Source of the DNA: Thermanaeromonas sp. C210
GTDB lineage: Bacteria; Bacillota; DSM-521; Neomoorellales; Neomoorellaceae
Length of the DNA: 64,000 nucleotides
Direction of reading: 5' to 3'
Assembly (NCBI RefSeq): GCF_013167955.1
Contig: NZ_BLWF01000004.1
Coordinates: forward strand, 478,587 to 542,586
In this document: positions 1 to 64,000 of the stretch, piece after piece
Layout: the number at the start of each line of letters is the position of its first letter
How positions within the stretch are numbered: position 1 is the stretch's first letter
Position numbers and translations under genes: made by a program
The notes under the pieces: model-generated
What the model was told of the DNA's origin: nothing
The model's input: only the letters and a program-made list of their open reading frames with translations
Database searches by the model: none

Positions 1-119
1 GCCGGTATCCACCCTGACATGGCTTCCAGGGTAAGCCGGGCGGTACTCAGGGTAAAGAGGGGCTCGGTTCGGGCCGAAGGCACGCGGCTGCGGCCCAGCA
101 AAACATCCCATAAGCCCAT
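1..119 (-). CDS. PspAB-like protein, N-terminal part (cut by window edge)
   Basis: Only the first 39 codons are inside the window. The ATG at 119..117 follows the htpX stop codon by one base, so the two genes are translationally linked. The visible start (MGLWDVLLGRSR, then a stretch ending STARLTLEAMSGW) resembles the opening of the PspA-associated PspAB family, whose members also sit beside htpX and usually run to about 180-200 residues. That would place it in membrane stress handling together with the neighbouring membrane protease. The assignment is from memory of the family's N-terminus and gene neighbourhood. No catalytic motif is visible in this fragment. Confidence 0.5.
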   Translation of the reverse strand, partial: MGLWDVLLGRSRVPSARTEPLFTLSTARLTLEAMSGWIP

Positions 120-120
120 G

Positions 121-1017
121 TTAGCGCCCCTCCATTTCCCTTTCCAGCCGCCGCAGGTATTCCAGCCTCCGTTCCAGGGAAGGGTGGGTGGAAAACAGCT
201 CCATCAGGCTTTCCCCCCTCAAGGCGGGGACGATGAAAAAGGCGTTGAGGGCTTCGGCCTGGCGCAAGTCCCGGGTGGGAATGCGCTGCATCACGCCGCT
301 AATCTTCACCAGGGCGGAGGCCAGCTGGCCGGGGGCTCCCGTCAGCAAAGCCGAACCCCGGTCGGCGGCGAACTCCCGGTAACGGGAAAGGGCGTTGATG
401 AGGAAGTAGCTGATAATCCAGACCACCAGGGATACCAGGTACACCACTGCGGCCGCCCCGCGTCCCTCGCGACCCTCCCGGTCACCATACCCCCATCCCC
501 AGTAGTAGAAGTGCTGGACCAAAAAAGAGGCCACGGTGGCAAAGAAGCTGGCGAGGGTCATGACCGCGACATCCCGGTGGCGGATGTGGCTCAGTTCGTG
601 GGCCAGGACTGCTTCCACCTCAGGAGGATCCAGCCGCTCCAGCAACCCCGTCGTTACGGCTACCACCGCATGGGCCGGGCTGCGGCCGGTGGCAAAGGCG
701 TTGGGTACCGGGGTACGTACGATGGCCACCCGCGGCTTGGGAACATCCGCCAGGATGGCCAGCCTTTCCACCAAGGCGTGGAGCTCGGGGGCCTCTGCAG
801 GGCCGACTTCTCTGGCGCCCATGGACCACAAGACCATCCGGTCGGAGAAATAATACTGGGCTAAGAGCATGCCACCGATAACGACAGCCATGCCCGTGTA
901 GCCAACCCCTGCCTGCCACAGGACCAGAGCGAAAAAAAGGTACAGGGCCGCCAGGAGAAACATGGTTAAGAACATACGGGCCTGGAGGCCCTTATCGGTT
1001 TTTATCTGCCGACGCAA
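121..1017 (-). CDS. htpX: Membrane zinc metalloprotease HtpX (M48 family)
   Basis: A 298-residue membrane-bound protease for quality control of misfolded membrane proteins. Two N-terminal membrane segments lie at about residues 14-36 and 40-57. The zinc motif HELSH is at residues 140-144, and the third metal ligand is the Glu of REFAADR near residue 215. A second hydrophobic pair flanks it at about 154-172 and 190-210. Length and layout fit HtpX. The start is TTG at 1017, preceded by a G-rich ribosome binding site (GGGGGAGGG). The next gene starts one base after its stop. The htpX plus PspAB-like pairing suggests an envelope stress unit. Confidence 0.93.
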   Translation of the reverse strand: MRRQIKTDKGLQARMFLTMFLLAALYLFFALVLWQAGVGYTGMAVVIGGMLLAQYYFSDRMVLWSMGAREVGPAEAPELHALVERLAILADVPKPRVAIVRTPVPNAFATGRSPAHAVVAVTTGLLERLDPPEVEAVLAHELSHIRHRDVAVMTLASFFATVASFLVQHFYYWGWGYGDREGREGRGAAAVVYLVSLVVWIISYFLINALSRYREFAADRGSALLTGAPGQLASALVKISGVMQRIPTRDLRQAEALNAFFIVPALRGESLMELFSTHPSLERRLEYLRRLEREMEGR

Positions 1018-1272
1018 GAACCCTCCCCCTTCGTCTGCAAACTTTCCTGGGCTTGCTCGCTTTTCCTCGCCCTGTGCTAGCTTTTTCGAAGTCCTTTACC
1101 TCCATGATAAGTGGCTGCCTTCCAGGCTGTCAAGGCAATCTCCAAAGTTGCCGGGGATTGACCTCCGGTCCTATTCTACGCCCGCCATGGTAAAAACATA
1201 CATGTTGCAGCTGTCGCGGGTACGGCGGAATATAAATTTGTAGGGCAATAAGTAGGGGAGGAGGCACAGAGA

Positions 1273-2184
1273 ATGCTAAAGCCGCGACCGCTAGAGCCTG
1301 GGGATTCCATCGGCATAGTAGCGCCGGCCGGACCTTTATGGGATGAAGCCTACCTGCTGCGGGGGATAGAACGGCTGCAATCTTGGGGGTTTAGGGTAGT
1401 GTTAAACCGGCCCCTCCAAGCGGGCGAGGGGTACTTGGCCGGAAGCGATGAGGAGCGCCTGGCCGAACTGGAAGCCATGTTCGCTTCACCGGAGATAAAG
1501 GCTCTAATCTGCCTGCGGGGAGGTTACGGCAGCCTGCGCCTTTTGCCCCACCTCCATTACGCTCTTATACGGTCCCATCCTAAAATCTTCGTCGGTTACA
1601 GCGATATTACTGCGCTGCACCTGGCCATAGTACAGGAGGCAGGGCTGGTTGTCTTCCACGGGCCCATGATTTACCCGGAATTGGGCGGCCACTTAACATC
1701 CTATACCAAAACTTCTTTATTAAGCATGCTAACAGGTTCCCCCGGTTCTTTCACGGTACGCCCCCTCCCGGGAAAGGCCCTCGCCGTCAGCCCCGGCCGG
1801 GCCAGGGGACGCCTTATCGGCGGCAACCTCTCCCTGCTGGTATCTACCCTAGGCACTCCCTTTGAGATAGATACCCGGGGAGCCATCCTCTTTTGGGAAG
1901 AAGTGGATGAGCCTGCCTACCGCGTGGACCGCATGCTAACCCAGCTCCGCCTGGCCGGGAAGCTCTCGGCCGCCGCCGGTATAGCAGTGGGGGAATGCAT
2001 AGGATGCGGGGACCTGGAGGAACTCCTGAGGGATCGCCTTGCTCCCCTGGGGATTCCCTGCCTTTACGGCCTCCCCTGCGGCCACGGTACCGACATAGCC
2101 ACCCTGCCCCTGGGTGTTTACGCCACCCTGGATGCCGACCAGGGGTACCTCCGGATAGAGGAACCCCCGTGGGCCCAGGCTTGA
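1273..2184 (+). CDS. LD-carboxypeptidase (peptidase family S66)
   Basis: A 303-residue serine peptidase of the muramoyltetrapeptide carboxypeptidase (LdcA/MccF-like) family, which trims the terminal D-alanine from murein tetrapeptides during cytoplasmic cell-wall recycling. The RGGYG turn is at residues 82-86. The nucleophile serine is in GYSDIT at residues 108-113. A Glu follows in the FWEEVDEP stretch near 205, and the His is in CGHGTDIATLPLG near 270, giving the family's Ser-Glu-His set. A good ribosome binding site (GGGGAGGAGG) precedes the ATG. It is a single + gene whose end lies three bases from the end of the convergent URO-D gene. No signal peptide is seen. Confidence 0.9.
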   Translation: MLKPRPLEPGDSIGIVAPAGPLWDEAYLLRGIERLQSWGFRVVLNRPLQAGEGYLAGSDEERLAELEAMFASPEIKALICLRGGYGSLRLLPHLHYALIRSHPKIFVGYSDITALHLAIVQEAGLVVFHGPMIYPELGGHLTSYTKTSLLSMLTGSPGSFTVRPLPGKALAVSPGRARGRLIGGNLSLLVSTLGTPFEIDTRGAILFWEEVDEPAYRVDRMLTQLRLAGKLSAAAGIAVGECIGCGDLEELLRDRLAPLGIPCLYGLPCGHGTDIATLPLGVYATLDADQGYLRIEEPPWAQA

Positions 2185-2187
2185 GAA

Positions 2188-3231
2188 CTATTGATTTCCC
2201 GTACTATCTTTGGCAGCCTTAACAAGGGCACGAATGTTCTCTCCGGGTGTTCCCGGGGAGGTACCGCCTCCGGCCGATAGTATAATTCCTGCCTTACTAC
2301 CATATTTTTTTAGACAATTCCTTGCTGCTTCCTCTACATCTTCGGGGGTGCCGCTGGTAAGTACCTCCAAAGGCGGGATGTTCCCCAGAAGGCATACCTT
2401 TTCACCCACTAACTCTCTCACCTTACCGATATCTTGCAGGTGAGTAAAGTTGAAAATATTTACGGACAAATCTTCCAGGTACTTAAAATACACTACGTTG
2501 TCCGCATCGTTATGATACATCTTGATACAGTGGGGAAAAGCAGCAAAGATCTCTTTCAGGTAAGGGTGGGCAAACTCCAAATAATCATCGTGGGAGAGGA
2601 ACCCAACAATATCATCTAGAACCATAATGCCCTCAACTTCGTCTAAGACTTCTGCCTGGGCTTCTAGCCAATTCTTGGTAAGTGTAGTAGTCTTGTGTAG
2701 CAGTTTGTGGGTATTAGCTGGATCGAGCTTTAACCCCATCAGAAAATTGGTAACGCCCATCAAGTGAGAGGCGATAGTTAAGGGCCCCCTGGCCGCTACT
2801 ACTTTTATACACCGGCCGAGATCCCTCACCCTGGGTTCTATATTCTTATAGACACTTAACACAAAGGGCATCAATCCGTCACTTCGGGGATCGGGAACAG
2901 GTATATCTTCTGCCTCCTCAGGAGAGTTGATTATATGATTTATCGTTGGCGTCCTGTCGGGATAAAAATTAATTTTGCAGCCAAAGCCGGACGGTTCGGT
3001 TGCCATACCGTATTCCACCCAGAAACCGGGCAGAAAGATCACTTCCGGAAATTCCCGTATAACTTTCATGTTGGCCTCCAACCATTTCTCCGGCAGCGCA
3101 AAGTAGTCTGTGGTTGATATGCCTACATAACCAGGGATCCAGGGGCTGTCTACGATAAGCCCTATAGGTACTTCGGGCAATTCTTCCATGGCGGCACACT
3201 TCTTGATAATCGACCATTGAGAAGGATTCAT
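2188..3231 (-). CDS. URO-D family protein (corrinoid methyltransferase-like), first copy
   Basis: A 347-residue protein of the uroporphyrinogen decarboxylase fold. Members outside haem synthesis are mostly methyltransferases of the MtaA/MtbA type or of unknown role. Visible features are the C-terminal barrel strands, a conserved LLGNIPPLEVL turn near residue 285 and a glycine-rich end (ILSAGGGTSPGTPGENI). The position where MtaA enzymes carry a zinc-binding His-x-Cys has MYHNDADN here, without cysteine, so classical zinc thiolate activation looks unlikely. The ATG at 3231 is preferred because GGAGGA lies just upstream; a GTG six codons earlier would contain that site. It is the last gene of the uronate/TRAP locus, which is odd for this family. 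The true substrate is unknown. Confidence 0.75.
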   Translation of the reverse strand: MNPSQWSIIKKCAAMEELPEVPIGLIVDSPWIPGYVGISTTDYFALPEKWLEANMKVIREFPEVIFLPGFWVEYGMATEPSGFGCKINFYPDRTPTINHIINSPEEAEDIPVPDPRSDGLMPFVLSVYKNIEPRVRDLGRCIKVVAARGPLTIASHLMGVTNFLMGLKLDPANTHKLLHKTTTLTKNWLEAQAEVLDEVEGIMVLDDIVGFLSHDDYLEFAHPYLKEIFAAFPHCIKMYHNDADNVVYFKYLEDLSVNIFNFTHLQDIGKVRELVGEKVCLLGNIPPLEVLTSGTPEDVEEAARNCLKKYGSKAGIILSAGGGTSPGTPGENIRALVKAAKDSTGNQ

Positions 3232-3262
3232 AACCTGTTCCTCCTTCACAATTTAGTAATGC

Positions 3263-4543
3263 TCACTTCATTAAGCCTACCAGGGCCAAACTAAGCTGGG
3301 GGAAGGCGATCAATAGGCCAGCAACGATCAACAAAGCAATGATATAAGGTATGCTTTCTTTAATAAAGGCTTCCACCGGAATATTACCAGAGAGCAGACT
3401 GTATACATGTTCACTCCTACAGGCGGGGTAAGGCCCCCTAACTGGATCATCACCTGGAATATTATCCCAAAATGGACCGGATCAAAACCGGCATTGACTA
3501 CAATGGGTAAGAACAGGTGGGTCAACAGCAAAGTGTTGACCGTCCCTTCCATCAACATACCCGCTACCAGGAGAAAAACTATAATAACGGCCATAAGGCC
3601 ATAGGGACTGTGAGCGGTCCCGAGGACCAGATTGGCCATTTTTACAGGAAGTTTTTCGTAAGCCAGGGCATACCCGAGAATAGCAGCCATGGAAACGATC
3701 AGCATTATTATCGCATTATCCTCGGCAGCGTTCCGGAGCGCCTCTATCAACTTCTCTCCGTCAAGCTCCTTGTAAATAAACTTGCCTACCAGGAACGCGT
3801 AGGCCACAGCGAAGGCGGCCGCCTCTGTTGGAGTAAAAACTCCAAATCTAATGGTTACCAGTAGGAATATGGGAAATAAGAGAGCCCATACACCTTCTTT
3901 GGTAGCTACCAGAATCTCCTTCCAGGATTTCTTTCGTCCCTTGTATTCAAGGTCATACCGCCTGCGGATCGCAATAACATGAGTCACTAGCATAGTGGCT
4001 AAGCCCATAACGATCCCCGGGATCATACCGGCAATGAGGAGCTTGCCAATAGATACCTGCCCGGCAAATCCGTACAATACCAGCCCGATACTGGGCGGAA
4101 TCAAGGCTGTGGTCAAGGTGCTGCTGGCAATCACTACGCCGGAAAATCCGTCGTTATACCCTCTCTTTCGCATTTCAGGCAGCAGGAGGCGGGTTTCCAG
4201 GGCGGCATCGGCATTGGATGATCCCGTCACACCCCCTATCAACATAGCCAAAACTGTTGCCACTTGCGCCACAGCTCCTGGAAGGTGCCCAACAAGGGCA
4301 TCGGCGAGCTTTATCAGCCGTGAGGTGATGCCCGAGGCGTTCATTATGTGGGCAGCCAGGATGAAGAAGGGCACGGCAAGAAGTGGAAAGGATTGGGTGC
4401 CCGTTACCAGCCGCTGTACTACAACCGGAAGGGGTATGCTGGTCTGAACCAAGAAGTACATAAGTCCCGAGATTCCAAGGGTAAAGGCTATGGGTACGTT
4501 GAGCTAAAAGTAATACAATAAAGGTCAGAGCTACGAGGAGCAC
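3263..4543 (-). pseudogene. dctM: TRAP transporter large permease DctM, two frameshifts
   Basis: The large membrane subunit of a tripartite (TRAP) solute importer. A GTG start at 4543 with a GGAGGTGAG site reads VLLVALTFIVLLLA, then loses frame near 4504. The next frame continues naturally with NVPIAFTLG and runs through the main body, including SFPLLAVPFFILA and GLTPPVGVNMYT. Near 3404 the frame is lost again, and the family's C-terminus (GNIPVEAFIKESIPY up to GLMK and a stop at 3263) continues in the original frame. The total span is 427 codons, the usual DctM size, so the two indels compensate in length but the central 366 residues are out of frame with both ends. An internal ATG at 4461 would give a truncated protein lacking the first membrane segment. 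Natural decay or a pair of sequencing errors are both possible. Confidence 0.85.
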
Positions 4544-4634
4544 TATTTCTCACCTCCGAGGGCTGCTCTTATTTCAGGGCGACCTTAACCATCCCTTCTC
4601 CACAGTTTCGTGGGCAAGGGAGTAGCAGACGGGG

Positions 4635-5108
4635 TTAGCGCTCTCCTCTTAGCTGATGGAATTTAGCCAGCAACTTGGCCACTACGGTAACAGACATTAA
4701 GATTGCCCCTACCGCCACAGAAGACGTAACCCACGAATAGCTGATGGGTAGATCCTCGATAATCCTGCCGGTATGAGCGGTAGCTAAAGATACGGCGACA
4801 TAGGCCACGAGGATAAGAAAGGCAAGGACAATTAACAGGACCGCCACAGACAATCCGTGCTGTATTTTTTCCGGCAGGCGCCTGGTGAGCAAGTCCACTC
4901 CCAGGTGGGCTTCCTTTCTTAGAGCCCGGTCAGCCGAAATATAGATGACCCAGACAAAGATCACACTTGCTATAGTGCTCGACCAGTTAATGGGGTATCC
5001 CAAATAGCGCAAGAGAGACGAGAAAAACACCAAAATCGTCAGGAAACCCAATAATACCATGGATACAATTGCCTCAATCTTGTCTAAAGTGCGCATTAAC
5101 CGTTCCAT
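4635..5108 (-). CDS. dctQ: TRAP transporter small permease DctQ
   Basis: A 157-residue small membrane subunit of a TRAP importer with four predicted membrane helices (about residues 15-37, 46-65, 88-110 and 130-150) and the typical conserved stretch after helix 2 (ADRALRKEAHLGVD). The start is taken at ATG 5108, which has AGGAGG eight bases upstream; the open frame extends 40 codons further up but that part has no family similarity. The gene itself looks intact, but both partners, dctP upstream and dctM downstream, are broken, so the transporter probably does not work as sequenced. Substrate by context: hexuronates. Confidence 0.85.
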   Translation of the reverse strand: MERLMRTLDKIEAIVSMVLLGFLTILVFFSSLLRYLGYPINWSSTIASVIFVWVIYISADRALRKEAHLGVDLLTRRLPEKIQHGLSVAVLLIVLAFLILVAYVAVSLATAHTGRIIEDLPISYSWVTSSVAVGAILMSVTVVAKLLAKFHQLRGER

Positions 5109-5135
5109 GACGGTCCTCCTTCTCTTCGAGATTGC

Positions 5136-5170
5136 GGGGTGGCACGCTGGAACAATCAACGTGCCACCCC
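5136..5170 (-). promoter_or_regulatory. Intercistronic hairpin between dctP and dctQ
   Basis: A perfect 11-bp inverted repeat (GGGGTGGCACG and its complement) with a 13-base loop lies directly downstream of the solute-binding protein gene and upstream of the dctQ ribosome binding site. There is no T-run after it on the minus strand, so it is more likely a stabilising or processing structure that raises the level of the upstream binding-protein message than a full terminator. This role is inferred. Confidence 0.6.
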
Positions 5171-5184
5171 AACACCGGCAGCCC

Positions 5185-5758
5185 TCATTTACCCAATACT
5201 TTATTGACCTCCTGGCGCAGTTCTTCATAGTTCAATTTGGTATAGACTGCCTCGGTCCTTTCCTTGAAGGGTGCCAGGTCCACATCATTGATTACGGCGC
5301 CTTCTGCTATCATCTTGTCTTCCAGTTCCTTAAGGTTGGCCAGGAGCTTATTAGTGGTGAAATCCCCTGCCCTAATGGATTCCTCTATTAAGATCTGCTG
5401 GTACTCCTCTTTGCGGCACCCAGACTCCCAACCGCCCGGCGTCCGAATTGACTCCGACATCTCCTCCTAGCACGGCTTGCTCCAGTAAGTCCTCATCGGC
5501 GCCTAGTACACCTCCAGGGTAGAGTTCAACCGACACTTTCCCATTAGTTCTGGCCTCTACACCCTTTTTGAATTCCTCATACCCCTGATATACAGGATCG
5601 TCTTGGGTAATCACCATACTGATGCGGAGCTTGTACGTCTGGTCTTGCGTCTGGTCGGCCTGCTGTTGTTTTTCGCCTGCCTGCTGGCCGCACCCGCCGA
5701 TAAGAAGCATTATCAGTATAAGCAAAGGAATGATCAATTGTCTCTTCATTAGTGACAT
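5185..5758 (-). pseudogene. dctP: TRAP solute-binding protein DctP, internal deletion and frameshift
   Basis: The extracytoplasmic binding lipoprotein of the TRAP importer. The N-terminal part starts at ATG 5758 (AAGGAGGT upstream), has a lipoprotein signal with lipobox LIGGC, then matches DctP through the LEQAVLGGDVGVNSDAG region at about 5410-5480. The family's C-terminal part (EEYQQILIEESIR to VNKVLGK, ending at 5185) follows immediately but in another frame. The middle 140-150 residues are missing: the locus is about 570 bases instead of about 1000. The breakpoint lies near 5410-5425. The gene cannot give a folded binding protein. It belongs to the same decayed set as dctM and uxaC. Confidence 0.88.
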
Positions 5759-5892
5759 TTCGCGTAGTACCTCCTTTTTACAATCTTTTATTAGTTGCAA
5801 CCTCCTCACACTTTACTTTCCACATCCATAACCCCAGATCGCCTATACGCCTATCACCCCCATTCTAAGCCCGGGCTACCGCAGGGCTTCCT

Positions 5893-7125
5893 TTACTCAC
5901 CGTAGAAATCCAGCCTGCCCTCAAACAGGGCCTGTAAGGCTACTGCGCAACCGCCATAAAAGCCGGTATCCTCTTGCATGGCCGAGAGCTCTATCCGGAC
6001 CTCTTGCACCAATTCCGGGAAGGCATGCCGCTTTACGCTCTCGGTCAAGGGGTCCATCAGCAGCGACCCCGCCGCCGCCAGAATCCCTCCTACAAATACC
6101 GCTTCTAGATCGCAGAGATTAATGATGGTAGCTATGGCCCTTCCGATATGCCATCCCGCCTGCCTGATCAACCTGGCAGCATAGCCCTCCGGGTAAGAAG
6201 ACCAGGTTAGCAGATCATCAATGGATATTTCTCCCTTTTCTCGCCAGACGCTTCTAAGGGGTTCTTCTTCTCCGCACAGATAAATCTCACTGTTCGCCCG
6301 GCGTACCAGGGCCAGGGCGGAGTACAAGCTCTCCAAGCACCCATTATTACCGCAGTTGCATAAAGGCCCGTCCTCGTCTATCACCATGTGTCCTAGCTCC
6401 CCGGAAAAGCCCTTTTTCCCGTAAACAAGCGTCCCATTTAGTATGATTCCGGCGCTGATACCCTCCCCCAAGTTAATGTAAGCCATATTAGGAACTCCAT
6501 TACCCTTGCCGAAATTATATTCTGCCAGGGCGGCAGCATTGGAGTTGTTCTCTACAAATACTTCCATCCCGAGGAGCTCCTGCAACCAGGCCTTTACCGG
6601 GACATCCCGCCACTTGTCCCCTAAATTGGGGGAGCGTTTCACAGTATGGGTAGACCTATCCACCAGCCCAGGATAGGCCACCCCCATCGCAAGTATCTTC
6701 TTGGGTTCTACGCCAGAGGACATGATGAGGTTGCGAGTTTCCTCCGCCAGCCTCTCCAAGCCAAGCCGGGGTTCTTCCATGGCAATGGAGAGACGCTTGA
6801 TCACCACCGGCTGGGCACCTAAGTTGACTATTCCCACGGTGGTCCTTTGACGCGTAATCTCGACACCTACTACGAAGCCAGCACTGGGATTAAATTCCAG
6901 CCTTACGGGCCTCCTCCCCCTTGCTGATTTCCCCAATCCTATTTCGGTAACGTACCCTGTTTCCACCAACTCTCGTACGATACCGGTCATGGCCGCTGGC
7001 GTAAGACCAATCAATTTAGCCAACTGCTTGCGCGACAAAGAACCGTGTTGCCTTATGGTGTTTAGCACTACCAAGCGATTAAGCTTCTTCAAATGCTGCA
7101 GGTTTCCCGCTTCGTTACGCTTCAA
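5893..7125 (-). CDS. ROK family transcriptional regulator (XylR/NagC type)
   Basis: A 410-residue repressor with an N-terminal winged helix-turn-helix (about residues 15-75; SRKQLAKLIGLTPAAMTGIV) and a C-terminal ROK sugar-kinase-like domain. The ROK zinc motif is visible as CNCGNNGCLE near residue 257, preceded by the GHMVID loop. Such proteins repress sugar genes until a sugar or sugar acid binds. The start is TTG at 7125 with GGAGGA 11 bases upstream. It sits between uxaC and dctP in the uronate locus, so it is the likely local regulator responding to a hexuronate or its product. The gene is intact although its neighbours are broken. Confidence 0.88.
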   Translation of the reverse strand: MKRNEAGNLQHLKKLNRLVVLNTIRQHGSLSRKQLAKLIGLTPAAMTGIVRELVETGYVTEIGLGKSARGRRPVRLEFNPSAGFVVGVEITRQRTTVGIVNLGAQPVVIKRLSIAMEEPRLGLERLAEETRNLIMSSGVEPKKILAMGVAYPGLVDRSTHTVKRSPNLGDKWRDVPVKAWLQELLGMEVFVENNSNAAALAEYNFGKGNGVPNMAYINLGEGISAGIILNGTLVYGKKGFSGELGHMVIDEDGPLCNCGNNGCLESLYSALALVRRANSEIYLCGEEEPLRSVWREKGEISIDDLLTWSSYPEGYAARLIRQAGWHIGRAIATIINLCDLEAVFVGGILAAAGSLLMDPLTESVKRHAFPELVQEVRIELSAMQEDTGFYGGCAVALQALFEGRLDFYGE

Positions 7126-7167
7126 TGTTTGCTCTTCCTCCAGAATAAATGGTATTCAGGACAAAAC

Positions 7168-8438
7168 TTACTGTGTTGTGAGGCCGCTAGAACGTCCAGT
7201 AACAAAGTTCCAGAAGTTATTTCTAAACAGGCGTTCCACATCCCCTTTGATGGCTTCCTCGGTCAACCTCCACCCAGATTGCCAGAGCTCCAGGTATTTC
7301 TTCGTTAAGAGGGATACCATGATTTTTCTGAAACGGGCCCACTTATAAATCAGGTGTTCCAATACCCGGGCATCCGAATGCTGGGGAATGAAGGACAATC
7401 CTAAAAGGTCCAACCTCATGGCCGTGATCTCTTCGGCTAGGGTAGGATTGTTCAAGAACCACCAGCACCCGAAGACCATTAGATTATTAAATTTGCGAGC
7501 CGTCACCGCCAGTTCGTGCTGGTTTTCCCGGGACAACATAGTCACGAGAAATCGATTGTCTAGATAGGTCGAACACAGGTATTCGATAACCCGGACGTCA
7601 GCCGTGCCCAAGGAATCTCCTGCCGGCCCCAGCCGGGGGTTAACCGACCTCCTGACCCCTATCATGAGGGCCAAGGGCACATTAAACTCCCTGCATACCG
7701 GAAGTACGGCCTTCTCCAGTAAGGGGGAACGTACAGTATCCTCGGGAATTTTAATATCAGGAGGCAAGGAGACCGCTACGTACACAGCCTGGGTTTTATG
7801 CATCCAATATCGTAAGAAGCGTTGAATCTCCTTTATTGTACTCGGTTCAGCAGGGCTTCCCAGCAGGTAGCCCTCCTTGGCCAGGTGGGCGGATGCATTT
7901 TCATAGTGATTTAAGAGGACATCGAGCCTCAAGGCAGCTTTAAATCTGGGATCCCTGTTGCCCACCTTTTCCCATAAATGCCTTTCCTGCGGGTTGAAGG
8001 GATCGTTAGTCATTACCACTTCTTTTACTCCAGCCAGACCAAATATTTTATCTACATATTCGCTCAGAGAGGTAATGTTAAACTGTAATCTCAATTCCTC
8101 CAATTCCCCCGCAGCACCGGCGAGCCCCAGTTCCTTAAGTATGGTGAGGAAGCCCCTTTGGGCCTCGCTCAGGGGAGAATTATCTCTAAATAAGGTTTTA
8201 TATACCAGGTTGGCTTGCCGATCTTTAGGAGGCTAAAGAAATCTTCATACTTAAGGCCGGAATAACGGAAAAACTCCGCTACCAGGTAATGATAAGTTAA
8301 TAATTCATCTACGCCGTAGAGCAGCAGGTCGCCAAAGGCCGGCGGATAGAGATGGGTATGCATGTCCGTAACCTGTATCCGAGCCATTTCTCGTGCAACG
8401 ACTGCTTCCAGAGCGGCCCTGTCGGTAATAACCCCCAT
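7168..8438 (-). pseudogene. uxaC: Glucuronate isomerase (UxaC), one frameshift
   Basis: A uronate isomerase (D-glucuronate to D-fructuronate, D-galacturonate to D-tagaturonate) of the shorter Bacillus-type branch. The ATG at 8438 has AGGAGGAAGG upstream. The first part carries the metal motif DMHTHL at residues 25-30 and the DELLTYHYLVAE block. The frame breaks near 8230 by one base. The second frame resumes with KDRQANLVYKTLF and SPLSEAQRG and carries the rest: VVMTNDPF, MLSRENQHEL, FGCWWF and SFIPQHSDARVLEHLIYKW, ending at 7168. Joined, the protein would be about 422 residues, the family size. A single-base sequencing error would restore it; the other broken genes nearby favour real decay. 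Confidence 0.88.
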
Positions 8439-8475
8439 AGTCCCTTCCTCCTGGTCTCCCCTGCTTCTTAAGGCA

Positions 8476-9237
8476 TCAATAAACTACCATACCCCCGTTG
8501 ACATCAATGGTCTGGCCTGTAATGTAATCAGCATAATCCGAGGCTAAAAACAAAACCGCTCCTACTACGTCTTCTGGTACGCCAGCGCGCTTAAGAGGGA
8601 TATTGCGGGCCATATCCTCGAACATTTCCGGGGGAGTAATCTCCGGTTTATGGAAAGGTGTACGGATCAAACCAGGTGCCACGGCGTTGACCAGGATATT
8701 ATCCCCGGCCAGTTCCTTGGCCAGACCGCGGGTGAAGGTAGCTAAGGCCCCCTTAGCAGTAGCATAAATAAGCGCTCCCGGACCGCCGCCCGTCTTGACC
8801 GCCACCGAAGTGATGTTTATTATCTTGCCCCTGCCCTGAGCCTTCATCATAGGGAGAACGGCCTTAGTCACCATAAAGGCGGATTTCAAGTTGGTATTCA
8901 TTACACTTTCCCATAACTCTTCATCGGCTTCTTCCAGGCGGGCTCTCTTTATCATTGATCCGGCATTGTTAACAAGAATATCGAGCCGTCCGAAGCTCTC
9001 TTGGATTTCCCTGACCATCTCTTCCACGTCCTGACCACAGGAAACATCCCCTTTAACCAGCAGCGCCCTTCTCCCCATATTTTCCATTTCTTGCACTAAA
9101 CTAAAGGCTTCGGCAGCGCTATTTCTATAATGGACTATTACGTCTGCACCGTGGCGGGCAAAACCACGGGCTATCGCCCGCCCTATGCCCGTGCTACTTC
9201 CTGTAACCCATACTACTTTACCTTGAAAGTTGTACAT
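8476..9237 (-). CDS. SDR family NAD(P)-dependent dehydrogenase
   Basis: A 253-residue classical short-chain dehydrogenase. The cofactor motif is TGSSTGIG at residues 12-19, followed by NNAG near 90, the catalytic Ser in the NITSVAVKTGG block and YATAK around 156-160. An Arg/His-rich turn after the first strands (VIVHYRNS) suggests NADP could be used. The C-terminal end (ITGQTIDVNGGMVVY) is typical. Its position between uxaC and uxuA points to oxidation or reduction of a sugar acid, for example a gluconate 5-dehydrogenase or KduD-like step, but the exact substrate cannot be read from the sequence. Confidence 0.85.
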   Translation of the reverse strand: MYNFQGKVVWVTGSSTGIGRAIARGFARHGADVIVHYRNSAAEAFSLVQEMENMGRRALLVKGDVSCGQDVEEMVREIQESFGRLDILVNNAGSMIKRARLEEADEELWESVMNTNLKSAFMVTKAVLPMMKAQGRGKIINITSVAVKTGGGPGALIYATAKGALATFTRGLAKELAGDNILVNAVAPGLIRTPFHKPEITPPEMFEDMARNIPLKRAGVPEDVVGAVLFLASDYADYITGQTIDVNGGMVVY

Positions 9238-9334
9238 GGTAAGCCTCCTTACCCCTTGACCATCTTAAGGCGTACGAAATGGTTTTTAGGTTAACTTCCA
9301 GCCAGGTTCCAACCTTTCCCCCGGTCGTCCCTTA

Positions 9335-10417
9335 TTAACGATACCTTGTCTCCATTTTACTAATGGCTTCCCACAGACCGTTTAGGTAAGCTATGCCCAA
9401 GGCCCGGTCATACAAACCATAACCTGGTCTACCCACTTCATTCCAAATCATCCTGCCGTGGTCGGGTCTGAGGTAGCCTGTAAAACCGATATCATAATAA
9501 GCTTTCATAATCTCAAACATATCTAAGGAACCATCAGAAGATAAGTGAGAGGTCTCATCAAAATTGCGTAGCGAATGAATCTTGATGTTTCTTACATGGG
9601 CGAAGTATATCCTTCCTCGCGCCCCAAAATACCGGATCAGAGCTGGAATATCATTATTGGGATCGGCCCCCAGGCTACCGCTACACAGGGTAAGACCGTT
9701 ATAGGGGCTATCCACGAGATTGATTATTTTTTCTAGGTCCTCCTTAGATTTGGCAACCCGAGGCAGCCCGAAAACAGACCACGGCGGATCGTCGGGGTGA
9801 AGGGCCATCTTTATGTCAACTTCTTCGGCCCCAGGGATAATGGCCTTTAAAAAGTACTCCAGGTTTTTTAAGAGCTTGCCTTCATCTACATCGTGGTATT
9901 GGGCGAACAGATCCCTTAAGTTACGCAGCCTTTCGGGTTCCCACCCCGGTAATTCAAAACCGTGGGAATTGGTCGCTATTTCTTCTACTAGCTTCCGGGG
10001 GTCTATCTTCTGTATCTTTTCGTCTTCGTAGGACAACGTCTTAGAGCCGTCCGGCAAGATCTTCGCCAAGTCCGTGCGCGTCCAGTCGAATACGGGCATA
10101 AAGTTATAGCAGACTACCTTAATGCCGCACCGAGCCAGATTTTTTAAGGTTTGAATGTAATTATCGATGTACCGGTCCCTGCTGGGAAGCCCTAGTTTGA
10201 TATCCTCATGGACATTGACACTCTCTATGACTTCTAATTCCAGTCCCGCCTTTTCTACAGTCTCCTTTAGTTTTTTGATTTTTTCTAGGGGCCATACTTC
10301 ACCGACTGGCACATCGTAAAGGGCACCAACAATACCAGGTCTGCCTGGTATCTGCGCAATTTGCTCGAGAGAGATATGGTCATGGCCTCCTCCAAACCAT
10401 CTAAAGACCAGTTTCAT
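9335..10417 (-). CDS. uxuA: Mannonate dehydratase
   Basis: A 360-residue metal-dependent enzyme that removes water from D-mannonate to give 2-keto-3-deoxygluconate in the glucuronate branch. The start [20 protein letters not shown] is diagnostic, followed by [13 protein letters not shown], the VIESVNVHE block near residue 64 and the TIM-barrel metal residues within [12 protein letters not shown] (around 246-257) and the LRPDHGRM end (near 332-339). Length fits the family. It lies about 100 bases downstream of uxuB and upstream of the SDR gene, so it is part of one transcription unit with them. Confidence 0.95.
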
Positions 10418-10508
10418 GGCCTTATCCCCCCGTAAAGCCGCAATTTTATGCGAGAATTTAGGCCGCAGAAGAACTAAATTAACTCCACTACAACTCTTCT
10501 TTAGGCAC

Positions 10509-12122
10509 TTATAAATACTTTTGTAGGGTAGCCCGTACAGCGTAAGCTCCTGAAATCATTTCCGCAAAGTAACCCTCAATCTTTTGCCCCAACCCCACTT
10601 TATAAAGGTCTAAACCAAAAATGCCTTTGTTGGATAAAATAGGTTTTAAGCTATCGCCTAAAGAAGTAATATCACCCATCCGTACTCCAGCAAGGCATGA
10701 CTGTAGGAACGGAAGCATCGGATCGGGACTGAGCTGCATGGGATTACCTTTATCATCCAATCCCATTAAATACCTGCACCAGCCGGCAATTACTAAAGGA
10801 ATATAAGTAAGACTTGCCGGATCCAACTCTGCCCTGTCCCGGTAGGCTTTGATAGTCTCGCCAAATCTTATACTCATTTTTTGGGAGGTATCGGTCATAA
10901 TCCTCTGGGGTGTATCGGGAATGTACGGATTGGGCAATCTCTTTTCGATAACTTCTTGAAGAAAGGCTTCGGGGTCCAGGATCCCCGGATCTACCACTAC
11001 AGGCAAGCCTTCTTCGTATCCGATTCTTTCTACTAATTTCTTTAGATGAGAATCCCTCATTTCTTCCGCAATGTAGTTGTATCCCAATAAGCATCCGAAC
11101 ACCGCCAATGCGGTATGTAAGGGATTTAAGCAGGTGCAGACTTTCATTTTTTCCACCCGGTCCACGGTCTCCCTGTCGGTAAAGAGGACCCCTACCAGCT
11201 CGAGGGGCGGACGTCCGTTGGGGAAGACATCCTCCACTACAAGATACTGTGGGCCTTCGGTGTTTACAAAAGGCGCCACATAAGTGTTTTTTGACGTACG
11301 AATAATCTCTGTATCACCGAACCCTATAGCCTCTAGGGCTGCTTTCACATCCTCCGACGGCCTCGGAGTAATCTTATCGATCACCGTCCAGGGGAAGCTC
11401 ACTTTATGGGTATCGAGTACGTATTCCAGAAACCCCTCCTCCACTAACCTGTTATCCACCCATCTTTGAACAATAGTTTCAACCGCTTTCTTTAGTTTCG
11501 TCCCGTTATGAGAACAATTGTCCAAGCTTACCAAAGCTACAGGAAGCTGCCCGTTCTTATACCGAGCGTAGAGTAACGCACCTACTTTAGACATAACATG
11601 TCCGGGCTGGTCGGGCCCTTCTTCCATATCCCGCTTAACTTCTTCTAAGTACTCTCCGGAGGCATTTCTTAGATTATAGCCTTTTTCAGATATGGTAAAG
11701 GTAACCATTTGCAAGCAGGGCTTAGTAAATATTTCTTTTAAACGGTTCCAATCGTGCTGCCGCGATATATCTCCGATTAGACTTTCACTTATGCTGGCTA
11801 CAACTTTTTTGTCCAACGTTCCGTCGGAATGTAAGGTAACTACGAGGCCCAAATTGCCATAGGGTGTATAGACGCGCTCTATAATCTCGAAATCGAAAGG
11901 TTCAACCGCAACAATACCCGTACGAGCTGCTCCCAAGTTGAGGAGCTCCTGCTGTAGCATAGCGATAAAGGCCCTAAATATATTACCCGCTCCAAAGTGC
12001 ACCCACGTCGGGTTTTCTCGGGTATTTAACATCATTTCGTCATGCTCGAATTTAGGCAACTTGATCCCGGCTTTCTCCCATACTGCCCTATTCTTTAGCG
12101 CCTCTCGAGTTAAGCTCAGCAT
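10509..12122 (-). CDS. uxuB: Fructuronate reductase (mannitol dehydrogenase family)
   Basis: A 537-residue polyol dehydrogenase-type enzyme that reduces D-fructuronate to D-mannonate with NADH. The N-terminal Rossmann entry is seen in [13 protein letters not shown] (about residues 40-52). The C-terminal mannitol dehydrogenase domain holds the [15 protein letters not shown] block near residue 325 and the conserved [15 protein letters not shown] near 420-434. It is the first gene of the uronate operon. The 360 bases upstream are AT-rich and are the likely promoter and ROK operator region. It is longer than and clearly distinct from the uxaB product encoded near 24 kb. Confidence 0.92.
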
Positions 12123-12474
12123 CCTGACGTTTATCCTTTCCTTGACAAGCTTATTAAGTTAGACCTTATCTTCATCTCTTCAACGCCTTCAACCTGGCGG
12201 GCGAATTTTACTGCACCTAAAACCATTACAAAATACTTTATTTAGTTAAGTTTATATTTACTAGAATTTAACCCTTTATCCCACGCCCTTTTATGAGCCT
12301 TTTCAGGGATAATACCTCATTATTATTTAACGCTGTTTATTATTCTACATGAAATTTTAAATTCCTGCCGGCTCGAAAAAGATTTTCTCCGCAAATTTTG
12401 GGACCTCCAACTAACGACTACTGGTATCCGGGCCGTCCGAACTCCCACCCGCAACCCCTTGCCCATGCCGGGCG
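12123..12474 (-). promoter_or_regulatory. AT-rich upstream region of the uxuB operon
   Basis: This 350-base gap has no convincing gene. It is much richer in A and T than its surroundings between about 12200 and 12370. On the minus strand it contains repeated AT-rich stretches such as ACTTAACTAAATAAAGT (about 12236-12252), the kind of sequence bound by ROK/XylR-type repressors. No -35/-10 pair is clear enough to call. The role as promoter and operator of the uronate operon is inferred from position. Confidence 0.35.
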
Positions 12475-12513
12475 CATAAAAGAAAAGCGCACGATGTTTG
12501 CCAACCGTGCGCT
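12475..12513 (-). terminator. Rho-independent terminator of the Mo-oxidoreductase operon
   Basis: On the minus strand a perfect 8-bp stem (AGCGCACG with CGTGCGCT, 12-base loop) is followed by TTTCTTTT. It lies about 60 bases after the stop of the cytochrome b subunit gene and closes that operon. Confidence 0.8.
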
Positions 12514-12572
12514 CTCCAAGTCGCATAGATTGTTTAAATTGCTCATGTATATGCTATACACCGGCGTGCCTA

Positions 12573-13250
12573 CTAGGCCACCCTTGGGCGGCTCCTTTCC
12601 ATCTCATCCTGCCCTGTGATTTCACGGTACCAGCGGCCGTGGTGCTCCCGGGCAAAGGTTTCCGAAACGGTGCCCCAGATCATTCCCTTAATGGACTCCC
12701 TAGAGCCGGGGTGGCCCAGGGCGAGATAGACATGCCCTATCAACACGGCTCCCATTAACAAGGCCCCCGCCGAGTGGAGGGGAAGGGCCCAGGTCACCAC
12801 TTCAGGGGACAACCTATCCCTTAAAAGGAGTATCCAGCCCGTGGCCATCATCCAGACGGAACCGAAGACGGTGAGAAGGGAATTCAGTTTTTCTCCGGCA
12901 TTGAATTTCCCCTGTTCGGGCAGTTTCACCGGGAGGCCGAAGAATTCCCGGGGAAAGCCCTGGAGGAACTTCAGGTCTTCCTTCCTCCAGGTAAAGCATT
13001 CTTTGAGCCACTGGAAGGTCGTCCGGGGAGTTCCAAGGAGAAGGATGAGAACCGTCAAGAAAGTGAAAGGATAAGCCATGGCGTGATGCACGTTCCGGGC
13101 AGCCTGCAATACTTCCGGACTTAAGAGGCCGCTTAATCCCCGGAAAACCAGCCCTAAGCCCGTAACCAGCAGTAGCACGAAGGTTACCCCGTGGCTCCAG
13201 TGCCCCAGCCGCTCCGCCAGGTTAAAACGCTCAATCCTTCTTTCCGGCAT
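12573..13250 (-). CDS. Cytochrome b membrane subunit of Mo-oxidoreductase (formate dehydrogenase gamma / PhsC type)
   Basis: A 225-residue membrane subunit with four predicted helices that holds haem b and exchanges electrons with the quinone pool. Candidate haem ligands are the histidines in LGHWSHG near residue 20, the NVHHAMAYP pair near 60, and those in LPLHSAG and LIGHVYLALGH in the last helices. Sequence style is that of formate dehydrogenase cytochrome b556, but the partner catalytic subunit here is of the thiosulfate/polysulfide reductase kind. ATG 13250 is preferred; a TTG seven codons earlier is possible. It overlaps the end of the iron-sulfur subunit gene by 20 bases. Confidence 0.85.
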   Translation of the reverse strand: MPERRIERFNLAERLGHWSHGVTFVLLLVTGLGLVFRGLSGLLSPEVLQAARNVHHAMAYPFTFLTVLILLLGTPRTTFQWLKECFTWRKEDLKFLQGFPREFFGLPVKLPEQGKFNAGEKLNSLLTVFGSVWMMATGWILLLRDRLSPEVVTWALPLHSAGALLMGAVLIGHVYLALGHPGSRESIKGMIWGTVSETFAREHHGRWYREITGQDEMERSRPRVA

Positions 13251-13947
13251 GTTCCTTACCCCCTTTGGCAATAGTGTTGATTAACAGACTGGTAACTACT
13301 GCCGCCGCCGCAAGGCCCATGGCGGCCTTGCCCGCCGGGTGAACGATGTCCTGCCACAACCGCACCGCCCCCGGCTCCTCAAGGTCGGGGGGAAGAAGGG
13401 AACGGTCCAGCTGCAAATTGCGGGGAGGTACGTAAGCCACCGCGGTGCCGGATATTTTAACGGCCTTTTTGCTGCTTATGGCCTGGCTTATTTCGCTCCC
13501 CGGGTCCTCCAGGTCGCCGAAAATCCTCGCCCCGGCCATACAGGTCTCCACGCAGGCCGGCTGTTTGGCTTCCGCCAGCCGGTGGTAGCAGAAGTAGCAC
13601 TTTTGCGCGATGTTGCGCTCGCGGTTAAAGGTACGGGCATCATAGGGGCAGGCCGATTCGCAGTAGCGACAGCCGATGCATTTTGTTTCGTCTACGGTAA
13701 CCACACCATCGGGCCTCTTTTGGGTCGCGCCCGTGGGACAGACTTTAGCGCAGGGGGGATCGTCACAATGCATGCACTGGGTAAGAACCACGCCTCCCCG
13801 CACTGCGGGAAAGGTTCCCACCTCATAGCGGTGAACGCGGGTGAAGTGTTCCTCCGGTGATAGCCCCCACTCCGCCTGGCAGGCCACCGTACACCCATGG
13901 CAGCCTATGCATCGGTTAAGATCTATCAGCATACCGAGACGCGCCAT
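13231..13947 (-). CDS. Four-cluster ferredoxin subunit of Mo-oxidoreductase (PhsB/FdnH type)
   Basis: A 238-residue electron-transfer subunit. Four cysteine groups for [4Fe-4S] clusters are visible: CIGCHGCTVAC near residue 15, CMHCDDPPCAKVC near 58, CIGCRYCESAC near 91, and CYFC with a distant CVETC near 118-135. The C-terminus has a hydrophobic helix (about 208-228) that could anchor the subunit in the membrane beside the cytochrome b. No own export signal is present, as expected for a subunit that travels with its Tat-signalled partner. It starts four bases after the catalytic subunit gene ends. Confidence 0.92.
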   Translation of the reverse strand: MARLGMLIDLNRCIGCHGCTVACQAEWGLSPEEHFTRVHRYEVGTFPAVRGGVVLTQCMHCDDPPCAKVCPTGATQKRPDGVVTVDETKCIGCRYCESACPYDARTFNRERNIAQKCYFCYHRLAEAKQPACVETCMAGARIFGDLEDPGSEISQAISSKKAVKISGTAVAYVPPRNLQLDRSLLPPDLEEPGAVRLWQDIVHPAGKAAMGLAAAAVVTSLLINTIAKGGKEHAGKKD

Positions 13948-13951
13948 TGTT

Positions 13952-16117
13952 TTATCCCACCTTCCGCACCGTAACCAGGGTTTCGCACTGGGCGGTCACC
14001 CCTGAGATAGGGGCCACCCTGATGGGGATCAGGAGGCTGCCGTTAGCCCCCCGGTTGTAGGCTAGGCGCCTCAAGGGTACACCGCAGCCAAAGCCGTGGG
14101 CCAAGAAAACGGCCTCGGGGTGAATACCCTCGGTCACGCGGGCTTTTACCGTAACCTTGCCCACCTCGGAAGCTACTTCGACTATATCCCCGCTCTTAAT
14201 GCCCAGCCGGCTTGCCGGGCCGGTATGGATCCACAGCTCGTTTTCCGGCATGAGGGAGACCAGGTAACTGTTGTTGTCGGTGGTGGTATGGGTATGCATG
14301 GGGACGTGCCCCTGGATGAACCGGAAATTGCCTTCCCCGGGCTCCACCAGCGGCGGCTCCCAAGCCGGGGTCAAAGTGCTCCCGGCCCGGACAAAGGCGG
14401 GGCAGGCCAGCTCGATTTTGCCGGAAGGTGTCTTGAGGCGGGTATAATCCGGCTTTTCGGCCTCTACCTCCGCTACCCCTTCCCGCTCTAGCTTATCCTG
14501 GGTAAGGCCTAGAGGAGCCAGCAGGGCATTGTTATACTGTTCGAGGGTAAAATTAAAGTATTCGCCCAGGCCGGCGGCGCGGGCCAGGCCTGCAATGATT
14601 TCCTCCGCCCCTTTGGTGTTGAAAAGGGGACGCACGGCCGGCTGGCGCAAAATGATCTTGTTGCCCACGGTCATTAAGGGGTCGTATCTTTCCAGGTAGG
14701 TGGACTCCGGTAAGATGTAGTGGGCATAGTAGGCCGTGTCGTTCATTTGAATATCGATGGCCACTACCAGTTCAAGCCGCTGCAACGCTTCGATGAAGGC
14801 CTGGGAATCCGGACACGACCGCACCGGGTTGAGGTGATAGATTACGGCACCTCTAATGGGATAGGGCGCATCCTCCTTCACCCGCTGGGGGAAGAGCTGC
14901 ACTATTCCGTGGGCTTTGATTAAAGGCCATTCCTCGCCGCCCGCCCCATCCCAGCGGGGAGCGGTGATCTCCGGGGTCTTGGGCCCCATAAGCCCTGAGG
15001 GATCGCCCAACTTTACCCTGGTGGGGAAGCTCAAACCTCCCCTGGCGCCGAGGTTGCCCAGGAGGGCGTTAAGGGCGGCTACCGCCCTGGCGGTCTGGAG
15101 GCTGTTGTAGTACTGGGAGCCGGTTACGGCATGCCATCCCGGATCTACCACTGAGGCCGGCTTGGCCTCCGCCATTTCCCGGGCGATGCGGGCGATGGTA
15201 GGCGCGTCAATACCCGTTATTCCCGCCGCCCACTCCGGGGTGTAATCCCTCACGCCCGCTTTTAACTCGTCAAAACCTATCGTACGCTCGGCGACAAAGG
15301 CGGCGTCGTACAGGTTCTCGTTGATGATAACGTGTATCAGGGCAAGAACGAGGGCCAGGTCGGTTCCCGGCCTGATGGGAAGCCATTCGTCGGCAAAGGT
15401 GGCAAAATCGCTCAGGCGCGGGTCTACCGCCACCAGGTGGGCGCCCTTTTCCTTGGCGGCCGTGATCTTCTGGATGTCTGGATTTTTGATGCCGCCGGTG
15501 AGATTGCGGCCCAGGGCCATATAGTAGCGTACGTTGGCGTAGTCCACGCCCGGCACGGCGCCGTACATCTGCTCAAAGGCCACATTGCGGGCGGTATAGC
15601 AGGTCGGCGCGTGGCCCGTGTAGTTGGGGGAGCCGTAGGCGGCCATGAAATGCCTCTCGAAGGGAGCAATGAGCTCGGGGTGGGCCAGCCACACCAAAGA
15701 CTCGGGGCCGTAGCGGGCCTTGAGCTCCTGCAGTTTTTCGCCGATCTCCCGGAAGGCCTGGTCCCAGCTTATGGGCTCGAACTTCCCTTCCTCCACCCGC
15801 TTCAGGGGTTCCTTTAAGCGGTCGGGGTCGTAGAGGGTTTTCATGCCTGCGTTCCCGCGGGCGCACAGCCGTCCGGACGCCTGGGGATCTTTCGGGTTGC
15901 CTTCTATCTTTACCACCCGTTCCTCCCGCACCCGCACCAGGATGCCGCATTTAACACCGCACATCTCGCAAATACTCGGTACAACCCGTTCCGCTTCAGC
16001 CGCACTCGCCGGTAGCCCCCGGCCCGCGACAGTGAGGCCGCCATTAAAAGCAGCCAGGGCCCCTGCTGCCGCGGAAGCTTTAAGGAATGTACGCCGGCTG
16101 ATTTTAATCGGCGACAT
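13952..16117 (-). CDS. Molybdopterin oxidoreductase catalytic subunit, thiosulfate/polysulfide reductase type
   Basis: A 721-residue Mo/W bis-MGD enzyme. The twin-arginine signal SRRTFLK is at residues 7-13 followed by a hydrophobic region, so the enzyme faces outward. One [4Fe-4S] cluster is bound by CEMCGVKC with Cys50, 53, 57 and Cys85. The metal ligand is probably the Cys of HAPTCYTARN near residue 173, as in PsrA/PhsA rather than the selenocysteine/cysteine pattern of formate dehydrogenases. The C-terminal MGD-binding domain starts around 600 (HVPMHTHTTTDNN). Together with the next two genes it would form a respiratory complex reducing thiosulfate, polysulfide or a related oxyanion. The exact acceptor is not fixed by sequence. 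The operon reads away from a divergent LysR gene. Confidence 0.85.
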   Translation of the reverse strand: MSPIKISRRTFLKASAAAGALAAFNGGLTVAGRGLPASAAEAERVVPSICEMCGVKCGILVRVREERVVKIEGNPKDPQASGRLCARGNAGMKTLYDPDRLKEPLKRVEEGKFEPISWDQAFREIGEKLQELKARYGPESLVWLAHPELIAPFERHFMAAYGSPNYTGHAPTCYTARNVAFEQMYGAVPGVDYANVRYYMALGRNLTGGIKNPDIQKITAAKEKGAHLVAVDPRLSDFATFADEWLPIRPGTDLALVLALIHVIINENLYDAAFVAERTIGFDELKAGVRDYTPEWAAGITGIDAPTIARIAREMAEAKPASVVDPGWHAVTGSQYYNSLQTARAVAALNALLGNLGARGGLSFPTRVKLGDPSGLMGPKTPEITAPRWDGAGGEEWPLIKAHGIVQLFPQRVKEDAPYPIRGAVIYHLNPVRSCPDSQAFIEALQRLELVVAIDIQMNDTAYYAHYILPESTYLERYDPLMTVGNKIILRQPAVRPLFNTKGAEEIIAGLARAAGLGEYFNFTLEQYNNALLAPLGLTQDKLEREGVAEVEAEKPDYTRLKTPSGKIELACPAFVRAGSTLTPAWEPPLVEPGEGNFRFIQGHVPMHTHTTTDNNSYLVSLMPENELWIHTGPASRLGIKSGDIVEVASEVGKVTVKARVTEGIHPEAVFLAHGFGCGVPLRRLAYNRGANGSLLIPIRVAPISGVTAQCETLVTVRKVG

Positions 16118-16576
16118 CGGCCACCACCTTCCTTATGGAATAATGCTTACATTGGGAAGCTTTGTTATTGTCCCAACACATTGTTTTCCTTCCGGCCGTC
16201 ACTCGCCCTTGTATTGTAGCGCACTTTCACATTAAGATTTAGCCGTTACCGGGTTTATTCCTGCCGCCGCAAAAGCCCCCCGGATCGGGCTGGGGGGTCA
16301 CCCTTTGGCCCCCCAGCCCTTGATATTCCTAAATTTAACCGCCCCCATCCCCGAGCACCACCTATCGATTCTTTCGAAGACTTCCAATACTTTCGATAGG
16401 CCGGCCTCCCTGCAAGATAGGTGTTCACCGCATATCGTCCAGGTCCATCCCCTCCCGTAAATCCTTTCCCCCCACCATCGCCCCTCCGTACCGAAAAGCC
16501 CGGAAAGAAGAAAGAGGATCGGGCCATCCTTTGTCGAAAGCTATTTAATAGTCTGCCTGGCGTGGAGGTAAGGCTC
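16118..16576. promoter_or_regulatory. Divergent control region between the Mo-oxidoreductase operon and lysR
   Basis: No gene is seen in these 459 bases. Two inverted repeats stand out: TTGGGA-N13-TCCCAA at 16152..16176, close to the catalytic gene, and CCTATCGA-N24-TCGATAGG at 16361..16400, with an extra half-copy GATAGGTG at about 16417-16424. LysR regulators usually bind such dyads between divergent genes, so these are candidate operators. A G/C-rich hairpin (about 16288-16313, six G runs against six C runs) may be a structural element or a remnant terminator. Roles are inferred. Confidence 0.4.
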
Positions 16577-17470
16577 ATGAATCTGTCTCATATCCGGGCC
16601 TTTTGCACGGTGGCCCAGGTAAAGTCCATGTCGGAGGCCGCCCGCATCCTCCATATATCCCAATCTTCCCTCAGTTACCAGATACAGCTCCTGGAGAACG
16701 ACCTGGAAGCCGAGCTCTTCACCCGGACTAACAAGGGCGTTGAACTGACCGAACTGGGAGAAATCGTTTATGAATACGGTCAAACCCTGCTGCAGCTCGT
16801 GGAAAATATGAAGCGGGACCTGGCCAACTGGAAGAGCGGCCACGAACGCCTCATCGTAGGAGCGAGCAGCACTATCGGCAGTTATGCCCTGCCCTGCACC
16901 ATCTACACCTTCAAAGAAAAATACCCGGAGGCCAACATCCGGCTGCTGGTGGCCAACCGGGAAGAAACCATCCGGCGGCTCCTGGAGAGGACCGTGGACC
17001 TGGGACTGATCGAGGGGCCCGTGGAAGTGCCGGGCCTGGTCACCCGGGGCGTGGCGGAGGACGAACTCCTCCTCATCGTCCCCTCCTCCTGGCCTAGCTC
17101 GGGATCTATCGGCCTGGAGGAACTGCGCCGTTTGCCCCTGATAATAAGGGAAGAGGGCTCGGGAACAAGACAGACCATAGAAAAAGCCCTCGGCGAGCAC
17201 GGCCTCTCCCTACGGGATCTCAACATAGTCTTGGAGCTTAACAGTAACGACGCCATTAAGTCTGCCATCCGGGCCGGGCACGGAGTAGCCCTGCTGTCCC
17301 GCTTGACGGTCCGCGCCGAGCTGAGCACGGGGGCCCTCAAGGCCCTTAAGGTAGAGGGTATTTCCTTCCGCACTACTTTTACCATTGTCTATCCCCAAGG
17401 GAAGCCTGCCAGTGACCTGCATAAAAAGTTCTGCCGTTTTATCCTCTCCAATCGCCGGGCCTTCTGTTAG
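16577..17470 (+). CDS. LysR family transcriptional regulator
   Basis: A 297-residue LysR-type regulator with the helix-turn-helix at about residues 18-37 (MSEAARILHISQSSLSYQI) and a periplasmic-binding-fold effector domain from about 90. The frame is open further upstream but ATG 16577 is chosen because MNLSHIRAFCTVAQ is the classic family start and GGAGGTAAGG precedes it. It is divergent from the Mo-oxidoreductase operon and convergent, by one base, with the tusA-like gene. The placement suggests it senses a sulfur compound or related effector and controls the reductase. The effector is not readable from sequence. Confidence 0.9.
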   Translation: MNLSHIRAFCTVAQVKSMSEAARILHISQSSLSYQIQLLENDLEAELFTRTNKGVELTELGEIVYEYGQTLLQLVENMKRDLANWKSGHERLIVGASSTIGSYALPCTIYTFKEKYPEANIRLLVANREETIRRLLERTVDLGLIEGPVEVPGLVTRGVAEDELLLIVPSSWPSSGSIGLEELRRLPLIIREEGSGTRQTIEKALGEHGLSLRDLNIVLELNSNDAIKSAIRAGHGVALLSRLTVRAELSTGALKALKVEGISFRTTFTIVYPQGKPASDLHKKFCRFILSNRRAFC

Positions 17471-17471
17471 A

Positions 17472-17699
17472 TCAGTGGCACTTTTCTATGATAATCTCCC
17501 ATAGCCCGTTGTCCACGCTCTGTACCTCCGCCTTATGCCCCATCTTGTGGACCGCCTCTACCAGGGCCTGGGTAGTACAGCTGTGGTCTGTCTCCACAAT
17601 AAGGATATCCCCCCGGTTGAGGCCCTTCAGGCGCACCTTAGTTCGCAAAATGGGAATGGGACACATCTCCCCGCATACGTTGAGCCGGTAGACGGCCAC
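17472..17699 (-). CDS. TusA/SirA-family sulfurtransferase
   Basis: A 75-residue sulfur-carrier protein with the family's CPxP motif (MCPIPIL, Cys13) after a first cysteine at residue 9 and the compact beta-alpha-beta fold pattern. Family members carry persulfide sulfur for tRNA thiolation, molybdenum cofactor work or oxidation of reduced sulfur. Here it adjoins a thiosulfate/polysulfide-type reductase and its LysR regulator, so handling sulfane sulfur produced by the reductase or helping to mature the Mo enzyme are both reasonable inferences. No other tus gene is adjacent. Confidence 0.88.
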   Translation of the reverse strand: MAVYRLNVCGEMCPIPILRTKVRLKGLNRGDILIVETDHSCTTQALVEAVHKMGHKAEVQSVDNGLWEIIIEKCH

Positions 17700-17855
17700 T
17701 TTATCACCGTCCCTTTATCTTCCTAGTCCGGGGATCCAATTCGCCATCCCGGTTCCCTTTCCTGCCCCCGGAAGGGGCGGCACCAAAAAAGGGGGCGCCA
17801 GCGAAAGACGTACAGGGTTTCTTCCTGCCACGGCTCAAGCTCAGCGTGCGGCAAC

Positions 17856-17887
17856 AAAAAGGGGTGCGCCCTTCACAGGCGCACCCC
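17856..17887 (-). terminator. Rho-independent terminator of the CAP-protein gene
   Basis: A perfect 10-bp stem (GGGGTGCGCC and complement, 7-base loop) followed on the minus strand by TTTTT lies 14 bases after the stop codon at 17901. Confidence 0.85.
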
Positions 17888-17900
17888 GGTCGTGCCCTTC

Positions 17901-18599
17901 CTATTTTCCTATGAACTCTTGCACCCAGTAATGGCCGTAGCTCCCACCACTCGCGTAGCCCACCCCGATGTGGGTAAAGTTAGGATTAAGTATATTGGCC
18001 CGGTGACCGCTGCTCCCCATCCAGGCTGCCACCACCGCTTCCGGCGTCCGGTAGCCCGCGGCGATGTTCTCCCCGGCTGTCCGGTAAGTAATCCCCAGAC
18101 TCTTGAGCATCTGCGCAAAGGACCCATAAGTGGGGGAGGTATGGCTAAAGTAGTTGTGGTCCCGCATATCCTCCGCCTTCAGCCGGGCTGCCTTGCATAG
18201 CTGCCCGTCCACGGCCAGGGGCTTGAGGCCGGCCTTGGCCCGCTCGGCATTGACTAGCTCCACGACCTGCTCCTCGTACTGGTGAAGCTCATAACTGTTA
18301 TCAGCCTCCTCCGGCGGGGGGCTGGGAGCAGGCTCCGGTGCCGGCTCAGGCTGGGGTTGAGGCGCGGGAGCCGGCTGCGGTGACGGAGCAGGCGAAGGTG
18401 ACGGCTGACGCCAGAAAAGCCACGCCCACCATTGTACGGGGGTCGCCTGAGGGTTCGAGTTGGTCTTCAGATAGTAAATGTACTTTGGGCTATAAGAGGT
18501 ACCGGCCCCGGCCGGATTCGCCAGAACAAGGGCGGACGTAAGGGCCACCAGCAAAGCAACGAGGGACAAAATCAACCGCTTGCGCCGCAAAATCAACAT
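17901..18599 (-). CDS. Secreted CAP-domain (SCP-like, YkwD-type) protein
   Basis: A 232-residue exported protein. Residues 1-33 form a Sec signal peptide, followed by a short unique stretch and a proline/alanine/glutamate-rich linker (about residues 70-98, repeated PAPxPQP units). The CAP domain occupies about 105-232: LVNAERAKAGLKPLA, then HNYFSHTSPTYGSF, AGENIAAGY and HRANILNPNFTHIGVG, ending in YWVQEF. Spore-forming firmicutes carry many such proteins in spore coats or cell envelopes; the molecular role is unclear. It is monocistronic with its own terminator. The linker suggests tethering to the cell wall. Confidence 0.9.
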   Translation of the reverse strand: MLILRRKRLILSLVALLVALTSALVLANPAGAGTSYSPKYIYYLKTNSNPQATPVQWWAWLFWRQPSPSPAPSPQPAPAPQPQPEPAPEPAPSPPPEEADNSYELHQYEEQVVELVNAERAKAGLKPLAVDGQLCKAARLKAEDMRDHNYFSHTSPTYGSFAQMLKSLGITYRTAGENIAAGYRTPEAVVAAWMGSSGHRANILNPNFTHIGVGYASGGSYGHYWVQEFIGK

Positions 18600-18779
18600 T
18601 CCTCCCCTTCATGGTTTTGCCCTCATACTCGAGGGCCAAAAACCCCTCCTTTTACACGTTAAGCTCCTAGACATTCCCTTACGGCAGGCAGGAACGCTAA
18701 TTTAAAGGAAGGGTACCTTCATGTTACCATACAGGGAGGCGTTAGTTAACATAAAATTTTTACCAGCCTATCCCCGCCC

Positions 18780-19556
18780 TTAAGCATCCCCTCCTCGAAA
18801 ACCCAAGCGGCGGGATATTTCCCGGCCGGCCCACCGCACCAACCCGCCCAATTCTGGTATCCTCTCCTCCGTTACGTGAACTTCCGAGCCGGAAATGCTT
18901 AAAGCCGCCACCACCCGGTTCTGATAATCGAAGATGGGGGCTCCAACACAGCGAATGCCTTCTTCATTTTCACCGTTATCCACAGCATAGCCCCTTTGGC
19001 GGATCCCTTCCAGTTCCTTTGCTAGTTCCGTCCACTCGGTAATGGTGCGAGCCGTAAAACGGGGCAAGCCCTTCCTGGCCAATAAGTCCTGTACTTCCGG
19101 CCAGGTAAGATAGGCCAGGATAGCTTTGCCCACGGCCGTGGAATGGAGGGGCACCCGGCGGCCGATCTGGGAGTGCATGCGGATAGTCCGGTTTCCTTCG
19201 ACTTTGTCGATATAGACGGCCTCGTCTCCGTCCGGTATTACCAGGTGGGCCACTTCATTGCTTTTAGCTGCCAGCTCTTCCAGAAAAGGGTGGGCTATGG
19301 TGCGCACGTCTATCCGGTCTAGAATTTGCCCGCTTAATTCCAATATCTTTAATCCCAGGCGGTATTTGCCGTGGTCGGCCTCCCGTTCTACATAGCCGTA
19401 TTCCTTAAAAGTCTGCAGGAGGCGATAAACAGTGCTCTTGTGCAGTCCTACCCGGCGGGCCACTTCGTTTAAGCCCAGTCCTTCCTTCTCTCCGGCTAAA
19501 GCCTCAAGGATGGTTAAAGCCCTTTCCAAAGCCTGGGTGTTTGCCGTTCCGGACAT
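18780..19556 (-). CDS. IclR family regulator, probably of the KDG/KDPG genes
   Basis: A 258-residue IclR-type regulator with an N-terminal winged helix (about residues 8-70; GLNEVARRVGLHKSTVYRLL) and a C-terminal effector-binding domain (HSTAVGKAILA, GIRCVGAPIFDYQ, AALSISGSE). It lies just downstream of kdgK and eda on the same strand but after a strong terminator, so it has its own promoter. By position it is a KdgR-like candidate that senses KDG or a related keto acid. A quasi-palindrome in front of eda (21652..21668) could be its site; this is a guess. Confidence 0.87.
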   Translation of the reverse strand: MSGTANTQALERALTILEALAGEKEGLGLNEVARRVGLHKSTVYRLLQTFKEYGYVEREADHGKYRLGLKILELSGQILDRIDVRTIAHPFLEELAAKSNEVAHLVIPDGDEAVYIDKVEGNRTIRMHSQIGRRVPLHSTAVGKAILAYLTWPEVQDLLARKGLPRFTARTITEWTELAKELEGIRQRGYAVDNGENEEGIRCVGAPIFDYQNRVVAALSISGSEVHVTEERIPELGGLVRWAGREISRRLGFRGGDA

Positions 19557-19675
19557 CTCTCTCCACCCCGTTGCTCCTGCAGGCCATTCTCATTAAATCC
19601 TACTTTAATTATATCACCCGTTCTCCCTCGGCCTTAAAGGCGCCACCGGTGGACCCCCTACCCCCCTCAAAAATT

Positions 19676-19715
19676 AAAACCCCGGGCCGCTCCTGTAAAA
19701 GGACCCCGGGGTTTT
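19676..19715. terminator. Bidirectional-type terminator after kdgK
   Basis: An 11-bp stem AAAACCCCGGG / CCCGGGGTTTT with an 18-base loop. On the minus strand it ends the eda-kdgK unit about 110 bases after the kdgK stop, and its A/T flanks allow function in both directions. Confidence 0.75.
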
Positions 19716-19826
19716 CGCCCACCTTTGGGGGCTACATAGCCGGTTGGCTCCGTCTAGCCAGCCCCGGCCCCTTGCCGCCGACCGTATGGGCCGCAATAAG
19801 GCCTGTAAGAAGGACCGCAGCCCTTT

Positions 19827-20849
19827 TTAACGCTGGACGCGGCCCGAGGCGTCCCCCTTCATCAGGGTTTCTACTTCCTCCCGGGTTACGTGGTTAAAAT
19901 CGCCGGGAATGGTATGTTTGAGGCAGGAGGCGGCGACGGCAAATTCCAAGGCTTCGCGCGGTGGGCATCCCTCCAGCAGGGCATAGATCAGGCCGCCGGC
20001 AAAAGCATCGCCCCCGCCTACCCTGTCTACAATATGAATCTGGTAGCGGCGGGATCGGTAAAACTCCTTTCCGTCATACAGCAAGGCCGACCACCCGTTA
20101 TCAAAGGCAGAAAAGCTCTCCCTTAAGGTTATGGCTACCATCTTTAAGTTAAACCTGCGGGCCAGCTCTGCTGCCACCTGCCGGTATCCTTCTTCACTGA
20201 TCTGGCCGGCAGTTACATCCGAAGCCGCTGCTTTAATCCCAAAAACCTTCTCGGCATCTTCTTCGTTGCCAATGGCAATATCCACATAAGCCATGAGTTC
20301 GGTCATGGTAGCCCGGGCTTTTTCCGGCGGCCACAAGTTCTTGCGGTAGTTTAGATCGCAGCTCACCGTGAGGCCCAATTTCTTGGCCGCCTGGACAGCC
20401 TCTAAAGTTACCGCCGCTACGTTATCCCCCAAGGCCGGGGTAATACCAGTAAAGTGGAACCACCTTGCCCCTTGCAGGATCTCTTCCCACGCAAATTCTC
20501 CCGGCCGTACCTGGGAAATGCTGGACCCCTTGCGGTCGTATACGACCTTGGAGGGCCGCTGGGAGGCTCCTATCTCCAAAAAATAGATGCCCAGCCGTTC
20601 GCCCCCGCGCAGGATATACCGCGTATCCACCCCGTAGCGCCGCAAATGATTAACAGCCGCCTGGCCTAAAGGGTTGGCCGGCACTTTGGTTACAAAAACG
20701 GCCTCACCGCCGAAATTGGCTATGGAAACGGCTACATTGGCTTCTCCTCCGCCGTAGGTAACGTCCAAGGAATCCGCCTGCACCAGACGGCTATACCCGG
20801 GAGGCGAAAGCCGCAGCATAATTTCGCCGAAGGTTACCACTCTGGCCAT
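19827..20849 (-). CDS. kdgK: 2-keto-3-deoxygluconate kinase (PfkB family)
   Basis: A 340-residue ribokinase-fold kinase that phosphorylates KDG to KDPG. It shows the N-terminal GEIMLRLSPPGY signature of KDG kinases, GGGEANVAVSIANFGG near residue 33, the SCDLNYRKNLWP substrate-binding block near 172 and the PfkB signature DRVGGGDAFAGG with the catalytic Asp near 279. AAGGAGG precedes the ATG. It lies 117 bases after eda. It serves the uronate and inositol routes of this window, both of which end in KDG. Confidence 0.94.
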   Translation of the reverse strand: MARVVTFGEIMLRLSPPGYSRLVQADSLDVTYGGGEANVAVSIANFGGEAVFVTKVPANPLGQAAVNHLRRYGVDTRYILRGGERLGIYFLEIGASQRPSKVVYDRKGSSISQVRPGEFAWEEILQGARWFHFTGITPALGDNVAAVTLEAVQAAKKLGLTVSCDLNYRKNLWPPEKARATMTELMAYVDIAIGNEEDAEKVFGIKAAASDVTAGQISEEGYRQVAAELARRFNLKMVAITLRESFSAFDNGWSALLYDGKEFYRSRRYQIHIVDRVGGGDAFAGGLIYALLEGCPPREALEFAVAASCLKHTIPGDFNHVTREEVETLMKGDASGRVQR

Positions 20850-20966
20850 TAGGGCCTACCTCCTTCATAAATAAAATTCCAGGCCCCTCCTTTTCAGCCA
20901 CTTTCCCGGTCGGCGAGCCGTCTCCCCTTGGGCAGGTTTCTCGCCGGAAAAGGAGGGTACTGGGGA

Positions 20967-21623
20967 TTACGAGGAAGCGGCCTGCCGGCGCGCCTCCCTT
21001 ATGGCCTCTACGAACTTCGCGGCCGTTTCCGTTACCAAGGCGTAGTTCCCGGTCTTGGCTCCTTTGGTCAGTTCCCCTCCCACACCTACTGCCTCACAAC
21101 CGGCCTTGATCCATGCGGCTACATTGTCCAGGCTGACTCCCCCCGTAGGAACAAGGGGTGCCTGGGGAAGGGGACCTTTAATAGCTTTAATTACTTCCGG
21201 CCCGAAAAGGCTACCGGGGAAGAACTTGACAAAATCCCCACCCGCCTCCATAACCTCCACCACTTCGCGGATGGACATGGCCCCCGGCATGCTGACCTTC
21301 TGGTAGCGGTTGCACACCCTTACCATGTCTACATTCAGGCTGGGGCTCACAACGAATTCGGCGCCAGCCAGTATAGCCAGCCGGGCCGTCTCCGCATCCA
21401 GCACGGTGCCCGCACCTATGAGGATTTCGCCCTTCCGGTAAGTGGCAGCCAGCTCGCGTATGACCTCCACCGCGCCGGGTACGGTCATGGTGATCTCAAT
21501 GGCCTCCACCCCGCCGGCCTTGACCGCCTCGGCGATTTTCAACGCCTGTTCGGGATTTTCCGCCCGCACCACCGCCACAATGCCGCACTGGATAATGCGC
21601 TCCATGGTCTCCAGCTTTTTCAT
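20967..21623 (-). CDS. eda: KDPG/KHG aldolase
   Basis: A 218-residue class I aldolase that splits KDPG into pyruvate and glyceraldehyde 3-phosphate. The Schiff-base lysine is Lys133 in FVKFFPGSLFG, the general acid-base Glu is Glu43 in AIEITM, and the phosphate loop is PTGGVSL near 170. It is the first gene of the eda-kdgK unit. A second, diverged aldolase of the same family is encoded at 60.1 kb beside a galactonate-type kinase, so this copy is assigned to the KDG branch. Confidence 0.93.
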   Translation of the reverse strand: MKKLETMERIIQCGIVAVVRAENPEQALKIAEAVKAGGVEAIEITMTVPGAVEVIRELAATYRKGEILIGAGTVLDAETARLAILAGAEFVVSPSLNVDMVRVCNRYQKVSMPGAMSIREVVEVMEAGGDFVKFFPGSLFGPEVIKAIKGPLPQAPLVPTGGVSLDNVAAWIKAGCEAVGVGGELTKGAKTGNYALVTETAAKFVEAIREARRQAASS

Positions 21624-21651
21624 GGGGTCCTCATCACCTCTGGTTCATATT

Positions 21652-21668
21652 GTGAAACTCTGGTTTAC
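21652..21668 (-). promoter_or_regulatory. Candidate IclR/KdgR-type operator in front of eda
   Basis: The quasi-palindrome GTGAAAC-TCT-GGTTTAC lies about 30 bases upstream of the eda start, inside a larger TCATAT...ATATGA dyad (about 21644-21675). IclR-type sugar-acid regulators bind sites of this size. A TATAGT hexamer overlaps it on the minus strand. Assignment is by position only. Confidence 0.3.
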
Positions 21669-21806
21669 TATATGATAATAATTCGCCACGGCTGGCCAAA
21701 TCCCTCTTATCTCCACCCCCTAAATTGCAATTTTTGTGGCCAAGCCTTCTCTTCCTTTGCGGCGGGTTAAAGCCGGGAACCCTCCTGTTCTTCCCCATCG
21801 GTGTCC

Positions 21807-21833
21807 AAAAAGCCTGTCCCTCGGGGACAGGCT
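21807..21833 (-). terminator. Terminator after uxaA
   Basis: A 10-bp stem (AGCCTGTCCC / GGGACAGGCT, 3-base loop) followed on the minus strand by TTTT. It ends the long inositol/altronate transcription unit about 55 bases after the uxaA stop. Confidence 0.8.
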
Positions 21834-21889
21834 CTCAAAGCTTTACAAAAGGGTCTGCCAGAATGCCTTCAATTCATTGAGGGAGGATG

Positions 21890-23383
21890 TCACAGAGTAA
21901 CGCCCGTTTTAAAAATGGCTATTTCCCTGGAACCCATCTCTTCGTTGCAAGCGCGCTTCCGACCCGCAGCCACCGCCATAATAAGCTTCCACAGCTCCTC
22001 TGTTAATTGGTCCAGGGTTTTCCCCGTCAATAGAACACCCGCATCAAAATCTATCCAGGCCTTTTTGCGCTGATAAAGCTGGCTATTGGAAGAGATTTTC
22101 AGGGTGGGCACACAGGTGCCCAGGGGTGTCCCCCGGCCGGTGGTAAAAAGGATTAACTGGCAGCCGGCCGCTGCCAGGGCGGTAGAGGATACCAGATCGT
22201 TTCCCGGCGCACTCAACAGGTTGAGGCCCTTTTCCCTGCATCTCTCCCCATAGGCCAGGACGTCTACCACCGGGGCCGTGCCTCCCTTCTGCACGCAGCC
22301 CAGGGACTTTTCTTCCAGAGTAGTGATCCCCCCTTCTTTGTTGCCTGGCGAGGGATTCTCGTACACTGGCTGGCCGTGATCTAAATAATATTGCTTCCAG
22401 CCATTGATTAGGCCTACTATTTGCCAGAAAACCTCCTGATTCTTAGCCCTTCCCATGAGTATCGTTTCGGCCCCGAACATCTCCGGCACTTCAGTAAGGA
22501 CGGCCGTCCCCCCGCAGGCCACCAAGCGATCGGCCACTTTCCCCACCAGAGGGTTGGCGGTAATCCCCGAGAAGGCATCCGAACCCCCGCACTTAAGGCC
22601 TATTTTGAGCTCACTTACCGAGCAAGGTTCCCGCCGGAAGAGAGAGGCATATTCTGCCAGCTCTTTTAGCGAGGTCAAACCCCGGGCCAGCTCATCTTCT
22701 GCTTCCTGAGCTACCAAAAATTTAATCCTTTGGTTGTCCCTTTGCCCCACGACTTCTCGGAACTCCTGGACGTTGTTGTTCTCGCAACCCAGCCCTAAAA
22801 CCAGTACACCGCCGGCGTTGGGATGAAGGCATAAAGAAGCCAGTAGCCGCTGGGTATTGCGGTGGTCCTCCCCCAATTGGGAACAGCCATAGGGGTGCTT
22901 AAGGGCATAAAAGCCATCCACTCCGGGCACATCTCCTAAGCGCTCCTGTGCCAGGCGGGCCAGATTCTCTGCCAGTTGGTTAACGCAGCCCACTGTCGGT
23001 ATAATCCAGATTTCGTTGCGCACTCCCACCTGGCCGTCGTTCCGCCGGAAGCCCGGGAAAAAGGAGCCCTCTTCCTCTGGGAGGCTAGTTGGAGCCTGGG
23101 GCCGGTAACTGTACTCCTGGAGGCTTCCAAGCTTGCTGTGTAGATTGTGGCTGTGCACCCATTGACCTCGCTGAATAGTAGTGGTAGCCGTACCAATGGG
23201 AAAACCGTATTTAATAACGTCCGCTCCAGCGGGTATATCCACCAGGGCAAATTTATGCCCGGCCTTTACGGCTTCCTGCAAGCAGATCTCGTTCCCCCCT
23301 GCCCTCACTGTAGCGCCGGCAGGAATAAAGGTTAAAGCTACGGCCACATTATCCTTTTCATTCAACTGTAAAACCTTATTCAT
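21890..23383 (-). CDS. uxaA: Altronate dehydratase (full-length UxaA)
   Basis: A 497-residue iron-dependent dehydratase turning D-altronate into KDG. The N-terminal SAF-type domain (about 1-100) opens with KDNVAVALTFIPAG. The large C-terminal domain has FRRNDGQVGVRNEIWIIPTVGC near 120, the HPYGCSQLGEDH block and LKCGGSDAFSGITANP near 285. ATG 23383 is chosen because it matches the family's N-terminus; a GTG five codons upstream (23398) would overlap the uxaB stop. It directly follows uxaB, and the tight order uxaB-uxaA supports coupled expression. In this cluster it would act on altronate made from inositol as well as from galacturonate. Confidence 0.93.
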   Translation of the reverse strand: MNKVLQLNEKDNVAVALTFIPAGATVRAGGNEICLQEAVKAGHKFALVDIPAGADVIKYGFPIGTATTTIQRGQWVHSHNLHSKLGSLQEYSYRPQAPTSLPEEEGSFFPGFRRNDGQVGVRNEIWIIPTVGCVNQLAENLARLAQERLGDVPGVDGFYALKHPYGCSQLGEDHRNTQRLLASLCLHPNAGGVLVLGLGCENNNVQEFREVVGQRDNQRIKFLVAQEAEDELARGLTSLKELAEYASLFRREPCSVSELKIGLKCGGSDAFSGITANPLVGKVADRLVACGGTAVLTEVPEMFGAETILMGRAKNQEVFWQIVGLINGWKQYYLDHGQPVYENPSPGNKEGGITTLEEKSLGCVQKGGTAPVVDVLAYGERCREKGLNLLSAPGNDLVSSTALAAAGCQLILFTTGRGTPLGTCVPTLKISSNSQLYQRKKAWIDFDAGVLLTGKTLDQLTEELWKLIMAVAAGRKRACNEEMGSREIAIFKTGVTL

Positions 23384-23390
23384 ATGCTCC

Positions 23391-24920
23391 TCACTCACAG
23401 TTTAAGACTTTTTCCAGGGCTCGCTCCATTCCCAGGTTTATAATCGTTTCTAGATGCTTAGCCAAAAGCTGGGTGAGGCCGGCAATAGTAGTTAAGTCCT
23501 GGCCCCAAATTCTCTCCCGGCGGAGAATAAAATTTGCCACCTCTTTTGTACTTTCAGCCGTCCCCTGGTATCTCTGCCAGGCGGCCTGCCAGAAAGCCAG
23601 AGCCTCCGGGTCATCTTCCAGGGTAAAGCTACCCTTCCCGCGGTGTCCCAAGAAGTTCCGGTCCTGTACTTGTCCATCCTTGAACAAAAAGGCCAGGGCC
23701 GCCAGGGAGAAAATTAACCTTGAAGGTAGGGACCGTTTCCGGTCAATATAATCCAGGATAGAGGGCAAAACCCGGGTTTTATATTTAGCTGTAGTATTGA
23801 GGAGGATGCTCTGCCAGTAGTGGACAATATAAGGATTATGAAAACGCTCCAGGACTTCTTCAGCAAAATCTCGGAGCACCTCGGGGTCACCATCTAACGA
23901 AGGAAGGATCTCCTCAAAAATGGTCTCCTGCATGAAACGGCCCAAGAGAGGGTGTTCCACTGCTTCCCTCACCGTATCGATCCCCGCCAAGAAGGAAAGG
24001 GCTGCTGTAGCCGTGTGAATTCCGTTTAAAATGCGCACCTTCCTGGTGCGATAAGGTGTGAGGTCATCGGTCCAGACCACATTGAGCCCGGTCCGGTGGA
24101 AAGGCAATTTCTCTTTTATCCACGCCGGGCCTTCAATTACCCAGAGATGAAAGAGCTCTCCCACTACCATCAATTCGTCCTGGTAACCCAGCTCTTGGCT
24201 TAGCTGAGCGGCTTTGTCGCGAGGGTAACCGGGTACTACGCGATCAACGAGAGTGTTGAGAAAAAGGTTGGATTGGTCAATCCATTCCTGGAATCCAGGT
24301 GATAGTCCCCACTCCCCGGCCAACTGCAAGACTATTCTCTTGAGGTTGTCCCCGTTGCGGTCGATAAGTTCACAGGGAAGAAGGATCACCCCCTTATCGC
24401 GACCGCCTTTAAAGTGCTGGTATCTCCGGTAGAGAAAAGCCGTTAATTTGCCGGGGAAGGAACGGGGAGGCCTAAGATCCAGGCTGTCTGCCGGGTCATA
24501 GGCGATGCCGGCCTCGGTGGTGTTGGAAACCACAAACTGGATTTCGGGATTGGTGGCGCATTCCAGTACCGCCTCCCATTCTGTGTAGGGATTCAGGCCC
24601 CGGCTGAGGCAGGTTATTATCTCTCTATGTTCTATTGCTTTACCTTCCCGGTAACCATATAAGAAGAGAGTATAGAGGCCGTCTTGCTGGTTTAACTTTT
24701 CTACCAGGCCCTGGGGCAAAGGTTGGACCACTACCACACGGCCCTTAAATAAACCTTCTTGGTTTAGCCGGTGAATCATCCAGTCTACAAAGGCTCGTAG
24801 AAAATTACCTTCGCCAAACTGGATTACCCGCTCCGGAAAACCAGAACTATCAGCGCCTACTTTAAGGTTAGGGGGAAAAGGAAAGTTATTGTGCAGCAGG
24901 GTTTTATTCAACGCCCGCAC
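23391..24920 (-). CDS. uxaB: Tagaturonate reductase (altronate oxidoreductase)
   Basis: A 509-residue member of the mannitol dehydrogenase family reducing D-tagaturonate to D-altronate with NADH. The entry motif is RVIQFGEGNFLRAFVDWM at about residues 31-48. Further conserved stretches are FVVSNTTEAGIAYDP, VLLPCELIDRNGD and VRILNGIHTATAALSFLAG. It starts with GTG (AGGGAGGAG upstream). It follows iolO on the same strand after about 100 bases, which places it downstream of the 5-keto-L-gluconate to tagaturonate step. It is distinct from the fructuronate reductase encoded at 10.5 kb. Confidence 0.93.
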   Translation of the reverse strand: MRALNKTLLHNNFPFPPNLKVGADSSGFPERVIQFGEGNFLRAFVDWMIHRLNQEGLFKGRVVVVQPLPQGLVEKLNQQDGLYTLFLYGYREGKAIEHREIITCLSRGLNPYTEWEAVLECATNPEIQFVVSNTTEAGIAYDPADSLDLRPPRSFPGKLTAFLYRRYQHFKGGRDKGVILLPCELIDRNGDNLKRIVLQLAGEWGLSPGFQEWIDQSNLFLNTLVDRVVPGYPRDKAAQLSQELGYQDELMVVGELFHLWVIEGPAWIKEKLPFHRTGLNVVWTDDLTPYRTRKVRILNGIHTATAALSFLAGIDTVREAVEHPLLGRFMQETIFEEILPSLDGDPEVLRDFAEEVLERFHNPYIVHYWQSILLNTTAKYKTRVLPSILDYIDRKRSLPSRLIFSLAALAFLFKDGQVQDRNFLGHRGKGSFTLEDDPEALAFWQAAWQRYQGTAESTKEVANFILRRERIWGQDLTTIAGLTQLLAKHLETIINLGMERALEKVLNCE

Positions 24921-25022
24921 TTTTTTCTCCTCCCTTCTAGAATCCTATTTTCTAAGATCCATGGTGGGTGGCTGCTTCCTTCTGGTCGGGACGCCGTGGA
25001 ACCAACCAATGACTTTTCCGTA

Positions 25023-25838
25023 CTAGATTCCCGCCAGCAATCTTTTAATATATTTTAAAGCCCCCGCTGCCGCTTCTTCAGGAGAAGGATAGGGCAAACA
25101 CTCCAGGGCGATATACCCGTTATAGGCGATGTCCCTTAAAGCAATGATTATTTCTTTAAAATCGATATGCCCCCGACCCGGGTAAAGCCTGTTGCTATCC
25201 GCAAAATGAACATGGCCCAGGGCTTCCCCCGCCTTTTTTATACTCTCGCTAAAATCTACCTCTTCGATATTCATGTGAAAGGTATCCAGGTGAAGCTTAA
25301 GGTAGGGGGAATTAAATCTAACCAGGAAATCTAAACCTTCTTCTGCCGTGTTGAGGAAATTAGTCTCATACCGATTTATGGCTTCCAAGAAAAGGGTGAC
25401 CCCGCATTCTTTAGCCTTTTCCAGGCAAAGGGCCAAACCTTCCGCAGCATATCCTTCGTATTGCTTAAACTGGCCGGCTTCACCAATCACCCCCCTCATG
25501 GACCCGATTATTACTCCAGCTCCCAAGTACGAAGCAACTTCGATATGGTCTAGCAGGCGCTTTACCGCTTCCTGTCTCACCTTAGCCTCGGGATGGGTAA
25601 GGCTTAATTTATCTACCACGTATCCCAGCCCTGTGCCCAAGGTAGAAACGGTCAACCCTTCCTCCCGGCAAACCTTTAAAATCTGTTCTATCTCCAGTTC
25701 CCGAGGGTCTCTTACGTGGATCTCTACAGCATCATATCCCAGGGCAGCAGCCTTTCTAAGGCTATCAACATAAGGCCCCCTCAGGACAAAGGGGGCAGGT
25801 GCAGGGGCATTTTGGGCAATGGATACGCTTAGTTTCAT
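25023..25838 (-). CDS. iolO: 5-keto-L-gluconate epimerase (IolO-like TIM barrel)
   Basis: A 271-residue sugar epimerase of the xylose-isomerase-like TIM-barrel superfamily. It resembles the Thermotoga IolO protein throughout: AVEIHVRDP, the LGTG turn, LSLTHP, LEAINRYET near residue 159, DTFHMNIEEV near 189, HVHFADSNR near 214 and ALECLP near the end, which supply the metal-binding Glu/Asp/His set. IolO converts 5-keto-L-gluconate into D-tagaturonate in the Thermotoga inositol route. Its start overlaps the iolG stop by four bases (ATGA), so the two are co-translated, and uxaB, the next enzyme, follows. Identification is by remembered similarity and context. Confidence 0.85.
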   Translation of the reverse strand: MKLSVSIAQNAPAPAPFVLRGPYVDSLRKAAALGYDAVEIHVRDPRELEIEQILKVCREEGLTVSTLGTGLGYVVDKLSLTHPEAKVRQEAVKRLLDHIEVASYLGAGVIIGSMRGVIGEAGQFKQYEGYAAEGLALCLEKAKECGVTLFLEAINRYETNFLNTAEEGLDFLVRFNSPYLKLHLDTFHMNIEEVDFSESIKKAGEALGHVHFADSNRLYPGRGHIDFKEIIIALRDIAYNGYIALECLPYPSPEEAAAGALKYIKRLLAGI

Positions 25839-26869
25839 GTTTCTAGACCTCCACCAGAAGGTGAATTGATGGGGATGGGCCTACCTTCGAGCAAAGATTT
25901 CTTGGCGGCTAGGCCGATCAACACCGGCTGCAGGCCGTCCATACCCGTAACGGGCGGTGCTTTATCGTTTAATAGGCAGTCCACAAAAGCCTTTATCTCT
26001 TCTATATAAGCCTCCCGGTACCTTTCGATAAAGAAGTTTTGGAGTTTGTCGCTTAGGAAGCCCTCTTCCGTGCTTAAAATCGTATGGGTTAGAGGATCAT
26101 TTCCTACCAGTATACACCCCTTAGACCCCAAAACCTCTACCCGCTGGTCGTAACCATAGAGGGATTGGCGGCTATTATCTATCACTCCCAGAGCGCCGTT
26201 GGCAAATTTTAAGGTAACGATGGCGGTATCGATATCTCCCACTTCACCGATGGTTTTATCCACCATCACCCCCCCTGCGGCGTACACCTCTGTCACTTCG
26301 CTCCGCGACAGGTACCTGGCCATATCGAAGTCGTGAATGGTCATGTCCAGGAAAAGCCCGCCGGAAACCTTTATATACTCCAACGAAGGAGGTGCAGGAT
26401 CCCGGGAGGTTATCTTTATAACCCGTATATCACCGATCTTCCCTTGCCCTATCAGGTCATAAGCTTTCTTAAAGCTGGGATCAAATCGCCGCTGGAACCC
26501 GATCTGGAGCTTGACCCCTGCCTTTTCTACCGCCTGCAGGGCCTCCTGGATCCGGTTCAGGTCGAAATCTATGGGCTTTTCACAAAAGATGTGCTTGCCA
26601 GCTCGCGCCGCCTGTATTATCAAGGCCGAGTGGGTATCCGTAGAAGAGCAGATTAAGACGGCGTCGATGGCTTCATCTTCCATAATCTTTTGACTATCGC
26701 CAAAGATGTGCTTGATACCCAGATTAGATGCCCAGTCTTTTATTCTATCGCTGTAGAGGTCGGCGACGGCCACCACTTCCGCATCCGGGATATTAAAACG
26801 TATGTTTTCGGCATGTACCCTCCCGATGCGTCCGGCGCCTATAAGACCCACCTTTATCTTCTTAGCCAT
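25835..26869 (-). CDS. iolG: myo-Inositol 2-dehydrogenase
   Basis: A 344-residue Gfo/Idh/MocA-family dehydrogenase oxidising myo-inositol to 2-keto-myo-inositol. The NAD motif GLIGAGRIGRVHAEN is at the N-terminus, followed by CSSTDTHS near 75, the catalytic-lysine motif CEKP near 95 and the substrate block ITSRDPAPPSLEYI then GGLFLDMTIHDFDMARYL (about 160-185). The specific wording of these blocks follows the Thermotoga inositol dehydrogenase. A G-rich ribosome site precedes ATG 26869. It is separated from the upstream iolN gene by a strong 12-bp hairpin. Confidence 0.92.
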   Translation of the reverse strand: MAKKIKVGLIGAGRIGRVHAENIRFNIPDAEVVAVADLYSDRIKDWASNLGIKHIFGDSQKIMEDEAIDAVLICSSTDTHSALIIQAARAGKHIFCEKPIDFDLNRIQEALQAVEKAGVKLQIGFQRRFDPSFKKAYDLIGQGKIGDIRVIKITSRDPAPPSLEYIKVSGGLFLDMTIHDFDMARYLSRSEVTEVYAAGGVMVDKTIGEVGDIDTAIVTLKFANGALGVIDNSRQSLYGYDQRVEVLGSKGCILVGNDPLTHTILSTEEGFLSDKLQNFFIERYREAYIEEIKAFVDCLLNDKAPPVTGMDGLQPVLIGLAAKKSLLEGRPIPINSPSGGGLET

Positions 26870-26925
26870 ACCTTTGTCTTCCCCCCGGGTTTAAAAGTTG
26901 ACTTCTCTGAAACACGCAGTTGCCC

Positions 26926-26965
26926 GGAGGCTGGCGCCGGCTCCTAATAGATAGCGCCAGCCTCC
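26926..26965 (-). promoter_or_regulatory. Perfect 12-bp hairpin between iolN and iolG
   Basis: The arms GGAGGCTGGCGC and GCGCCAGCCTCC are perfect complements around a 16-base loop. There is no T-run, so complete termination is unlikely. An intercistronic stability or processing structure that sets the ratio of IolM/IolN to IolG/IolO is more plausible. This is inferred from structure and place. Confidence 0.6.
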
Positions 26966-26986
26966 CTGGTACTGAAGGCAGCAAAA

Positions 26987-28108
26987 TTATAGCTTGTGGA
27001 AGGGCCCTATCAGGGGCAGTTCATATACCGACTTCCAGCCTTCGCTCAAAGGCTCTTTCAGGAAGGGCCGCATCTCTTCCTCGGTTCGCAAGGTTACCTT
27101 CTCTACCGGCGGTACGGTGCCGGGCGGGAAGGCCTCCAGGATCTGGTCATGCAACAAGGTGAGATACTTCAAAATTGCGGCTATAGGCCGCTTAGCCTTC
27201 TTGGCAGAAGCCTGGCTGGGTTTGCCCACCACTCCCTGGGGAGTGGCCGCCCGCTCGATGGCCATGTGTCCTTCGCCTTCGGACCAGCGGTGGGGCCGCC
27301 GGAAGGGATCTACAGCCGTATCAAAATGACCTGCCGGCAAGAAGCCTTCGGGTTCCGCATCCTCCACCACGCTCATATCTATCATGCCCGGGAAAAGAAG
27401 GAGGGCTATGGAAGTCTCTGCCTCGTCGGCATGGACAAAATGGGTTTCCAGGCTGTCTTCCCTATCCACGGGGAAGAAAAATTCCCTGATAGCCCGGTGC
27501 CAGTCGAGGACCTGGAAAATGCCCGGCAGGTGGAATCTCTTCATAAACTCCTGGATCGCCGATTCCAGCATCCACAGGTGGCCGTGATTGTTTACCAGGA
27601 TAATCTTGCGGAATCCATCATTCCACAGGCCCAGCATGGTATATATGACGGTTTCCTCTACTACTTCCTTGGGCATGATAACCGTTCCCGGCATACCCAC
27701 ATGGTGATAGGGGTGCCCACCGTAATTCAAAGGTGGGAAGGCCAGGCTCACTTCCCGGCCCTGCTTGGCCGTATAGCGGCGCACACCCTCCAAAATCTGG
27801 GTTACCATGAAGGTATCCAAACCGCTGTTAGCGTGAAGGCCGTGGTTTTCCGTGCACCCGATGGGCACAAAGACGATATCGTTCTTCTTGCGTTTTTCAA
27901 TTACCTTAGCCCGGGGAGTATTCTGGATATAAGTGCCGGGTTTGCCCAGCTCGGGTTCCGAAGGGATCTCGTATTCTTTTAAGATAGCATCGATCTCTTC
28001 TTCCGAGGCATCCCAGATTTGTTTCTTGAGCCGGCCCACGGTATTGTCTTCAAAGACAATGGCCGGGTGCTCAGTCAAAAGCCAGCCCTTAACTGCCTTC
28101 TGCTCCAT
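26987..28108 (-). CDS. iolN: Creatininase-family hydrolase, probable 3-dehydro-scyllo-inosose hydrolase (IolN)
   Basis: A 373-residue member of the creatininase amidohydrolase superfamily. Metal and active-site blocks are visible: VPIGCTENHGLHAN near residue 82, YGGHPYHHVGMPGT near 130, LVNNHGHLWML near 165 and HADEAETSIALLLFP near 222. In Thermotoga a protein of this family cleaves the diketo-inositol ring to 5-keto-L-gluconate. Its place between iolM and iolG argues for the same reaction here. The frame is open 35 codons further upstream, but ATG 28108 is preferred since AAGGAGGAG lies 13 bases before it and the upstream residues look random. The function is assigned from family and context; creatinine or amide hydrolysis is not excluded by sequence. 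Confidence 0.8.
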   Translation of the reverse strand: MEQKAVKGWLLTEHPAIVFEDNTVGRLKKQIWDASEEEIDAILKEYEIPSEPELGKPGTYIQNTPRAKVIEKRKKNDIVFVPIGCTENHGLHANSGLDTFMVTQILEGVRRYTAKQGREVSLAFPPLNYGGHPYHHVGMPGTVIMPKEVVEETVIYTMLGLWNDGFRKIILVNNHGHLWMLESAIQEFMKRFHLPGIFQVLDWHRAIREFFFPVDREDSLETHFVHADEAETSIALLLFPGMIDMSVVEDAEPEGFLPAGHFDTAVDPFRRPHRWSEGEGHMAIERAATPQGVVGKPSQASAKKAKRPIAAILKYLTLLHDQILEAFPPGTVPPVEKVTLRTEEEMRPFLKEPLSEGWKSVYELPLIGPFHKL

Positions 28109-28219
28109 AGGTTTATCAACTCCTCCTTGAAGTGCGGCTGATACTTCTCCTGGATTCTCCATGCCGGGATGCGTGTGCACCGGACCGTGGCCCGGCACCC
28201 CGGCCCGCCCCACCGGTGT

Positions 28220-29416
28220 TTAATCCATAACGCAGGTTATCTTGCATTCCTTCCTGTCAGTCCGAAGCAACACGAGGTTTTCCGGTACCTCGTCCAACTT
28301 TATTTTCTTGGTGATCATGGGCGTCATGTCCATCCCGGCAGCCATGCTCTCGATAACCCGCGGGAAGGTGCCATGGCCGGAGTGACCCTGGGCGCCTATA
28401 ATCTGCGCCCGCCTCACCTGGAGCACCTCGCCGGTAACCGGCATCTTGGCGTCCGCCCTGGCTACAACTATTACCCTGGCATTTAGGGTTCTGCCTTCCC
28501 AGATCACTTGTTCGATCTGGGGATATACCACAGTCGGCAGTCCAGTGGCCTCCAAATACAGGGCCGCCCCATACCCGTGAGTTAGCTCCAGCACCCTTTG
28601 CACAAAATCTTCTTTAAGGGGATTAATCACATAATCAGCGCCCATCTTTAGCCCCAGCTCTGCCCTGGCCGGTTCGGGCTCCGATAAGATTACCCTGGCC
28701 GCCCCCTGGCGTTTTAGAATAGCGCAGGCCGCAATGCCTACCGGTCCTCCTCCACAGATAACTACGTTGTCGCCAGGCCTTATACCGCCACCGCTCCTCT
28801 CTATCACAGCGTTATAGGCTACTGAGGTGGGTTCTACTAAGCTGCCCGCCAGGAACAGATCCAAACCCTTATACCGGGATTTCAAAGGCTCCAGGCTCCA
28901 TACCAAGCGAGCTGGTACCTTCACATACTTGGCAAACCCACCATCTACGTTGAATCCCAGCTCATCCAAACGCTCGCAATGGTTGGGGTATCCATCGGCG
29001 CAAGGCTGGCAGGACCCACACCATACCATCTCCTCGGTGCACACTTCTTCCCCGCCTTTAAACGGCTTATTGGTGCGCTTATCGAAAGCCCCCGGCCCTG
29101 CCTCTACGACCACGCCCGCGATTTCGTGGCCCAGGACCACCGGGAAACCAGTCAACCCGGGATACAGGATATACCCTTCCTCATCCGGCTGGGCCATGTG
29201 CACATCGCTTCCGCAGATGCCGCAAGCCTTAACCTCGATCACCACTTCGCCCGGGCCAGGCTTGGGTATCTCCTTCTCCTCAACAACTACCCGGGGATTC
29301 CGCCACACCCGGCTGCCTAAGTAAGTCTGCTTTCCCTCGACATCTTTGGCCCCCAGCTTGAAGCCCGGCCGGGGTTCCCAGTCGGCATGGAGAACTACGC
29401 AACGCATGGTGGACAT
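28220..29416 (-). CDS. iolM: Zinc-dependent scyllo-inosose 3-dehydrogenase (IolM)
   Basis: A 398-residue medium-chain zinc dehydrogenase matching Thermotoga IolM almost block for block: the N-terminal FKLGAKDVEGK and GSRVWR, the catalytic zinc region CGICGSDVHMAQPDEEGYIL, GHEIAG, structural zinc cysteines in CGSCQPCADGYPNHC, the LAGSLVEPTSVAYNAVI stretch, the NAD motif GGGPVGIAA and the end block RRAQIIGAQGHSGHGTFPR. It oxidises 2-keto-inositol to the diketo form. ATG 29416 is preferred (GAGGAGGT ten bases before); an upstream ATG at 29464 would lie inside the putative LacI operator. It is the first gene of the iolMNGO-uxaBA run. Confidence 0.9.
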   Translation of the reverse strand: MSTMRCVVLHADWEPRPGFKLGAKDVEGKQTYLGSRVWRNPRVVVEEKEIPKPGPGEVVIEVKACGICGSDVHMAQPDEEGYILYPGLTGFPVVLGHEIAGVVVEAGPGAFDKRTNKPFKGGEEVCTEEMVWCGSCQPCADGYPNHCERLDELGFNVDGGFAKYVKVPARLVWSLEPLKSRYKGLDLFLAGSLVEPTSVAYNAVIERSGGGIRPGDNVVICGGGPVGIAACAILKRQGAARVILSEPEPARAELGLKMGADYVINPLKEDFVQRVLELTHGYGAALYLEATGLPTVVYPQIEQVIWEGRTLNARVIVVARADAKMPVTGEVLQVRRAQIIGAQGHSGHGTFPRVIESMAAGMDMTPMITKKIKLDEVPENLVLLRTDRKECKITCVMD

Positions 29417-29449
29417 AAGTGCTGCTACCTCCTCAAAGCCTCGTTTTGT

Positions 29450-29463
29450 GGTAAGCGCTTTCA
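29450..29463 (-). promoter_or_regulatory. LacI/cre-type operator in front of iolM
   Basis: On the minus strand TGAAAGCGCTTACC, a LacI-family half-site palindrome with the central CG. It lies 34 bases upstream of the iolM start. The same core AAGCGCTTAC occurs before the LacI gene and before the kinase gene, and I found no other AAGCGCTT in the window. It is either the operator of the local LacI protein or a CcpA catabolite site; both share this consensus. Confidence 0.65.
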
Positions 29464-29547
29464 AAATTCTCCCTTAAAAATTTCATCCATTAAAGCTTCA
29501 CCCGCAGGTCACCCCCCCTTCTGGGTTTCAACCGCCCTTTAACCCGG

Positions 29548-31155
29548 CTAGATAATACCCATCACTGCTTGAGCAATACTTACGCTGTGAAGATTAAGGC
29601 GTAAGAATTGATTGATCAGTTCCATATGAACCGAGGTTGTCTCTAGACTTAAACGGTTCTCTTGCTGTAGCCTCTGAAAGTGAGAGCAACGCAGGTCTTT
29701 TTCCAACCGTAAAATCTCAGGGTGACGACGGATAATCTGTACCGCCGCACCTTCATCGTTAGTCGCAAAAGCTTCTACCGCTGCATTGAAGTTCTCTCGC
29801 ACCTTTTCAAACATCTCGTGTAACTCCGTCTGCCCCTGGGGTGAAAACTCTACACCAGTAGTTTCGATCTTTTGCCACTGGTGAGCCATCTCTACCAGGA
29901 CATCCCCTATATGTTCCAGGTCGCTGGCTATATACAGCAGCTTGATTTTAAGGATCGACTGCTCTTCGGAGAGATTCGTTTCGGGTATCCTGATTAGGTA
30001 GCGGGCAATAGCGTGATAAAGATAGTCTAGGAGATTGTCTAGACCCTTCAACTTTTCCAGTAAATCGACTTCCCGAGCTGCTAAGGGTTGCATGACCCGG
30101 GGAAACATTTCCCGATTTATAACATTAGCCATACGTAGGAGCTCCCTCACTACGTTGGTCAAAGCAACTTCTGGTACCTCCACCACAGTAGAATCGAGGT
30201 ATTTGGCTACCTTCTCCTCCTCCGGAGCGTCCGGTAAGATTCTTGTGGCAAGTCTACCCATCCATGGGGTGAACCAAATAAATATCAACATGTTAATAAC
30301 ATTGAACAAGGTATGGCCGTTGGCAACTTGCCGCGCAATGTCGGGCGATGTTGTCTCGGCCAGCCAAGTATAGAGGTTTAGAAGGGGCAAGAAAATGAAC
30401 ACACCACCGAGTTTAAACAAAAAGTGTACCAGGGCCACGCGCTTAGCTTCACGGGAATGGGCCAGACTAGAGATAAAAGCGGTAGCCGTAGTGCCCAAAT
30501 TTGCTCCCAGGACCATGGCCAGGGCCGACGGCAGAGAAAGGCTGCCTTGGGACGCCAAGGTCATGGCCAGCACCACGGTGGGAGTGCTCGCCTGTACCAG
30601 GGCCGTAAAAAGGGTGGCTACACCAGCCATAAGCCAGGGGAAGGAAGCCAGACGGTCCAACAGAGCAATGAATTCCGGGAGCGACTTTAAAGGAGCAGCC
30701 GCCTGGCCCATCACTCCTGCACCATAAAAGATAAGACCAAAGCCGATCACGGCCTCCCCTAAATGGCGCCAGCGGAGGCGTTTGGAGAAAAGATAGGGAA
30801 TGAGACCGGCAACCACCGCCCAAAGGGCATAGTCACCAAGATTAAAGGCAATGAGTTGAGGGGTCAGGGTAGAACCTATGGCTGCACCTAAGATTACTCC
30901 CAGGGCCTGGCTGAGATTCATGAGGCCTGCACTAACAAAGCCCACCAATAAAACAGTGGTTACAGCACTGGTCTGGAGGATAATGGTCACCAAGAGGCCG
31001 GCCAGCATACCGTAGAAGCGGTTTCTTGTTACATGGCCTAAAATATATTGAACTTGGCGGGCTGCCGCCTTATGCAGCCCGTCGGTAATAAGATGCATGC
31101 CCAGAAGGAAAAGAGCCAACCCGCCCATGAGGGCCGTCACCGAAATAAATAGCAT
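29548..31155 (-). CDS. Na+/Pi cotransporter family protein with PhoU-like tail
   Basis: A 535-residue membrane protein. Two inverted Na/Pi-cotransport repeats are visible: the QTSAVTTVLLVGFV motif at about residue 61 and the QASTPTVVLAMTLAS motif at about 188, each followed by glycine-rich helices (GAAIGSTLTPQ, GANLGTTATA). About 8-9 membrane helices end near residue 300. The remaining 230 residues form an all-helical PhoU-like cytoplasmic domain. It is an exporter or importer of phosphate by family. Its place between an ABC transporter unit and iolM is unusual for a plain phosphate gene and may mean that a phosphorylated substrate is used or that phosphate must be balanced. Confidence 0.9.
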   Translation of the reverse strand: MLFISVTALMGGLALFLLGMHLITDGLHKAAARQVQYILGHVTRNRFYGMLAGLLVTIILQTSAVTTVLLVGFVSAGLMNLSQALGVILGAAIGSTLTPQLIAFNLGDYALWAVVAGLIPYLFSKRLRWRHLGEAVIGFGLIFYGAGVMGQAAAPLKSLPEFIALLDRLASFPWLMAGVATLFTALVQASTPTVVLAMTLASQGSLSLPSALAMVLGANLGTTATAFISSLAHSREAKRVALVHFLFKLGGVFIFLPLLNLYTWLAETTSPDIARQVANGHTLFNVINMLIFIWFTPWMGRLATRILPDAPEEEKVAKYLDSTVVEVPEVALTNVVRELLRMANVINREMFPRVMQPLAAREVDLLEKLKGLDNLLDYLYHAIARYLIRIPETNLSEEQSILKIKLLYIASDLEHIGDVLVEMAHQWQKIETTGVEFSPQGQTELHEMFEKVRENFNAAVEAFATNDEGAAVQIIRRHPEILRLEKDLRCSHFQRLQQENRLSLETTSVHMELINQFLRLNLHSVSIAQAVMGII

Positions 31156-31214
31156 TTGCCACTCCCTACCAGCATTTCATAGTAAGAGGCCGGCCGTGAA
31201 ACCCGGCCACCCAG

Positions 31215-32123
31215 CTAACCTTCCCTTGCCAGGAGGTCCTGGACTTTCCTTAACACTACCTTCAGGGACGTCCAATAACGCGGATTAATTTCTAGCATAA
31301 AAACTCCCCGGTAATCGGACAGCAGAGGAAAGATGGAACTGTAGGGGATACGGCCGTACCCAGGCGGAAGATGTAAATCGCCGAGGCCGAAGGGGAGACG
31401 ATCGATATATTTCCTGTTCTCCTTGCTCTCCATAATACCGAAGTTGTCATGAACATGGATATGTTGCAAGAAGGGCAAAACTTCCCTTACTTCTCCCAGT
31501 AAATCCCATCCATTACAGGAGGCCGTAAGAAATCCATGACCGAAGTCGTAGGTAATGCCTATACTGGGACGACCTATTTCCTCCACTACCCTCACCAAAT
31601 CCCGGGCCCGGATTCCGTAACTTAAGTCCGTCTCGCCCTTTAACCCCATACCGTTTTCAATACAAATCTTAATTCCTAACTTCCCCGCCCGTTCGGCTAA
31701 CCCCTTTAAAATACCGATTTCCTGCCGTAACAGCTCTTCGTACGAGGCCCCTATAGCTTTCAACTTCCGTGGTTCTACCCGCCCGGCGTGATACACTAAA
31801 ACTCGAGCACCTATTTCTGCGGCGATTTCGAGGCAAGCTTCAAATACCTCTGCATGACTCACCTTGCTCCAAATATCCATCAAGTTTAGATAGTCGGGAG
31901 CGTGAGCGGTATATTTGAATCTGTGTTTAGAAAGCAACTTCTTAACAGCGGCTAGGTTCCCCGCATTAATCTCTCCGGCCATGATCAAATCCAGTCCATG
32001 GAGGGGTAGTTCGACGTAATCGAAGCCAACTTCCTCATAAAAGGCGAGGGTGCGTTCTAAGGTGTCGAGGTCACCGTCGAGGGCCACCGAATCGGCATTT
32101 ATGCCCACACCTGAGATGAGCAT
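31215..32123 (-). CDS. Sugar-phosphate isomerase/epimerase-like TIM barrel protein
   Basis: A 302-residue protein of the AP endonuclease 2 / xylose isomerase-like superfamily. Metal residues are likely in YTAHAPDYLNL near 72, VYHAGR near 112, ICIENGMG near 150, YDFGHG near 190, IHVHDN near 222 and FMLEINPR near the end. It sits directly after the ABC binding protein gene and a hairpin, in the inositol-related unit. It may interconvert inositol or keto-inositol isomers, or a further polyol, so that they enter the IolM/IolN route. This is inferred from context; the family is too broad to fix a reaction. Confidence 0.8.
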   Translation of the reverse strand: MLISGVGINADSVALDGDLDTLERTLAFYEEVGFDYVELPLHGLDLIMAGEINAGNLAAVKKLLSKHRFKYTAHAPDYLNLMDIWSKVSHAEVFEACLEIAAEIGARVLVYHAGRVEPRKLKAIGASYEELLRQEIGILKGLAERAGKLGIKICIENGMGLKGETDLSYGIRARDLVRVVEEIGRPSIGITYDFGHGFLTASCNGWDLLGEVREVLPFLQHIHVHDNFGIMESKENRKYIDRLPFGLGDLHLPPGYGRIPYSSIFPLLSDYRGVFMLEINPRYWTSLKVVLRKVQDLLAREG

Positions 32124-32169
32124 GTAAGCTAATCTCCTCCCAAAAATCCTTCATACGGTAGGACTCGGG

Positions 32170-32210
32170 GGGAGGGAAGGCTCCCGGCCCAAAGTGGAGC
32201 TTTCCCTCCC
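32170..32210 (-). promoter_or_regulatory. Intercistronic hairpin after the ABC binding-protein gene
   Basis: A 15-bp stem with one G-T pair and an 11-base loop lies 42 bases after the stop of the binding-protein gene. There is no T-run, so it likely protects the upstream message rather than fully ending it. A similar hairpin follows the dctP remnant at 5136. Confidence 0.6.
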
Positions 32211-32251
32211 TAGTCGGTCCACCGGTTTTTAGTTCTTAGTTCTTTAGGCCT

Positions 32252-33439
32252 CTAGCTCCCGGCCACATTTTTTAGCCATAGCTCATTATATTTTTCCTTA
32301 TATTGTGGCAGTCCCCAGGGTTGGCGCAGTTTTCTAAATTGCTCAAGGGGCAACATTTTCTCTGCCACGGCTGGCGGAATAGAAATGTCGGTACGAGCAG
32401 GATAAACGTAGTTTGTTTCCACGAATTTACTCTGTATATCAGGTTCTAACAGAAAGTTAATCCACAAAAGGGCAGCAGCCTTATTCTTCGCATTTGCCGG
32501 TACAGCCAGGTAATCGGCTCCTCCAATATAACCGGGTTCTAAGAGTATAGACTTAACGGTTTTGGGCAACTGGCCTTCGTTCATTGCAGTAATTACCATG
32601 TCCTCCCATGCCGCCGCCATAAATACTTCGCCCCGATTGAGCTTATCTAAGGCATCGTTGTTATTACTGCTATATACCACGTAAGGTTCAATTTTGTTTA
32701 ACCACTCCCAAACCGTTCCCCAAGATTCTACCTTCTGCTCATCGTACTCCCCTAAGTATTGATCCGCACCTCCGGTTAACCAATAAATCACAGAGTTGAC
32801 AAAAGCTTGACCAGACCCGCCACGGTTGGGATCGCAATAAGTGAACTTTTGGGGATTTTCCTCAACCCATTTTTCCAGTTCGCTAAAACTTTTGGGAGGA
32901 TCGGGCACCTTGGCTGAGTCATAGGCAATAACCGCCTGATTGAGACGCAACGGTAGAGCATATCCTTCTATCGGGGTACCCTCAGCATACATTTTGGCAG
33001 TCGGTTCCAAGTATTGGGCATTGGGAATGGCCATGTCAATGGGGCCGAAAAGTAACTGGGCGCTCTTGGCTTTATCTACTTGGGACGCCTGCATAAACCA
33101 GGCATCTATAGTGCCCTGAGGGTTATTTTGTTCCGCCAATACCTTTTGATAAGTCGGATTGGCTTCCGCCAACACTACATTAACCTTGATCCCGTATTTG
33201 CTTTCAAACTCACTTGCTATCTCCGTAAAAATATCTTTATAAGTGAAGGTATAAAAGGTTATTTCTGGGCTTTCCTTGGCCATCTCTTCAATTTTCGCCC
33301 AGTCGGTCTCGCCGCTCAGTAGTATTTCCTCATTATCCGGGGGCGCCTCAGCTTGTTGCTCACCACCACCACACCCAAAGCTCAAGCTGGCTAAAAGAAA
33401 CGCCGCGAGAAGTAAACCTATCCATTTGTACTTTTGCAT
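32252..33439 (-). CDS. ABC transporter solute-binding lipoprotein (PotD/YnjB-like)
   Basis: A 395-residue extracellular binding protein. The signal peptide ends in lipobox LSFGC with the lipid-bearing Cys at residue 23. The mature part is a type-2 periplasmic-binding fold with ITFYTFTYKDIFTEIASEF near 60, an aromatic-rich cleft region (VIYWLTGGADQYLG near 215) and AAAWEDMVIT near 275. ATG 33439 with AGGAGG upstream is chosen over a TTG three codons before. Placed after two permease genes and an ATPase gene of the polyamine/iron/phosphonate transporter class, it would bind a small polar ligand. By context that is inositol or a derivative; sequence alone does not tell. Confidence 0.88.
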   Translation of the reverse strand: MQKYKWIGLLLAAFLLASLSFGCGGGEQQAEAPPDNEEILLSGETDWAKIEEMAKESPEITFYTFTYKDIFTEIASEFESKYGIKVNVVLAEANPTYQKVLAEQNNPQGTIDAWFMQASQVDKAKSAQLLFGPIDMAIPNAQYLEPTAKMYAEGTPIEGYALPLRLNQAVIAYDSAKVPDPPKSFSELEKWVEENPQKFTYCDPNRGGSGQAFVNSVIYWLTGGADQYLGEYDEQKVESWGTVWEWLNKIEPYVVYSSNNNDALDKLNRGEVFMAAAWEDMVITAMNEGQLPKTVKSILLEPGYIGGADYLAVPANAKNKAAALLWINFLLEPDIQSKFVETNYVYPARTDISIPPAVAEKMLPLEQFRKLRQPWGLPQYKEKYNELWLKNVAGS

Positions 33440-33552
33440 CGCTCCCAACCTCCTAAAAGCGTTTTTTCACCCCGTGTGTTCAGAGCCCTCCTACCCTTGG
33501 TCGGTCAAATTCCCTATTTCCCACCCCCCCTCCTGGAGGAATTAAAGAGACA

Positions 33553-34413
33553 TTAAAACTTGCCGAAACCGGAAGAAAGGTACTCTGCCTTTAGAAATTT
33601 CTCAGCCAAGAATAATGTGAAGATAGTAGGAACTAAAATTATCAAACTTATGGCCGAAGCAAGAGGCCGGGAAAAGTAGTAACCTAGGTATGAAAATAGC
33701 AAAGTAGGCACTGTCTGGTAAGTAGGGGTAGCGATAATGAAAGTCAAAACAAACTCTTCTATACTGTAAATAAACGTAAACACTCCACCGGCAAATAACC
33801 CGGGCATTACTAAGGGAATGAGGATATATTTAGCTACCTGTAACGGACTTGCGCCCAAGTCGTACGCTGCATCTATCACATCTTGGGGTATCGCCTTAAA
33901 AGTAGAGGTCACCGTACGGATCATATAAGGCATAACTACTAACATGTGGGCCATGATTATACCGGGGATAGTTTGGGAAAGGCCCAGCCTATTGAAAATG
34001 GAACCTAAACTTATGGCCACGGTAATTCCCGGAATTATGATGGGAAGTAAGACCATAATTTCTATCAAACCTTTACCCCAAAAGCTTTTTCTACCCAATA
34101 CATAGGCTGTAGGTAATGCCAAAATTCCGGTCAGAATTGTAACAACGGGTGCTATAGTAAAGCTCAGTGCCATAGCCCGGGGCACCTCCTCCAAAGATAG
34201 GAGGTGTCGCCAAAAATGGAGGGAAAACGCCTTGGGATAAAGGTCCGGATATTCCCAGCCTACTTGGGGATCAATCAGCGACCACAACACCATCACAATG
34301 AGGGGCACTACAATGCTTATCAACAATAGGGTAATAAAAAGCCAGACGAATAATCTACGAAATCCACCTTGTTTTAAAAACCACAGGTAACGCGCACCTC
34401 TCCTGGTATCCAT
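33553..34413 (-). CDS. ABC transporter permease (PotC-like)
   Basis: A 286-residue inner-membrane permease with six predicted helices, beginning with a positively charged N-terminus (MDTRRGARYLWF). The ATPase-contact EAA loop is visible as DAAYDLGASPLQVAKYILIP near residue 190. It pairs with the permease encoded just upstream and with the PotA-like ATPase. The unit order ATPase, permease, permease, binding protein is that of polyamine/iron/phosphonate importers. Confidence 0.9.
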   Translation of the reverse strand: MDTRRGARYLWFLKQGGFRRLFVWLFITLLLISIVVPLIVMVLWSLIDPQVGWEYPDLYPKAFSLHFWRHLLSLEEVPRAMALSFTIAPVVTILTGILALPTAYVLGRKSFWGKGLIEIMVLLPIIIPGITVAISLGSIFNRLGLSQTIPGIIMAHMLVVMPYMIRTVTSTFKAIPQDVIDAAYDLGASPLQVAKYILIPLVMPGLFAGGVFTFIYSIEEFVLTFIIATPTYQTVPTLLFSYLGYYFSRPLASAISLIILVPTIFTLFLAEKFLKAEYLSSGFGKF

Positions 34414-34447
34414 TGGCTTCCCCCCGACCCTCCGGTGTTAAACTAGA

Positions 34448-35296
34448 TCAGCCGTGAACTTTCTGAGATAAGCGATTGTACCCGGCAATTACCAATATGG
34501 AAGTAACGATGATCACTGTAGCCAGGGCTCCGGCCAGCCCCCAATTCCCATCTTCCATGGCGCTCCTGTACATGAGAACAGGGATCGTTGTCGGATAAAC
34601 AGGACCAATAAGCAAGGGTATTTCGAAACCACCAAAGGCACGAATAAAAACGAGAATTAGGGCTACCAGGATTCCGGGCATTGATAAGGGAATCAGTATA
34701 TGCCGAATGATGGACCAACTGCCGGCCCCGAGATTCCGCGCCGCATCTATCAGTTCCTTGTTGATACTTTCCATTACCGCTAAAATGATGACGGCCTGAA
34801 ACGGGACATTCTTCCAAATTTGAACTAACAGTATCCCGATGCCCCATTTATCCTGGATCAACTGTAGGGGCTTATCTATAATGTTGAGTTTTAAGAGAAC
34901 AAGGTTAAAGAGACCGTGGGGAGCTATGACAGTCATAAGCATATAAGTGGCAATTAAAGCAGGTATTACTAAAGGGATCTTGAAGAGACTATTAATAAGC
35001 TCTTTGCCCGGGACTTTTTCCCGTATTATTAAGCATAGCGGCAGGGCTATCATAAGAGAACCAAAGGAAGACCCGAGGCCGATCCATAGTGAGAAAATAA
35101 AGGCCACAGAATAAAAGTCCTTTTTCAGCTCACTATAATGAGCAAGGGTAAAACCACTTTCTCCCGCAAAGTTTATGAGGCCAAAACTGGACAAAACAGT
35201 TGCTATTAAGGGCAGGACGAAGAAGGCTAGGATAAACCCCGCGCCGGGTAACAGTAGGAGTAAAAGGGCTATCTTCTCTTTCAGCATCCTGGACAT
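34448..35296 (-). CDS. ABC transporter permease (PotB-like)
   Basis: A 282-residue permease with six predicted helices. The EAA loop is DAARNLGAGSWSIIRHILIP near residue 200. The start is set at ATG 35296 (GGGGGAGAG upstream); the reading frame reaches 12 codons further into the ATPase gene, with which it overlaps by 16 bases even from this start. The overlap means coupled translation with the ATPase. It is the first of two permeases in the inositol-region importer. Confidence 0.9.
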   Translation of the reverse strand: MSRMLKEKIALLLLLLPGAGFILAFFVLPLIATVLSSFGLINFAGESGFTLAHYSELKKDFYSVAFIFSLWIGLGSSFGSLMIALPLCLIIREKVPGKELINSLFKIPLVIPALIATYMLMTVIAPHGLFNLVLLKLNIIDKPLQLIQDKWGIGILLVQIWKNVPFQAVIILAVMESINKELIDAARNLGAGSWSIIRHILIPLSMPGILVALILVFIRAFGGFEIPLLIGPVYPTTIPVLMYRSAMEDGNWGLAGALATVIIVTSILVIAGYNRLSQKVHG

Positions 35297-36369
35297 AGGC
35301 CGCTCTCCCCCTGCAATGCCACAATTCCGCATTTTTCAGGTGGCAGGTAAACATTGACTATTTCCTCCGGTTTAAACTTCCCTTCGCCGCTTTGCTGTGC
35401 CCTTAACCGCGTCCCGCCGATGTCCAGGTGATAGTCCGTGATACTACCCATGTAGGTCCGAATGGACACCCTAGCTTTAAACAAATTTTCCGTTGCACTA
35501 TTCGGTGAAAGGATTATGTCTTCTGGTCGTATATAGGCAATAACTTCGCTTCCTTTTTCAATTTTGCCAGAGATCCTTTCAACCTTTAGATTGCCTATAG
35601 GTGTCTCTAATAAGCAGCCCTTCTCATTCACTTCCTCTACTGTTCCCTTTATGAAGTTCGCCAAACCGATAAAGTCAGCCACAAACTGGGAGTTTGGCCT
35701 TTTATATATTTCCTCCGGGGCCCCTACCTGTAGGAGGTAACCTTGCCTCATAATGGCTATCCTATCAGAGATAACTAGCGCTTCTGCCTGATCGTGGGTG
35801 ACGTAAACAGTAGTAATACCTAACCTTTGTTGCAGTTCCCTAATCTCGATACGCATCCTTTCCCTGAGCTTAGCATCTAAGTTGCTCAAGGGCTCATCAA
35901 AAAGGAGGATCCTGGGGTGCATAACCAGAGCCCTGGCCAGAGCCACCCTCTGTTGCTGGCCGCCGGATAATTCCCGGGGAAGGCGGTCTTCTAACCCGCT
36001 TAATCCCACCAGATTCACGGCCCATTCTAGTCGTTCGTTAATAATCTTGCGGGGTACTTTTTTCATTTTTAGACCGAAGGATATATTGCCTTTAACCGTC
36101 ATATGGGGAAATAAGGCATAGCTTTGGAAAACCATTGCCGTATCGCGACGGTTTGGAGGCAAATCGTTTACCCTTTGATCGTCGAAGTAGATATCCCCTT
36201 GATCCGGATAAACAAATCCCGCAATTATGCGTAAGAGGGTGGTCTTGCCGCAGCCCGAGGGGCCGAGAAGAGTGAGAAACTCCCCCTCCTTTACATGTAA
36301 AGAAAAATCATTTATGACCTTAATTTTACCAAAGGCCTTGCTAATATTTATCAGCTTGAGCTCTGCCAT
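35281..36369 (-). CDS. ABC transporter ATP-binding protein (PotA-like)
   Basis: A 362-residue ATPase. Walker A is GPSGCGKTT near residue 37, the signature is LSGGQQQRVALARAL near 135, Walker B is ILLFDEP near 159 and the switch His is in VTHDQAEAL near 192. A TOBE-type regulatory domain occupies about 240-350. The end runs into the first permease gene. It powers the importer encoded with it. The gene follows lacI after 56 bases, consistent with one transcript from the lacI or kinase promoter. Confidence 0.93.
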   Translation of the reverse strand: MAELKLINISKAFGKIKVINDFSLHVKEGEFLTLLGPSGCGKTTLLRIIAGFVYPDQGDIYFDDQRVNDLPPNRRDTAMVFQSYALFPHMTVKGNISFGLKMKKVPRKIINERLEWAVNLVGLSGLEDRLPRELSGGQQQRVALARALVMHPRILLFDEPLSNLDAKLRERMRIEIRELQQRLGITTVYVTHDQAEALVISDRIAIMRQGYLLQVGAPEEIYKRPNSQFVADFIGLANFIKGTVEEVNEKGCLLETPIGNLKVERISGKIEKGSEVIAYIRPEDIILSPNSATENLFKARVSIRTYMGSITDYHLDIGGTRLRAQQSGEGKFKPEEIVNVYLPPEKCGIVALQGESGLCPGC

Positions 36370-36425
36370 ATCTTCAACTCCTTCTTAGGGGTTGGTATTT
36401 TTGCCTTAAACTCCCGATAGTTAAC

Positions 36426-37436
36426 TTAGGTTCCTTTAAACTTGGTGGTAGAATTCCTGACAACCAATTTAGTAGGTAAAACGATTTTTGTAGCCGCTTC
36501 TTCCTTGTTGCGGATCCTATTTATCAGCTTCATTATGGCCAGCTGCCCCATTTGCCGCATAGGTTGGGCTACACTCGTTAATGGCGGTTCAGCTATAGAG
36601 GCAAAAACGGTGTCATCAAAACTCACGATGGAAACATCTTCAGGAATGTTGATTCTCAATTCCTTCAATCCTCTAATTACCCCGATGGCCAGGACATCAT
36701 TAGTTGCGAAAATGGCGGAGGGACGGGTCTTCCAATAAAAACTTTTTATTTTCTTATAGGTCTCTTCTAAGGTCTTAAATCCGGTAAGGATAAGGTGCTC
36801 AACTATCGGAAGTCCCGCATCCTTTAGGGCCTTTTCATATCCCGCAAGACGTTCCTGGGTGGATTTAATTGTTAAAGGCTCCCCTACGAAGGCAATGGTG
36901 CGGTGGCCTAGTTCGATTAAATACTTCACACCTTCGTAGGCCCCTTGAACATTATCGGCTAGCACTACATCCACTCCGCTGCCCTCAACTTCTCTAGCAA
37001 TTAATACCATAGGAAATTTCTTTTCTTTCAACATAAGAATGTTCTGGTTCACTATTTCTGATGTAGCAAAAATCAAGCCGTCTACACTTTTTTGTAATAA
37101 CAGATTGATATATTTAGTTTCTTTTTCGGAATCATTATCTGTATTACAAATAATAGTATTAAAGCCAAATTTGTTGGCTGCATCTTCTGCTCCACGAGTT
37201 ATCTCTGCAAAAAACGGATTGGAGATATCGGGTATAAGTAAACCTACCGTGTAAGTAACCTTTTTCATCAGGGCAGCCGCCAATATGTTGGGGGAGTAGT
37301 TGAGCTCCTGCATAACTTGCAACACTTTTTCCCTGGTCTTTTCGGATACAAAGGGATAACCGTTAATCACCCGCGAGACGGTAGCTATGGATACGCCTGC
37401 AGCCTTAGCTACATCATAAATAGTCGGCACACACAT
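36426..37436 (-). CDS. LacI family repressor of the inositol/transport region
   Basis: A 336-residue LacI/GalR regulator with the helix-turn-helix TIYDVAKAAGVSIATVSRVI at residues 4-23, hinge helix NILAAALMK near 51-59 and a sugar-binding core (GLLIPDISNPFFAEI, FATNDVLAIGVI, SIVSFDD). A site of its own type, CGGAAGCGCTTACA, lies 12 bases upstream of its start, so autoregulation is likely. Matching sites before the kinase and iolM suggest it controls the whole 22-38 kb set. The effector is presumably inositol or a keto-inositol; this is inferred. In Thermotoga the analogous regulator is a ROK protein, so the control layer differs. Confidence 0.92.
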   Translation of the reverse strand: MCVPTIYDVAKAAGVSIATVSRVINGYPFVSEKTREKVLQVMQELNYSPNILAAALMKKVTYTVGLLIPDISNPFFAEITRGAEDAANKFGFNTIICNTDNDSEKETKYINLLLQKSVDGLIFATSEIVNQNILMLKEKKFPMVLIAREVEGSGVDVVLADNVQGAYEGVKYLIELGHRTIAFVGEPLTIKSTQERLAGYEKALKDAGLPIVEHLILTGFKTLEETYKKIKSFYWKTRPSAIFATNDVLAIGVIRGLKELRINIPEDVSIVSFDDTVFASIAEPPLTSVAQPMRQMGQLAIMKLINRIRNKEEAATKIVLPTKLVVRNSTTKFKGT

Positions 37437-37447
37437 TCACTCCCGGT

Positions 37448-37461
37448 CGGAAGCGCTTACA
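37448..37461 (-). promoter_or_regulatory. LacI/cre-type operator in front of lacI
   Basis: CGGAAGCGCTTACA (+ strand reading), sharing the ten-base core AAGCGCTTAC with the sites at 29450 and 38496. It lies immediately upstream of the regulator start at 37436, where a bound repressor would block transcription or translation initiation. Confidence 0.6.
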
Positions 37462-37542
37462 GGGACGCCCCGGAATAATGGTTCTAAACCAAATCTGCTA
37501 GCCCACCTCAACCGGTTCTAGTTCCCCACACATAGTCAGGTT

Positions 37543-38424
37543 TCAGTTGTAAAACTGTTCTATGTAACTCCTAACCTCGTCCGTTGTCCCTCTAAAGGGA
37601 CCGGGTGTCTCCATTTTCAAGGAAACCAACGCACTCGCAAAGAGGAGGGATTCTTCAATCCCCGCTCTTAGCCGCCTGGCTGTATAACTGCCAAAGCAGG
37701 TATCGCCTCTCCCGGTTCGCCCCGACAAATTCCGTGGTTTTAAGGGCTGGGAATAAAAACTTTTGCCGTCATAAACCAAGACTTTGCCGTGTTGAGTAAT
37801 CATTATCTCCTTCGCACCCCACAAGTGAAGCAACCGCGCCGCTTCATGGGGCAAACTACACCCGGTAACAACTTCAGCTTCTACGGCATCCGCCTTAAAG
37901 AAATCAACGAGCGGTAAGTATTTCTTTTTTAGGGGCCAATCCCGAAGAACTATACGCCCATCCTTCTCCACCTCACGCAAAATTCCCTGGGCATCCAGGG
38001 CAATCCTCCCCTGCCCCGATAAGTTCTCTAACATGGTAAGTTGAAAATCACCAGCAATTAAACCCGCAAAATAATAAATTTTGGCAGCAACGTTCGGCAG
38101 GTCTTCCATGGTAAAAGGATCCGCAACAGCCAAAGCCGTAGAAATTCTCTTTTCTCGATCTTCCGAAAAGTATTCATTTCTAATAGAGGTTGTTTGGGAA
38201 GAATATACACAATAAATATCCTCTTTGGGTAAATTAAAGACATCCAGCAGGCCCTTATCTTGTTCCGAAACCTTAGTTAACACCCCTATCTTACTCCCGC
38301 TAGCCGCCGCCGCACAGCCGGCATATATAACAGCACCGCCGATAAGTTCCTCCTTCGCACCTTTAAACACGATTTCATCTTTAGAAATATGTCCAATGAT
38401 AAATACCTCATAATTCTTAGTCAC
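37543..38424 (-). CDS. PfkB family kinase, related to the Thermotoga inositol-cluster kinase
   Basis: A 293-residue ribokinase-fold kinase. It opens with IIGHISKDEIV and GGAVIYAG, then TTSIRNEYF near 78, ADPFTMEDL, LDAQGILREV near 140, the RDWPLKKKYLPLVDFFKAD block and the signature GRTGRGDTC with the catalytic Asp near 248. These blocks follow the TM0415-type kinase, whose gene sits inside the Thermotoga inositol cluster. A myo-inositol (3-)kinase activity is known in archaeal relatives. It is the first gene of the region, starting at GTG 38424 with GGAGG upstream, behind an extended -10 promoter and an operator. Whether it phosphorylates inositol here is inferred. Confidence 0.82.
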   Translation of the reverse strand: MTKNYEVFIIGHISKDEIVFKGAKEELIGGAVIYAGCAAAASGSKIGVLTKVSEQDKGLLDVFNLPKEDIYCVYSSQTTSIRNEYFSEDREKRISTALAVADPFTMEDLPNVAAKIYYFAGLIAGDFQLTMLENLSGQGRIALDAQGILREVEKDGRIVLRDWPLKKKYLPLVDFFKADAVEAEVVTGCSLPHEAARLLHLWGAKEIMITQHGKVLVYDGKSFYSQPLKPRNLSGRTGRGDTCFGSYTARRLRAGIEESLLFASALVSLKMETPGPFRGTTDEVRSYIEQFYN

Positions 38425-38458
38425 GACTTTTCCTCCGTGTTTTGTAATTCTGTTTTAT

Positions 38459-38467
38459 TTTATACCA
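38459..38467 (-). promoter_or_regulatory. Extended -10 promoter of the kinase/LacI unit
   Basis: The minus strand reads TGGTATAAA, a TGn-extended -10 element, 35 bases upstream of the kinase start. No good -35 is seen, in keeping with an extended -10 promoter. The LacI-type operator lies 29 bases further upstream. Confidence 0.5.
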
Positions 38468-38495
38468 TACCGGAGTTCACAAAATACCGGTTTCT

Positions 38496-38509
38496 TGAAA
38501 GCGCTTACA
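38496..38509 (-). promoter_or_regulatory. LacI/cre-type operator in front of the kinase gene
   Basis: TGAAAGCGCTTACA (+ reading), near-ideal LacI-family palindrome and identical in 13 of 14 positions to the iolM site read on its own strand. Its place about 45-50 bases before the expected transcription start would fit an activator role or loop-type repression rather than simple blocking. Confidence 0.65.
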
Positions 38510-38718
38510 CCAGGTACTTGTTTAATATATTTCGCCGCCCGGATCAGAAATCCTCCTACATCAATTTAATTTTTTTATTCACTTATCCAACAATACTTCG
38601 TTGCTTCTTGTTCTTTATCTCACAATCGACCCGTTAGAAGCCTTCCCTGCACTCCTCCTTCACCATCCCCCTTTCCGCCGCATATTTCTATTAGTAAAAG
38701 TCTAAAGGAGAGGTTACC

Positions 38719-39420
38719 ATGACTGATTTCCGCCAAATACCTCCCTGCCCTGAAGGGAACCTCTACACCATTCGCCCAGGAGACACTCTATTCGCTATTG
38801 CCCAGAGGTTTGGCATATCCGTCGATGATTTAATAGAAGCCAATCCGGGCATCGATCCCAACAATCTGCAAGTAGGCCAGATCATCTGCATTCCCCTGGC
38901 CGTTCCTCCTCCGGTGTGTCCCCCGGGCTCGACTATCTATACCATCAGGGCGGGCGACACCTTCTTTAGTATTGCCAGGCGTTTCGGCATCAGCGTGGAA
39001 GACTTGATCAGGGCCAACCCCGGGATAGACCCTGAAGCCCTGCTGATAGGCCAGCAAATTTGTGTCCCGGCCGCCCCACCGCCAGGTGTATGCCCTCGTG
39101 GGACCTTTGCCTACACCATCCAGGCCGGTGATACTTTCTTCCGGTTGGCCCAGCGCTTTGGAACGACGGTAGAAGCCATTCAGGAGGCCAATCCCTTTGT
39201 CGACCCCCTTAATCTGCAAGTGGGCCAGCTGATCTGCATCCCCACCGGTCGGAGATGTCCTGCAGGGTCCTTCCCTTATGTTATCCAGCCCGGGGATACT
39301 TTTTTTAGCCTGGCGCGGCGTTTTAATACCACTGTGGCAAGCATCCAGTCGCTAAACCCCAATGTGGATCCTAACAACCTCCAGATCGGGCAGGTGATAT
39401 GCATCCCCCGTGAAGTTTAG
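38719..39420 (+). CDS. Protein of four LysM repeats
   Basis: A 233-residue protein made of four LysM peptidoglycan/chitin-binding repeats (about residues 10-58, 70-117, 127-170 and 184-232), each of the form YTIRPGDTLFAIAQRFG ... ANPGIDPNNLQVGQIICIP, with short Cys/Pro-rich joins. There is no signal peptide and no catalytic domain. In firmicutes such proteins are often spore-coat or cortex-associated and loaded from the mother cell, so lack of export signal is not a problem. AAAGGAGAGG precedes the ATG. It is a single gene, divergent from the kinase. The tight similarity among repeats suggests recent duplication. Confidence 0.9.
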   Translation: MTDFRQIPPCPEGNLYTIRPGDTLFAIAQRFGISVDDLIEANPGIDPNNLQVGQIICIPLAVPPPVCPPGSTIYTIRAGDTFFSIARRFGISVEDLIRANPGIDPEALLIGQQICVPAAPPPGVCPRGTFAYTIQAGDTFFRLAQRFGTTVEAIQEANPFVDPLNLQVGQLICIPTGRRCPAGSFPYVIQPGDTFFSLARRFNTTVASIQSLNPNVDPNNLQIGQVICIPREV

Positions 39421-39522
39421 GCCCCCGTCTCGATCCCTTCCCGGGTCCGTAAACAAGGTTCACTGTATCCGGTAACTCAAGGCCGGAACCCAGGGAAAAC
39501 GTACAAGCCCGGGGATAAGAAA

Positions 39523-39560
39523 CGGCCCTTCCCCTTTTTTAGTGTGAGCAGGAAGGGCCG
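39523..39560. terminator. Probable terminator between convergent lysM and amidohydrolase genes
   Basis: A perfect 10-bp stem CGGCCCTTCC / GGAAGGGCCG with an 18-base loop. A short T-rich stretch (GTGTTTTGG) follows on the + strand, so it more likely serves the LysM gene. It lies between the convergent gene ends and could act weakly for both. Confidence 0.5.
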
Positions 39561-39581
39561 CGTGTTTTGGGCTAAGGAAAT

Positions 39582-40919
39582 TTAAATTCCGGCTCTAGCC
39601 GCAATTTCCCCCAGTCGCCGTTTGGTTTCAAAGAGGATCCTCTCTTCATCCAGGGTAAGCACTTCTCGATCCTTCATCACCACTTTGCCGTCGATGATGA
39701 CATCCCTGACGTCATTCCCCGTCACGGCCTCCACAAGGGTATTGATAAGGTTATGGGTGGGGGCAATATGGGGCTGGTCGATGTTGATTAAAATTACGTC
39801 GGCTTTCTTGCCTACCTCGATGGTGCCGATTTCGTGGTCTAACTGTAGGGCCCGGGCCCCGCCTAAGGTTGCCATTTTAATTAACTCCTTGGCCGGCAGG
39901 ACCACCGGATCAAAAATGGGAAGACCCCAAAAGGCGTGGATGCCCGAACGGAAAACTCTAATCTCGTCAAACAGGCTCAGGCTGGAACCGGCCGCCCCGT
40001 CGCTCCCGATACCTATCGAAAGGCCAAGGCGTACCATCCGCGGGGTCTTGGGAAAACCGTGGCTTCCGAAGTTTGCGCGGGGGCAGTGAACTATCTTAAC
40101 ATCCCGCTCTTTAAGGAGCTCTAACTCATTTTCTGACAAGGCTACATTATGGGCGGTCAGTAGGTTCGGACCCAGGGCCCCCAGCGAATCTAAATATTCG
40201 GCCGGTCTTTTTTGGTATTTTTGAAGGCAAAAACTAACTTCATCCCGGTGCTCGGCCAGGTGGGCATGGATGCCCGTGCGATATTCTCTGGCCTTTTCTC
40301 CAACCAGCCGGATCAGCTCTGGTGAACAGGTCATAACTTGCCGGATGGCAAACCAGATGTGGATCCTGCCGCCACCCGCGCCGTGATAACTCTTATACAG
40401 CTCTTCGGTTTTCCGGATGGCCTCTTCGGGCGTGTCTTTCATGCAGTCAGGGATAAAGCCTCCCATGTCCATGGTGGAACGGCTGATGGCGGCCCTCATT
40501 CCCGATTCCAGGACGGCCTCTACTACCCTGGGCATATGCACGCCGCCGGAGTCGGCAAAGGCCGTGGTCCCGGACTTGATCATTTCCAGGCAGCTGAGCT
40601 GGGCACTATAATAGACGTCATCCTCACTTAAGTTGCTCTCAAAGGGAACCAGAATGCGGGCCCATATCATGGGATATTCATCCATAGTTCTACCCCGCAA
40701 CAACTGCTGGCACGTGTGGGTGTGGGCATCTACCAGCCCGGGCATGAGGAGTTTGCCTTTTCCCGCTATGACGGTATCCCCTTCGTACTTGCCGTTTAAT
40801 TCACGGCTGGGGCCGATAGCCGCGATCCTCGTATTGTCAATTGCCACGGTTTGGTCTTCAACTATTTCAAAGTCGGGGGTCAACAAGGCACAATCCTTTA
40901 TGAGAATATCGCACTTCAC
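39582..40919 (-). CDS. Amidohydrolase (ATZ/TRZ, deaminase-like)
   Basis: A 445-residue metal-dependent amidohydrolase of the cytosine/guanine/adenosine-type deaminase and chlorohydrolase branch. The metal motif is GLVDAHTHTCQQLLRG (about residues 55-70), then HAHLAEHRDE near 218-227, the TAHN strand near 255 and the catalytic Asp in GIGSDGAAGS near 304. GTG 40919 is preferred since CGGAGGG lies eight bases before it and the next residues (KCDILIKDCALLTPD) match the family start. It is last in a unit with two membrane proteins, so it probably deaminates or dechlorinates an imported N-heterocycle or amine. The substrate is not readable. Confidence 0.87.
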   Translation of the reverse strand: MKCDILIKDCALLTPDFEIVEDQTVAIDNTRIAAIGPSRELNGKYEGDTVIAGKGKLLMPGLVDAHTHTCQQLLRGRTMDEYPMIWARILVPFESNLSEDDVYYSAQLSCLEMIKSGTTAFADSGGVHMPRVVEAVLESGMRAAISRSTMDMGGFIPDCMKDTPEEAIRKTEELYKSYHGAGGGRIHIWFAIRQVMTCSPELIRLVGEKAREYRTGIHAHLAEHRDEVSFCLQKYQKRPAEYLDSLGALGPNLLTAHNVALSENELELLKERDVKIVHCPRANFGSHGFPKTPRMVRLGLSIGIGSDGAAGSSLSLFDEIRVFRSGIHAFWGLPIFDPVVLPAKELIKMATLGGARALQLDHEIGTIEVGKKADVILINIDQPHIAPTHNLINTLVEAVTGNDVRDVIIDGKVVMKDREVLTLDEERILFETKRRLGEIAARAGI

Positions 40920-40941
40920 TTTTAGAACCCTCCGTTGTTTT

Positions 40942-41388
40942 TTAGATGGCACCTGTTACACTCAATACCGCCTGAGCCACTAGAGCCGACAGGACAAAAG
41001 TACCGGTAAACACCAGGATGGCTACGATCACCATCCTCCAACTCTGCTCCTTGAAGCTGTGAAGGTCCTTGCCCATCGAGATACCGGCCAGGGCACCCAC
41101 TACGGTGACCGGGGCCATAAAGGAAACTTTCGCGGTATAGTCGATCACCGCCTTGGATACCGGGGAAATAGGGCTGGCCAGGAGCAATCCCAGCAAGGAA
41201 ACGTAAAAGATCGTCGGCAATTTAAAGGGAATAACGTTGGCCAGGACCACCCCTGCCAGGGCAATACCAGCCAGGATGAGGACGCCGGGGACGGCTTCCA
41301 GAACGGGTATTTTATATCCGACCCAGTTAGAAATGAGAGTCAGCACAGAAGTAAGGGCCAGTAAGAAGATCCAATCCCGATACTTCAT
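40942..41388 (-). CDS. Small membrane protein, partner of the DUF3100 protein
   Basis: A 148-residue protein with about five hydrophobic helices (around 8-24, 30-52, 58-75, 88-106 and 118-145). I do not recognise a named family with certainty. It overlaps the DUF3100 gene by four bases (coupled translation) and is followed by the amidohydrolase, so the two membrane proteins probably form one two-part transporter. The PxSPVSKA stretch and the GxSMGKDLHSF loop between helices are the most polar parts and may contact the substrate or partner. Confidence 0.75.
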   Translation of the reverse strand: MKYRDWIFLLALTSVLTLISNWVGYKIPVLEAVPGVLILAGIALAGVVLANVIPFKLPTIFYVSLLGLLLASPISPVSKAVIDYTAKVSFMAPVTVVGALAGISMGKDLHSFKEQSWRMVIVAILVFTGTFVLSALVAQAVLSVTGAI

Positions 41389-42227
41389 TTTTCCTCACCT
41401 GCCTTTAATTTCTTGGGGCTTAAGATGGGCTCCAGCCAATGGTACAGTTTGTTGACCAGCGGCAAGGCGATAAACAGGCTTACGTAAACGCCGTTAATGC
41501 CGGTCAGAGTGTCGCTGGCCCCCGCCAACATCAGGATGTCGTCGGCCAAATCCGGATACACATGGGCTAGGGTACCCGAAGCGGCGGCCATCATACTACC
41601 GCTGCCTACGCCAGAGGCCATACCTAAAGCGTAGGGATGGAACAGGTTGGTAGAAGCTATCAAACTGGCCAGCAGGCCCATGTAGATGGGACCTATGATG
41701 TAGCCGATGACATAGATTGAAAGGGTCCCCCTCATTTCCGCGGAATCGGGGCCATAGACGTGGCTTATTACACCCAGGCCGCTTTCCCGGCAAACGGAGA
41801 AGGTGGCACCCACGGCTTCCCTCTTAAGGCCCAGCAAGAGGGCTACCGGCAAAGCAAAGACAATAGTCCCCAGATTGCCTAACTCCTGCAGGATGAGGGC
41901 CGGACCCACCGATACCAATTTCGGCAGGTCTGCCCCGGCCAGCACCCCCAGTTTGGCCATAAAGGGGGAAATGGCCACCAGCACCAGGGGAGAAGCAGCT
42001 TTTACCTCCTCCATCTTGAAAAAGCCTAACACTTGGGGACAGAGCAGGGCGCCCAGGATCAATCCATAAAACATGGGGAAGATTACCATCATGCCCGGAC
42101 CGATTTTGAACCTGTGGGTGCCTATTAATTCAGCAACGATCACTATTATTAGGGCGGCTATATAGATTCTGTACTCCTCCCGCAACCGGTCTCCCAAGGT
42201 ACGCTCCTTTACGCCCGACACAGTCAT
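41385..42227 (-). CDS. DUF3100 membrane protein, probable transporter
   Basis: A 280-residue polytopic protein. The phrases AELIGTHRFKIGPGMMVIFPM, LQELGNLGTIVFALPVALLLG, VCRESGLGVI and ASGVGSGSMMAAASG match the DUF3100 family as I remember it. About eight helices are predicted. Glycine- and serine-rich re-entrant-like segments suggest a secondary carrier. The operon order DUF3100, small membrane protein, amidohydrolase, with an IclR regulator upstream, suggests import of the amidohydrolase substrate. The ATG used here is very close to GAGGAGG; a GTG two codons in is also possible. Confidence 0.82.
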   Translation of the reverse strand: MTVSGVKERTLGDRLREEYRIYIAALIIVIVAELIGTHRFKIGPGMMVIFPMFYGLILGALLCPQVLGFFKMEEVKAASPLVLVAISPFMAKLGVLAGADLPKLVSVGPALILQELGNLGTIVFALPVALLLGLKREAVGATFSVCRESGLGVISHVYGPDSAEMRGTLSIYVIGYIIGPIYMGLLASLIASTNLFHPYALGMASGVGSGSMMAAASGTLAHVYPDLADDILMLAGASDTLTGINGVYVSLFIALPLVNKLYHWLEPILSPKKLKAGEEK

Positions 42228-42304
42228 CCCTCCTCAAAAATTTTTCTATTTTGACTACATGATGGAAATCTGATATCCCTAAAAGGCCCGTCACCTCCCC
42301 TGTT

Positions 42305-42315
42305 GTTCTTATATG
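42305..42315 (-). promoter_or_regulatory. CATATAAGAAC motif between the IclR and DUF3100 genes
   Basis: On the minus strand the 11-mer CATATAAGAAC occurs 78 bases before the DUF3100 start. The same 11-mer appears at 43137 on the + strand in the IclR leader, beside palindromes. A shared regulator site is inferred. Confidence 0.35.
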
Positions 42316-42347
42316 CGGTACTTCGTTCTGTTATTGGAGTAAAAAAA

Positions 42348-43112
42348 TTATAGGCCACCCACCTGCCGGGAAATTTCTTCGGCGGCATCCCGGCAATAGG
42401 ACAAAAATTCCTCCACCCGCTCCCTTATCCTGATTTCCGGTCCCACTATGCTCAAAGCGGCTATCACCCTTTTTTCATGATTCCAAATAGGGCATGCTAT
42501 CCCCACGGAGCCGATATCCATTTCTCCCCAGGAGATACAATAGCCCTGTTGCCGAATGACTGCCAACTGCCCCAGCAGTTCGTCGGGGTCCACCACCGTT
42601 TGCTCGGTAAACCTTTCAAGGCCCTGGCCTATTATTTTATGGATTATTTCTTCCGGCAAATACGCCATCAAAACTTTGGTAGGGGCGCCGGCGTAAAGGG
42701 GTACGCGCTTACCGACCTGGGAAGTGCACTTCATGCTCTGGGGGCTTTCCACTTTTTCAATGCATAACCCTTGAAGCTCATCCACTACTTCCAAAAGGAC
42801 GGTTTCCCCTGTTTTAGCGGCCAGTTCTTCCATTACTGGTTTGGCGACCTTGCGCAGATCCATCTGACTGGCCACCACCATGCCCAGTTCAAATACTTTT
42901 ATACCCAACCTGTACTTCTTGGTTGCCGGATCCTGAGACACAAACCCCCTGCTCTCCAAGGTCACCAGCATACGGTGCACAACACTCTTGTACAATCCCA
43001 GCCTTTCGCTCAGTTCTGTAACTCCCCATTCGGGCTTATCAAAAGTGAAGCACTCCAAAAGTCTCAGAAGCCTATTGCCTATTTCCAGCCTCGCCGTCTT
43101 CTTGCTGGCCAT
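42348..43112 (-). CDS. IclR family regulator of the DUF3100/amidohydrolase unit
   Basis: A 254-residue IclR regulator: winged helix at about residues 5-70 (GVTELSERLGLYKSVVHRML) and effector domain with YAGAPTKVLMAYLP, GSVGIACPIWNHEKRVIAALSIVGP. ATG 43112 is chosen because AAGGAG lies seven bases before it; the frame is open 29 codons further upstream through the palindromic control region. It is immediately upstream of the DUF3100 gene on the same strand. Inverted repeats at 43137..43171 in its own leader and a shared CATATAAGAAC motif before the DUF3100 gene suggest control of itself and of the transport unit. Confidence 0.88.
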   Translation of the reverse strand: MASKKTARLEIGNRLLRLLECFTFDKPEWGVTELSERLGLYKSVVHRMLVTLESRGFVSQDPATKKYRLGIKVFELGMVVASQMDLRKVAKPVMEELAAKTGETVLLEVVDELQGLCIEKVESPQSMKCTSQVGKRVPLYAGAPTKVLMAYLPEEIIHKIIGQGLERFTEQTVVDPDELLGQLAVIRQQGYCISWGEMDIGSVGIACPIWNHEKRVIAALSIVGPEIRIRERVEEFLSYCRDAAEEISRQVGGL

Positions 43113-43136
43113 GGGATGGCTCCTTCTTGGGTGTCT

Positions 43137-43171
43137 CATATAAGAACGCTGTTCTTTCTTATAAGAAAGAA
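43137..43171. promoter_or_regulatory. Nested palindromes in the IclR leader
   Basis: AGAAC-GCT-GTTCT at 43143..43155 overlaps the perfect 20-base palindrome TTCTTTCTTATAAGAAAGAA at 43152..43171. The group lies 25-60 bases upstream of the IclR start. Palindromes of this size fit an IclR-family operator and autoregulation. Confidence 0.5.
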
Positions 43172-43220
43172 TTCTACATTCATCGCCCCTTTCCTCCATA
43201 ACTTATAAAAAATTTCTGCT

Positions 43221-44252
43221 TTAGATTTTGGTAACAGTTTTTCTCACTATGGACAGGGCTGTTTCAATATCCTCCCGGGAAATATCCTTATGGGTTACGA
43301 ACCGCAGGGCATCAGGCCCCAGGACATTACATTTCACGCCCTGCCGGGCCAGCTCTTCGGCCAATGCCGCGGCTCCCGGCCGTCCCACTACTTTTACCAC
43401 TACTATGTTGGTCTGCACTTGACTCAGGTCTACGTGTAACCCCGGGATTTCTGCGAGCCCCTCGGCCAGGAGGCGGGCGTGGGCGTGGTCTTCGGCCAGG
43501 CGACGAATATTCTGCAGGGCCACCAAACCCGCGGCCGCTAAAATACCGGCCTGCCGCCATCCCCCGCCTAGCGCTTTACGGTAGCGCCGCGCCTTGTCAA
43601 TGAACTGTCGGCTGCCCGCCAGCACCGAGCCCACCGGGGCGCCCAATCCCTTGGAAAGGGAAAACATTACGCTGTCGCAATAGCGCGTGAACTCCCTTGC
43701 GTCGCAGTTCAAGGCTACGGCGGCATTAAAGATCCTTGCGCCGTCCAAATGTACGAAAAGCCCTCGCTCCTTGGCCAGGTCATATATTTCTTTACTAACC
43801 TCACGCGATATAACGGTCCCGCCGCCCCGGTTAAAGGTATTTTCTAAGCAGACCAGCCTGGTAATGGGAAAATGGATATTGGCCGGGCGGAAGGCCTGGC
43901 GCAAGACTCCCGGCCCGGCTTCGGAATTCAAGCCTTCCAGGGGCTTTAGCTGCAGGCCTCCCAGCATGGCTGCAGCGCCCACTTCGTAGTAGTAAATATG
44001 TGATTCCGCATCGACAATTACCTCATCGCCCCGTTCTGTGTGGGCCAGGAGGGCGATCTGGTTGGCCATGGTGCCACTGGCTACGAAAAGGGCTGCTTCC
44101 TTACCCAGCAGCTCAGCAGCAGCTTGTTCCAGCTTATTTACGGTAGGATCTTCTCCGTAAACATCGTCGCCTACCTCGGCGCGGGCCATGGCAGCCCGCA
44201 TTTCCTCGCTGGGTACGGTGACCGTGTCACTGCGCAGATCGATGATTTTCAT
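43221..44252 (-). CDS. ltaE: Low-specificity L-threonine aldolase
   Basis: A 343-residue PLP enzyme of the beta-eliminating lyase group that splits L-threonine or L-allo-threonine to glycine and acetaldehyde. It opens with [18 protein letters not shown], has the [11 protein letters not shown] block near 32, His85 in ESHIYYYE, the [10 protein letters not shown] stretch near 168 and the PLP lysine Lys201 in [12 protein letters not shown]. It has its own sigma-A promoter (44288..44316). It borders the amino-acid fermentation genes, and acetaldehyde from it could feed an aldehyde oxidoreductase, but that link is only suggested. Confidence 0.93.
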
Positions 44253-44287
44253 ACTCTTGCCTCCATGTTGGAAACTATACCTCTTTT

Positions 44288-44316
44288 ACTATACTGGCCC
44301 GAGGTACCGTGGTCAA
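44288..44316 (-). promoter_or_regulatory. Sigma-A promoter of ltaE
   Basis: TTGACC, a 17-base spacer and TATAGT on the minus strand, 36 bases upstream of the ltaE start. This is the best consensus promoter seen in the window. Confidence 0.8.
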
Positions 44317-44632
44317 GGACAACAACCGAGTGATACTCTCGCGTCCCCGACGGTCACCGGCAGCCATTTCGGGCCACCTGTCCAGGGGGAAGAATCTGTG
44401 GATAGGACCACGTCTTGAAAAACAGGCTTTCACTTCCTCCGCGGGTCCCCGGGGATTAAACAATTCCGCTGATTACTCATATCCACCTTACCTTCCCTCT
44501 AAATTATTATATCCCTTAACTGGCCCAAACCTAATAGGTGTAACCGGTGCAGTCCTTTACGGGTGGTTTTTGCATCTTGAAGTAAAGGAAACTCCTATAT
44601 CGACGGCGTCAGCCCTTGTTCGGTAACTAATT
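44317..44632. other. Gap between butyrate-type kinase and ltaE promoter
   Basis: About 316 bases with no supported gene. A short open frame on the minus strand (44275..44463) has no family features and runs through the ltaE promoter. No terminator with a T-run and no riboswitch-like conserved block was recognised. Confidence 0.4.
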
Positions 44633-45709
44633 TCAAGGGTAAACCCGGGGCTTTTCTTCCCCCCGGAGTACCCGCAACGCACCCTCCACCATGGCCCGCA
44701 TTTCTTCCTCGCCCGGGTATACAAGGACAGGGGCAATCCATTGGGTCCGTTCGCGGACCCATCCCGTGAAGAGTTCCGAGAAGGCTAGGCCGCCGGTAAG
44801 CACAATGTAATCCACCTGGCCGGCAAGGACGCAGGCCATGGCGCCGATCTCCTTGGCCACCTGATAGGCCATAGCCTCGAATACTAATCGGGCCTGGCCA
44901 TCGCCGGATTTAACCCGTTTCTCGACCTCGGAGGCATCGTTGGTTCCCAAATAGGCCACCAGGCCGCCTTGACCCACCAGTTTACGGTCCAGCTCCCTGG
45001 CGGTGTACTTGCCGTTATAACACAGCTGTACGAGCCTGCGCACAGGCACGTGACCTGACCGTTCCGGTGAAAAGGGCCCTTCCTCGGTGGCGTTAGTGCC
45101 GTCGATGAAACGGCCACACCTGCTGGCCACCACCGAAATGCCGCCGCCGAGGTGGGCTAAAACAAGATTCAGATCTTCAAATTTCCGGCCGACATCACCC
45201 GCCATCCGGCGGCCTACTGCCTTGAGGTTGAGGGCGTGCAGTATGCTCCGGCGTGGTAATTCGGGCAGGCCCGAGAACCTGGCGAGGGGCTCAAATTCAT
45301 CGACCGATGGCGGATCGACGAAAAAGGAGGGGACGCCGTGCTTATCGGCAATACCTTTGGCCAACTGCACGCCGAGATTGCTGACATGCTGGCCCTGAAC
45401 ACCGATGAGCGCGTCCTCGATGACGCGCTCATCAATGAGGTATACTCCACCCTCAATGGGTTTGAGCAGACCACCGCGGCCAACTACGGCCGACAATTTC
45501 GCCAGGTCAAAGCCCGATTGGGCCAGGCATTTCAGGACTTGCTCCTTCCGGTATTCGTACTGGGCCGAAATGTCCCCGCCAAAAGACGCCAGTTCCCGAG
45601 CTGAATGATACACGGTTTTTTGAAAGAGGGGTTTTTCGTTTTCGTAGACGGCGAGTTTCGTCGAAGTCGAGCCCGGGTTGATGGCCAGGATATAGAATAC
45701 AGTCTTCAA
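44633..45709 (-). CDS. buk: Butyrate kinase / branched-chain fatty acid kinase
   Basis: A 358-residue acyl kinase of the acetate kinase superfamily making ATP from butyryl-, isobutyryl- or isovaleryl-phosphate. ASKHA landmarks are NPGSTSTKLAVYE near residue 11, GRGGLLKPIEGG near 77, the ALNLKAVGRR helix, AHLGGGISVV near 187 and VLTGGLAFSE near 305. It overlaps the gamma-subunit gene upstream by four bases and is the last gene of the 2-oxoacid oxidoreductase operon. Next to a branched-chain-type dehydrogenase this points to ATP from valine, leucine or isoleucine. No phosphotransacylase (ptb) gene is in the window. Confidence 0.92.
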   Translation of the reverse strand: MKTVFYILAINPGSTSTKLAVYENEKPLFQKTVYHSARELASFGGDISAQYEYRKEQVLKCLAQSGFDLAKLSAVVGRGGLLKPIEGGVYLIDERVIEDALIGVQGQHVSNLGVQLAKGIADKHGVPSFFVDPPSVDEFEPLARFSGLPELPRRSILHALNLKAVGRRMAGDVGRKFEDLNLVLAHLGGGISVVASRCGRFIDGTNATEEGPFSPERSGHVPVRRLVQLCYNGKYTARELDRKLVGQGGLVAYLGTNDASEVEKRVKSGDGQARLVFEAMAYQVAKEIGAMACVLAGQVDYIVLTGGLAFSELFTGWVRERTQWIAPVLVYPGEEEMRAMVEGALRVLRGEEKPRVYP

Positions 45710-46281
45710 ATGCGCTCACCTTTCTGGGCAACCGCGGTACCGCAGGCCAGGGCCATCTCAATTCCCCGGTTCAGGGCCTTTTCATTGAGGGGGATAAGGT
45801 CCTGCCGATGTCCAGGGATCATGTGTCTAAGGGCCTCCAGGACCGAGGCCTTAGATACGCAGCGGGTGGCGCCCAGGAAGGCGCCCAGGGCTACCATGTT
45901 GGCCACCCGGGAATCGCCGAGTTCCACGGCCGTCTCGTTGGCGGGCACCTCAAGCACTTTGACGTCCTCCCGTTTAACCTTGCGGGGGATAAGGGAAAGA
46001 TTGACTACTATGAGTCCCCCCGGCCGGACGCTGCCCTCGAATTTATCCAGAGAAGGCCCATTCATGGCTATGATCCCGGTAGGCTCGGCTACAACCGGCG
46101 ACCCCACTTCCCGGTCGGATACCACCACCGAACAGTTGGCTGTACCTCCGCGCATCTCCGGTCCGTAGGACGGCATCCACGAGACGTTTTTGCCCTCCAA
46201 CATACCGGCATAAGCCAGCAGTTCGCCAATTAGCATGACGCCCTGGCCGCCGAAGCCGGCTATAATGACTTCATGGGTCAT
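45706..46281 (-). CDS. 2-oxoacid:ferredoxin oxidoreductase gamma subunit
   Basis: A 191-residue subunit opening with IIAGFGGQGVMLIGELLAYAG, the standard gamma-subunit start, followed by PSYGPEMRGGTANCSVVVSD. It starts on the last base of the beta gene's stop and overlaps buk. With the alpha, beta and delta (ferredoxin) products it forms the four-part enzyme that oxidises a 2-oxoacid to acyl-CoA and reduced ferredoxin. Confidence 0.93.
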   Translation of the reverse strand: MTHEVIIAGFGGQGVMLIGELLAYAGMLEGKNVSWMPSYGPEMRGGTANCSVVVSDREVGSPVVAEPTGIIAMNGPSLDKFEGSVRPGGLIVVNLSLIPRKVKREDVKVLEVPANETAVELGDSRVANMVALGAFLGATRCVSKASVLEALRHMIPGHRQDLIPLNEKALNRGIEMALACGTAVAQKGERI

Positions 46282-47030
46282 CAGGCCGGCACCTCCCCGC
46301 CACCTTTAAACTCGCCCAAGGGATAATAGCTGATCATATTCTCCTTAAGCCACCTCAGGGCTTCTAAGGGCGTCATACCCCAGTTGACCGGACAGGTCGA
46401 TAAGACCTCCACCAGGGAAAAACCCTTGCCTACGAGCTGAATTTGGAAGGCCTTCTTAATCGCCCGTCTGGCCTTAGCCACTGCGGCCGGGTCGGTGACG
46501 GTGACGCGCGCAGTGTAGGCCGTGCCGTCCAGGGTGGCGAGCATCTCGCATACTCGAATCGGATAGCCGTCCCGTCCTGTCTTTCGGCCACCCGGGGTAG
46601 TAGTGGCCACCTGGCCCACGAGGGTGGTGGGGGCCATCTGGCCGCCGGTCATCCCGTAAGTACCGTTATTGACGAAAATAACAGTGATATTCTCACCCCT
46701 GGCAGCGGCATGGACGATCTCCGCCGTGCCAATGGAAGCCAGATCCCCGTCCCCCTGATAGGTAAAAACCACCCTGTCGGGCAAGACCCTCTTTATGCCC
46801 GTGGCAACGGCCGGAGCCCGGCCATGGGCTGCCTCTTGCATGTCTAAATTGAAATATCTGTGAGATAGAACTGAACAGCCTACGGAAGCTACACCAACGG
46901 TCCGTTCCTGCACGCCCAACTCTTCTATGACCTCAGCTACCAGCCGGTGAATAATGCCGTGGGTACACCCCGGGCAGTAATGGGTATGGGCGTCCGTAAG
47001 AGTCCGGGGCTTGGCAAAGACAGTTCGCAT
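46281..47030 (-). CDS. 2-oxoacid:ferredoxin oxidoreductase beta subunit (TPP-binding)
   Basis: A 249-residue thiamine diphosphate-binding subunit. [12 protein letters not shown] is the typical N-terminal block, and the TPP motif runs from GDGDLASIG near residue 95 to [16 protein letters not shown] near 126. The single cysteine pair region near 20 may contact the cofactor or a cluster. One-base junctions with alpha and gamma genes show strict co-translation. Confidence 0.93.
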
Positions 47031-48100
47031 TAGTCGTTAACCCTCCCCAGGAGCTTGCGCACTTCTTCAACGATGGCGGCAGGTGTCGGCATCATGCCAC
47101 CGGCGCGGCCGTAAAATGCCACTTGGCCCCGGCCGCTGATTACCAGGCGGACGTCTTCCACCATCTGGCCGTAATTCATCTCCACCACCAGAAACTTCTT
47201 AATGCCCAGGGCCAGGGCCTTCTCAAAGGGCTGTTCAGGAAAGGGCCAGCCGGTTATGGGCCGGATAAGACCCATCTTCAGGCCCGCAGCCCGTCCTTTT
47301 TCCATGGCACTACGGCAAATGCGGGCAGCGGTGCCGTAAGCCACCAGGGCCACATCCGCATCATCAAGGTTGACAGTCTCCCACCGTTTCTCGCGGGCCG
47401 AAATCTCGGCGTATTTTTTCTGCAGCCTCAGGTTAAGCTTTTCCAGCTCCTCCGGCTCCAGGTAGAGAGAGTTAATGACGTTGCGCGGCCTGTCTCCCTT
47501 CCACCCCGTGGTAGCCCACGGCCTAAAAGGCTTTTCGGTAACAGGCTCATCCACAAAACTCACCGGCTCCATGGCTTGTCCCAGGACTGCATCGGCCAGA
47601 AGCATTACCGGGTTGCGGTACCGGTCGGCCAATTCAAAGGCCAGCCGGGTCAAATCGACCATTTCCTGGATGGAGGCCGGTAGGAGGACAATCAGGTGAT
47701 AATCGCCATGACCGCCGCCTTTGGTGGCCTGAAAATAATCGCCCTGAGCCGCCTGGATGCCCCCCAGGCCCGGCCCGCCCCGAGCCATATTGACGATGAC
47801 CGCCGGCAATTCGGCGGCAGCCAGGTAGGATATGCCCTCCTGCATAAGGCTGATCCCCGGGCTGGACGAGGAAGTCATCACCCGGGCACCGGCGCCGGAG
47901 GCCCCGTAAAGCATGTTGATGGCCGCAACTTCACTTTCCGCCTGGACAAAGGTGCCGCCTACTTCAGGCAGCCTACGGGACATATATTCCGGAATTTCAT
48001 TTTGGGGCGTTATGGGATAACCCGCAAAGAAACGGCAGCCGGCCCGAACGGCCGCCTCTGCCAAGGCTTCGTTCCCCTTCATTAATCTTCTATCACCCAT
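47030..48100 (-). CDS. vorB: 2-oxoacid:ferredoxin oxidoreductase alpha subunit (VorB type)
   Basis: A 356-residue alpha subunit. It opens [17 protein letters not shown], with [15 protein letters not shown] near 27 and the [18 protein letters not shown] block near 77. It resembles the alpha subunit called VorB, of enzymes acting on branched-chain 2-oxoacids. A start 21 codons upstream is possible, but ATG 48100 fits the family and overlaps the ferredoxin gene by eight bases. The amino acid dehydrogenase upstream and buk downstream support a branched-chain oxoacid; 2-oxoglutarate cannot be excluded because KorA-type enzymes share this architecture. Confidence 0.87.
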
Positions 48101-48323
48101 TGGCGCCACCTGTCCCCTCCTGACGGTATACGGAAATGGCCACATCCGGGCACATCTGGGCACATAAACCGCAGGCCATACATTGGTCCTGCTCGGTTAC
48201 CTTGGCCGGGTGAAAGCCTTTGGAGTTCATCTGTTCTCTGGTCAGGTAGATGATCTTCTTCGGGCAAAAGGCCACACATAGCCCGCAGCCCTTGCAGCGT
48301 TCTTCATCGAACTTGACCGGCAT
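48093..48323 (-). CDS. Ferredoxin-type delta subunit of the 2-oxoacid oxidoreductase
   Basis: A 76-residue 2[4Fe-4S] ferredoxin with CKGCGLCVAFCP and CMACGLCAQMCP. ATG 48323 has AGGAGG upstream. It is the first gene of the operon delta-alpha-beta-gamma-buk. Confidence 0.93.
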   Translation of the reverse strand: MPVKFDEERCKGCGLCVAFCPKKIIYLTREQMNSKGFHPAKVTEQDQCMACGLCAQMCPDVAISVYRQEGTGGANG

Positions 48324-48415
48324 TTGGCTCCTCCTTTTCCGCATCCTTTCCGGCGACCCGCCAGGGCCGTTAGCCTAACCGTCGGCCGGCAAAAGAGACG
48401 GAGAGTCCCTCCCTA

Positions 48416-48487
48416 GGGTGCCGATACCCGGCACCCAAGACTGTCCGGGGTTAACGGCAGGCCTCGTGTGCCTCCACCGTTATCCCC
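48416..48487. other. Two strong inverted repeats downstream of the amino acid dehydrogenase gene
   Basis: GGGTGCCG-N5-CGGCACCC (48416..48436) and an 11-bp arm pair GGGGTTAACGG / CCGTTATCCCC with one mismatch (48447..48487) lie between the dehydrogenase stop and the ferredoxin gene. Neither has a T-run on the minus strand. They could be attenuating or stabilising structures between the two units. Confidence 0.5.
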
Positions 48488-48504
48488 GGCTTATTCTACC
48501 GGTG

Positions 48505-49566
48505 CTACCGCGGAATGAAAGTACGATGGACGCCGTGGATGCGCGCGATCCGTTCTTCGGCCATACGGTCGGCGGCAATGTAGGTAGGAATGTTCTGTTC
48601 TTCGGCTATCTTAAATACCTTGAGGACCCTGTCGTAGATGCCGGCGGCCTTCTTGAGGGCCCGCTCCCGGTCGTATCCCCGCAATTCCTCGGCAATATTG
48701 ATTACCCCGCCGGCGTTCACAATATAGTCCGGGGCGTAAAAGATGCCCTTCTCTCGGAGGATGTCACCGTGTCTTTCTTCCTTAAGCTGGTTGTTGGCCG
48801 CCCCTACAATAACCTTGCACTTGAACTGGGGAATAGTATGATCGTTTATAATTCCGCCCAGGGCGTTCGGGGAAAAGATGTCGCAGTCGACCCCGTAGAT
48901 ATCCCCGGGGGCTACGGCAGTAGCCCCAAATTCTCCAACTACCCTGTCTACTGCTGCGGGATCGAGATCAGTCGCGATGAGCCTCGCTCCTTCCTCCGCC
49001 AGGTAGCGACAGAGAGCATAGCCTACGTGACCGAGGCCCTGAACGGCCACTACCTTGCCTTTAAGAGAATCATTTCCCCAGACAACAAGGGCGGTGGCCT
49101 TCATACCCATGTAGGTACCGTAAGCAGTAACCGGCGAGGGGTCGCCGCTCAGCCCGGCCAGGCCGGCGACGTATTGCGTCTCCATGCGGATGTACTCCAT
49201 ATCGTCTACGCTCGTTCCCACGTCTTCAGCCGTAATGTAGCGACCGCCCAGGGTATCGACGAAGCGGCCGAAGGCTCGGAAGAGTTCCTCACTCTTATCA
49301 GTCCTGGGATTGCCGATGATAACCGCCTTCCCCCCGCCGAGATTGAGACCCGCGGCGGCGTTCTTGTAGGTCATACCACGGGCTAGCCGGAGGGCGTCTA
49401 ACACCGCTTCGTCCTCACTGGCATAGGGCCACATGCGCAATCCCCCCAGGGCAGGCCCGAGGGTAGTGTCATGGATGCAAATAACGGCCCTAAGACCGCT
49501 GATCCGGTCGTGACACATTACTAGTTGCTCGTATCCGTATTGTTCCATATACTTGAAGACTTCCAT
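48505..49566 (-). CDS. Leu/Phe/Val/Glu dehydrogenase family, probably leucine dehydrogenase
   Basis: A 353-residue amino acid dehydrogenase. Landmarks are [19 protein letters not shown] near residue 41, the substrate lysines in [22 protein letters not shown] near 65-85, [13 protein letters not shown] near 115 and the NAD motif [15 protein letters not shown] near 180. It is shorter than glutamate dehydrogenases and matches the leucine dehydrogenase branch. ATG 49566 is chosen because GGAGG lies nine bases upstream. It deaminates branched-chain amino acids to the oxoacids used by the ferredoxin oxidoreductase encoded just downstream. Confidence 0.88.
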
Positions 49567-49723
49567 ATGGTTCAACCTCCGTATAGGTATGGCTACCGAA
49601 GATCTGCCCACAGTTAACAGGCTGACGACGGCGCTCCTTTGAAGCCACTGGAGGCTCCATTTATACCTCGGTCCTATGTCATTGCCATAAAAATCTCAGA
49701 AAACCTTAGGGTTTGACACCTTC

Positions 49724-50839
49724 TTAGAGAACTTCCCTCAGGTCATAGAAAGGTATTCCTACTGCCTCGGCTACACCCTTGCACGTGACTTTACCGTCGA
49801 TTACATTAACCCCTGCTGCCAAACACGGGTTATCCTGTATAGCCCGTAAGTACCCCTTGTTGGCTACTTCTAAGATATAGGGCAGGGTCACGTTGGTAAG
49901 GGCAAAGGTAGAAGTGCGGGGAACCGCACCCGGTATATTGGCTACGGAGTAATGCACTACTCCGTGTTTTATATAGGTGGGTTCAGCATGGGTGGTCACC
50001 CGGTCGATGGTGGCGATGCACCCACCCTGGTCTATGGCCACATCTACGACCACGGACCCGGGTTTCATGGCTTTGATCATTTCCTCTGTCACCAAGCGGG
50101 GCGCCCGAGCGCCGGGGATGAGCACTGCCCCGATCAGAAGGTCAGCCCCTTTCACCGCATCCGCCAGGTTGTAGGTATTAGACATAAGTGTCTCTACGCG
50201 GCCCTGGAAAACATCATCCAGGTATCTCAACCTTTCGGCACTGATGTCCAGGATAGTCACCCGGGCCCCCATGCCTACAGCAATCTTGGCAGCATTGGTA
50301 CCGACCACTCCCCCACCAACTATGACCACCGAGGCCGGAGGAACGCCCGGAACACCGCCCAAGAGCAACCCGGCACCACCACTGTGCTTTTCCAGCAGCC
50401 GGGCACCAATCTGCACCGCCATCCTCCCTGCCACTTCGCTCATGGGGGTAAGCAGGGGCAGGCTCCCATCCGGTGCAGTCACCGTTTCGTAAGCTATAGC
50501 TACTACGCCCTTTTCGACCAGGCACTTGGTCAAAGGGGCATCCGCCGCCAGATGAAGGTAGGTGAACAATATCTGTCCTTCCCGGAACAGCGGATATTCC
50601 GCCGGCAAGGGTTCTTTCACCTTAACAACCATATCTGCCCGCCCATACACTTCTTCATGGGAGTCAACAATTTCGGCCCCAGCTCTGGTGTATTCCTCAT
50701 CGGTTATACCGCTGCCCAACCCAGCCGACCTCTCTACCAGGACCCGGTGCCCTGCCTGCACTAAGGCCATAACGCCGGCTGGAACTAGGCCCACCCGGTT
50801 CTCGCTATTCTTAATCTCCTTAGGAACTCCGATAATCAT
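49724..50839 (-). CDS. ald: Alanine dehydrogenase
   Basis: A 371-residue NAD-dependent enzyme interconverting alanine and pyruvate plus ammonium. It opens [18 protein letters not shown], with the substrate Lys in VKVKEP near 73, FTYLHLAAD near 92 with the active His, [14 protein letters not shown] near 131 and the Rossmann motif [16 protein letters not shown] near 170. Length and motifs are typical. Its leader contains competing hairpins (50851..50905). In this neighbourhood it would let the cell use alanine or regenerate NAD while storing pyruvate as alanine. Confidence 0.95.
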
Positions 50840-50850
50840 TTATCCTTCCC

Positions 50851-50905
50851 GCCTCACTCAAAAGTAGTGTGAGGTGAGGCCACCTGCTGGCCAGGTGGAC
50901 TCACC
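50851..50905 (-). promoter_or_regulatory. Competing hairpins in the ald leader
   Basis: A strong hairpin at 50873..50905 (GGTGAG and CCACCTG arms with complements) uses the same bases as an alternative pairing of GCCTCAC (50851..50857) with GTGAGGC (50874..50880). The second structure lies 12 bases from the ald start and could hide its ribosome site. Attenuation or translational control is possible; the first hairpin may also simply end the upstream URO-D transcript. Confidence 0.35.
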
Positions 50906-50963
50906 CTTTCAACTTTAACTTTGTGCCTGCTAACCCGGTTACGGTTTTGGGTAACTTATGGAC

Positions 50964-52115
50964 TTACCTATATTTACCGTACTCTTCCCAAGCTTCCCAC
51001 ATGGCCATATAATTCTCGGGCGGAACGTCCGGCTGGACATTATGCACAGGTGTAAAGATAAAGCCGCCCCCCGGCGCCAGATCTTCAATCCGCCGCTTAA
51101 CTTCATCCTTCACCTGCTGAGGGGTACCAAGGTTAAGTACCTGCTGAGTATCTACGCCGCCACCCCAGAAAGTTAGCACATCTCCGAATTCCTTCTTGAG
51201 CCTCTTAGTGTCCATGTTCTTAGCGCTCACCTGGACCGGGTTGAGAGCATCTATCCCCACCTCGATAAGGTCGGGAATGATTTCATATACGGCACCGCAG
51301 GAATGGAAGAAAATGTAGGCTTTGGAGTATTTCTTAATGGTACCAAACAACTCTTTCTGCCGTGGCTTGATATATTTCCGGTAGGTTTCCGGTGAAATAA
51401 TCATACCGAATTGCGAGGCAAAATCATCCGCTTCTACTACAACGTCCACCAGGTCGCCCAGCTTGGACAGGGCCACCTCCCAATACCTGATCTTTATCTG
51501 TACCGTCTTATCCAGGATAGCGTTTGCCATCTTGGGATCACAGGCCAGATCCACAAAGAAGTTTTCGTATCCCCTCAGCCAATAAGCCATTTCTAGGAAG
51601 CCCGCCGATACTCCGGCTAGACATAAAGCTGCTCCGGTAGTCTCTGCCAGGCGCCGGGCCTCTTCTTCTACTCCCTCAAGGCGGCTCGGATCGGCCGGGT
51701 CCGGTATCTTGTAGTTAATCACTTCATCCGGGGTAGTAAAGTTAGCCAAGGGGTGGGTTTCCAGGTCAAAGTAAAGCCCACCGTCCCTGGGCATCCTCCA
51801 TCCAATACCCCACTGGTCCTTGAACCGGATGTACTGGCCGTCTTCCTGAAATTCAAGTTGCCACCCGCGAGGCGGTCTAGAGAATACCGGCCGGAAGTCC
51901 ACCTTGAGCAGCTGCAAAATGTCCTCATGGACTACGGCCAGCTGCTGGTGAATTTCTCCAACCTTAACCTCGTAATCCTTTTTGCCAAGGTAATCCAGGA
52001 GGTTACGATAGGCGATGCGGTGAATACCGGTAGTAACAGTACCCCACAGATCAAATGGTACCCGGTCAGGCTCCTGATGCCGCAAAGCCATTAGAGCTCG
52101 TTCCCTCGACTGCAT
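50964..52115 (-). CDS. URO-D family protein (corrinoid methyltransferase-like), second copy
   Basis: A 383-residue protein of the uroporphyrinogen decarboxylase superfamily. It opens with the typical ERALMALRHQEPDRVPFDLWG and carries FHSCGAVYEIIPDLIEVGIDALNPVQ near residue 285. The His-x-Cys of FHSCG is the place where MtaA-like methyltransferases begin their zinc site. No haem-synthesis genes are near, so a methyl transfer or demethylation role is more likely than haem formation. It is the last gene of the AOR cluster, which contains no corrinoid protein gene. It differs strongly from the copy at 2.2 kb, which lacks this cysteine. Confidence 0.82.
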   Translation of the reverse strand: MQSRERALMALRHQEPDRVPFDLWGTVTTGIHRIAYRNLLDYLGKKDYEVKVGEIHQQLAVVHEDILQLLKVDFRPVFSRPPRGWQLEFQEDGQYIRFKDQWGIGWRMPRDGGLYFDLETHPLANFTTPDEVINYKIPDPADPSRLEGVEEEARRLAETTGAALCLAGVSAGFLEMAYWLRGYENFFVDLACDPKMANAILDKTVQIKIRYWEVALSKLGDLVDVVVEADDFASQFGMIISPETYRKYIKPRQKELFGTIKKYSKAYIFFHSCGAVYEIIPDLIEVGIDALNPVQVSAKNMDTKRLKKEFGDVLTFWGGGVDTQQVLNLGTPQQVKDEVKRRIEDLAPGGGFIFTPVHNVQPDVPPENYMAMWEAWEEYGKYR

Positions 52116-52140
52116 GATATTGCACCTCTCCTTTTACAGG

Positions 52141-53106
52141 TTATCTAAGCAATAATCTGCCTTCCTTAATTACAACCTCTCCGTCCACCTCCACGGTCGG
52201 GTTCAGGACCAGCCCGTCCAGGTGGATGCCGGCTTCAACTGTCCCGCCGAAACCTCTGTTATCTCCAAAGGCAATATGGACGGTTCCAATAGCCTTCTCG
52301 TCTTCTAAGATGTTGCCGCTCACGATGGCCTTCTCATTGGTGCCGATACCCAGTTCGGCCAGAGCCGTGCCCGCCTCCCCGCACTTGGTGAGGGACTCCC
52401 ACAGCCACCTCGCGGCCTCACCACCCTCCGCCCGGACCGCTAAGCCTTTCTTTACCTCGATGATTACGGGCTCCTCCAGGCGACCCCAGCCGGCCAGGGA
52501 ACCATCCAGCACTAATATCCCTTCAGCCGATCCTTCCAACGGAGCTATATACGCTTCCCCTGCGGGAAGGTTGCCCGAAGCCCCGCGCTGCCGCAGTTCA
52601 CCGGCATCCATGACCCCGATACGACCGGTGAGCTTCATGGTAATATCCGTCCCCGCGGGAGAGGTTACGCGGGCCACCTGGCCGGCAGTTAGCACCTCGG
52701 CGTATTTCTTGGTCAAGGAGCGCATGGCTTCATAGTCCACTGCCAGAGCCCGCGTCATCATCTCGGCGGTGATCATCGGCATACTGGCTACCCGGGCCCC
52801 GGCCTCGCAGGCCTTCCGGCGGGCCCTGGTGTGGGAAAGGGACTTGGAGGTGGGGAGCAACAACACGTCGGCCGCGGCCATGGCTGCGGCCACCGCTGCA
52901 GGCGGCTCTTCCCCGTGCCGGGAGCGCGGCGGGAATTCTACAAAGATGGCCTCGCGCGCCAGTTCCCTAGCCGCCTGCCAGAAGGCGCCCGCTACCTCTG
53001 GCACCAGTCCGTCGGTTACCACCAGCGCCGTCTCGGTGTCTTGTAGAGCCAGGCATTCTACAAGGGCCCGACGGGCAATTTCTTTTAAGTCTACGTGGTT
53101 CAACAC
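52141..53106 (-). CDS. M29-type aminopeptidase / NicX-like metal enzyme
   Basis: A 321-residue protein with the two-part layout of family M29 aminopeptidases and the related 2,5-dihydroxypyridine dioxygenases: an N-terminal nucleotide-like fold (VVTDGLVPEV; LLLPTSKSLSHTRAR near 82) and a C-terminal part with SGNLPAGEAYIAPLEGSAEG near 178, ELGIGTNEKA near 250 and HIAFGDNRGFGG near 276 which hold the metal His/Glu set. The start is GTG at 53106. The relation to NicX, which opens a pyridine ring, is notable beside a DUF917 protein and an aldehyde oxidoreductase. Which activity applies is not clear from sequence. Confidence 0.78.
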   Translation of the reverse strand: MLNHVDLKEIARRALVECLALQDTETALVVTDGLVPEVAGAFWQAARELAREAIFVEFPPRSRHGEEPPAAVAAAMAAADVLLLPTSKSLSHTRARRKACEAGARVASMPMITAEMMTRALAVDYEAMRSLTKKYAEVLTAGQVARVTSPAGTDITMKLTGRIGVMDAGELRQRGASGNLPAGEAYIAPLEGSAEGILVLDGSLAGWGRLEEPVIIEVKKGLAVRAEGGEAARWLWESLTKCGEAGTALAELGIGTNEKAIVSGNILEDEKAIGTVHIAFGDNRGFGGTVEAGIHLDGLVLNPTVEVDGEVVIKEGRLLLR

Positions 53107-53118
53107 CTTCCACCCCCA

Positions 53119-53379
53119 TCAACCGCCTGCCAGATACGGCACAAAGACTACCATGTCGCCATCCTTGACCACCGTCTCCAGGCCGTCCAGGGTATAGATA
53201 CTGCGGCCATTCACTATCACTGCTACGGGCATCCTCCCTCCCGGCCCTTCTACCGCCGGGCCATCCAGGAGTTTAACGATCTGCCTTATTGTACTGCCGG
53301 GCTCTATTTCCAGTTCCTCCACCGCCTTACCAAATTTGGCCCTACTGTCCCCTGCGAACCGCAAGTGAATCTTGGCCAT
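53119..53379 (-). CDS. MoaD/ThiS-family small sulfur carrier
   Basis: An 86-residue ubiquitin-like protein ending in the required GG (VVFVPYLAGG). The core pattern includes KIHLRFAGDSRAKFG, AVIVNGRSI and LKDGD-like VVKDGDMVVF. ATG 53379 follows GGAGGGAGGG. Members supply sulfur for molybdopterin or other cofactors. MoaD-like genes often sit beside tungsten aldehyde oxidoreductases, which need this pterin, and here the AOR gene is one gene away. Confidence 0.85.
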   Translation of the reverse strand: MAKIHLRFAGDSRAKFGKAVEELEIEPGSTIRQIVKLLDGPAVEGPGGRMPVAVIVNGRSIYTLDGLETVVKDGDMVVFVPYLAGG

Positions 53380-53413
53380 CCCTTCCCTCCCTCCGGGTTT
53401 AGAGGACATACCC

Positions 53414-54535
53414 CTATAGTAGTTCAATAGGCGTATATTCCACCTCCGGATGCCCGTATCGGGCTCCACTGAAGGCCCGCGCGCCCTGAGGCGTCTTCAT
53501 GCTTTCCCGCAGCCGTTGGTGGCACGGTACGCCCACCAGGGCCATGGGCTGGCCTTCCTCTATCTCAACGCTCATAATCCCCCGACCCGATTTCGGGTCC
53601 AACATGCATACCAGATCGGGGAAGACCGCCTTGAGTTGGTCCTTTATCCACAGGACCATGGTCTCATTCTTGATGACCATATGGGCCCGCGCACGACCGC
53701 AGTCGTCCTCACCGCTCAACCAGACGTTGGTAAGGTAAAAGCCTCCCCTATCTTCTCCTTCCACCTTCTCCACCGTCCCGCGGAAGAGGAGCTTCCCACC
53801 CATTACCTCAGCCACCCTCTGGACGGGATCCTTACCTTCATTCCTGGCGGCGATGACCGCCCGGCCGATCTCCAGGGCTTTGCTGATGGTTCGCGGGATG
53901 ACAGCCTGCTTCAGTTGAGCCCCGGACATGGGGTAATGGTTGTTAGCACCCAGGCCGCCCCCTCTGGTGACCATCCAGCGACCTATCTCGTCGGCGAACA
54001 CCGGGTCTACCTGTTCGGCCACGATGATGGTGTTGCCCTCGGCGTCTACCAGAGGCATAGGGGTCAAGGAAACCCCGTGGCCCAGGAAACTGGTCATCTG
54101 GGTCTCCGGAGCCGACCTCCCCAGGGCATCTCCATCCACGGTGGCGATACCCAACCGCGCGGCCAGGGAAAGCATTACGGGGGTATTGAGACCGCCTACC
54201 TCAAAGGGTACTACATAGTCCACCCGGCGGTTTAAATACCTCTCCATGGCCCTGGTGGCTTCCAGCAGTTCAAATTTCTTCTCCCACCGGTCGAGCAGGT
54301 CATGAATGCTCCACTGCTCCAGGGTCTTCACCGAGCCCATAATTCCGCCGCAGACTACCAGGGAATCGTCTGGTACCTGGTCGGGATCGACCAGCACCAA
54401 CTCCCTCCCCTCGGCCAGGTCCTTCTCCAGGATGGCGCGTCCCCACTCGGGGTTGCCTCCCCCACCGGTGCCCAGGATGGCGAGGCCCTCCAGGAGGGGA
54501 TCGATATCTCTCGCTGTTAGCCGATAGCTTGCCAT
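53414..54535 (-). CDS. DUF917 family protein
   Basis: A 373-residue protein matching DUF917, a family often next to or fused with hydantoinase-type enzymes. Visible blocks are LAILGTGGGGNPEWGR near residue 18, GGIMGSVKTLEQW near 63, PFEVGGLNTPVMLSLAARLG near 109, DGDALGRSAPETQMTSF near 133 and the glycine-rich TRGGGLGANNHYPMSG near 190. Its reaction is not known to me. The gene stands between the AOR and MoaD-like genes with short gaps, so it is likely part of the same pathway, perhaps binding or transforming a cyclic amide or keto acid. Confidence 0.85.
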   Translation of the reverse strand: MASYRLTARDIDPLLEGLAILGTGGGGNPEWGRAILEKDLAEGRELVLVDPDQVPDDSLVVCGGIMGSVKTLEQWSIHDLLDRWEKKFELLEATRAMERYLNRRVDYVVPFEVGGLNTPVMLSLAARLGIATVDGDALGRSAPETQMTSFLGHGVSLTPMPLVDAEGNTIIVAEQVDPVFADEIGRWMVTRGGGLGANNHYPMSGAQLKQAVIPRTISKALEIGRAVIAARNEGKDPVQRVAEVMGGKLLFRGTVEKVEGEDRGGFYLTNVWLSGEDDCGRARAHMVIKNETMVLWIKDQLKAVFPDLVCMLDPKSGRGIMSVEIEEGQPMALVGVPCHQRLRESMKTPQGARAFSGARYGHPEVEYTPIELL

Positions 54536-54551
54536 AATAACCTCTCCTTCT

Positions 54552-56462
54552 TTACTCGGGAAGAAGTCTTCCCATAGCTTCCAGTTCCCTGGCTACTCCA
54601 TCCAGCCCCAGCTCTACCAGCGTTTCCCGCTTGGGCCAGCTGGTCTTCGGATCCCAGTTATGCAGGGTATAGTAGGCATCCAACATTTCGTCCAGCTTTT
54701 CCTGGGAAAGCACGGTAGCTCCCTCAGGAAGGTCAGGAGCTGGCTCGTTCAGAAGCCGCCAGGGTGCGGTATCATCCTGCCGGGTAGCCCCTTCTCGAAC
54801 GTTAAAGGCTTTTTCGATGTTAACTATCCTCCGCCCGGCCTTCATAATCTCATCTTCCGACATTTCCAGGCCCGTAGCGGCAGCGAACAGCCGGGCCATA
54901 CGGTCAGGGGTAACCCCAAAGAGGGCCGTGGTGGTGAAGGCGCAGAATCCAAGGGAGTCCGTTACCGCGTAGCAGTCTTCATGCCGCCGGACGATTTCGG
55001 CCCTTTTTTCTGTCAAGTAAGGATTGGCATATTTTTCATCCCCGGTGATGTCTTTAATAATCGCCCTGGCTTCCGGGCTAAGGCCAAATTCCGCAAAGGT
55101 CTCGGTGTGCAGGTGGTCGGCCCCTCGAGGGTTGACTGCAAAGGCCAGAGCGTAAGCCATGGCCTTCCGCGTGTCCACTCTGGACTGTTCCAAGCCCTTG
55201 ACCTCTATGGCCCACTTCCAGGAATCCTGGCCTACTTGCTGGGCCGCCCGCCGGACACCCTCGGCCAGCAGATTGCCTAAACCCTCCCGGAAGGCGATTT
55301 GCCTGACCATCTCCACTACGGCTTCGCCGTTACCCCAGGTAAGCTCCAGACCGCCGGTATCCTTTTTGGTCAGAACCCCGCGTTCATAACATTCCATGGC
55401 CCAAGCTATTACATTACCCACGGAGATGGTATCCATTCCGTAAAGGTTGCAGAGTTCATTGCCCTTCAGGATATATTCCCACTCATACACGCCGCACCCG
55501 CAGCCCAGGGAGCCCAGGGTTTCCAGCTCCGGTCCTCCGGAATAGCAGCCAGCATATTTGCCATGGTCCAGCTCCGTGTAACGGTGACAGCCTAGAATGC
55601 AGCTGTTGCAGCCTACCTTACGCTTCAGGTACCGTTCAGCCAGGATTTGGCCGCTGATTTTTTCTAGATTGGGATGGGAACCCCGACGCCAGTTGTCGAC
55701 GGCAAAGCCCCTCAGCTCATTCAAGGGGAGCACAGAACCCGAAGTGCCGTAGGCGTGCAGACCGCTGGAGCCCGAATCTGCCAGGAGCCCCTTCACGCAC
55801 TCCTGTACTACCTTCCAATAGGTTACCGGGTCCTTCAAGGCTATTTCGCCGCTGCCTTTGACTGCGATAGCTTTGAGTTTCTTGGATCCCATCACGGCAC
55901 CCCCGCCTCCACGAGCTGCCGTGTTGTAAATGGAGCACATGACCCCGGCCATCTTGACCAAATTCTCCCCCGCCTGCCCGATGCAGGCCACCTCGATTTC
56001 CTCACCGAGCTCCTCCCGCAAGATCCGGGTTGTTTCGCGCACGTCTTTACCCCACAGATGGGCGGCGCTCCGTACTTCCACACGATCGTCTTCGATGTAT
56101 ATATAAACTGGCCGGGCGGCCGCCCCGTGAACTACTAGGTGGTCGTAACCGGCGTACCGTAACTCTGTTCCCCAGTGCCCGCCTGAGTTGGCCTTTAAGT
56201 AGAGACCGGTAGCCGGGCTCTTGCAGGTAATGGTGGTCCGGCCGCTGGAAGGAGCGCCGGTGCCGCTGAGTTTGCCGGCGCCAAAGATAAGCACGTTCTC
56301 GGGCCCCAGGGGGTCGATACCCGGTTTAACCAGGTCCCAGAGGAGCTTAGCATTGATCCCCCGCGAGCCGAGAAAGGCGGCTTCCAGTTCCTTAGAGATC
56401 GGCTCAGTCCACGTCCTCCCCTCCGACAAATCCACATGCAGAATAACCTTGGCCTTCGTCAT
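54552..56462 (-). CDS. Aldehyde ferredoxin oxidoreductase (tungsten pterin enzyme)
   Basis: A 636-residue AOR-family enzyme oxidising aldehydes to carboxylic acids with ferredoxin. The N-terminal domain has GSRGINAKLLWD, GKLSGTGAPSSGR and TAARGGGGAVMGSKKLKAI (about 182-200). The [4Fe-4S] cysteines are Cys285, Cys288 and Cys292 in CNSCILGC, with the fourth in DSLGFC near 497. VNPRGADHLHTE is the pterin-side block. A strong AGGAGGGGG site precedes the ATG. It is encoded directly after a multi-cluster ferredoxin gene, the probable electron partner. Substrate unknown. Confidence 0.93.
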   Translation of the reverse strand: MTKAKVILHVDLSEGRTWTEPISKELEAAFLGSRGINAKLLWDLVKPGIDPLGPENVLIFGAGKLSGTGAPSSGRTTITCKSPATGLYLKANSGGHWGTELRYAGYDHLVVHGAAARPVYIYIEDDRVEVRSAAHLWGKDVRETTRILREELGEEIEVACIGQAGENLVKMAGVMCSIYNTAARGGGGAVMGSKKLKAIAVKGSGEIALKDPVTYWKVVQECVKGLLADSGSSGLHAYGTSGSVLPLNELRGFAVDNWRRGSHPNLEKISGQILAERYLKRKVGCNSCILGCHRYTELDHGKYAGCYSGGPELETLGSLGCGCGVYEWEYILKGNELCNLYGMDTISVGNVIAWAMECYERGVLTKKDTGGLELTWGNGEAVVEMVRQIAFREGLGNLLAEGVRRAAQQVGQDSWKWAIEVKGLEQSRVDTRKAMAYALAFAVNPRGADHLHTETFAEFGLSPEARAIIKDITGDEKYANPYLTEKRAEIVRRHEDCYAVTDSLGFCAFTTTALFGVTPDRMARLFAAATGLEMSEDEIMKAGRRIVNIEKAFNVREGATRQDDTAPWRLLNEPAPDLPEGATVLSQEKLDEMLDAYYTLHNWDPKTSWPKRETLVELGLDGVARELEAMGRLLPE

Positions 56463-56481
56463 AGCTCCCCCTCCTTTTGCC

Positions 56482-56886
56482 TTAGCTCTCGTACCGAATG
56501 GCCTGCGGGAGCTGGCACATGGTGACGCACGCAGGCTCTCCTCCGCACAGGTCGCACTTAAAGGCTACTCCCTTTTCAGCGTCAAAAAAGATGACGCCGT
56601 ACGGGCATGCCTCAATACATGCCTGACAACCGGTACATTCGTCGCTGAAGAGAAGGACTTCGTTTCGTTCATTTCTCCGGATGGCCTCCACAGGGCACGC
56701 ATCCATGCAGGGTGCCTCATCGCATTGCCGGCACACCACCGGGGTGGATTCCTCAATCTCCTCTTTCTTTTTGATCCGGATACGCGCCCGGCGATAGCTG
56801 GGCGCTTTTTCGTGCACCAGGGAGCAGACCATCATACAGGCTTTGCACCCCGTGCAGTTTTCGGGAGTCACCACAATCTTTCCCAC
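56482..56886 (-). CDS. Four-cluster ferredoxin-like electron carrier of the AOR
   Basis: A 134-residue iron-sulfur protein with CTGCKACMMVC near 11, CRQCDEAPCMDAC near 52, CTGCQACIEAC near 84 and CDLCGGEPACVTMC near 112, that is, up to four [4Fe-4S] clusters in the HycB/AorB style. It lies 19 bases upstream of the AOR gene and should pass electrons from it to ferredoxin or to the membrane. Confidence 0.92.
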   Translation of the reverse strand: MGKIVVTPENCTGCKACMMVCSLVHEKAPSYRRARIRIKKKEEIEESTPVVCRQCDEAPCMDACPVEAIRRNERNEVLLFSDECTGCQACIEACPYGVIFFDAEKGVAFKCDLCGGEPACVTMCQLPQAIRYES

Positions 56887-56961
56887 TGTTACGACCTCCT
56901 TTGTCTGGTTCTTTATCCGCGCTCAAAGCGTCCGCCACCCGCCGGGGAAGCCGTCCCGTAC

Positions 56962-57693
56962 TTAACCCTGAAGGCGATCCAGGAAAGGACGGTAAATAGG
57001 GTCTTGCTTCAGCCGTTCGCTTAACGCCTGGCCGCCCGCCTTGATGATCATGGCCAGTTCGGCCGCCCTGCGGCCGATGGTAGCGGCCCCGCGCAGCGCC
57101 ACCCTCATGTCCAGACTCCCTGCATTCTCCTTACTCTCCAGCACATTCCGGCCCCCTTCATTGTACGTCCAGGCCGCAGCGCCGATATAGGCCTCCCACA
57201 TGTCGCCCGTCACCGGCACGCATCCCATGACAAGGGCGTGGTTGATGAGGTCGGTAATGGTATGCTCCTGGCCGGAGAACAGGTGGCACCCCTGGGCAAT
57301 GGCACCTACAACCTTCATGCTTTTGGGCAGGGTAGCCTCCCCCTCAAAAAGGCCGGCGTAGCGGCCGAACAGGCTGTTGCCCAGCCGGTCGATAAAGGCC
57401 TTGAGCTGGGCCGGAATGCCCATATGGTACACCGGTACCGAATAGATAATGGCATCCGCCTCCAGCCACTTTTCCCGCAGCTCCTGGAAATCATCTTGGA
57501 AGATGCACTCGCCCTGCTTTTCGCCGCAGCGGGAACAACCGATGCAAGGGGCAAATTTCTTCCCCCGGATGGAGTACAGTTCGGTTGCCACTTCACCTGG
57601 TGCCACCTGCTGTGCAGCTTCCAGGGCTTTCTCCAGGAGATACTGGCTGTTCCCCTTTCTAGGGCTTCCACAGATACCTAAAACCTTTATCAT
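56962..57693 (-). CDS. Iron-sulfur flavoprotein / NAD(P)H-dependent flavodoxin-like reductase
   Basis: A 243-residue flavodoxin-fold protein. FMN-phosphate loop CGSPRKGNSQYLLEKAL is at residues 9-25. A compact cysteine group CIGCSRCGEKQGEC at about 50-63 fits an Isf-type [4Fe-4S] site. YSVPVYHMGIPAQLKAFIDR near 92 and the GAIAQGCH loop near 130 are typical. It starts the AOR cluster and could reoxidise or supply electrons. The Isf reading depends on the cysteine spacing; a plain NADPH-dependent FMN reductase is the alternative. Confidence 0.85.
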   Translation of the reverse strand: MIKVLGICGSPRKGNSQYLLEKALEAAQQVAPGEVATELYSIRGKKFAPCIGCSRCGEKQGECIFQDDFQELREKWLEADAIIYSVPVYHMGIPAQLKAFIDRLGNSLFGRYAGLFEGEATLPKSMKVVGAIAQGCHLFSGQEHTITDLINHALVMGCVPVTGDMWEAYIGAAAWTYNEGGRNVLESKENAGSLDMRVALRGAATIGRRAAELAMIIKAGGQALSERLKQDPIYRPFLDRLQG

Positions 57694-57735
57694 TCGTTCC
57701 CCTCCTAACCGAAGATAAACATACCTCTTCTTAAA

Positions 57736-58839
57736 TTAACACCGGTGTCTCAGAAAATCCCCTAAAGCTTCCAGGAAACTTTCGGCGGCTTCCAGGGTGG
57801 CCGTAGCCCCCATATGACCTACTCGGAAGGTGTCTTCCTTGTGGGGACCCAGGCCTCCGCTTATATAAATGCCGTGTTTCTCTTTGAGGAAAGAGACTAT
57901 ATCCTCAGCCTTAACGTCGGGAGGGCATTTCACCGCCGTAACTAAAGGAAGCGGTTCTCCCTGGGCCAGCGTTTCCAACCCCAAAACAGCGACTCCTTCC
58001 CGGATATGCCGGGCAACTTCTTCATGGCGCCGGAAGCGCTGCTTGAGCCCCTCCTGGTACATCTGGTCCAGGCTAACCTTCAAAGCCCGTACAGTATTGA
58101 CCGCCATAGTGATACCGTAAGGCTGGAAACGGCCTTGTTTCTTCTCGAATTCCTGCCATACCCGAAGATTCAGGTACCATCCTACCGGAGGGGATTGGCG
58201 GGCCACCAGGAATTCTTGTGCTTTTTGGCTAACAGCGATTACGGCCAATCCCGGTGGTGCCGAAAGGCCCTTCTGGGAAGCAGTTACACACACGTCCACT
58301 CCCCAGTCATCCATTAAGAACTCCATTCCTCCCACCGAACATACGGCATCTACGAAAAGAAGTACGCTCCGACGGCTGGTAATCTCTCCGATCTCTTTAA
58401 CAGGGTTAACCACGCCGGTAGAAGTTTCACCATGAACTACTGCTACCGCCTTTACATCCCTTTCTTCTTTGAGAACCTTGTCTACCAAAGCCGGATCCAC
58501 CGGCTGGCCCCATTCTCCTTTTACTCGCACTACCCCAATGCCGTAGGTCTCGGCGATCCACGCTATCCGTTCGCCAAAAAAGCCGTTGTCCACTACCGCT
58601 ATTCTTTCGCCCGGGGCTGCCAGGGTATTTACGGCCGCCTCGACGCCCGCATGGCCCGAACCCACGGTTAAATACACTTTTCCTTTAGTACCCAACAAAG
58701 GTTTAAGGCTGTCCCTTGTTTCGTTGTATTCCCGAACCCACTCTTCCCCGTAGTGAGGAACTATCGGCTGGCTCATAGCAGCCCGCACCTCTTGGGTTAG
58801 AGCGCAGGGGCCCGGTATCATCAACAGCGGCTTTTCCAT
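57736..58839 (-). CDS. Class V aminotransferase (alanine-glyoxylate / serine-pyruvate type)
   Basis: A 367-residue PLP enzyme starting KPLLMIPGPCALTQEVRAAM, with GSGHAGVEAAVNTL near 58, VHGETSTGVVNPVKEIG near 133, DAVCSVGGMEF near 162 and the PLP lysine in TASQKGLSAPPG near 187. ATG 58839 (GAGGAGGTAAATAAG upstream) is preferred over the open frame that reaches 58896. It moves an amino group between small oxoacids and amino acids such as glyoxylate, alanine or serine. It is monocistronic or follows the dgo genes. Confidence 0.9.
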   Translation of the reverse strand: MEKPLLMIPGPCALTQEVRAAMSQPIVPHYGEEWVREYNETRDSLKPLLGTKGKVYLTVGSGHAGVEAAVNTLAAPGERIAVVDNGFFGERIAWIAETYGIGVVRVKGEWGQPVDPALVDKVLKEERDVKAVAVVHGETSTGVVNPVKEIGEITSRRSVLLFVDAVCSVGGMEFLMDDWGVDVCVTASQKGLSAPPGLAVIAVSQKAQEFLVARQSPPVGWYLNLRVWQEFEKKQGRFQPYGITMAVNTVRALKVSLDQMYQEGLKQRFRRHEEVARHIREGVAVLGLETLAQGEPLPLVTAVKCPPDVKAEDIVSFLKEKHGIYISGGLGPHKEDTFRVGHMGATATLEAAESFLEALGDFLRHRC

Positions 58840-58888
58840 CTTATTTACCTCCTCAGGGGAACCTGCCCCCCTTAGCCCTGGCGGTACT

Positions 58889-59002
58889 TTAATCATCCTT
58901 TGGCCGGCTGGTGGCAGTCAGGGCAACAGCCGCCAGGATGATAAGTCCCTTAAAAATATCCTGGAAGAAATACTGTGAACCCGCATGAACAGCTACGCCG
59001 AA
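58889..59002 (-). pseudogene. Remnant of a sugar ABC-transporter permease (RbsC type), C-terminal end
   Basis: About 37 codons in one frame end with FQDIFKGLIILAAVALT and a charged tail before a stop at 58889. This is the look of the last helix of ribose/galactose-type permeases. No start codon, no earlier helices and no partner genes are present; the fragment is squeezed between dgoK and the aminotransferase gene. It suggests deletion of an importer that once belonged to the galactonate genes. Confidence 0.6.
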
Positions 59003-59006
59003 TTTC

Positions 59007-60029
59007 TCATACCCTAACCGCCACCCCTCCTGCCCTCTCCACGTAATACAGCCCAATTTTCCTGGCTCCGACGGCGGTAGACATCTCCACCGTTTCATCA
59101 TCCAACATTACCAGTTTGTCTTTGACCTCCGGTTCCTCCGCTAGCAAAGTGTAGAGGGCCAGCCTCAGGGGCAACGGGCCGCCTATCACGATCTTGTCCT
59201 GCCCGTTAAGGGCACAGGCCCTGCTGTTTTTCATGGCAATCAAATCCTGCCCTAAGATAACCCCCAGAAGGAAATTAGCCCTCTGTTCCCCATCCGTGGG
59301 CATAAACTGGCTCATTATCCTGGTGGAAAAGCAGCCCCGGGTGAGGCCCACCTGGCGCGATATGGCCGCACCCCTGGAAATCATCTCCGGGTCCACCCGG
59401 GAAACAAGGTTTGGCGGAATAGAGTCGGCCAGGATGGTCTCAGTGGCCAGGGTACTAAATATCTCCCCTGCCATGGTAGTGAGGCAGCCCGCAATCTGGT
59501 TACGTTCATTTATCTTTATAATCTTTGTGTGCGAGCCCGGTAAGATCATGGTGAGGGGTCCCCTTAGGGACAGGAGTTCAAGAATGCCCAGGGCTTCCGT
59601 CTCCTCTCCCCGCATAATGTCCATGGCTTCCAGATTCTCAGCTTTTTCCCCGACGTGACAATTGTTCTTAATCCCCGGAATAAAGAGGATGGGGACATCC
59701 ATAAGTTCTGGAATCTTCACCAGCCGGCTCCCCGCGGCCAGTTCTTCTACGCCGGCCGGAGTACTTATATGCGGTACTTCATAGATTCCGACGTTGGAGG
59801 TTATCATGCCCGAGGCGGTCACCAATTCCAAATCTTTTTCTTTGATACCCACCATTTCCAGGGCCTCCCGCGTGGCCCGGCGCAGACCGTCAAGAAGAGT
59901 ATCTTTACTTCCGCTGATAGCCGTGTTGCGCACCCCTACGGGCGCACAGGCCTTACCTATTACTTGGTCGTTGCTCAAGACTCTCACTCTGGTGTTGGTG
60001 GTGCCACCATCTATCGTCATCAGCAGCAA
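59007..60029 (-). CDS. dgoK: 2-keto-3-deoxygalactonokinase
   Basis: A 340-residue kinase of the DgoK family, ASKHA fold. It opens MTIDGGTTNTRVRVL, then GVRNTAISGSK near 32, ASGMITSNVGIYEVPHI near 71, PGIKNNC near 118, MRGEETEALGIL near 139, ILPGSHTKI near 163 and the end block GARKIGLYYVE. The start is TTG at 60029 or ATG at 60020. It phosphorylates 2-keto-3-deoxy-D-galactonate, whose product is split by the aldolase encoded just upstream. It ends four bases before the permease remnant. Confidence 0.92.
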   Translation of the reverse strand: MLLMTIDGGTTNTRVRVLSNDQVIGKACAPVGVRNTAISGSKDTLLDGLRRATREALEMVGIKEKDLELVTASGMITSNVGIYEVPHISTPAGVEELAAGSRLVKIPELMDVPILFIPGIKNNCHVGEKAENLEAMDIMRGEETEALGILELLSLRGPLTMILPGSHTKIIKINERNQIAGCLTTMAGEIFSTLATETILADSIPPNLVSRVDPEMISRGAAISRQVGLTRGCFSTRIMSQFMPTDGEQRANFLLGVILGQDLIAMKNSRACALNGQDKIVIGGPLPLRLALYTLLAEEPEVKDKLVMLDDETVEMSTAVGARKIGLYYVERAGGVAVRV

Positions 60030-60069
60030 GGTCTACCATCCTTACCTCTTGCTTAACGTTTCTGGAGCA

Positions 60070-60726
60070 TTAGCCTTGTTGTTCACTTACTACTTGCTTA
60101 AATCGGCGCGCGATGGCGGCGAGCCTCGGCCAGTCGCTTTTTGCCAGGATGTCTCGGGGTGTCAAGGAGGAACCGACCCCAAGAACCTTAGCTCCCGCCT
60201 CCAAGAAGGCACGCCCATTTTCCAGAGTAACCCCGCCCACCGCAGCTAAAGGTATTTCGGGAAAAGGCCCACGCATTTCCCGGAAGAAGGAGAATCCCAG
60301 GGTACTTGCCGGAAAAACCTTTACAAGGTCCGCTCCCAACTTGTAGGCCTGGTGGATCTCCGTAGGCGAAAAAGCACCCGGTATAACGGCTACATCCAAT
60401 TCCTTACAGATCTCCACTACCTCAGGCAACATGGTGGGTGTCACGATAAACTTCGCTCCGACCTCGATCGCCTGCCTGGCCGCTTCGGCCGAAGTAACCG
60501 TGCCGGCCCCCAGCAGCATGTCTTCGCCATGCCTTTCCACTAGTTGCGACAACAGGCTAAGGGCCGCGGGACTGTTCAGGGTCACCTCCGCTACTTTTAT
60601 CTGCGATTCCAGGAAAATATCGGTAACTATTAAAAGTTTTTCTTTCTCGATGTTCCTAAGTATTGCTATCAGTTTCTCCCGTAAAATCATTTGGGTTATT
60701 TCTTCCTTTTTCCCCAGTCTTGCCAT
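60070..60726 (-). CDS. dgoA: 2-keto-3-deoxy-6-phosphogalactonate aldolase (KDPG aldolase family)
   Basis: A 218-residue class I aldolase with the Schiff-base Lys136 in LVKVFPASTLG, Glu47 in VAEVTLNS, GAGTVTSAEAARQA near 73 and AVGGVTLEN near 157. ATG 60726 is chosen with GAGGAGGAG upstream; the frame is open 13 codons further. Family alone does not separate KDPG from KDPGal aldolases, but the dgoK partner immediately downstream supports the galactonate role, and a separate eda copy serves KDPG at 21 kb. Confidence 0.85.
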   Translation of the reverse strand: MARLGKKEEITQMILREKLIAILRNIEKEKLLIVTDIFLESQIKVAEVTLNSPAALSLLSQLVERHGEDMLLGAGTVTSAEAARQAIEVGAKFIVTPTMLPEVVEICKELDVAVIPGAFSPTEIHQAYKLGADLVKVFPASTLGFSFFREMRGPFPEIPLAAVGGVTLENGRAFLEAGAKVLGVGSSLTPRDILAKSDWPRLAAIARRFKQVVSEQQG

Positions 60727-60768
60727 CCTCTCCATCTCCTCCTCATCGTCGATATTACCGCCCACTCT

Positions 60769-60800
60769 GTTGCATCTAACGTAACATTGTTGTTCATATA
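60769..60800 (-). promoter_or_regulatory. Operator-like repeat O1 upstream of dgoA
   Basis: The 32-base stretch begins GTTGCATCTAACGTAAC, whose ends form GTT...AAC. It agrees in about 22 of 32 positions with O2 at 60898. It lies 43 bases before the dgoA start, downstream of the -10 element at 60866. Confidence 0.4.
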
Positions 60801-60865
60801 GTTCGCCGACTAGCGCCTTCCCGCTGTGCAGGCCGTCCCTCTATTACCCACAGGTCCCGGCACTG

Positions 60866-60871
60866 ATTATA
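60866..60871 (-). promoter_or_regulatory. -10 element of the dgo promoter
   Basis: Consensus TATAAT on the minus strand, about 140 bases upstream of dgoA. No clear -35 is seen at 17 bases, so the promoter may depend on an activator or be weak. Confidence 0.45.
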
Positions 60872-60897
60872 TAGTTTTGCACACCCGGACTGATTGC

Positions 60898-60929
60898 GTT
60901 GCATACTGCACAACACTGTTGCTCAGCTA
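60898..60929 (-). promoter_or_regulatory. Operator-like repeat O2 upstream of the dgo promoter
   Basis: Begins GTTGCATACTGCACAAC, with GTTG...CAAC ends. It is related to O1 and 129 bases away, on the other side of the -10 element, an arrangement seen with loop-forming repressors. No regulator gene is adjacent. Confidence 0.4.
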
Positions 60930-61072
60930 TTATAAGAATTCAACGTCCATCCTCAGAATCCTTCTGAACCTGGGTAAATTTTTTTGTATCATGAAAGCCA
61001 AACGCGGGAAGATGCAATTTAACAAGATGCAATTCAAAAAGAGGGTAACAACGTCCTCGATATTGTAAGACC
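60930..61072. other. Gap between O2 and the DUF2935 terminator
   Basis: About 140 bases without a gene. A short imperfect duplication AGATGCAATTTAACA / AGATGCAATTCAAAA occurs at about 61010-61039. An 87-codon open frame on the minus strand crosses the terminator and has no family features. Confidence 0.4.
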
Positions 61073-61104
61073 AAAAAGCCTCGGCAAGAGTCGTCGGGGC
61101 TTCT
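61073..61104 (-). terminator. Terminator of the DUF2935 gene
   Basis: On the minus strand a stem AAGCC..CG / CG..GGCTT with one mismatch is followed by TTTTTGG. It lies about 125 bases after the stop of the DUF2935 gene. Confidence 0.6.
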
Positions 61105-61125
61105 TTGTTTAAGCAAGCGTTCCCC

Positions 61126-61153
61126 TTTAAACAGGTTCTTTTAAACAGGTTCT
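61126..61153. repeat. Tandem 14-base duplication
   Basis: TTTAAACAGGTTCT occurs twice in direct succession (61126..61139 and 61140..61153). It lies in the non-coding stretch after the DUF2935 gene; a recent slip duplication. Confidence 0.85.
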
Positions 61154-61230
61154 GCCCCAGAGTACGGTGCAGGAAGGTGTCTTTAAACCCCAACCGAATT
61201 AGAATTTCGACGAGCGTCCTGTCTTTTCTT

Positions 61231-62157
61231 TTAAAAACTCCTACTAAAAGTTCTTAATAATCGCAGGTAATGATTTGCTTCCCTCAGTACATGGTCAGCC
61301 AATAAAGGTAAGATAATAGATCTTATTTTACATACAAGAATACCCTCCGTGCCTTGTCTCTTGAAATCCCTTATCTTTTCGGTTTCCTTCAGGCTTTCTT
61401 GGGTAACCTGGGGTAAAAGGGTAATCTGACTGTGCAATGCCAGCGCCTTATCAGTAAGCACGTCAAACTCTTTACCAAAATTATTGGCTGTTTGTAATAA
61501 GGTCTCTTCGGTGGGATCTAAAAGTCCCCTGATAAATTTTGCATGTTCGGCCATAATTTTGTTCCAGAAAGATTCCTGCTCAACTGCAAATCTGATCATA
61601 TCCACTATAAGCCTGTTTTGTAATCTCGTGAGTAAGCTTACGAACAATATAGCTTCCCTGCGAATGTGGTCAATCAAAAGCGGATAGTTGAATGTAAATA
61701 CCCTGCAAGCCAGAACACTGTCCAGCACTAAGGTCTTAAAATTAATTAAAGATCGTGTAACCGCAGTTACCCTCTGATTTAACTCAGCAACTCTTTCTGC
61801 CAGCATTCCTGTATTTAATTGTTGTACACCTTTAACCAGGGAAAGTTCAGCCGTGGTGATGCTGGTGTCAATTGGAATGCCGGTATAAAACTGAGTTGCC
61901 CTTTCAGCATTAAGTGTAAAATCGGTAACTATTTCTCCTGAAGATGCTACGTCGGGACCAATAAATCCATCCGCAAGTGATACAGCCTCTCTTAGTAAGG
62001 CCTCAAACTGTTTCATAAGAGTATCTGCCTGACGCGCCAGGTCTGAATTAACCGGGGTGAAGGCCCCTTCTAAAAAGAAGGAGTGTTCCTTCATAATCCT
62101 TAAAAAGAACAGGTTTAAATCCAGCGACTGCCTAACAAAATCTTCAATTGACAGCAT
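61231..62157 (-). CDS. DUF2935 protein with two helical-bundle domains
   Basis: A 308-residue all-helical protein made of two similar halves (about residues 5-135 and 155-295). Each half begins with a helix carrying Glu/His: FFLRIMKEHSFFLEG and FWNKIMAEHAKFIRG, a pattern of ferritin- or hemerythrin-like metal-binding bundles. The family is common in spore-forming clostridia; its role is unknown to me. ATG 62157 is preferred because AAGGGGGGG lies upstream. Base composition is richer in A/T than in neighbouring genes, a possible hint of separate origin. Confidence 0.85.
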   Translation of the reverse strand: MLSIEDFVRQSLDLNLFFLRIMKEHSFFLEGAFTPVNSDLARQADTLMKQFEALLREAVSLADGFIGPDVASSGEIVTDFTLNAERATQFYTGIPIDTSITTAELSLVKGVQQLNTGMLAERVAELNQRVTAVTRSLINFKTLVLDSVLACRVFTFNYPLLIDHIRREAILFVSLLTRLQNRLIVDMIRFAVEQESFWNKIMAEHAKFIRGLLDPTEETLLQTANNFGKEFDVLTDKALALHSQITLLPQVTQESLKETEKIRDFKRQGTEGILVCKIRSIILPLLADHVLREANHYLRLLRTFSRSF

Positions 62158-62279
62158 TTTTATCCCCCCCTTGTACAACCCTCGAGATACAAATTGCCAC
62201 GTTGTTATATTTTTATGTTGCAGCCAGAACAGGTGAGAAGGCGGCCTGGCGGGATTGCAAAATGGAGCAATAGAAAGAG

Positions 62280-62322
62280 TATGGCCCACTGAGTGAGACA
62301 TAACTCCACTCAGTGGGCCATA
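62280..62322. repeat. Perfect 16-bp inverted repeat after rnpB
   Basis: TATGGCCCACTGAGTG, an 11-base loop and the exact complement. On the minus strand it follows rnpB by about 35 bases and is trailed by CTCTTTCTATT, so it may end rnpB transcription. The length and perfection are unusual for a terminator, and no mobile-element gene is near. Confidence 0.7.
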
Positions 62323-62355
62323 ACTTCGGTTGGTAACACGTAATCTACAATAATA

Positions 62356-62731
62356 GGACCGTTGAGCAAACCTGTAAGCCGAGTTCTGTCGAGGGTGGTC
62401 ATCTATCTAGGATGCCAGTTGCCTGGCACCTCCAGCGACCTTACCCGGGGACGGAGCGGGCCACTCCATTGTCCCCCTATTCGGTCTTGCTCCAGGTGGG
62501 GTTTACCTAGCCGGTTAGTCGCCTAACCGCTGGTGAGCTCTTACCTCACCTTTCCACCCTTACCCCAGGGGCTAAGGCACGTGTACCTTAACCCTTGAGG
62601 CGGTCTGTTTCTGTGGCACTATCCTTGGGGTCGCCCCCACTGGGTGTTACCCAGCACCCTGCCCTGTGGAGCTCGGACTTTCCTCAGGAGGGAAGACCCT
62701 CCTGCGACCACCCGGTTTACTCAATCGTCCT
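62356..62731 (-). ncRNA. rnpB: RNase P RNA
   Basis: The catalytic RNA that trims tRNA 5' ends. Conserved landmarks on the minus strand are GAGGAAAGTCCGAGCTCC near the 5' end, ACAGAAACAGACCGCC in the middle, GTAAGGGTGGAAAGGTG, and AGATAGATGACC followed by ACAGAACTCGGCTTAC at the 3' end. The ends pair as helix P1 (TTGAGTAAACC with GGTTTGCTCAA). Length of about 375 bases fits bacterial RNase P RNA. Confidence 0.96.
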
Positions 62732-62743
62732 ATGTACGTAACT

Positions 62744-62773
62744 ATTCTACCACACTTCCGCCTCTGATTACAA
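62744..62773 (-). promoter_or_regulatory. Promoter of rnpB
   Basis: TTGTAA, an 18-base spacer and TAGAAT on the minus strand, 13 bases before the RNA's 5' end. The -35 overlaps the last codons of nif3. Confidence 0.65.
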
Positions 62774-63880
62774 CACCCGCCAGGGTTCCCTTTCTTTTTG
62801 CGCCTCCAGGACCATGACTTCCCGCTCCTGAAGCTCCTCCTGCAGGTAGGCCACCAGGGCGGGCACGATAACCCTTTCGGTGGCAAAATGACCCCCATCG
62901 ATAACCGCCAACCCCAGGTCTAGAGCCCGCCGGGCCTCATGATATTTGAGATCTCCCGTAACCAGCACGTCTGCTCCCTTGGCCACGGCCTTCTCCATAA
63001 CCTCGCTCCCGGCCCCTCCGCAAACAGCCACCTGCCTTATCTTGCGGTCGGGATCGCCGACTACCGTTATCCTCTCACACCCCAGTTCTTTCTTAACTGC
63101 CAAGGCCCACTCGTGGAGGCTCACGGCCTGGGGAAGTCTTCCCAGGCGCCCGATCCCCTGGGCCGGGCCTTCGTTGGCCAGGGGATAAACGTCGTAAGCC
63201 ACCTCTTCGTAGGGGTGAGCGTTGATTAACGCCTGCAGCACTTCCGGGAGCCGCTCCCGGGGTAATATGGTTTCCAGGCGGTATTCCTTTACTTCTTCCA
63301 GTTTCCCCTCTTGACCGATATAGGGGGAAGTGCCGGCCAGGGGGAGAAAGGTTCCGGTACCTAAAGTGCGGAAGGTGCAGTGAGAGTAGTTGCCTATCCA
63401 TCCGGCTCCCGCTGCTCCAAGGGCATCCCTAACCCGGCCTTCGGCTTCCTCTGGCACAAAGGTCACCAGTTTGTAATATTTTTCCCGGTAGGTGGGCACG
63501 AGTATTTCTATATTTTCCAACCCCAGTCTGACAGCTAGGTGATAGCTGACCCCTAGATTGGCCGCGTCAAGATTAGTATGGGCGCTGTATACCATAATGT
63601 CCCCTTGCACCAGCCGCCGCACCAGGTCGCCGGAGCTGCGATCAAAGCGCAAATGCTTCCACGGCCGGAAGAAAAGGGGATGATGGCTGATGATCAAATT
63701 GGCCCCGCGGGCCGCAGCTTCCTCTGCTACTTCATGGGTCACGTCAAGGGCGACGAGAACCCTCCGCACTTCCTTCTGCGGGTCACCCAGTAACAGACCC
63801 ACATTGTCCCACTCGGCGGCTAACTCCGGCGGTGCCAAGGCTTCCATAATGGCTATGATTTCCCGGCAGGTGGCAGGCAT
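62768..63880 (-). CDS. Nif3-like dinuclear metal centre protein (YqfO type)
   Basis: A 370-residue Nif3/YqfO-family protein. The metal residues are in ISHHPLFF near residue 64, SAHTNLDA near 98 and the C-terminal GGHFATE near 330. Between the two Nif3 halves lies a PII-like insertion (about 130-235; YYKLVTFVPEEAEGRVRDAL, INAHPYEEVAYD) typical of the longer firmicute form. Function is unsettled; it is annotated as GTP cyclohydrolase I type 2-like. AGGAGGT lies six bases before ATG 63880. The start overlaps the end of the upstream trmK-like gene. Confidence 0.93.
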   Translation of the reverse strand: MPATCREIIAIMEALAPPELAAEWDNVGLLLGDPQKEVRRVLVALDVTHEVAEEAAARGANLIISHHPLFFRPWKHLRFDRSSGDLVRRLVQGDIMVYSAHTNLDAANLGVSYHLAVRLGLENIEILVPTYREKYYKLVTFVPEEAEGRVRDALGAAGAGWIGNYSHCTFRTLGTGTFLPLAGTSPYIGQEGKLEEVKEYRLETILPRERLPEVLQALINAHPYEEVAYDVYPLANEGPAQGIGRLGRLPQAVSLHEWALAVKKELGCERITVVGDPDRKIRQVAVCGGAGSEVMEKAVAKGADVLVTGDLKYHEARRALDLGLAVIDGGHFATERVIVPALVAYLQEELQEREVMVLEAQKEREPWRVL

Positions 63881-64000
63881 ATCATGACCTCCTGTAGCTC
63901 TCGGATCTTTTCTTCTATTTCCCGGCGGCGGGCCACTGCTTCCGGCCGCCGGCTTTGGGCTAGCCCCTCCCGCACCCTCTGCAGCTGCCGGAGGCGGCCG
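63853..64000 (-). CDS. C-terminal end of a TrmK-like tRNA methyltransferase (cut by window edge)
   Basis: The last 48 codons of a gene running in from beyond the window, ending with TAG at 63855..63853 and overlapping the nif3 start by 28 bases. The visible part is a charged helix (LRQLQRVREGLAQSRRPEA, then REIEEKIRELQEV), like the coiled-coil tail of tRNA (adenine-22-N1) methyltransferase TrmK, which is the usual gene upstream of nif3 in firmicutes. The catalytic part is not in the window, so the call leans on context. Confidence 0.55.
   Translation of the reverse strand, partial: GRLRQLQRVREGLAQSRRPEAVARRREIEEKIRELQEVMICLPPAGKS

What the first reader, a model, noticed from the sequence alone, without database searches (positions are those of the whole stretch)
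50964..57693. Unassigned catabolic cluster: AOR + DUF917 + MoaD-like + M29/NicX-like + URO-D methyltransferase-like + ferredoxins
Seven genes run tightly on one strand. Known pieces: AOR oxidises aldehydes to acids with ferredoxin; DUF917 accompanies hydantoinase-type chemistry; M29-like folds include pyridine-ring-opening NicX; URO-D-like proteins move methyl groups. No described pathway I know has this combination. A plausible theme is anaerobic breakdown of a methylated or N-heterocyclic compound to an aldehyde and then an acid. No corrinoid protein or transporter is in the cluster, which leaves the methyl acceptor open.
Basis: partly seen in the sequence, partly recalled or inferred. Interest (0 to 1): 0.75.

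Follow-up and report, generated by a model that had tools for sequence, protein, structure and literature searches.

The report
Tungsten-enzyme sugar-acid catabolic operon
The seven genes are the middle of a longer, widely shared gene cluster that probably lets anaerobes take up a sugar-like compound, oxidise it with a tungsten enzyme that charges ferredoxin, and cut it to pyruvate by an Entner-Doudoroff-type route; it offers a testable job for an uncharacterised tungsten-enzyme clade and an uncharacterised DUF917 subfamily.

Summary
In detail: seven intact genes on the minus strand, 50964-57693. They are only the middle of the operon. Upstream lie a KDPG-type aldolase, a 2-keto-3-deoxy-sugar-acid kinase and a class V aminotransferase; downstream lie alanine dehydrogenase, a Leu/Trp-type dehydrogenase and a 2-oxoacid:ferredoxin oxidoreductase. 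Moorella stamsii and a second relative carry the same order plus a ribose-type ABC transporter.

The cluster is real and specific. The DUF917 subfamily (49% identity or more) recurs across several bacterial phyla and archaea. Its linked AORs form one clade (100/100), and the flavoprotein co-occurs in 8 of 8 genomes. Sugar-acid kinase or aldolase genes flank 12 of 23 linked AORs against 0 of 20 other AORs.

Best reading: a ferredoxin-linked Entner-Doudoroff-like pathway for an imported sugar or amino-sugar compound, with DUF917 the leading candidate for the missing dehydratase. The methyl/N-heterocycle idea is not supported as the core: URO-D is dispensable and lacks a cysteine of MtaA, and the M29 protein keeps peptidase-type ligands. 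Substrate and biochemistry are untested.

The parts
60070..60765 (-). KDPG/KHG-type aldolase (Eda family), first gene of the run
   Evidence: PF01081 1e-39; TIGR01182 166.6 bits, over its 156 cut-off; same place in M. stamsii and G007
59007..60029 (-). 2-keto-3-deoxy-galactonokinase family kinase (DGOK)
   Evidence: PF05035 132.8 bits against cut-off 25; orthologues 75% and 68%
58890..58976 (-). remnant of the 3' end of a ribose-type ABC permease; binding protein, ATPase and most of the permease lost
   Evidence: 80% DNA match to the M. stamsii permease tail; 3.7 kb missing between kinase and this point; no close homologue of the binding protein elsewhere in the genome
57736..58896 (-). class V aminotransferase (PhnW / pyridoxamine-pyruvate / AGT-like)
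   Evidence: PF00266 2e-27; NCBIfam hits below equivalog cut-offs; nearest solved structures AGT/serine-pyruvate enzymes
56962..57693 (-). iron-sulfur flavoprotein-like FMN reductase family protein (conserved CX2CX2CX6C)
   Evidence: PF03358 3e-24; four invariant Cys in alignment A3; 8/398 genomes, all carrying the DUF917 subfamily
56482..56886 (-). four-cluster ferredoxin subunit, WorS-like
   Evidence: Fer4 families; 16 Cys; matches the description of WorS in PMC13328260
54552..56462 (-). aldehyde:ferredoxin oxidoreductase large subunit (WorL/AOR)
   Evidence: AFOR_N and AFOR_C; 1aor E=9e-124 with the four cluster Cys conserved; separate clade 100/100
53414..54535 (-). DUF917 / S-Me-THD-like protein, candidate lyase/dehydratase
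   Evidence: PF06032 and PF20906; below S-Me-THD equivalog cut-offs; predicted fold pLDDT 92, only whole-length match 2o3i
53119..53469 (-). ThiS/MoaD-like protein ending in Gly-Gly (WorX-like)
   Evidence: PF02597; C-terminus LAGG
52141..53106 (-). M29-like metallohydrolase
   Evidence: PF02073 2e-11; alignments to NicX and aminopeptidase T
50964..52115 (-). URO-D superfamily protein with HxC motif
   Evidence: PF01208 3e-29; alignment to MtaA 4ay7
49724..50839 (-). alanine dehydrogenase (Ald); same position in three genomes
   Evidence: 92% and 79% orthologues in M. stamsii and G007; named as Ald by reading the sequence, not family-searched
48505..49611 (-). Glu/Leu/Phe/Val-type dehydrogenase
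   Evidence: PF02812, PF00208; best NCBIfam ScyB, below cut-off; also adjacent to DUF917 in G105 and G170
45706..48344 (-). 2-oxoacid:ferredoxin oxidoreductase subunits (KorDABC type)
   Evidence: named by reading the sequence; orthologues in the same order in two relatives
43221..45709 (-). butyrate-kinase-like and threonine-aldolase-like genes, co-linear in relatives
   Evidence: PF00871, PF01212; 92% and 86% orthologues in M. stamsii

Best explanation
This is the catabolic operon of a ferredoxin-linked, Entner-Doudoroff-like pathway for an imported sugar or amino-sugar/glycated compound. In the intact form, a ribose-type (or nucleoside-type) ABC transporter brings the compound in. A tungsten AOR (WorL, with the WorS-like four-cluster ferredoxin and a WorX/ThiS-like maturation protein) oxidises a sugar-derived aldehyde to an acid and reduces ferredoxin. 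A 2-keto-3-deoxy sugar acid is formed, phosphorylated by the kinase and split by the KDPG-type aldolase to pyruvate and glyceraldehyde-3-phosphate. Aminotransferases with alanine dehydrogenase, or the Leu/Trp-type dehydrogenase, remove nitrogen. DUF917 is the best candidate for the lyase/dehydratase that creates the 3-deoxy group, before or after the AOR step, because no known sugar-acid dehydratase was recognised in the cluster. The flavoprotein is probably an electron-transfer or redox partner; M29 and URO-D are accessory steps present only in some versions. Shown: gene content, conservation, specific linkage, the AOR clade, the transporter loss. Inferred: every reaction and the substrate.
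For: Linked AORs are one clade (21 rows, 100/100), and in nine genomes the DUF917-linked AOR (50-100% identity) stands apart from all other AORs (43% or less, short fragments 44% at most). The flavoprotein subfamily occurs in 8/398 genomes, all among the 9 with the DUF917 subfamily (p 6e-16, uncorrected for relatedness). KDG kinase, KDPG aldolase or HpaI aldolase lies beside 12/23 linked AORs and 0/20 other AORs (p 1e-4), and sugar/nucleoside ABC genes beside 11/23 against 2/20. The kinase of G053 matches T. maritima KDG kinase 2afb at 1e-122. L076 holds transporter, flavoprotein, AOR module, aminotransferase, DUF917, HpaI aldolase, KDPG aldolase and KDG kinase in one run with no known dehydratase recognised. 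AOR ligands are conserved. Aminotransferase or LeuDH-type genes lie beside 9/23 linked AORs and 0/20 controls (counted from the table).
Against: Eleven of 23 AOR-linked loci show no KDG enzyme (some contigs are short, but L075, L099 and L103 are not). Several DUF917-subfamily loci, mainly archaeal (L092-L094, L097, L100), show neither AOR nor KDG genes. The kinase differs between lineages (DGOK against PfkB), so the sugar may differ. The kinase and aldolase of the window have another history than the core (dS 1.95 or saturated against about 0.4-0.85). DUF917 has no demonstrated dehydratase activity and its fold gives no mechanism. The window strain has lost the transporter.
Confidence: 0.55

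Rival explanations
1. Glycated amino acid (Amadori compound) catabolism, a special case with its own mechanism: the conjugate is cleaved to an amino acid and 3-deoxyglucosone; AOR oxidises the latter directly to KDG, and the amino acid is fermented by the dehydrogenases, Kor, Ptb and Buk.
For: Explains AOR next to KDG kinase and aldolase without a sugar-acid dehydratase, and why amino-acid genes (Ald, LeuDH-type, Kor, butyrate kinase, threonine aldolase; a Ptb-like gene in G007) are co-linear. 3-deoxyglucosone oxidation to KDG is established chemistry (own knowledge).
Against: No known fructosamine kinase or deglycase recognised; no literature found; the amino-acid genes are not near the cluster in most relatives.
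Confidence: 0.2
2. One reading: anaerobic demethylation and ring opening of a methylated or N-heterocyclic compound, AOR oxidising the resulting aldehyde.
For: DUF917 relatives are named as acting on thiohydantoins; URO-D and M29/NicX-like folds are present; corrinoid proteins lie next to the cluster in L087, L089 and L096, and an MtrH-URO-D-corrinoid set in L096.
Against: URO-D near only 14/37 loci, M29 near 7/37; MtaA cysteine replaced; a NicX-type histidine replaced; the URO-D of L096 is nearer to another window gene, 2188-3249.
Confidence: 0.1
3. Amino-acid fermentation cluster: the AOR oxidises aldehydes derived from 2-oxoacids, as proposed for Pyrococcus AOR, and the kinase and aldolase are chance neighbours.
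For: Ald, LeuDH-type, Kor and butyrate kinase genes are co-linear in three Moorellaceae; PfAOR is thought to detoxify amino-acid-derived aldehydes (PMC13328260).
Against: KDG genes recur with this AOR clade across lineages and never with 20 other AORs, and sugar/nucleoside transporters recur too.
Confidence: 0.12

Closest known systems
Tungsten oxidoreductase (WOR/AOR) family, Class II (WorLS) with WorX, as classified in PMC13328260
   Same: large subunit with tungstopterin-type domains and one 4Fe-4S ligand set, four-cluster small subunit, ThiS-like WorX gene
   Different: a separate clade tied to DUF917 and an iron-sulfur flavoprotein, with sugar-acid genes; that paper says only 5 of 92 clades have a defined physiological role, and its main text does not mention DUF917, sugars or Moorella
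Semi-phosphorylative Entner-Doudoroff pathway (gluconate/galactonate dehydratase, KDG kinase, KDPG aldolase)
   Same: KDG-type kinase and KDPG-type aldolase
   Different: oxidation by a ferredoxin-linked tungsten enzyme instead of an NAD(P) sugar dehydrogenase; no known dehydratase recognised; nitrogen-removing enzymes included
S-methyl thiohydantoin desulfurase / thiohydantoin desulfurase (DUF917)
   Same: same two Pfam domains and the fold of 2o3i
   Different: 97 and 64 bits against cut-offs 450 and 440; own conserved set R44, W84, H153, N198, H200, H339
MtaA/CmuA methylcobamide methyltransferases (URO-D fold)
   Same: URO-D fold, HxC motif
   Different: cysteine of MtaA replaced by glycine in all four orthologues; 82.6 bits against cut-off 235
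NicX (2,5-dihydroxypyridine dioxygenase) / aminopeptidase T (M29)
   Same: M29-like fold and HxD pair
   Different: aligned position of the other NicX iron ligand is glutamate; M29-type ligands kept

Membership tests
WOR/AOR family, Class II | AFOR_N and AFOR_C domains over cut-off | tested here: met
   261.9 and 415 bits
WOR/AOR family, Class II | four cluster Cys and active-site Glu/His of PfAOR | tested here: met
   CxxCxxxC, the later Cys, GPE and the His aligned; residue roles from own knowledge
WOR/AOR family, Class II | adjacent four-cluster WorS | tested here: met
   16 Cys in the ferredoxin gene, 19 nt from AOR
WOR/AOR family, Class II | contains tungsten and reduces ferredoxin | not testable with these tools
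   needs purified protein
Entner-Doudoroff-type pathway | KDG/KDGal-type kinase | tested here: met
   DGOK over cut-off in the window; PfkB KDG kinase in G053, 2afb 1e-122
Entner-Doudoroff-type pathway | KDPG aldolase | tested here: met
   TIGR01182 over cut-off
Entner-Doudoroff-type pathway | known sugar-acid dehydratase in the cluster | tested here: not met
   none in the window cluster or recognised in the L076 run; one may lie elsewhere in the genome
S-methyl thiohydantoin desulfurase (NF058532) | score over the curated cut-off | tested here: not met
   97.2 against 450 bits
MtaA-type methyltransferase | HxC plus distal Cys zinc site | tested here: not met
   HxC kept, distal Cys aligned to Gly; a nearby His might substitute
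NicX dioxygenase | His, His, Asp iron ligands | tested here: not met
   HxD kept, other His aligned to Glu; ligand identities from own knowledge
M29 aminopeptidase | peptidase activity | not testable with these tools
   only a partial match, residues 125-282

The most novel reading that the evidence does not exclude
The DUF917 subfamily is a new type of sugar or sugar-acid dehydratase/lyase, and with the linked tungsten-AOR clade it forms a complete, previously undescribed ferredoxin-reducing Entner-Doudoroff-like route for amino or glycated sugars, shared by bacteria and archaea.
Probability: 0.25. Interest if true: 0.8.

Novelty: new variant of a known kind. Interest (0 to 1): 0.6.

Why it matters
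Only five of 92 clades of tungsten oxidoreductases contain a member with a defined physiological role (PMC13328260). This work links one clade to a specific partner set and to a testable reaction (sugar-derived aldehyde to sugar acid). It also gives a physiological context to a DUF917 subfamily and to an iron-sulfur flavoprotein subfamily. If right, it is a catabolic route that stores the energy of sugar oxidation as low-potential ferredoxin rather than NADH, which would matter for acetogens and other anaerobes.

Tried and rejected
Literature searches for DUF917 with AOR, AOR with KDG enzymes, thiohydantoin desulfurase, 3-deoxyglucosone with KDG, and fructosamine with AOR gave nothing useful. 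Foldseek and VIA-align for DUF917 found only 2o3i over the whole length (Z 38.6; everything else under 5), so the fold gave no function. The promoter/terminator scan was not informative: counts close to shuffles and no convincing break inside the run. Rfam gave only RNase P. Substrate inference from the binding protein gave only generic ribose-type proteins. I first thought that the MtrH-URO-D-corrinoid set of L096 belonged to this pathway; its URO-D is closer to window gene 2188-3249, so it may be a separate system.
Full report
OBSERVATION. Spacing is tight: 75, 19, 16, -56, 12 and 25 nt. Against Moorella stamsii the genes show dN/dS of 0.06-0.11 (MoaD 0.23), so they are maintained. The run continues beyond the stated limits: upstream a class V aminotransferase (57736-58896), a DGOK-family kinase (59007-60029) and a KDPG-type aldolase (60070-60765); downstream Ald, a Glu/Leu/Phe/Val-type dehydrogenase, Kor subunits, a butyrate-kinase-like and a threonine-aldolase-like gene. 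Ald and Kor were named by reading and orthology only.

THE INTACT FORM. In M. stamsii (G016; L053, L054, L073) and in G007 (L055, L112) the genes from aldolase to Kor lie in the same order, with three extra genes between kinase and aminotransferase: a ribose-type binding protein, an RbsA-type ATPase and an RbsC-type permease. In the window, DNA that matches M. stamsii up to the kinase end jumps 3.7 kb to the last 87 matching bases of the permease. The binding protein has no close homologue elsewhere in the 99% complete genome. So the transporter was lost in this lineage. A class I aminotransferase present in M. stamsii and G007 between butyrate kinase and threonine aldolase is also absent here.

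HORIZONTAL HISTORY. From the aminotransferase downwards the window is 84-94% identical to M. stamsii (MoaD 76%) with dS about 0.3-0.85, whereas rpoB and the Nif3-like gene have dS about 1.5-1.7 and rpoB protein is closer to G007. Kinase and aldolase have background-like divergence. The core therefore looks exchanged between lineages, with a break near the deletion. None of the other genomes searched in the genus of M. stamsii has the DUF917 subfamily.

CONSERVATION. A scan of 84,980 species genomes with the DUF917 alignment returned 31 loci at 49-91% identity from Bacillota, Chloroflexota, Elusimicrobiota, Thermodesulfobacteriota, Atribacterota, Thermotogota and several archaea. It is rare: 9 of 398 genomes of the phylum. 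The flavoprotein subfamily occurs in 8 of the same 398, all among those nine (hypergeometric p 6e-16 without correction for relatedness). Closest URO-D orthologues (E below 1e-200) occur in five genomes, all carrying the DUF917 subfamily, while more distant URO-Ds are widespread. In nine genomes the best AOR is the DUF917-linked one (50-100%); full-length others are 43% or less. A maximum-likelihood tree puts 21 linked AORs on one side of a branch with 100/100 support.

CONTROL. Within about 10 kb, 12 of 23 linked AORs have a KDG-type kinase, KDPG aldolase or HpaI aldolase; none of 20 unlinked AORs from the same and related genomes has (p 1e-4). Flavoprotein 17/23 against 1/20, URO-D 9/23 against 0/20, sugar/nucleoside ABC 11/23 against 2/20. 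Nine unrelated DUF917 loci showed none of AOR, flavoprotein, URO-D or KDG genes, but six had an M29 gene; in the one locus examined the neighbours are PucR, racemase, OPT, DUF1177 and AroM genes. So M29 and DUF917 share neighbourhoods more generally. Contigs are often short, so linked counts are lower bounds; related loci are not independent, so p-values are only indicative.

WHAT THE PIECES SAY. The AOR aligns end to end with Pyrococcus AOR and keeps the cluster cysteines. The ferredoxin has 16 cysteines and the ThiS-like protein ends in Gly-Gly, fitting WorS and WorX as described in PMC13328260. The G053 kinase matches T. maritima KDG kinase 2afb at 1e-122. L076 has the cleanest version: transporter, flavoprotein, ferredoxins, FAD reductase, AOR, ThiS, aminotransferase, DUF917, HpaI aldolase, KDPG aldolase, KDG kinase and IclR in one run, without URO-D, M29 or a recognised dehydratase. 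The DUF917 model (pLDDT 92) matches only 2o3i over its length, a protein of unknown function. Residues conserved in 31-32 of 32 subfamily members but rarely in paralogues include R44, H153, N198, N199, H200, K289, H339 and R341.

MECHANISM. Most likely: import of a sugar or amino/glycated sugar; aldehyde oxidation by the AOR with ferredoxin; formation of a 2-keto-3-deoxy sugar acid; phosphorylation; aldol cleavage to pyruvate and glyceraldehyde-3-phosphate; nitrogen removal by aminotransferase with Ald or the Leu/Trp-type dehydrogenase. The 3-deoxy step has no known enzyme in the cluster; DUF917 is the one unassigned enzyme that defines the cluster, hence the proposal. The order of DUF917 and AOR is open: either aldonate dehydration after AOR or formation of a 2-keto-3-deoxy aldehyde before it. 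All reactions are inferred.

The gene list and the sense that this is an undescribed cluster were right. The methyl/N-heterocycle reading is not favoured. A corrinoid protein beside the cluster in L087, L089 and L096 leaves a methylated substrate possible in some lineages.

Noticed in passing
window 58880-59010: Deletion scar: last ~29 codons of an RbsC-type permease left in intergenic DNA; whole sugar ABC transporter lost relative to M. stamsii and G007.
   Followed up: yes
window 43221-58896: This block is far more similar to M. stamsii (dS about 0.3-0.85) than two background genes (dS about 1.5-1.7), suggesting recent horizontal exchange.
   Followed up: partly
window 18780-31155: A second sugar-acid region: IclR, PfkB KDG kinase, altronate dehydratase, mannitol/tagaturonate-type reductase, xylose-isomerase-like, Gfo/Idh/MocA, creatininase-family, alcohol dehydrogenase and Na/Pi-cotransporter genes.
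   Followed up: partly
window 2188-3249: Gene that is the best window match of the URO-D protein of a Bathyarchaeota MtrH/URO-D/corrinoid/activator-like set (L096:825-5500), which sits just upstream of KDG kinase and KDPG aldolase.
   Followed up: no
window 62359-62723: Bacterial RNase P RNA class A on the minus strand.
   Followed up: no
L083:1647-5200, L084:2410-6000: Chloroflexota loci with three further DUF917 paralogues in tandem plus an M29 gene beside the subfamily member.
   Followed up: no
L062:4222-12114 and similar loci L059-L064: A different conserved DUF917 cluster in relatives: PucR, Asp/Glu racemase, OPT transporter, DUF917, DUF1177, AroM, M29; function unknown.
   Followed up: partly
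G000 genome: The genome encodes about ten AOR homologues (E below 1e-30), so it is rich in tungsten-type enzymes.
   Followed up: no
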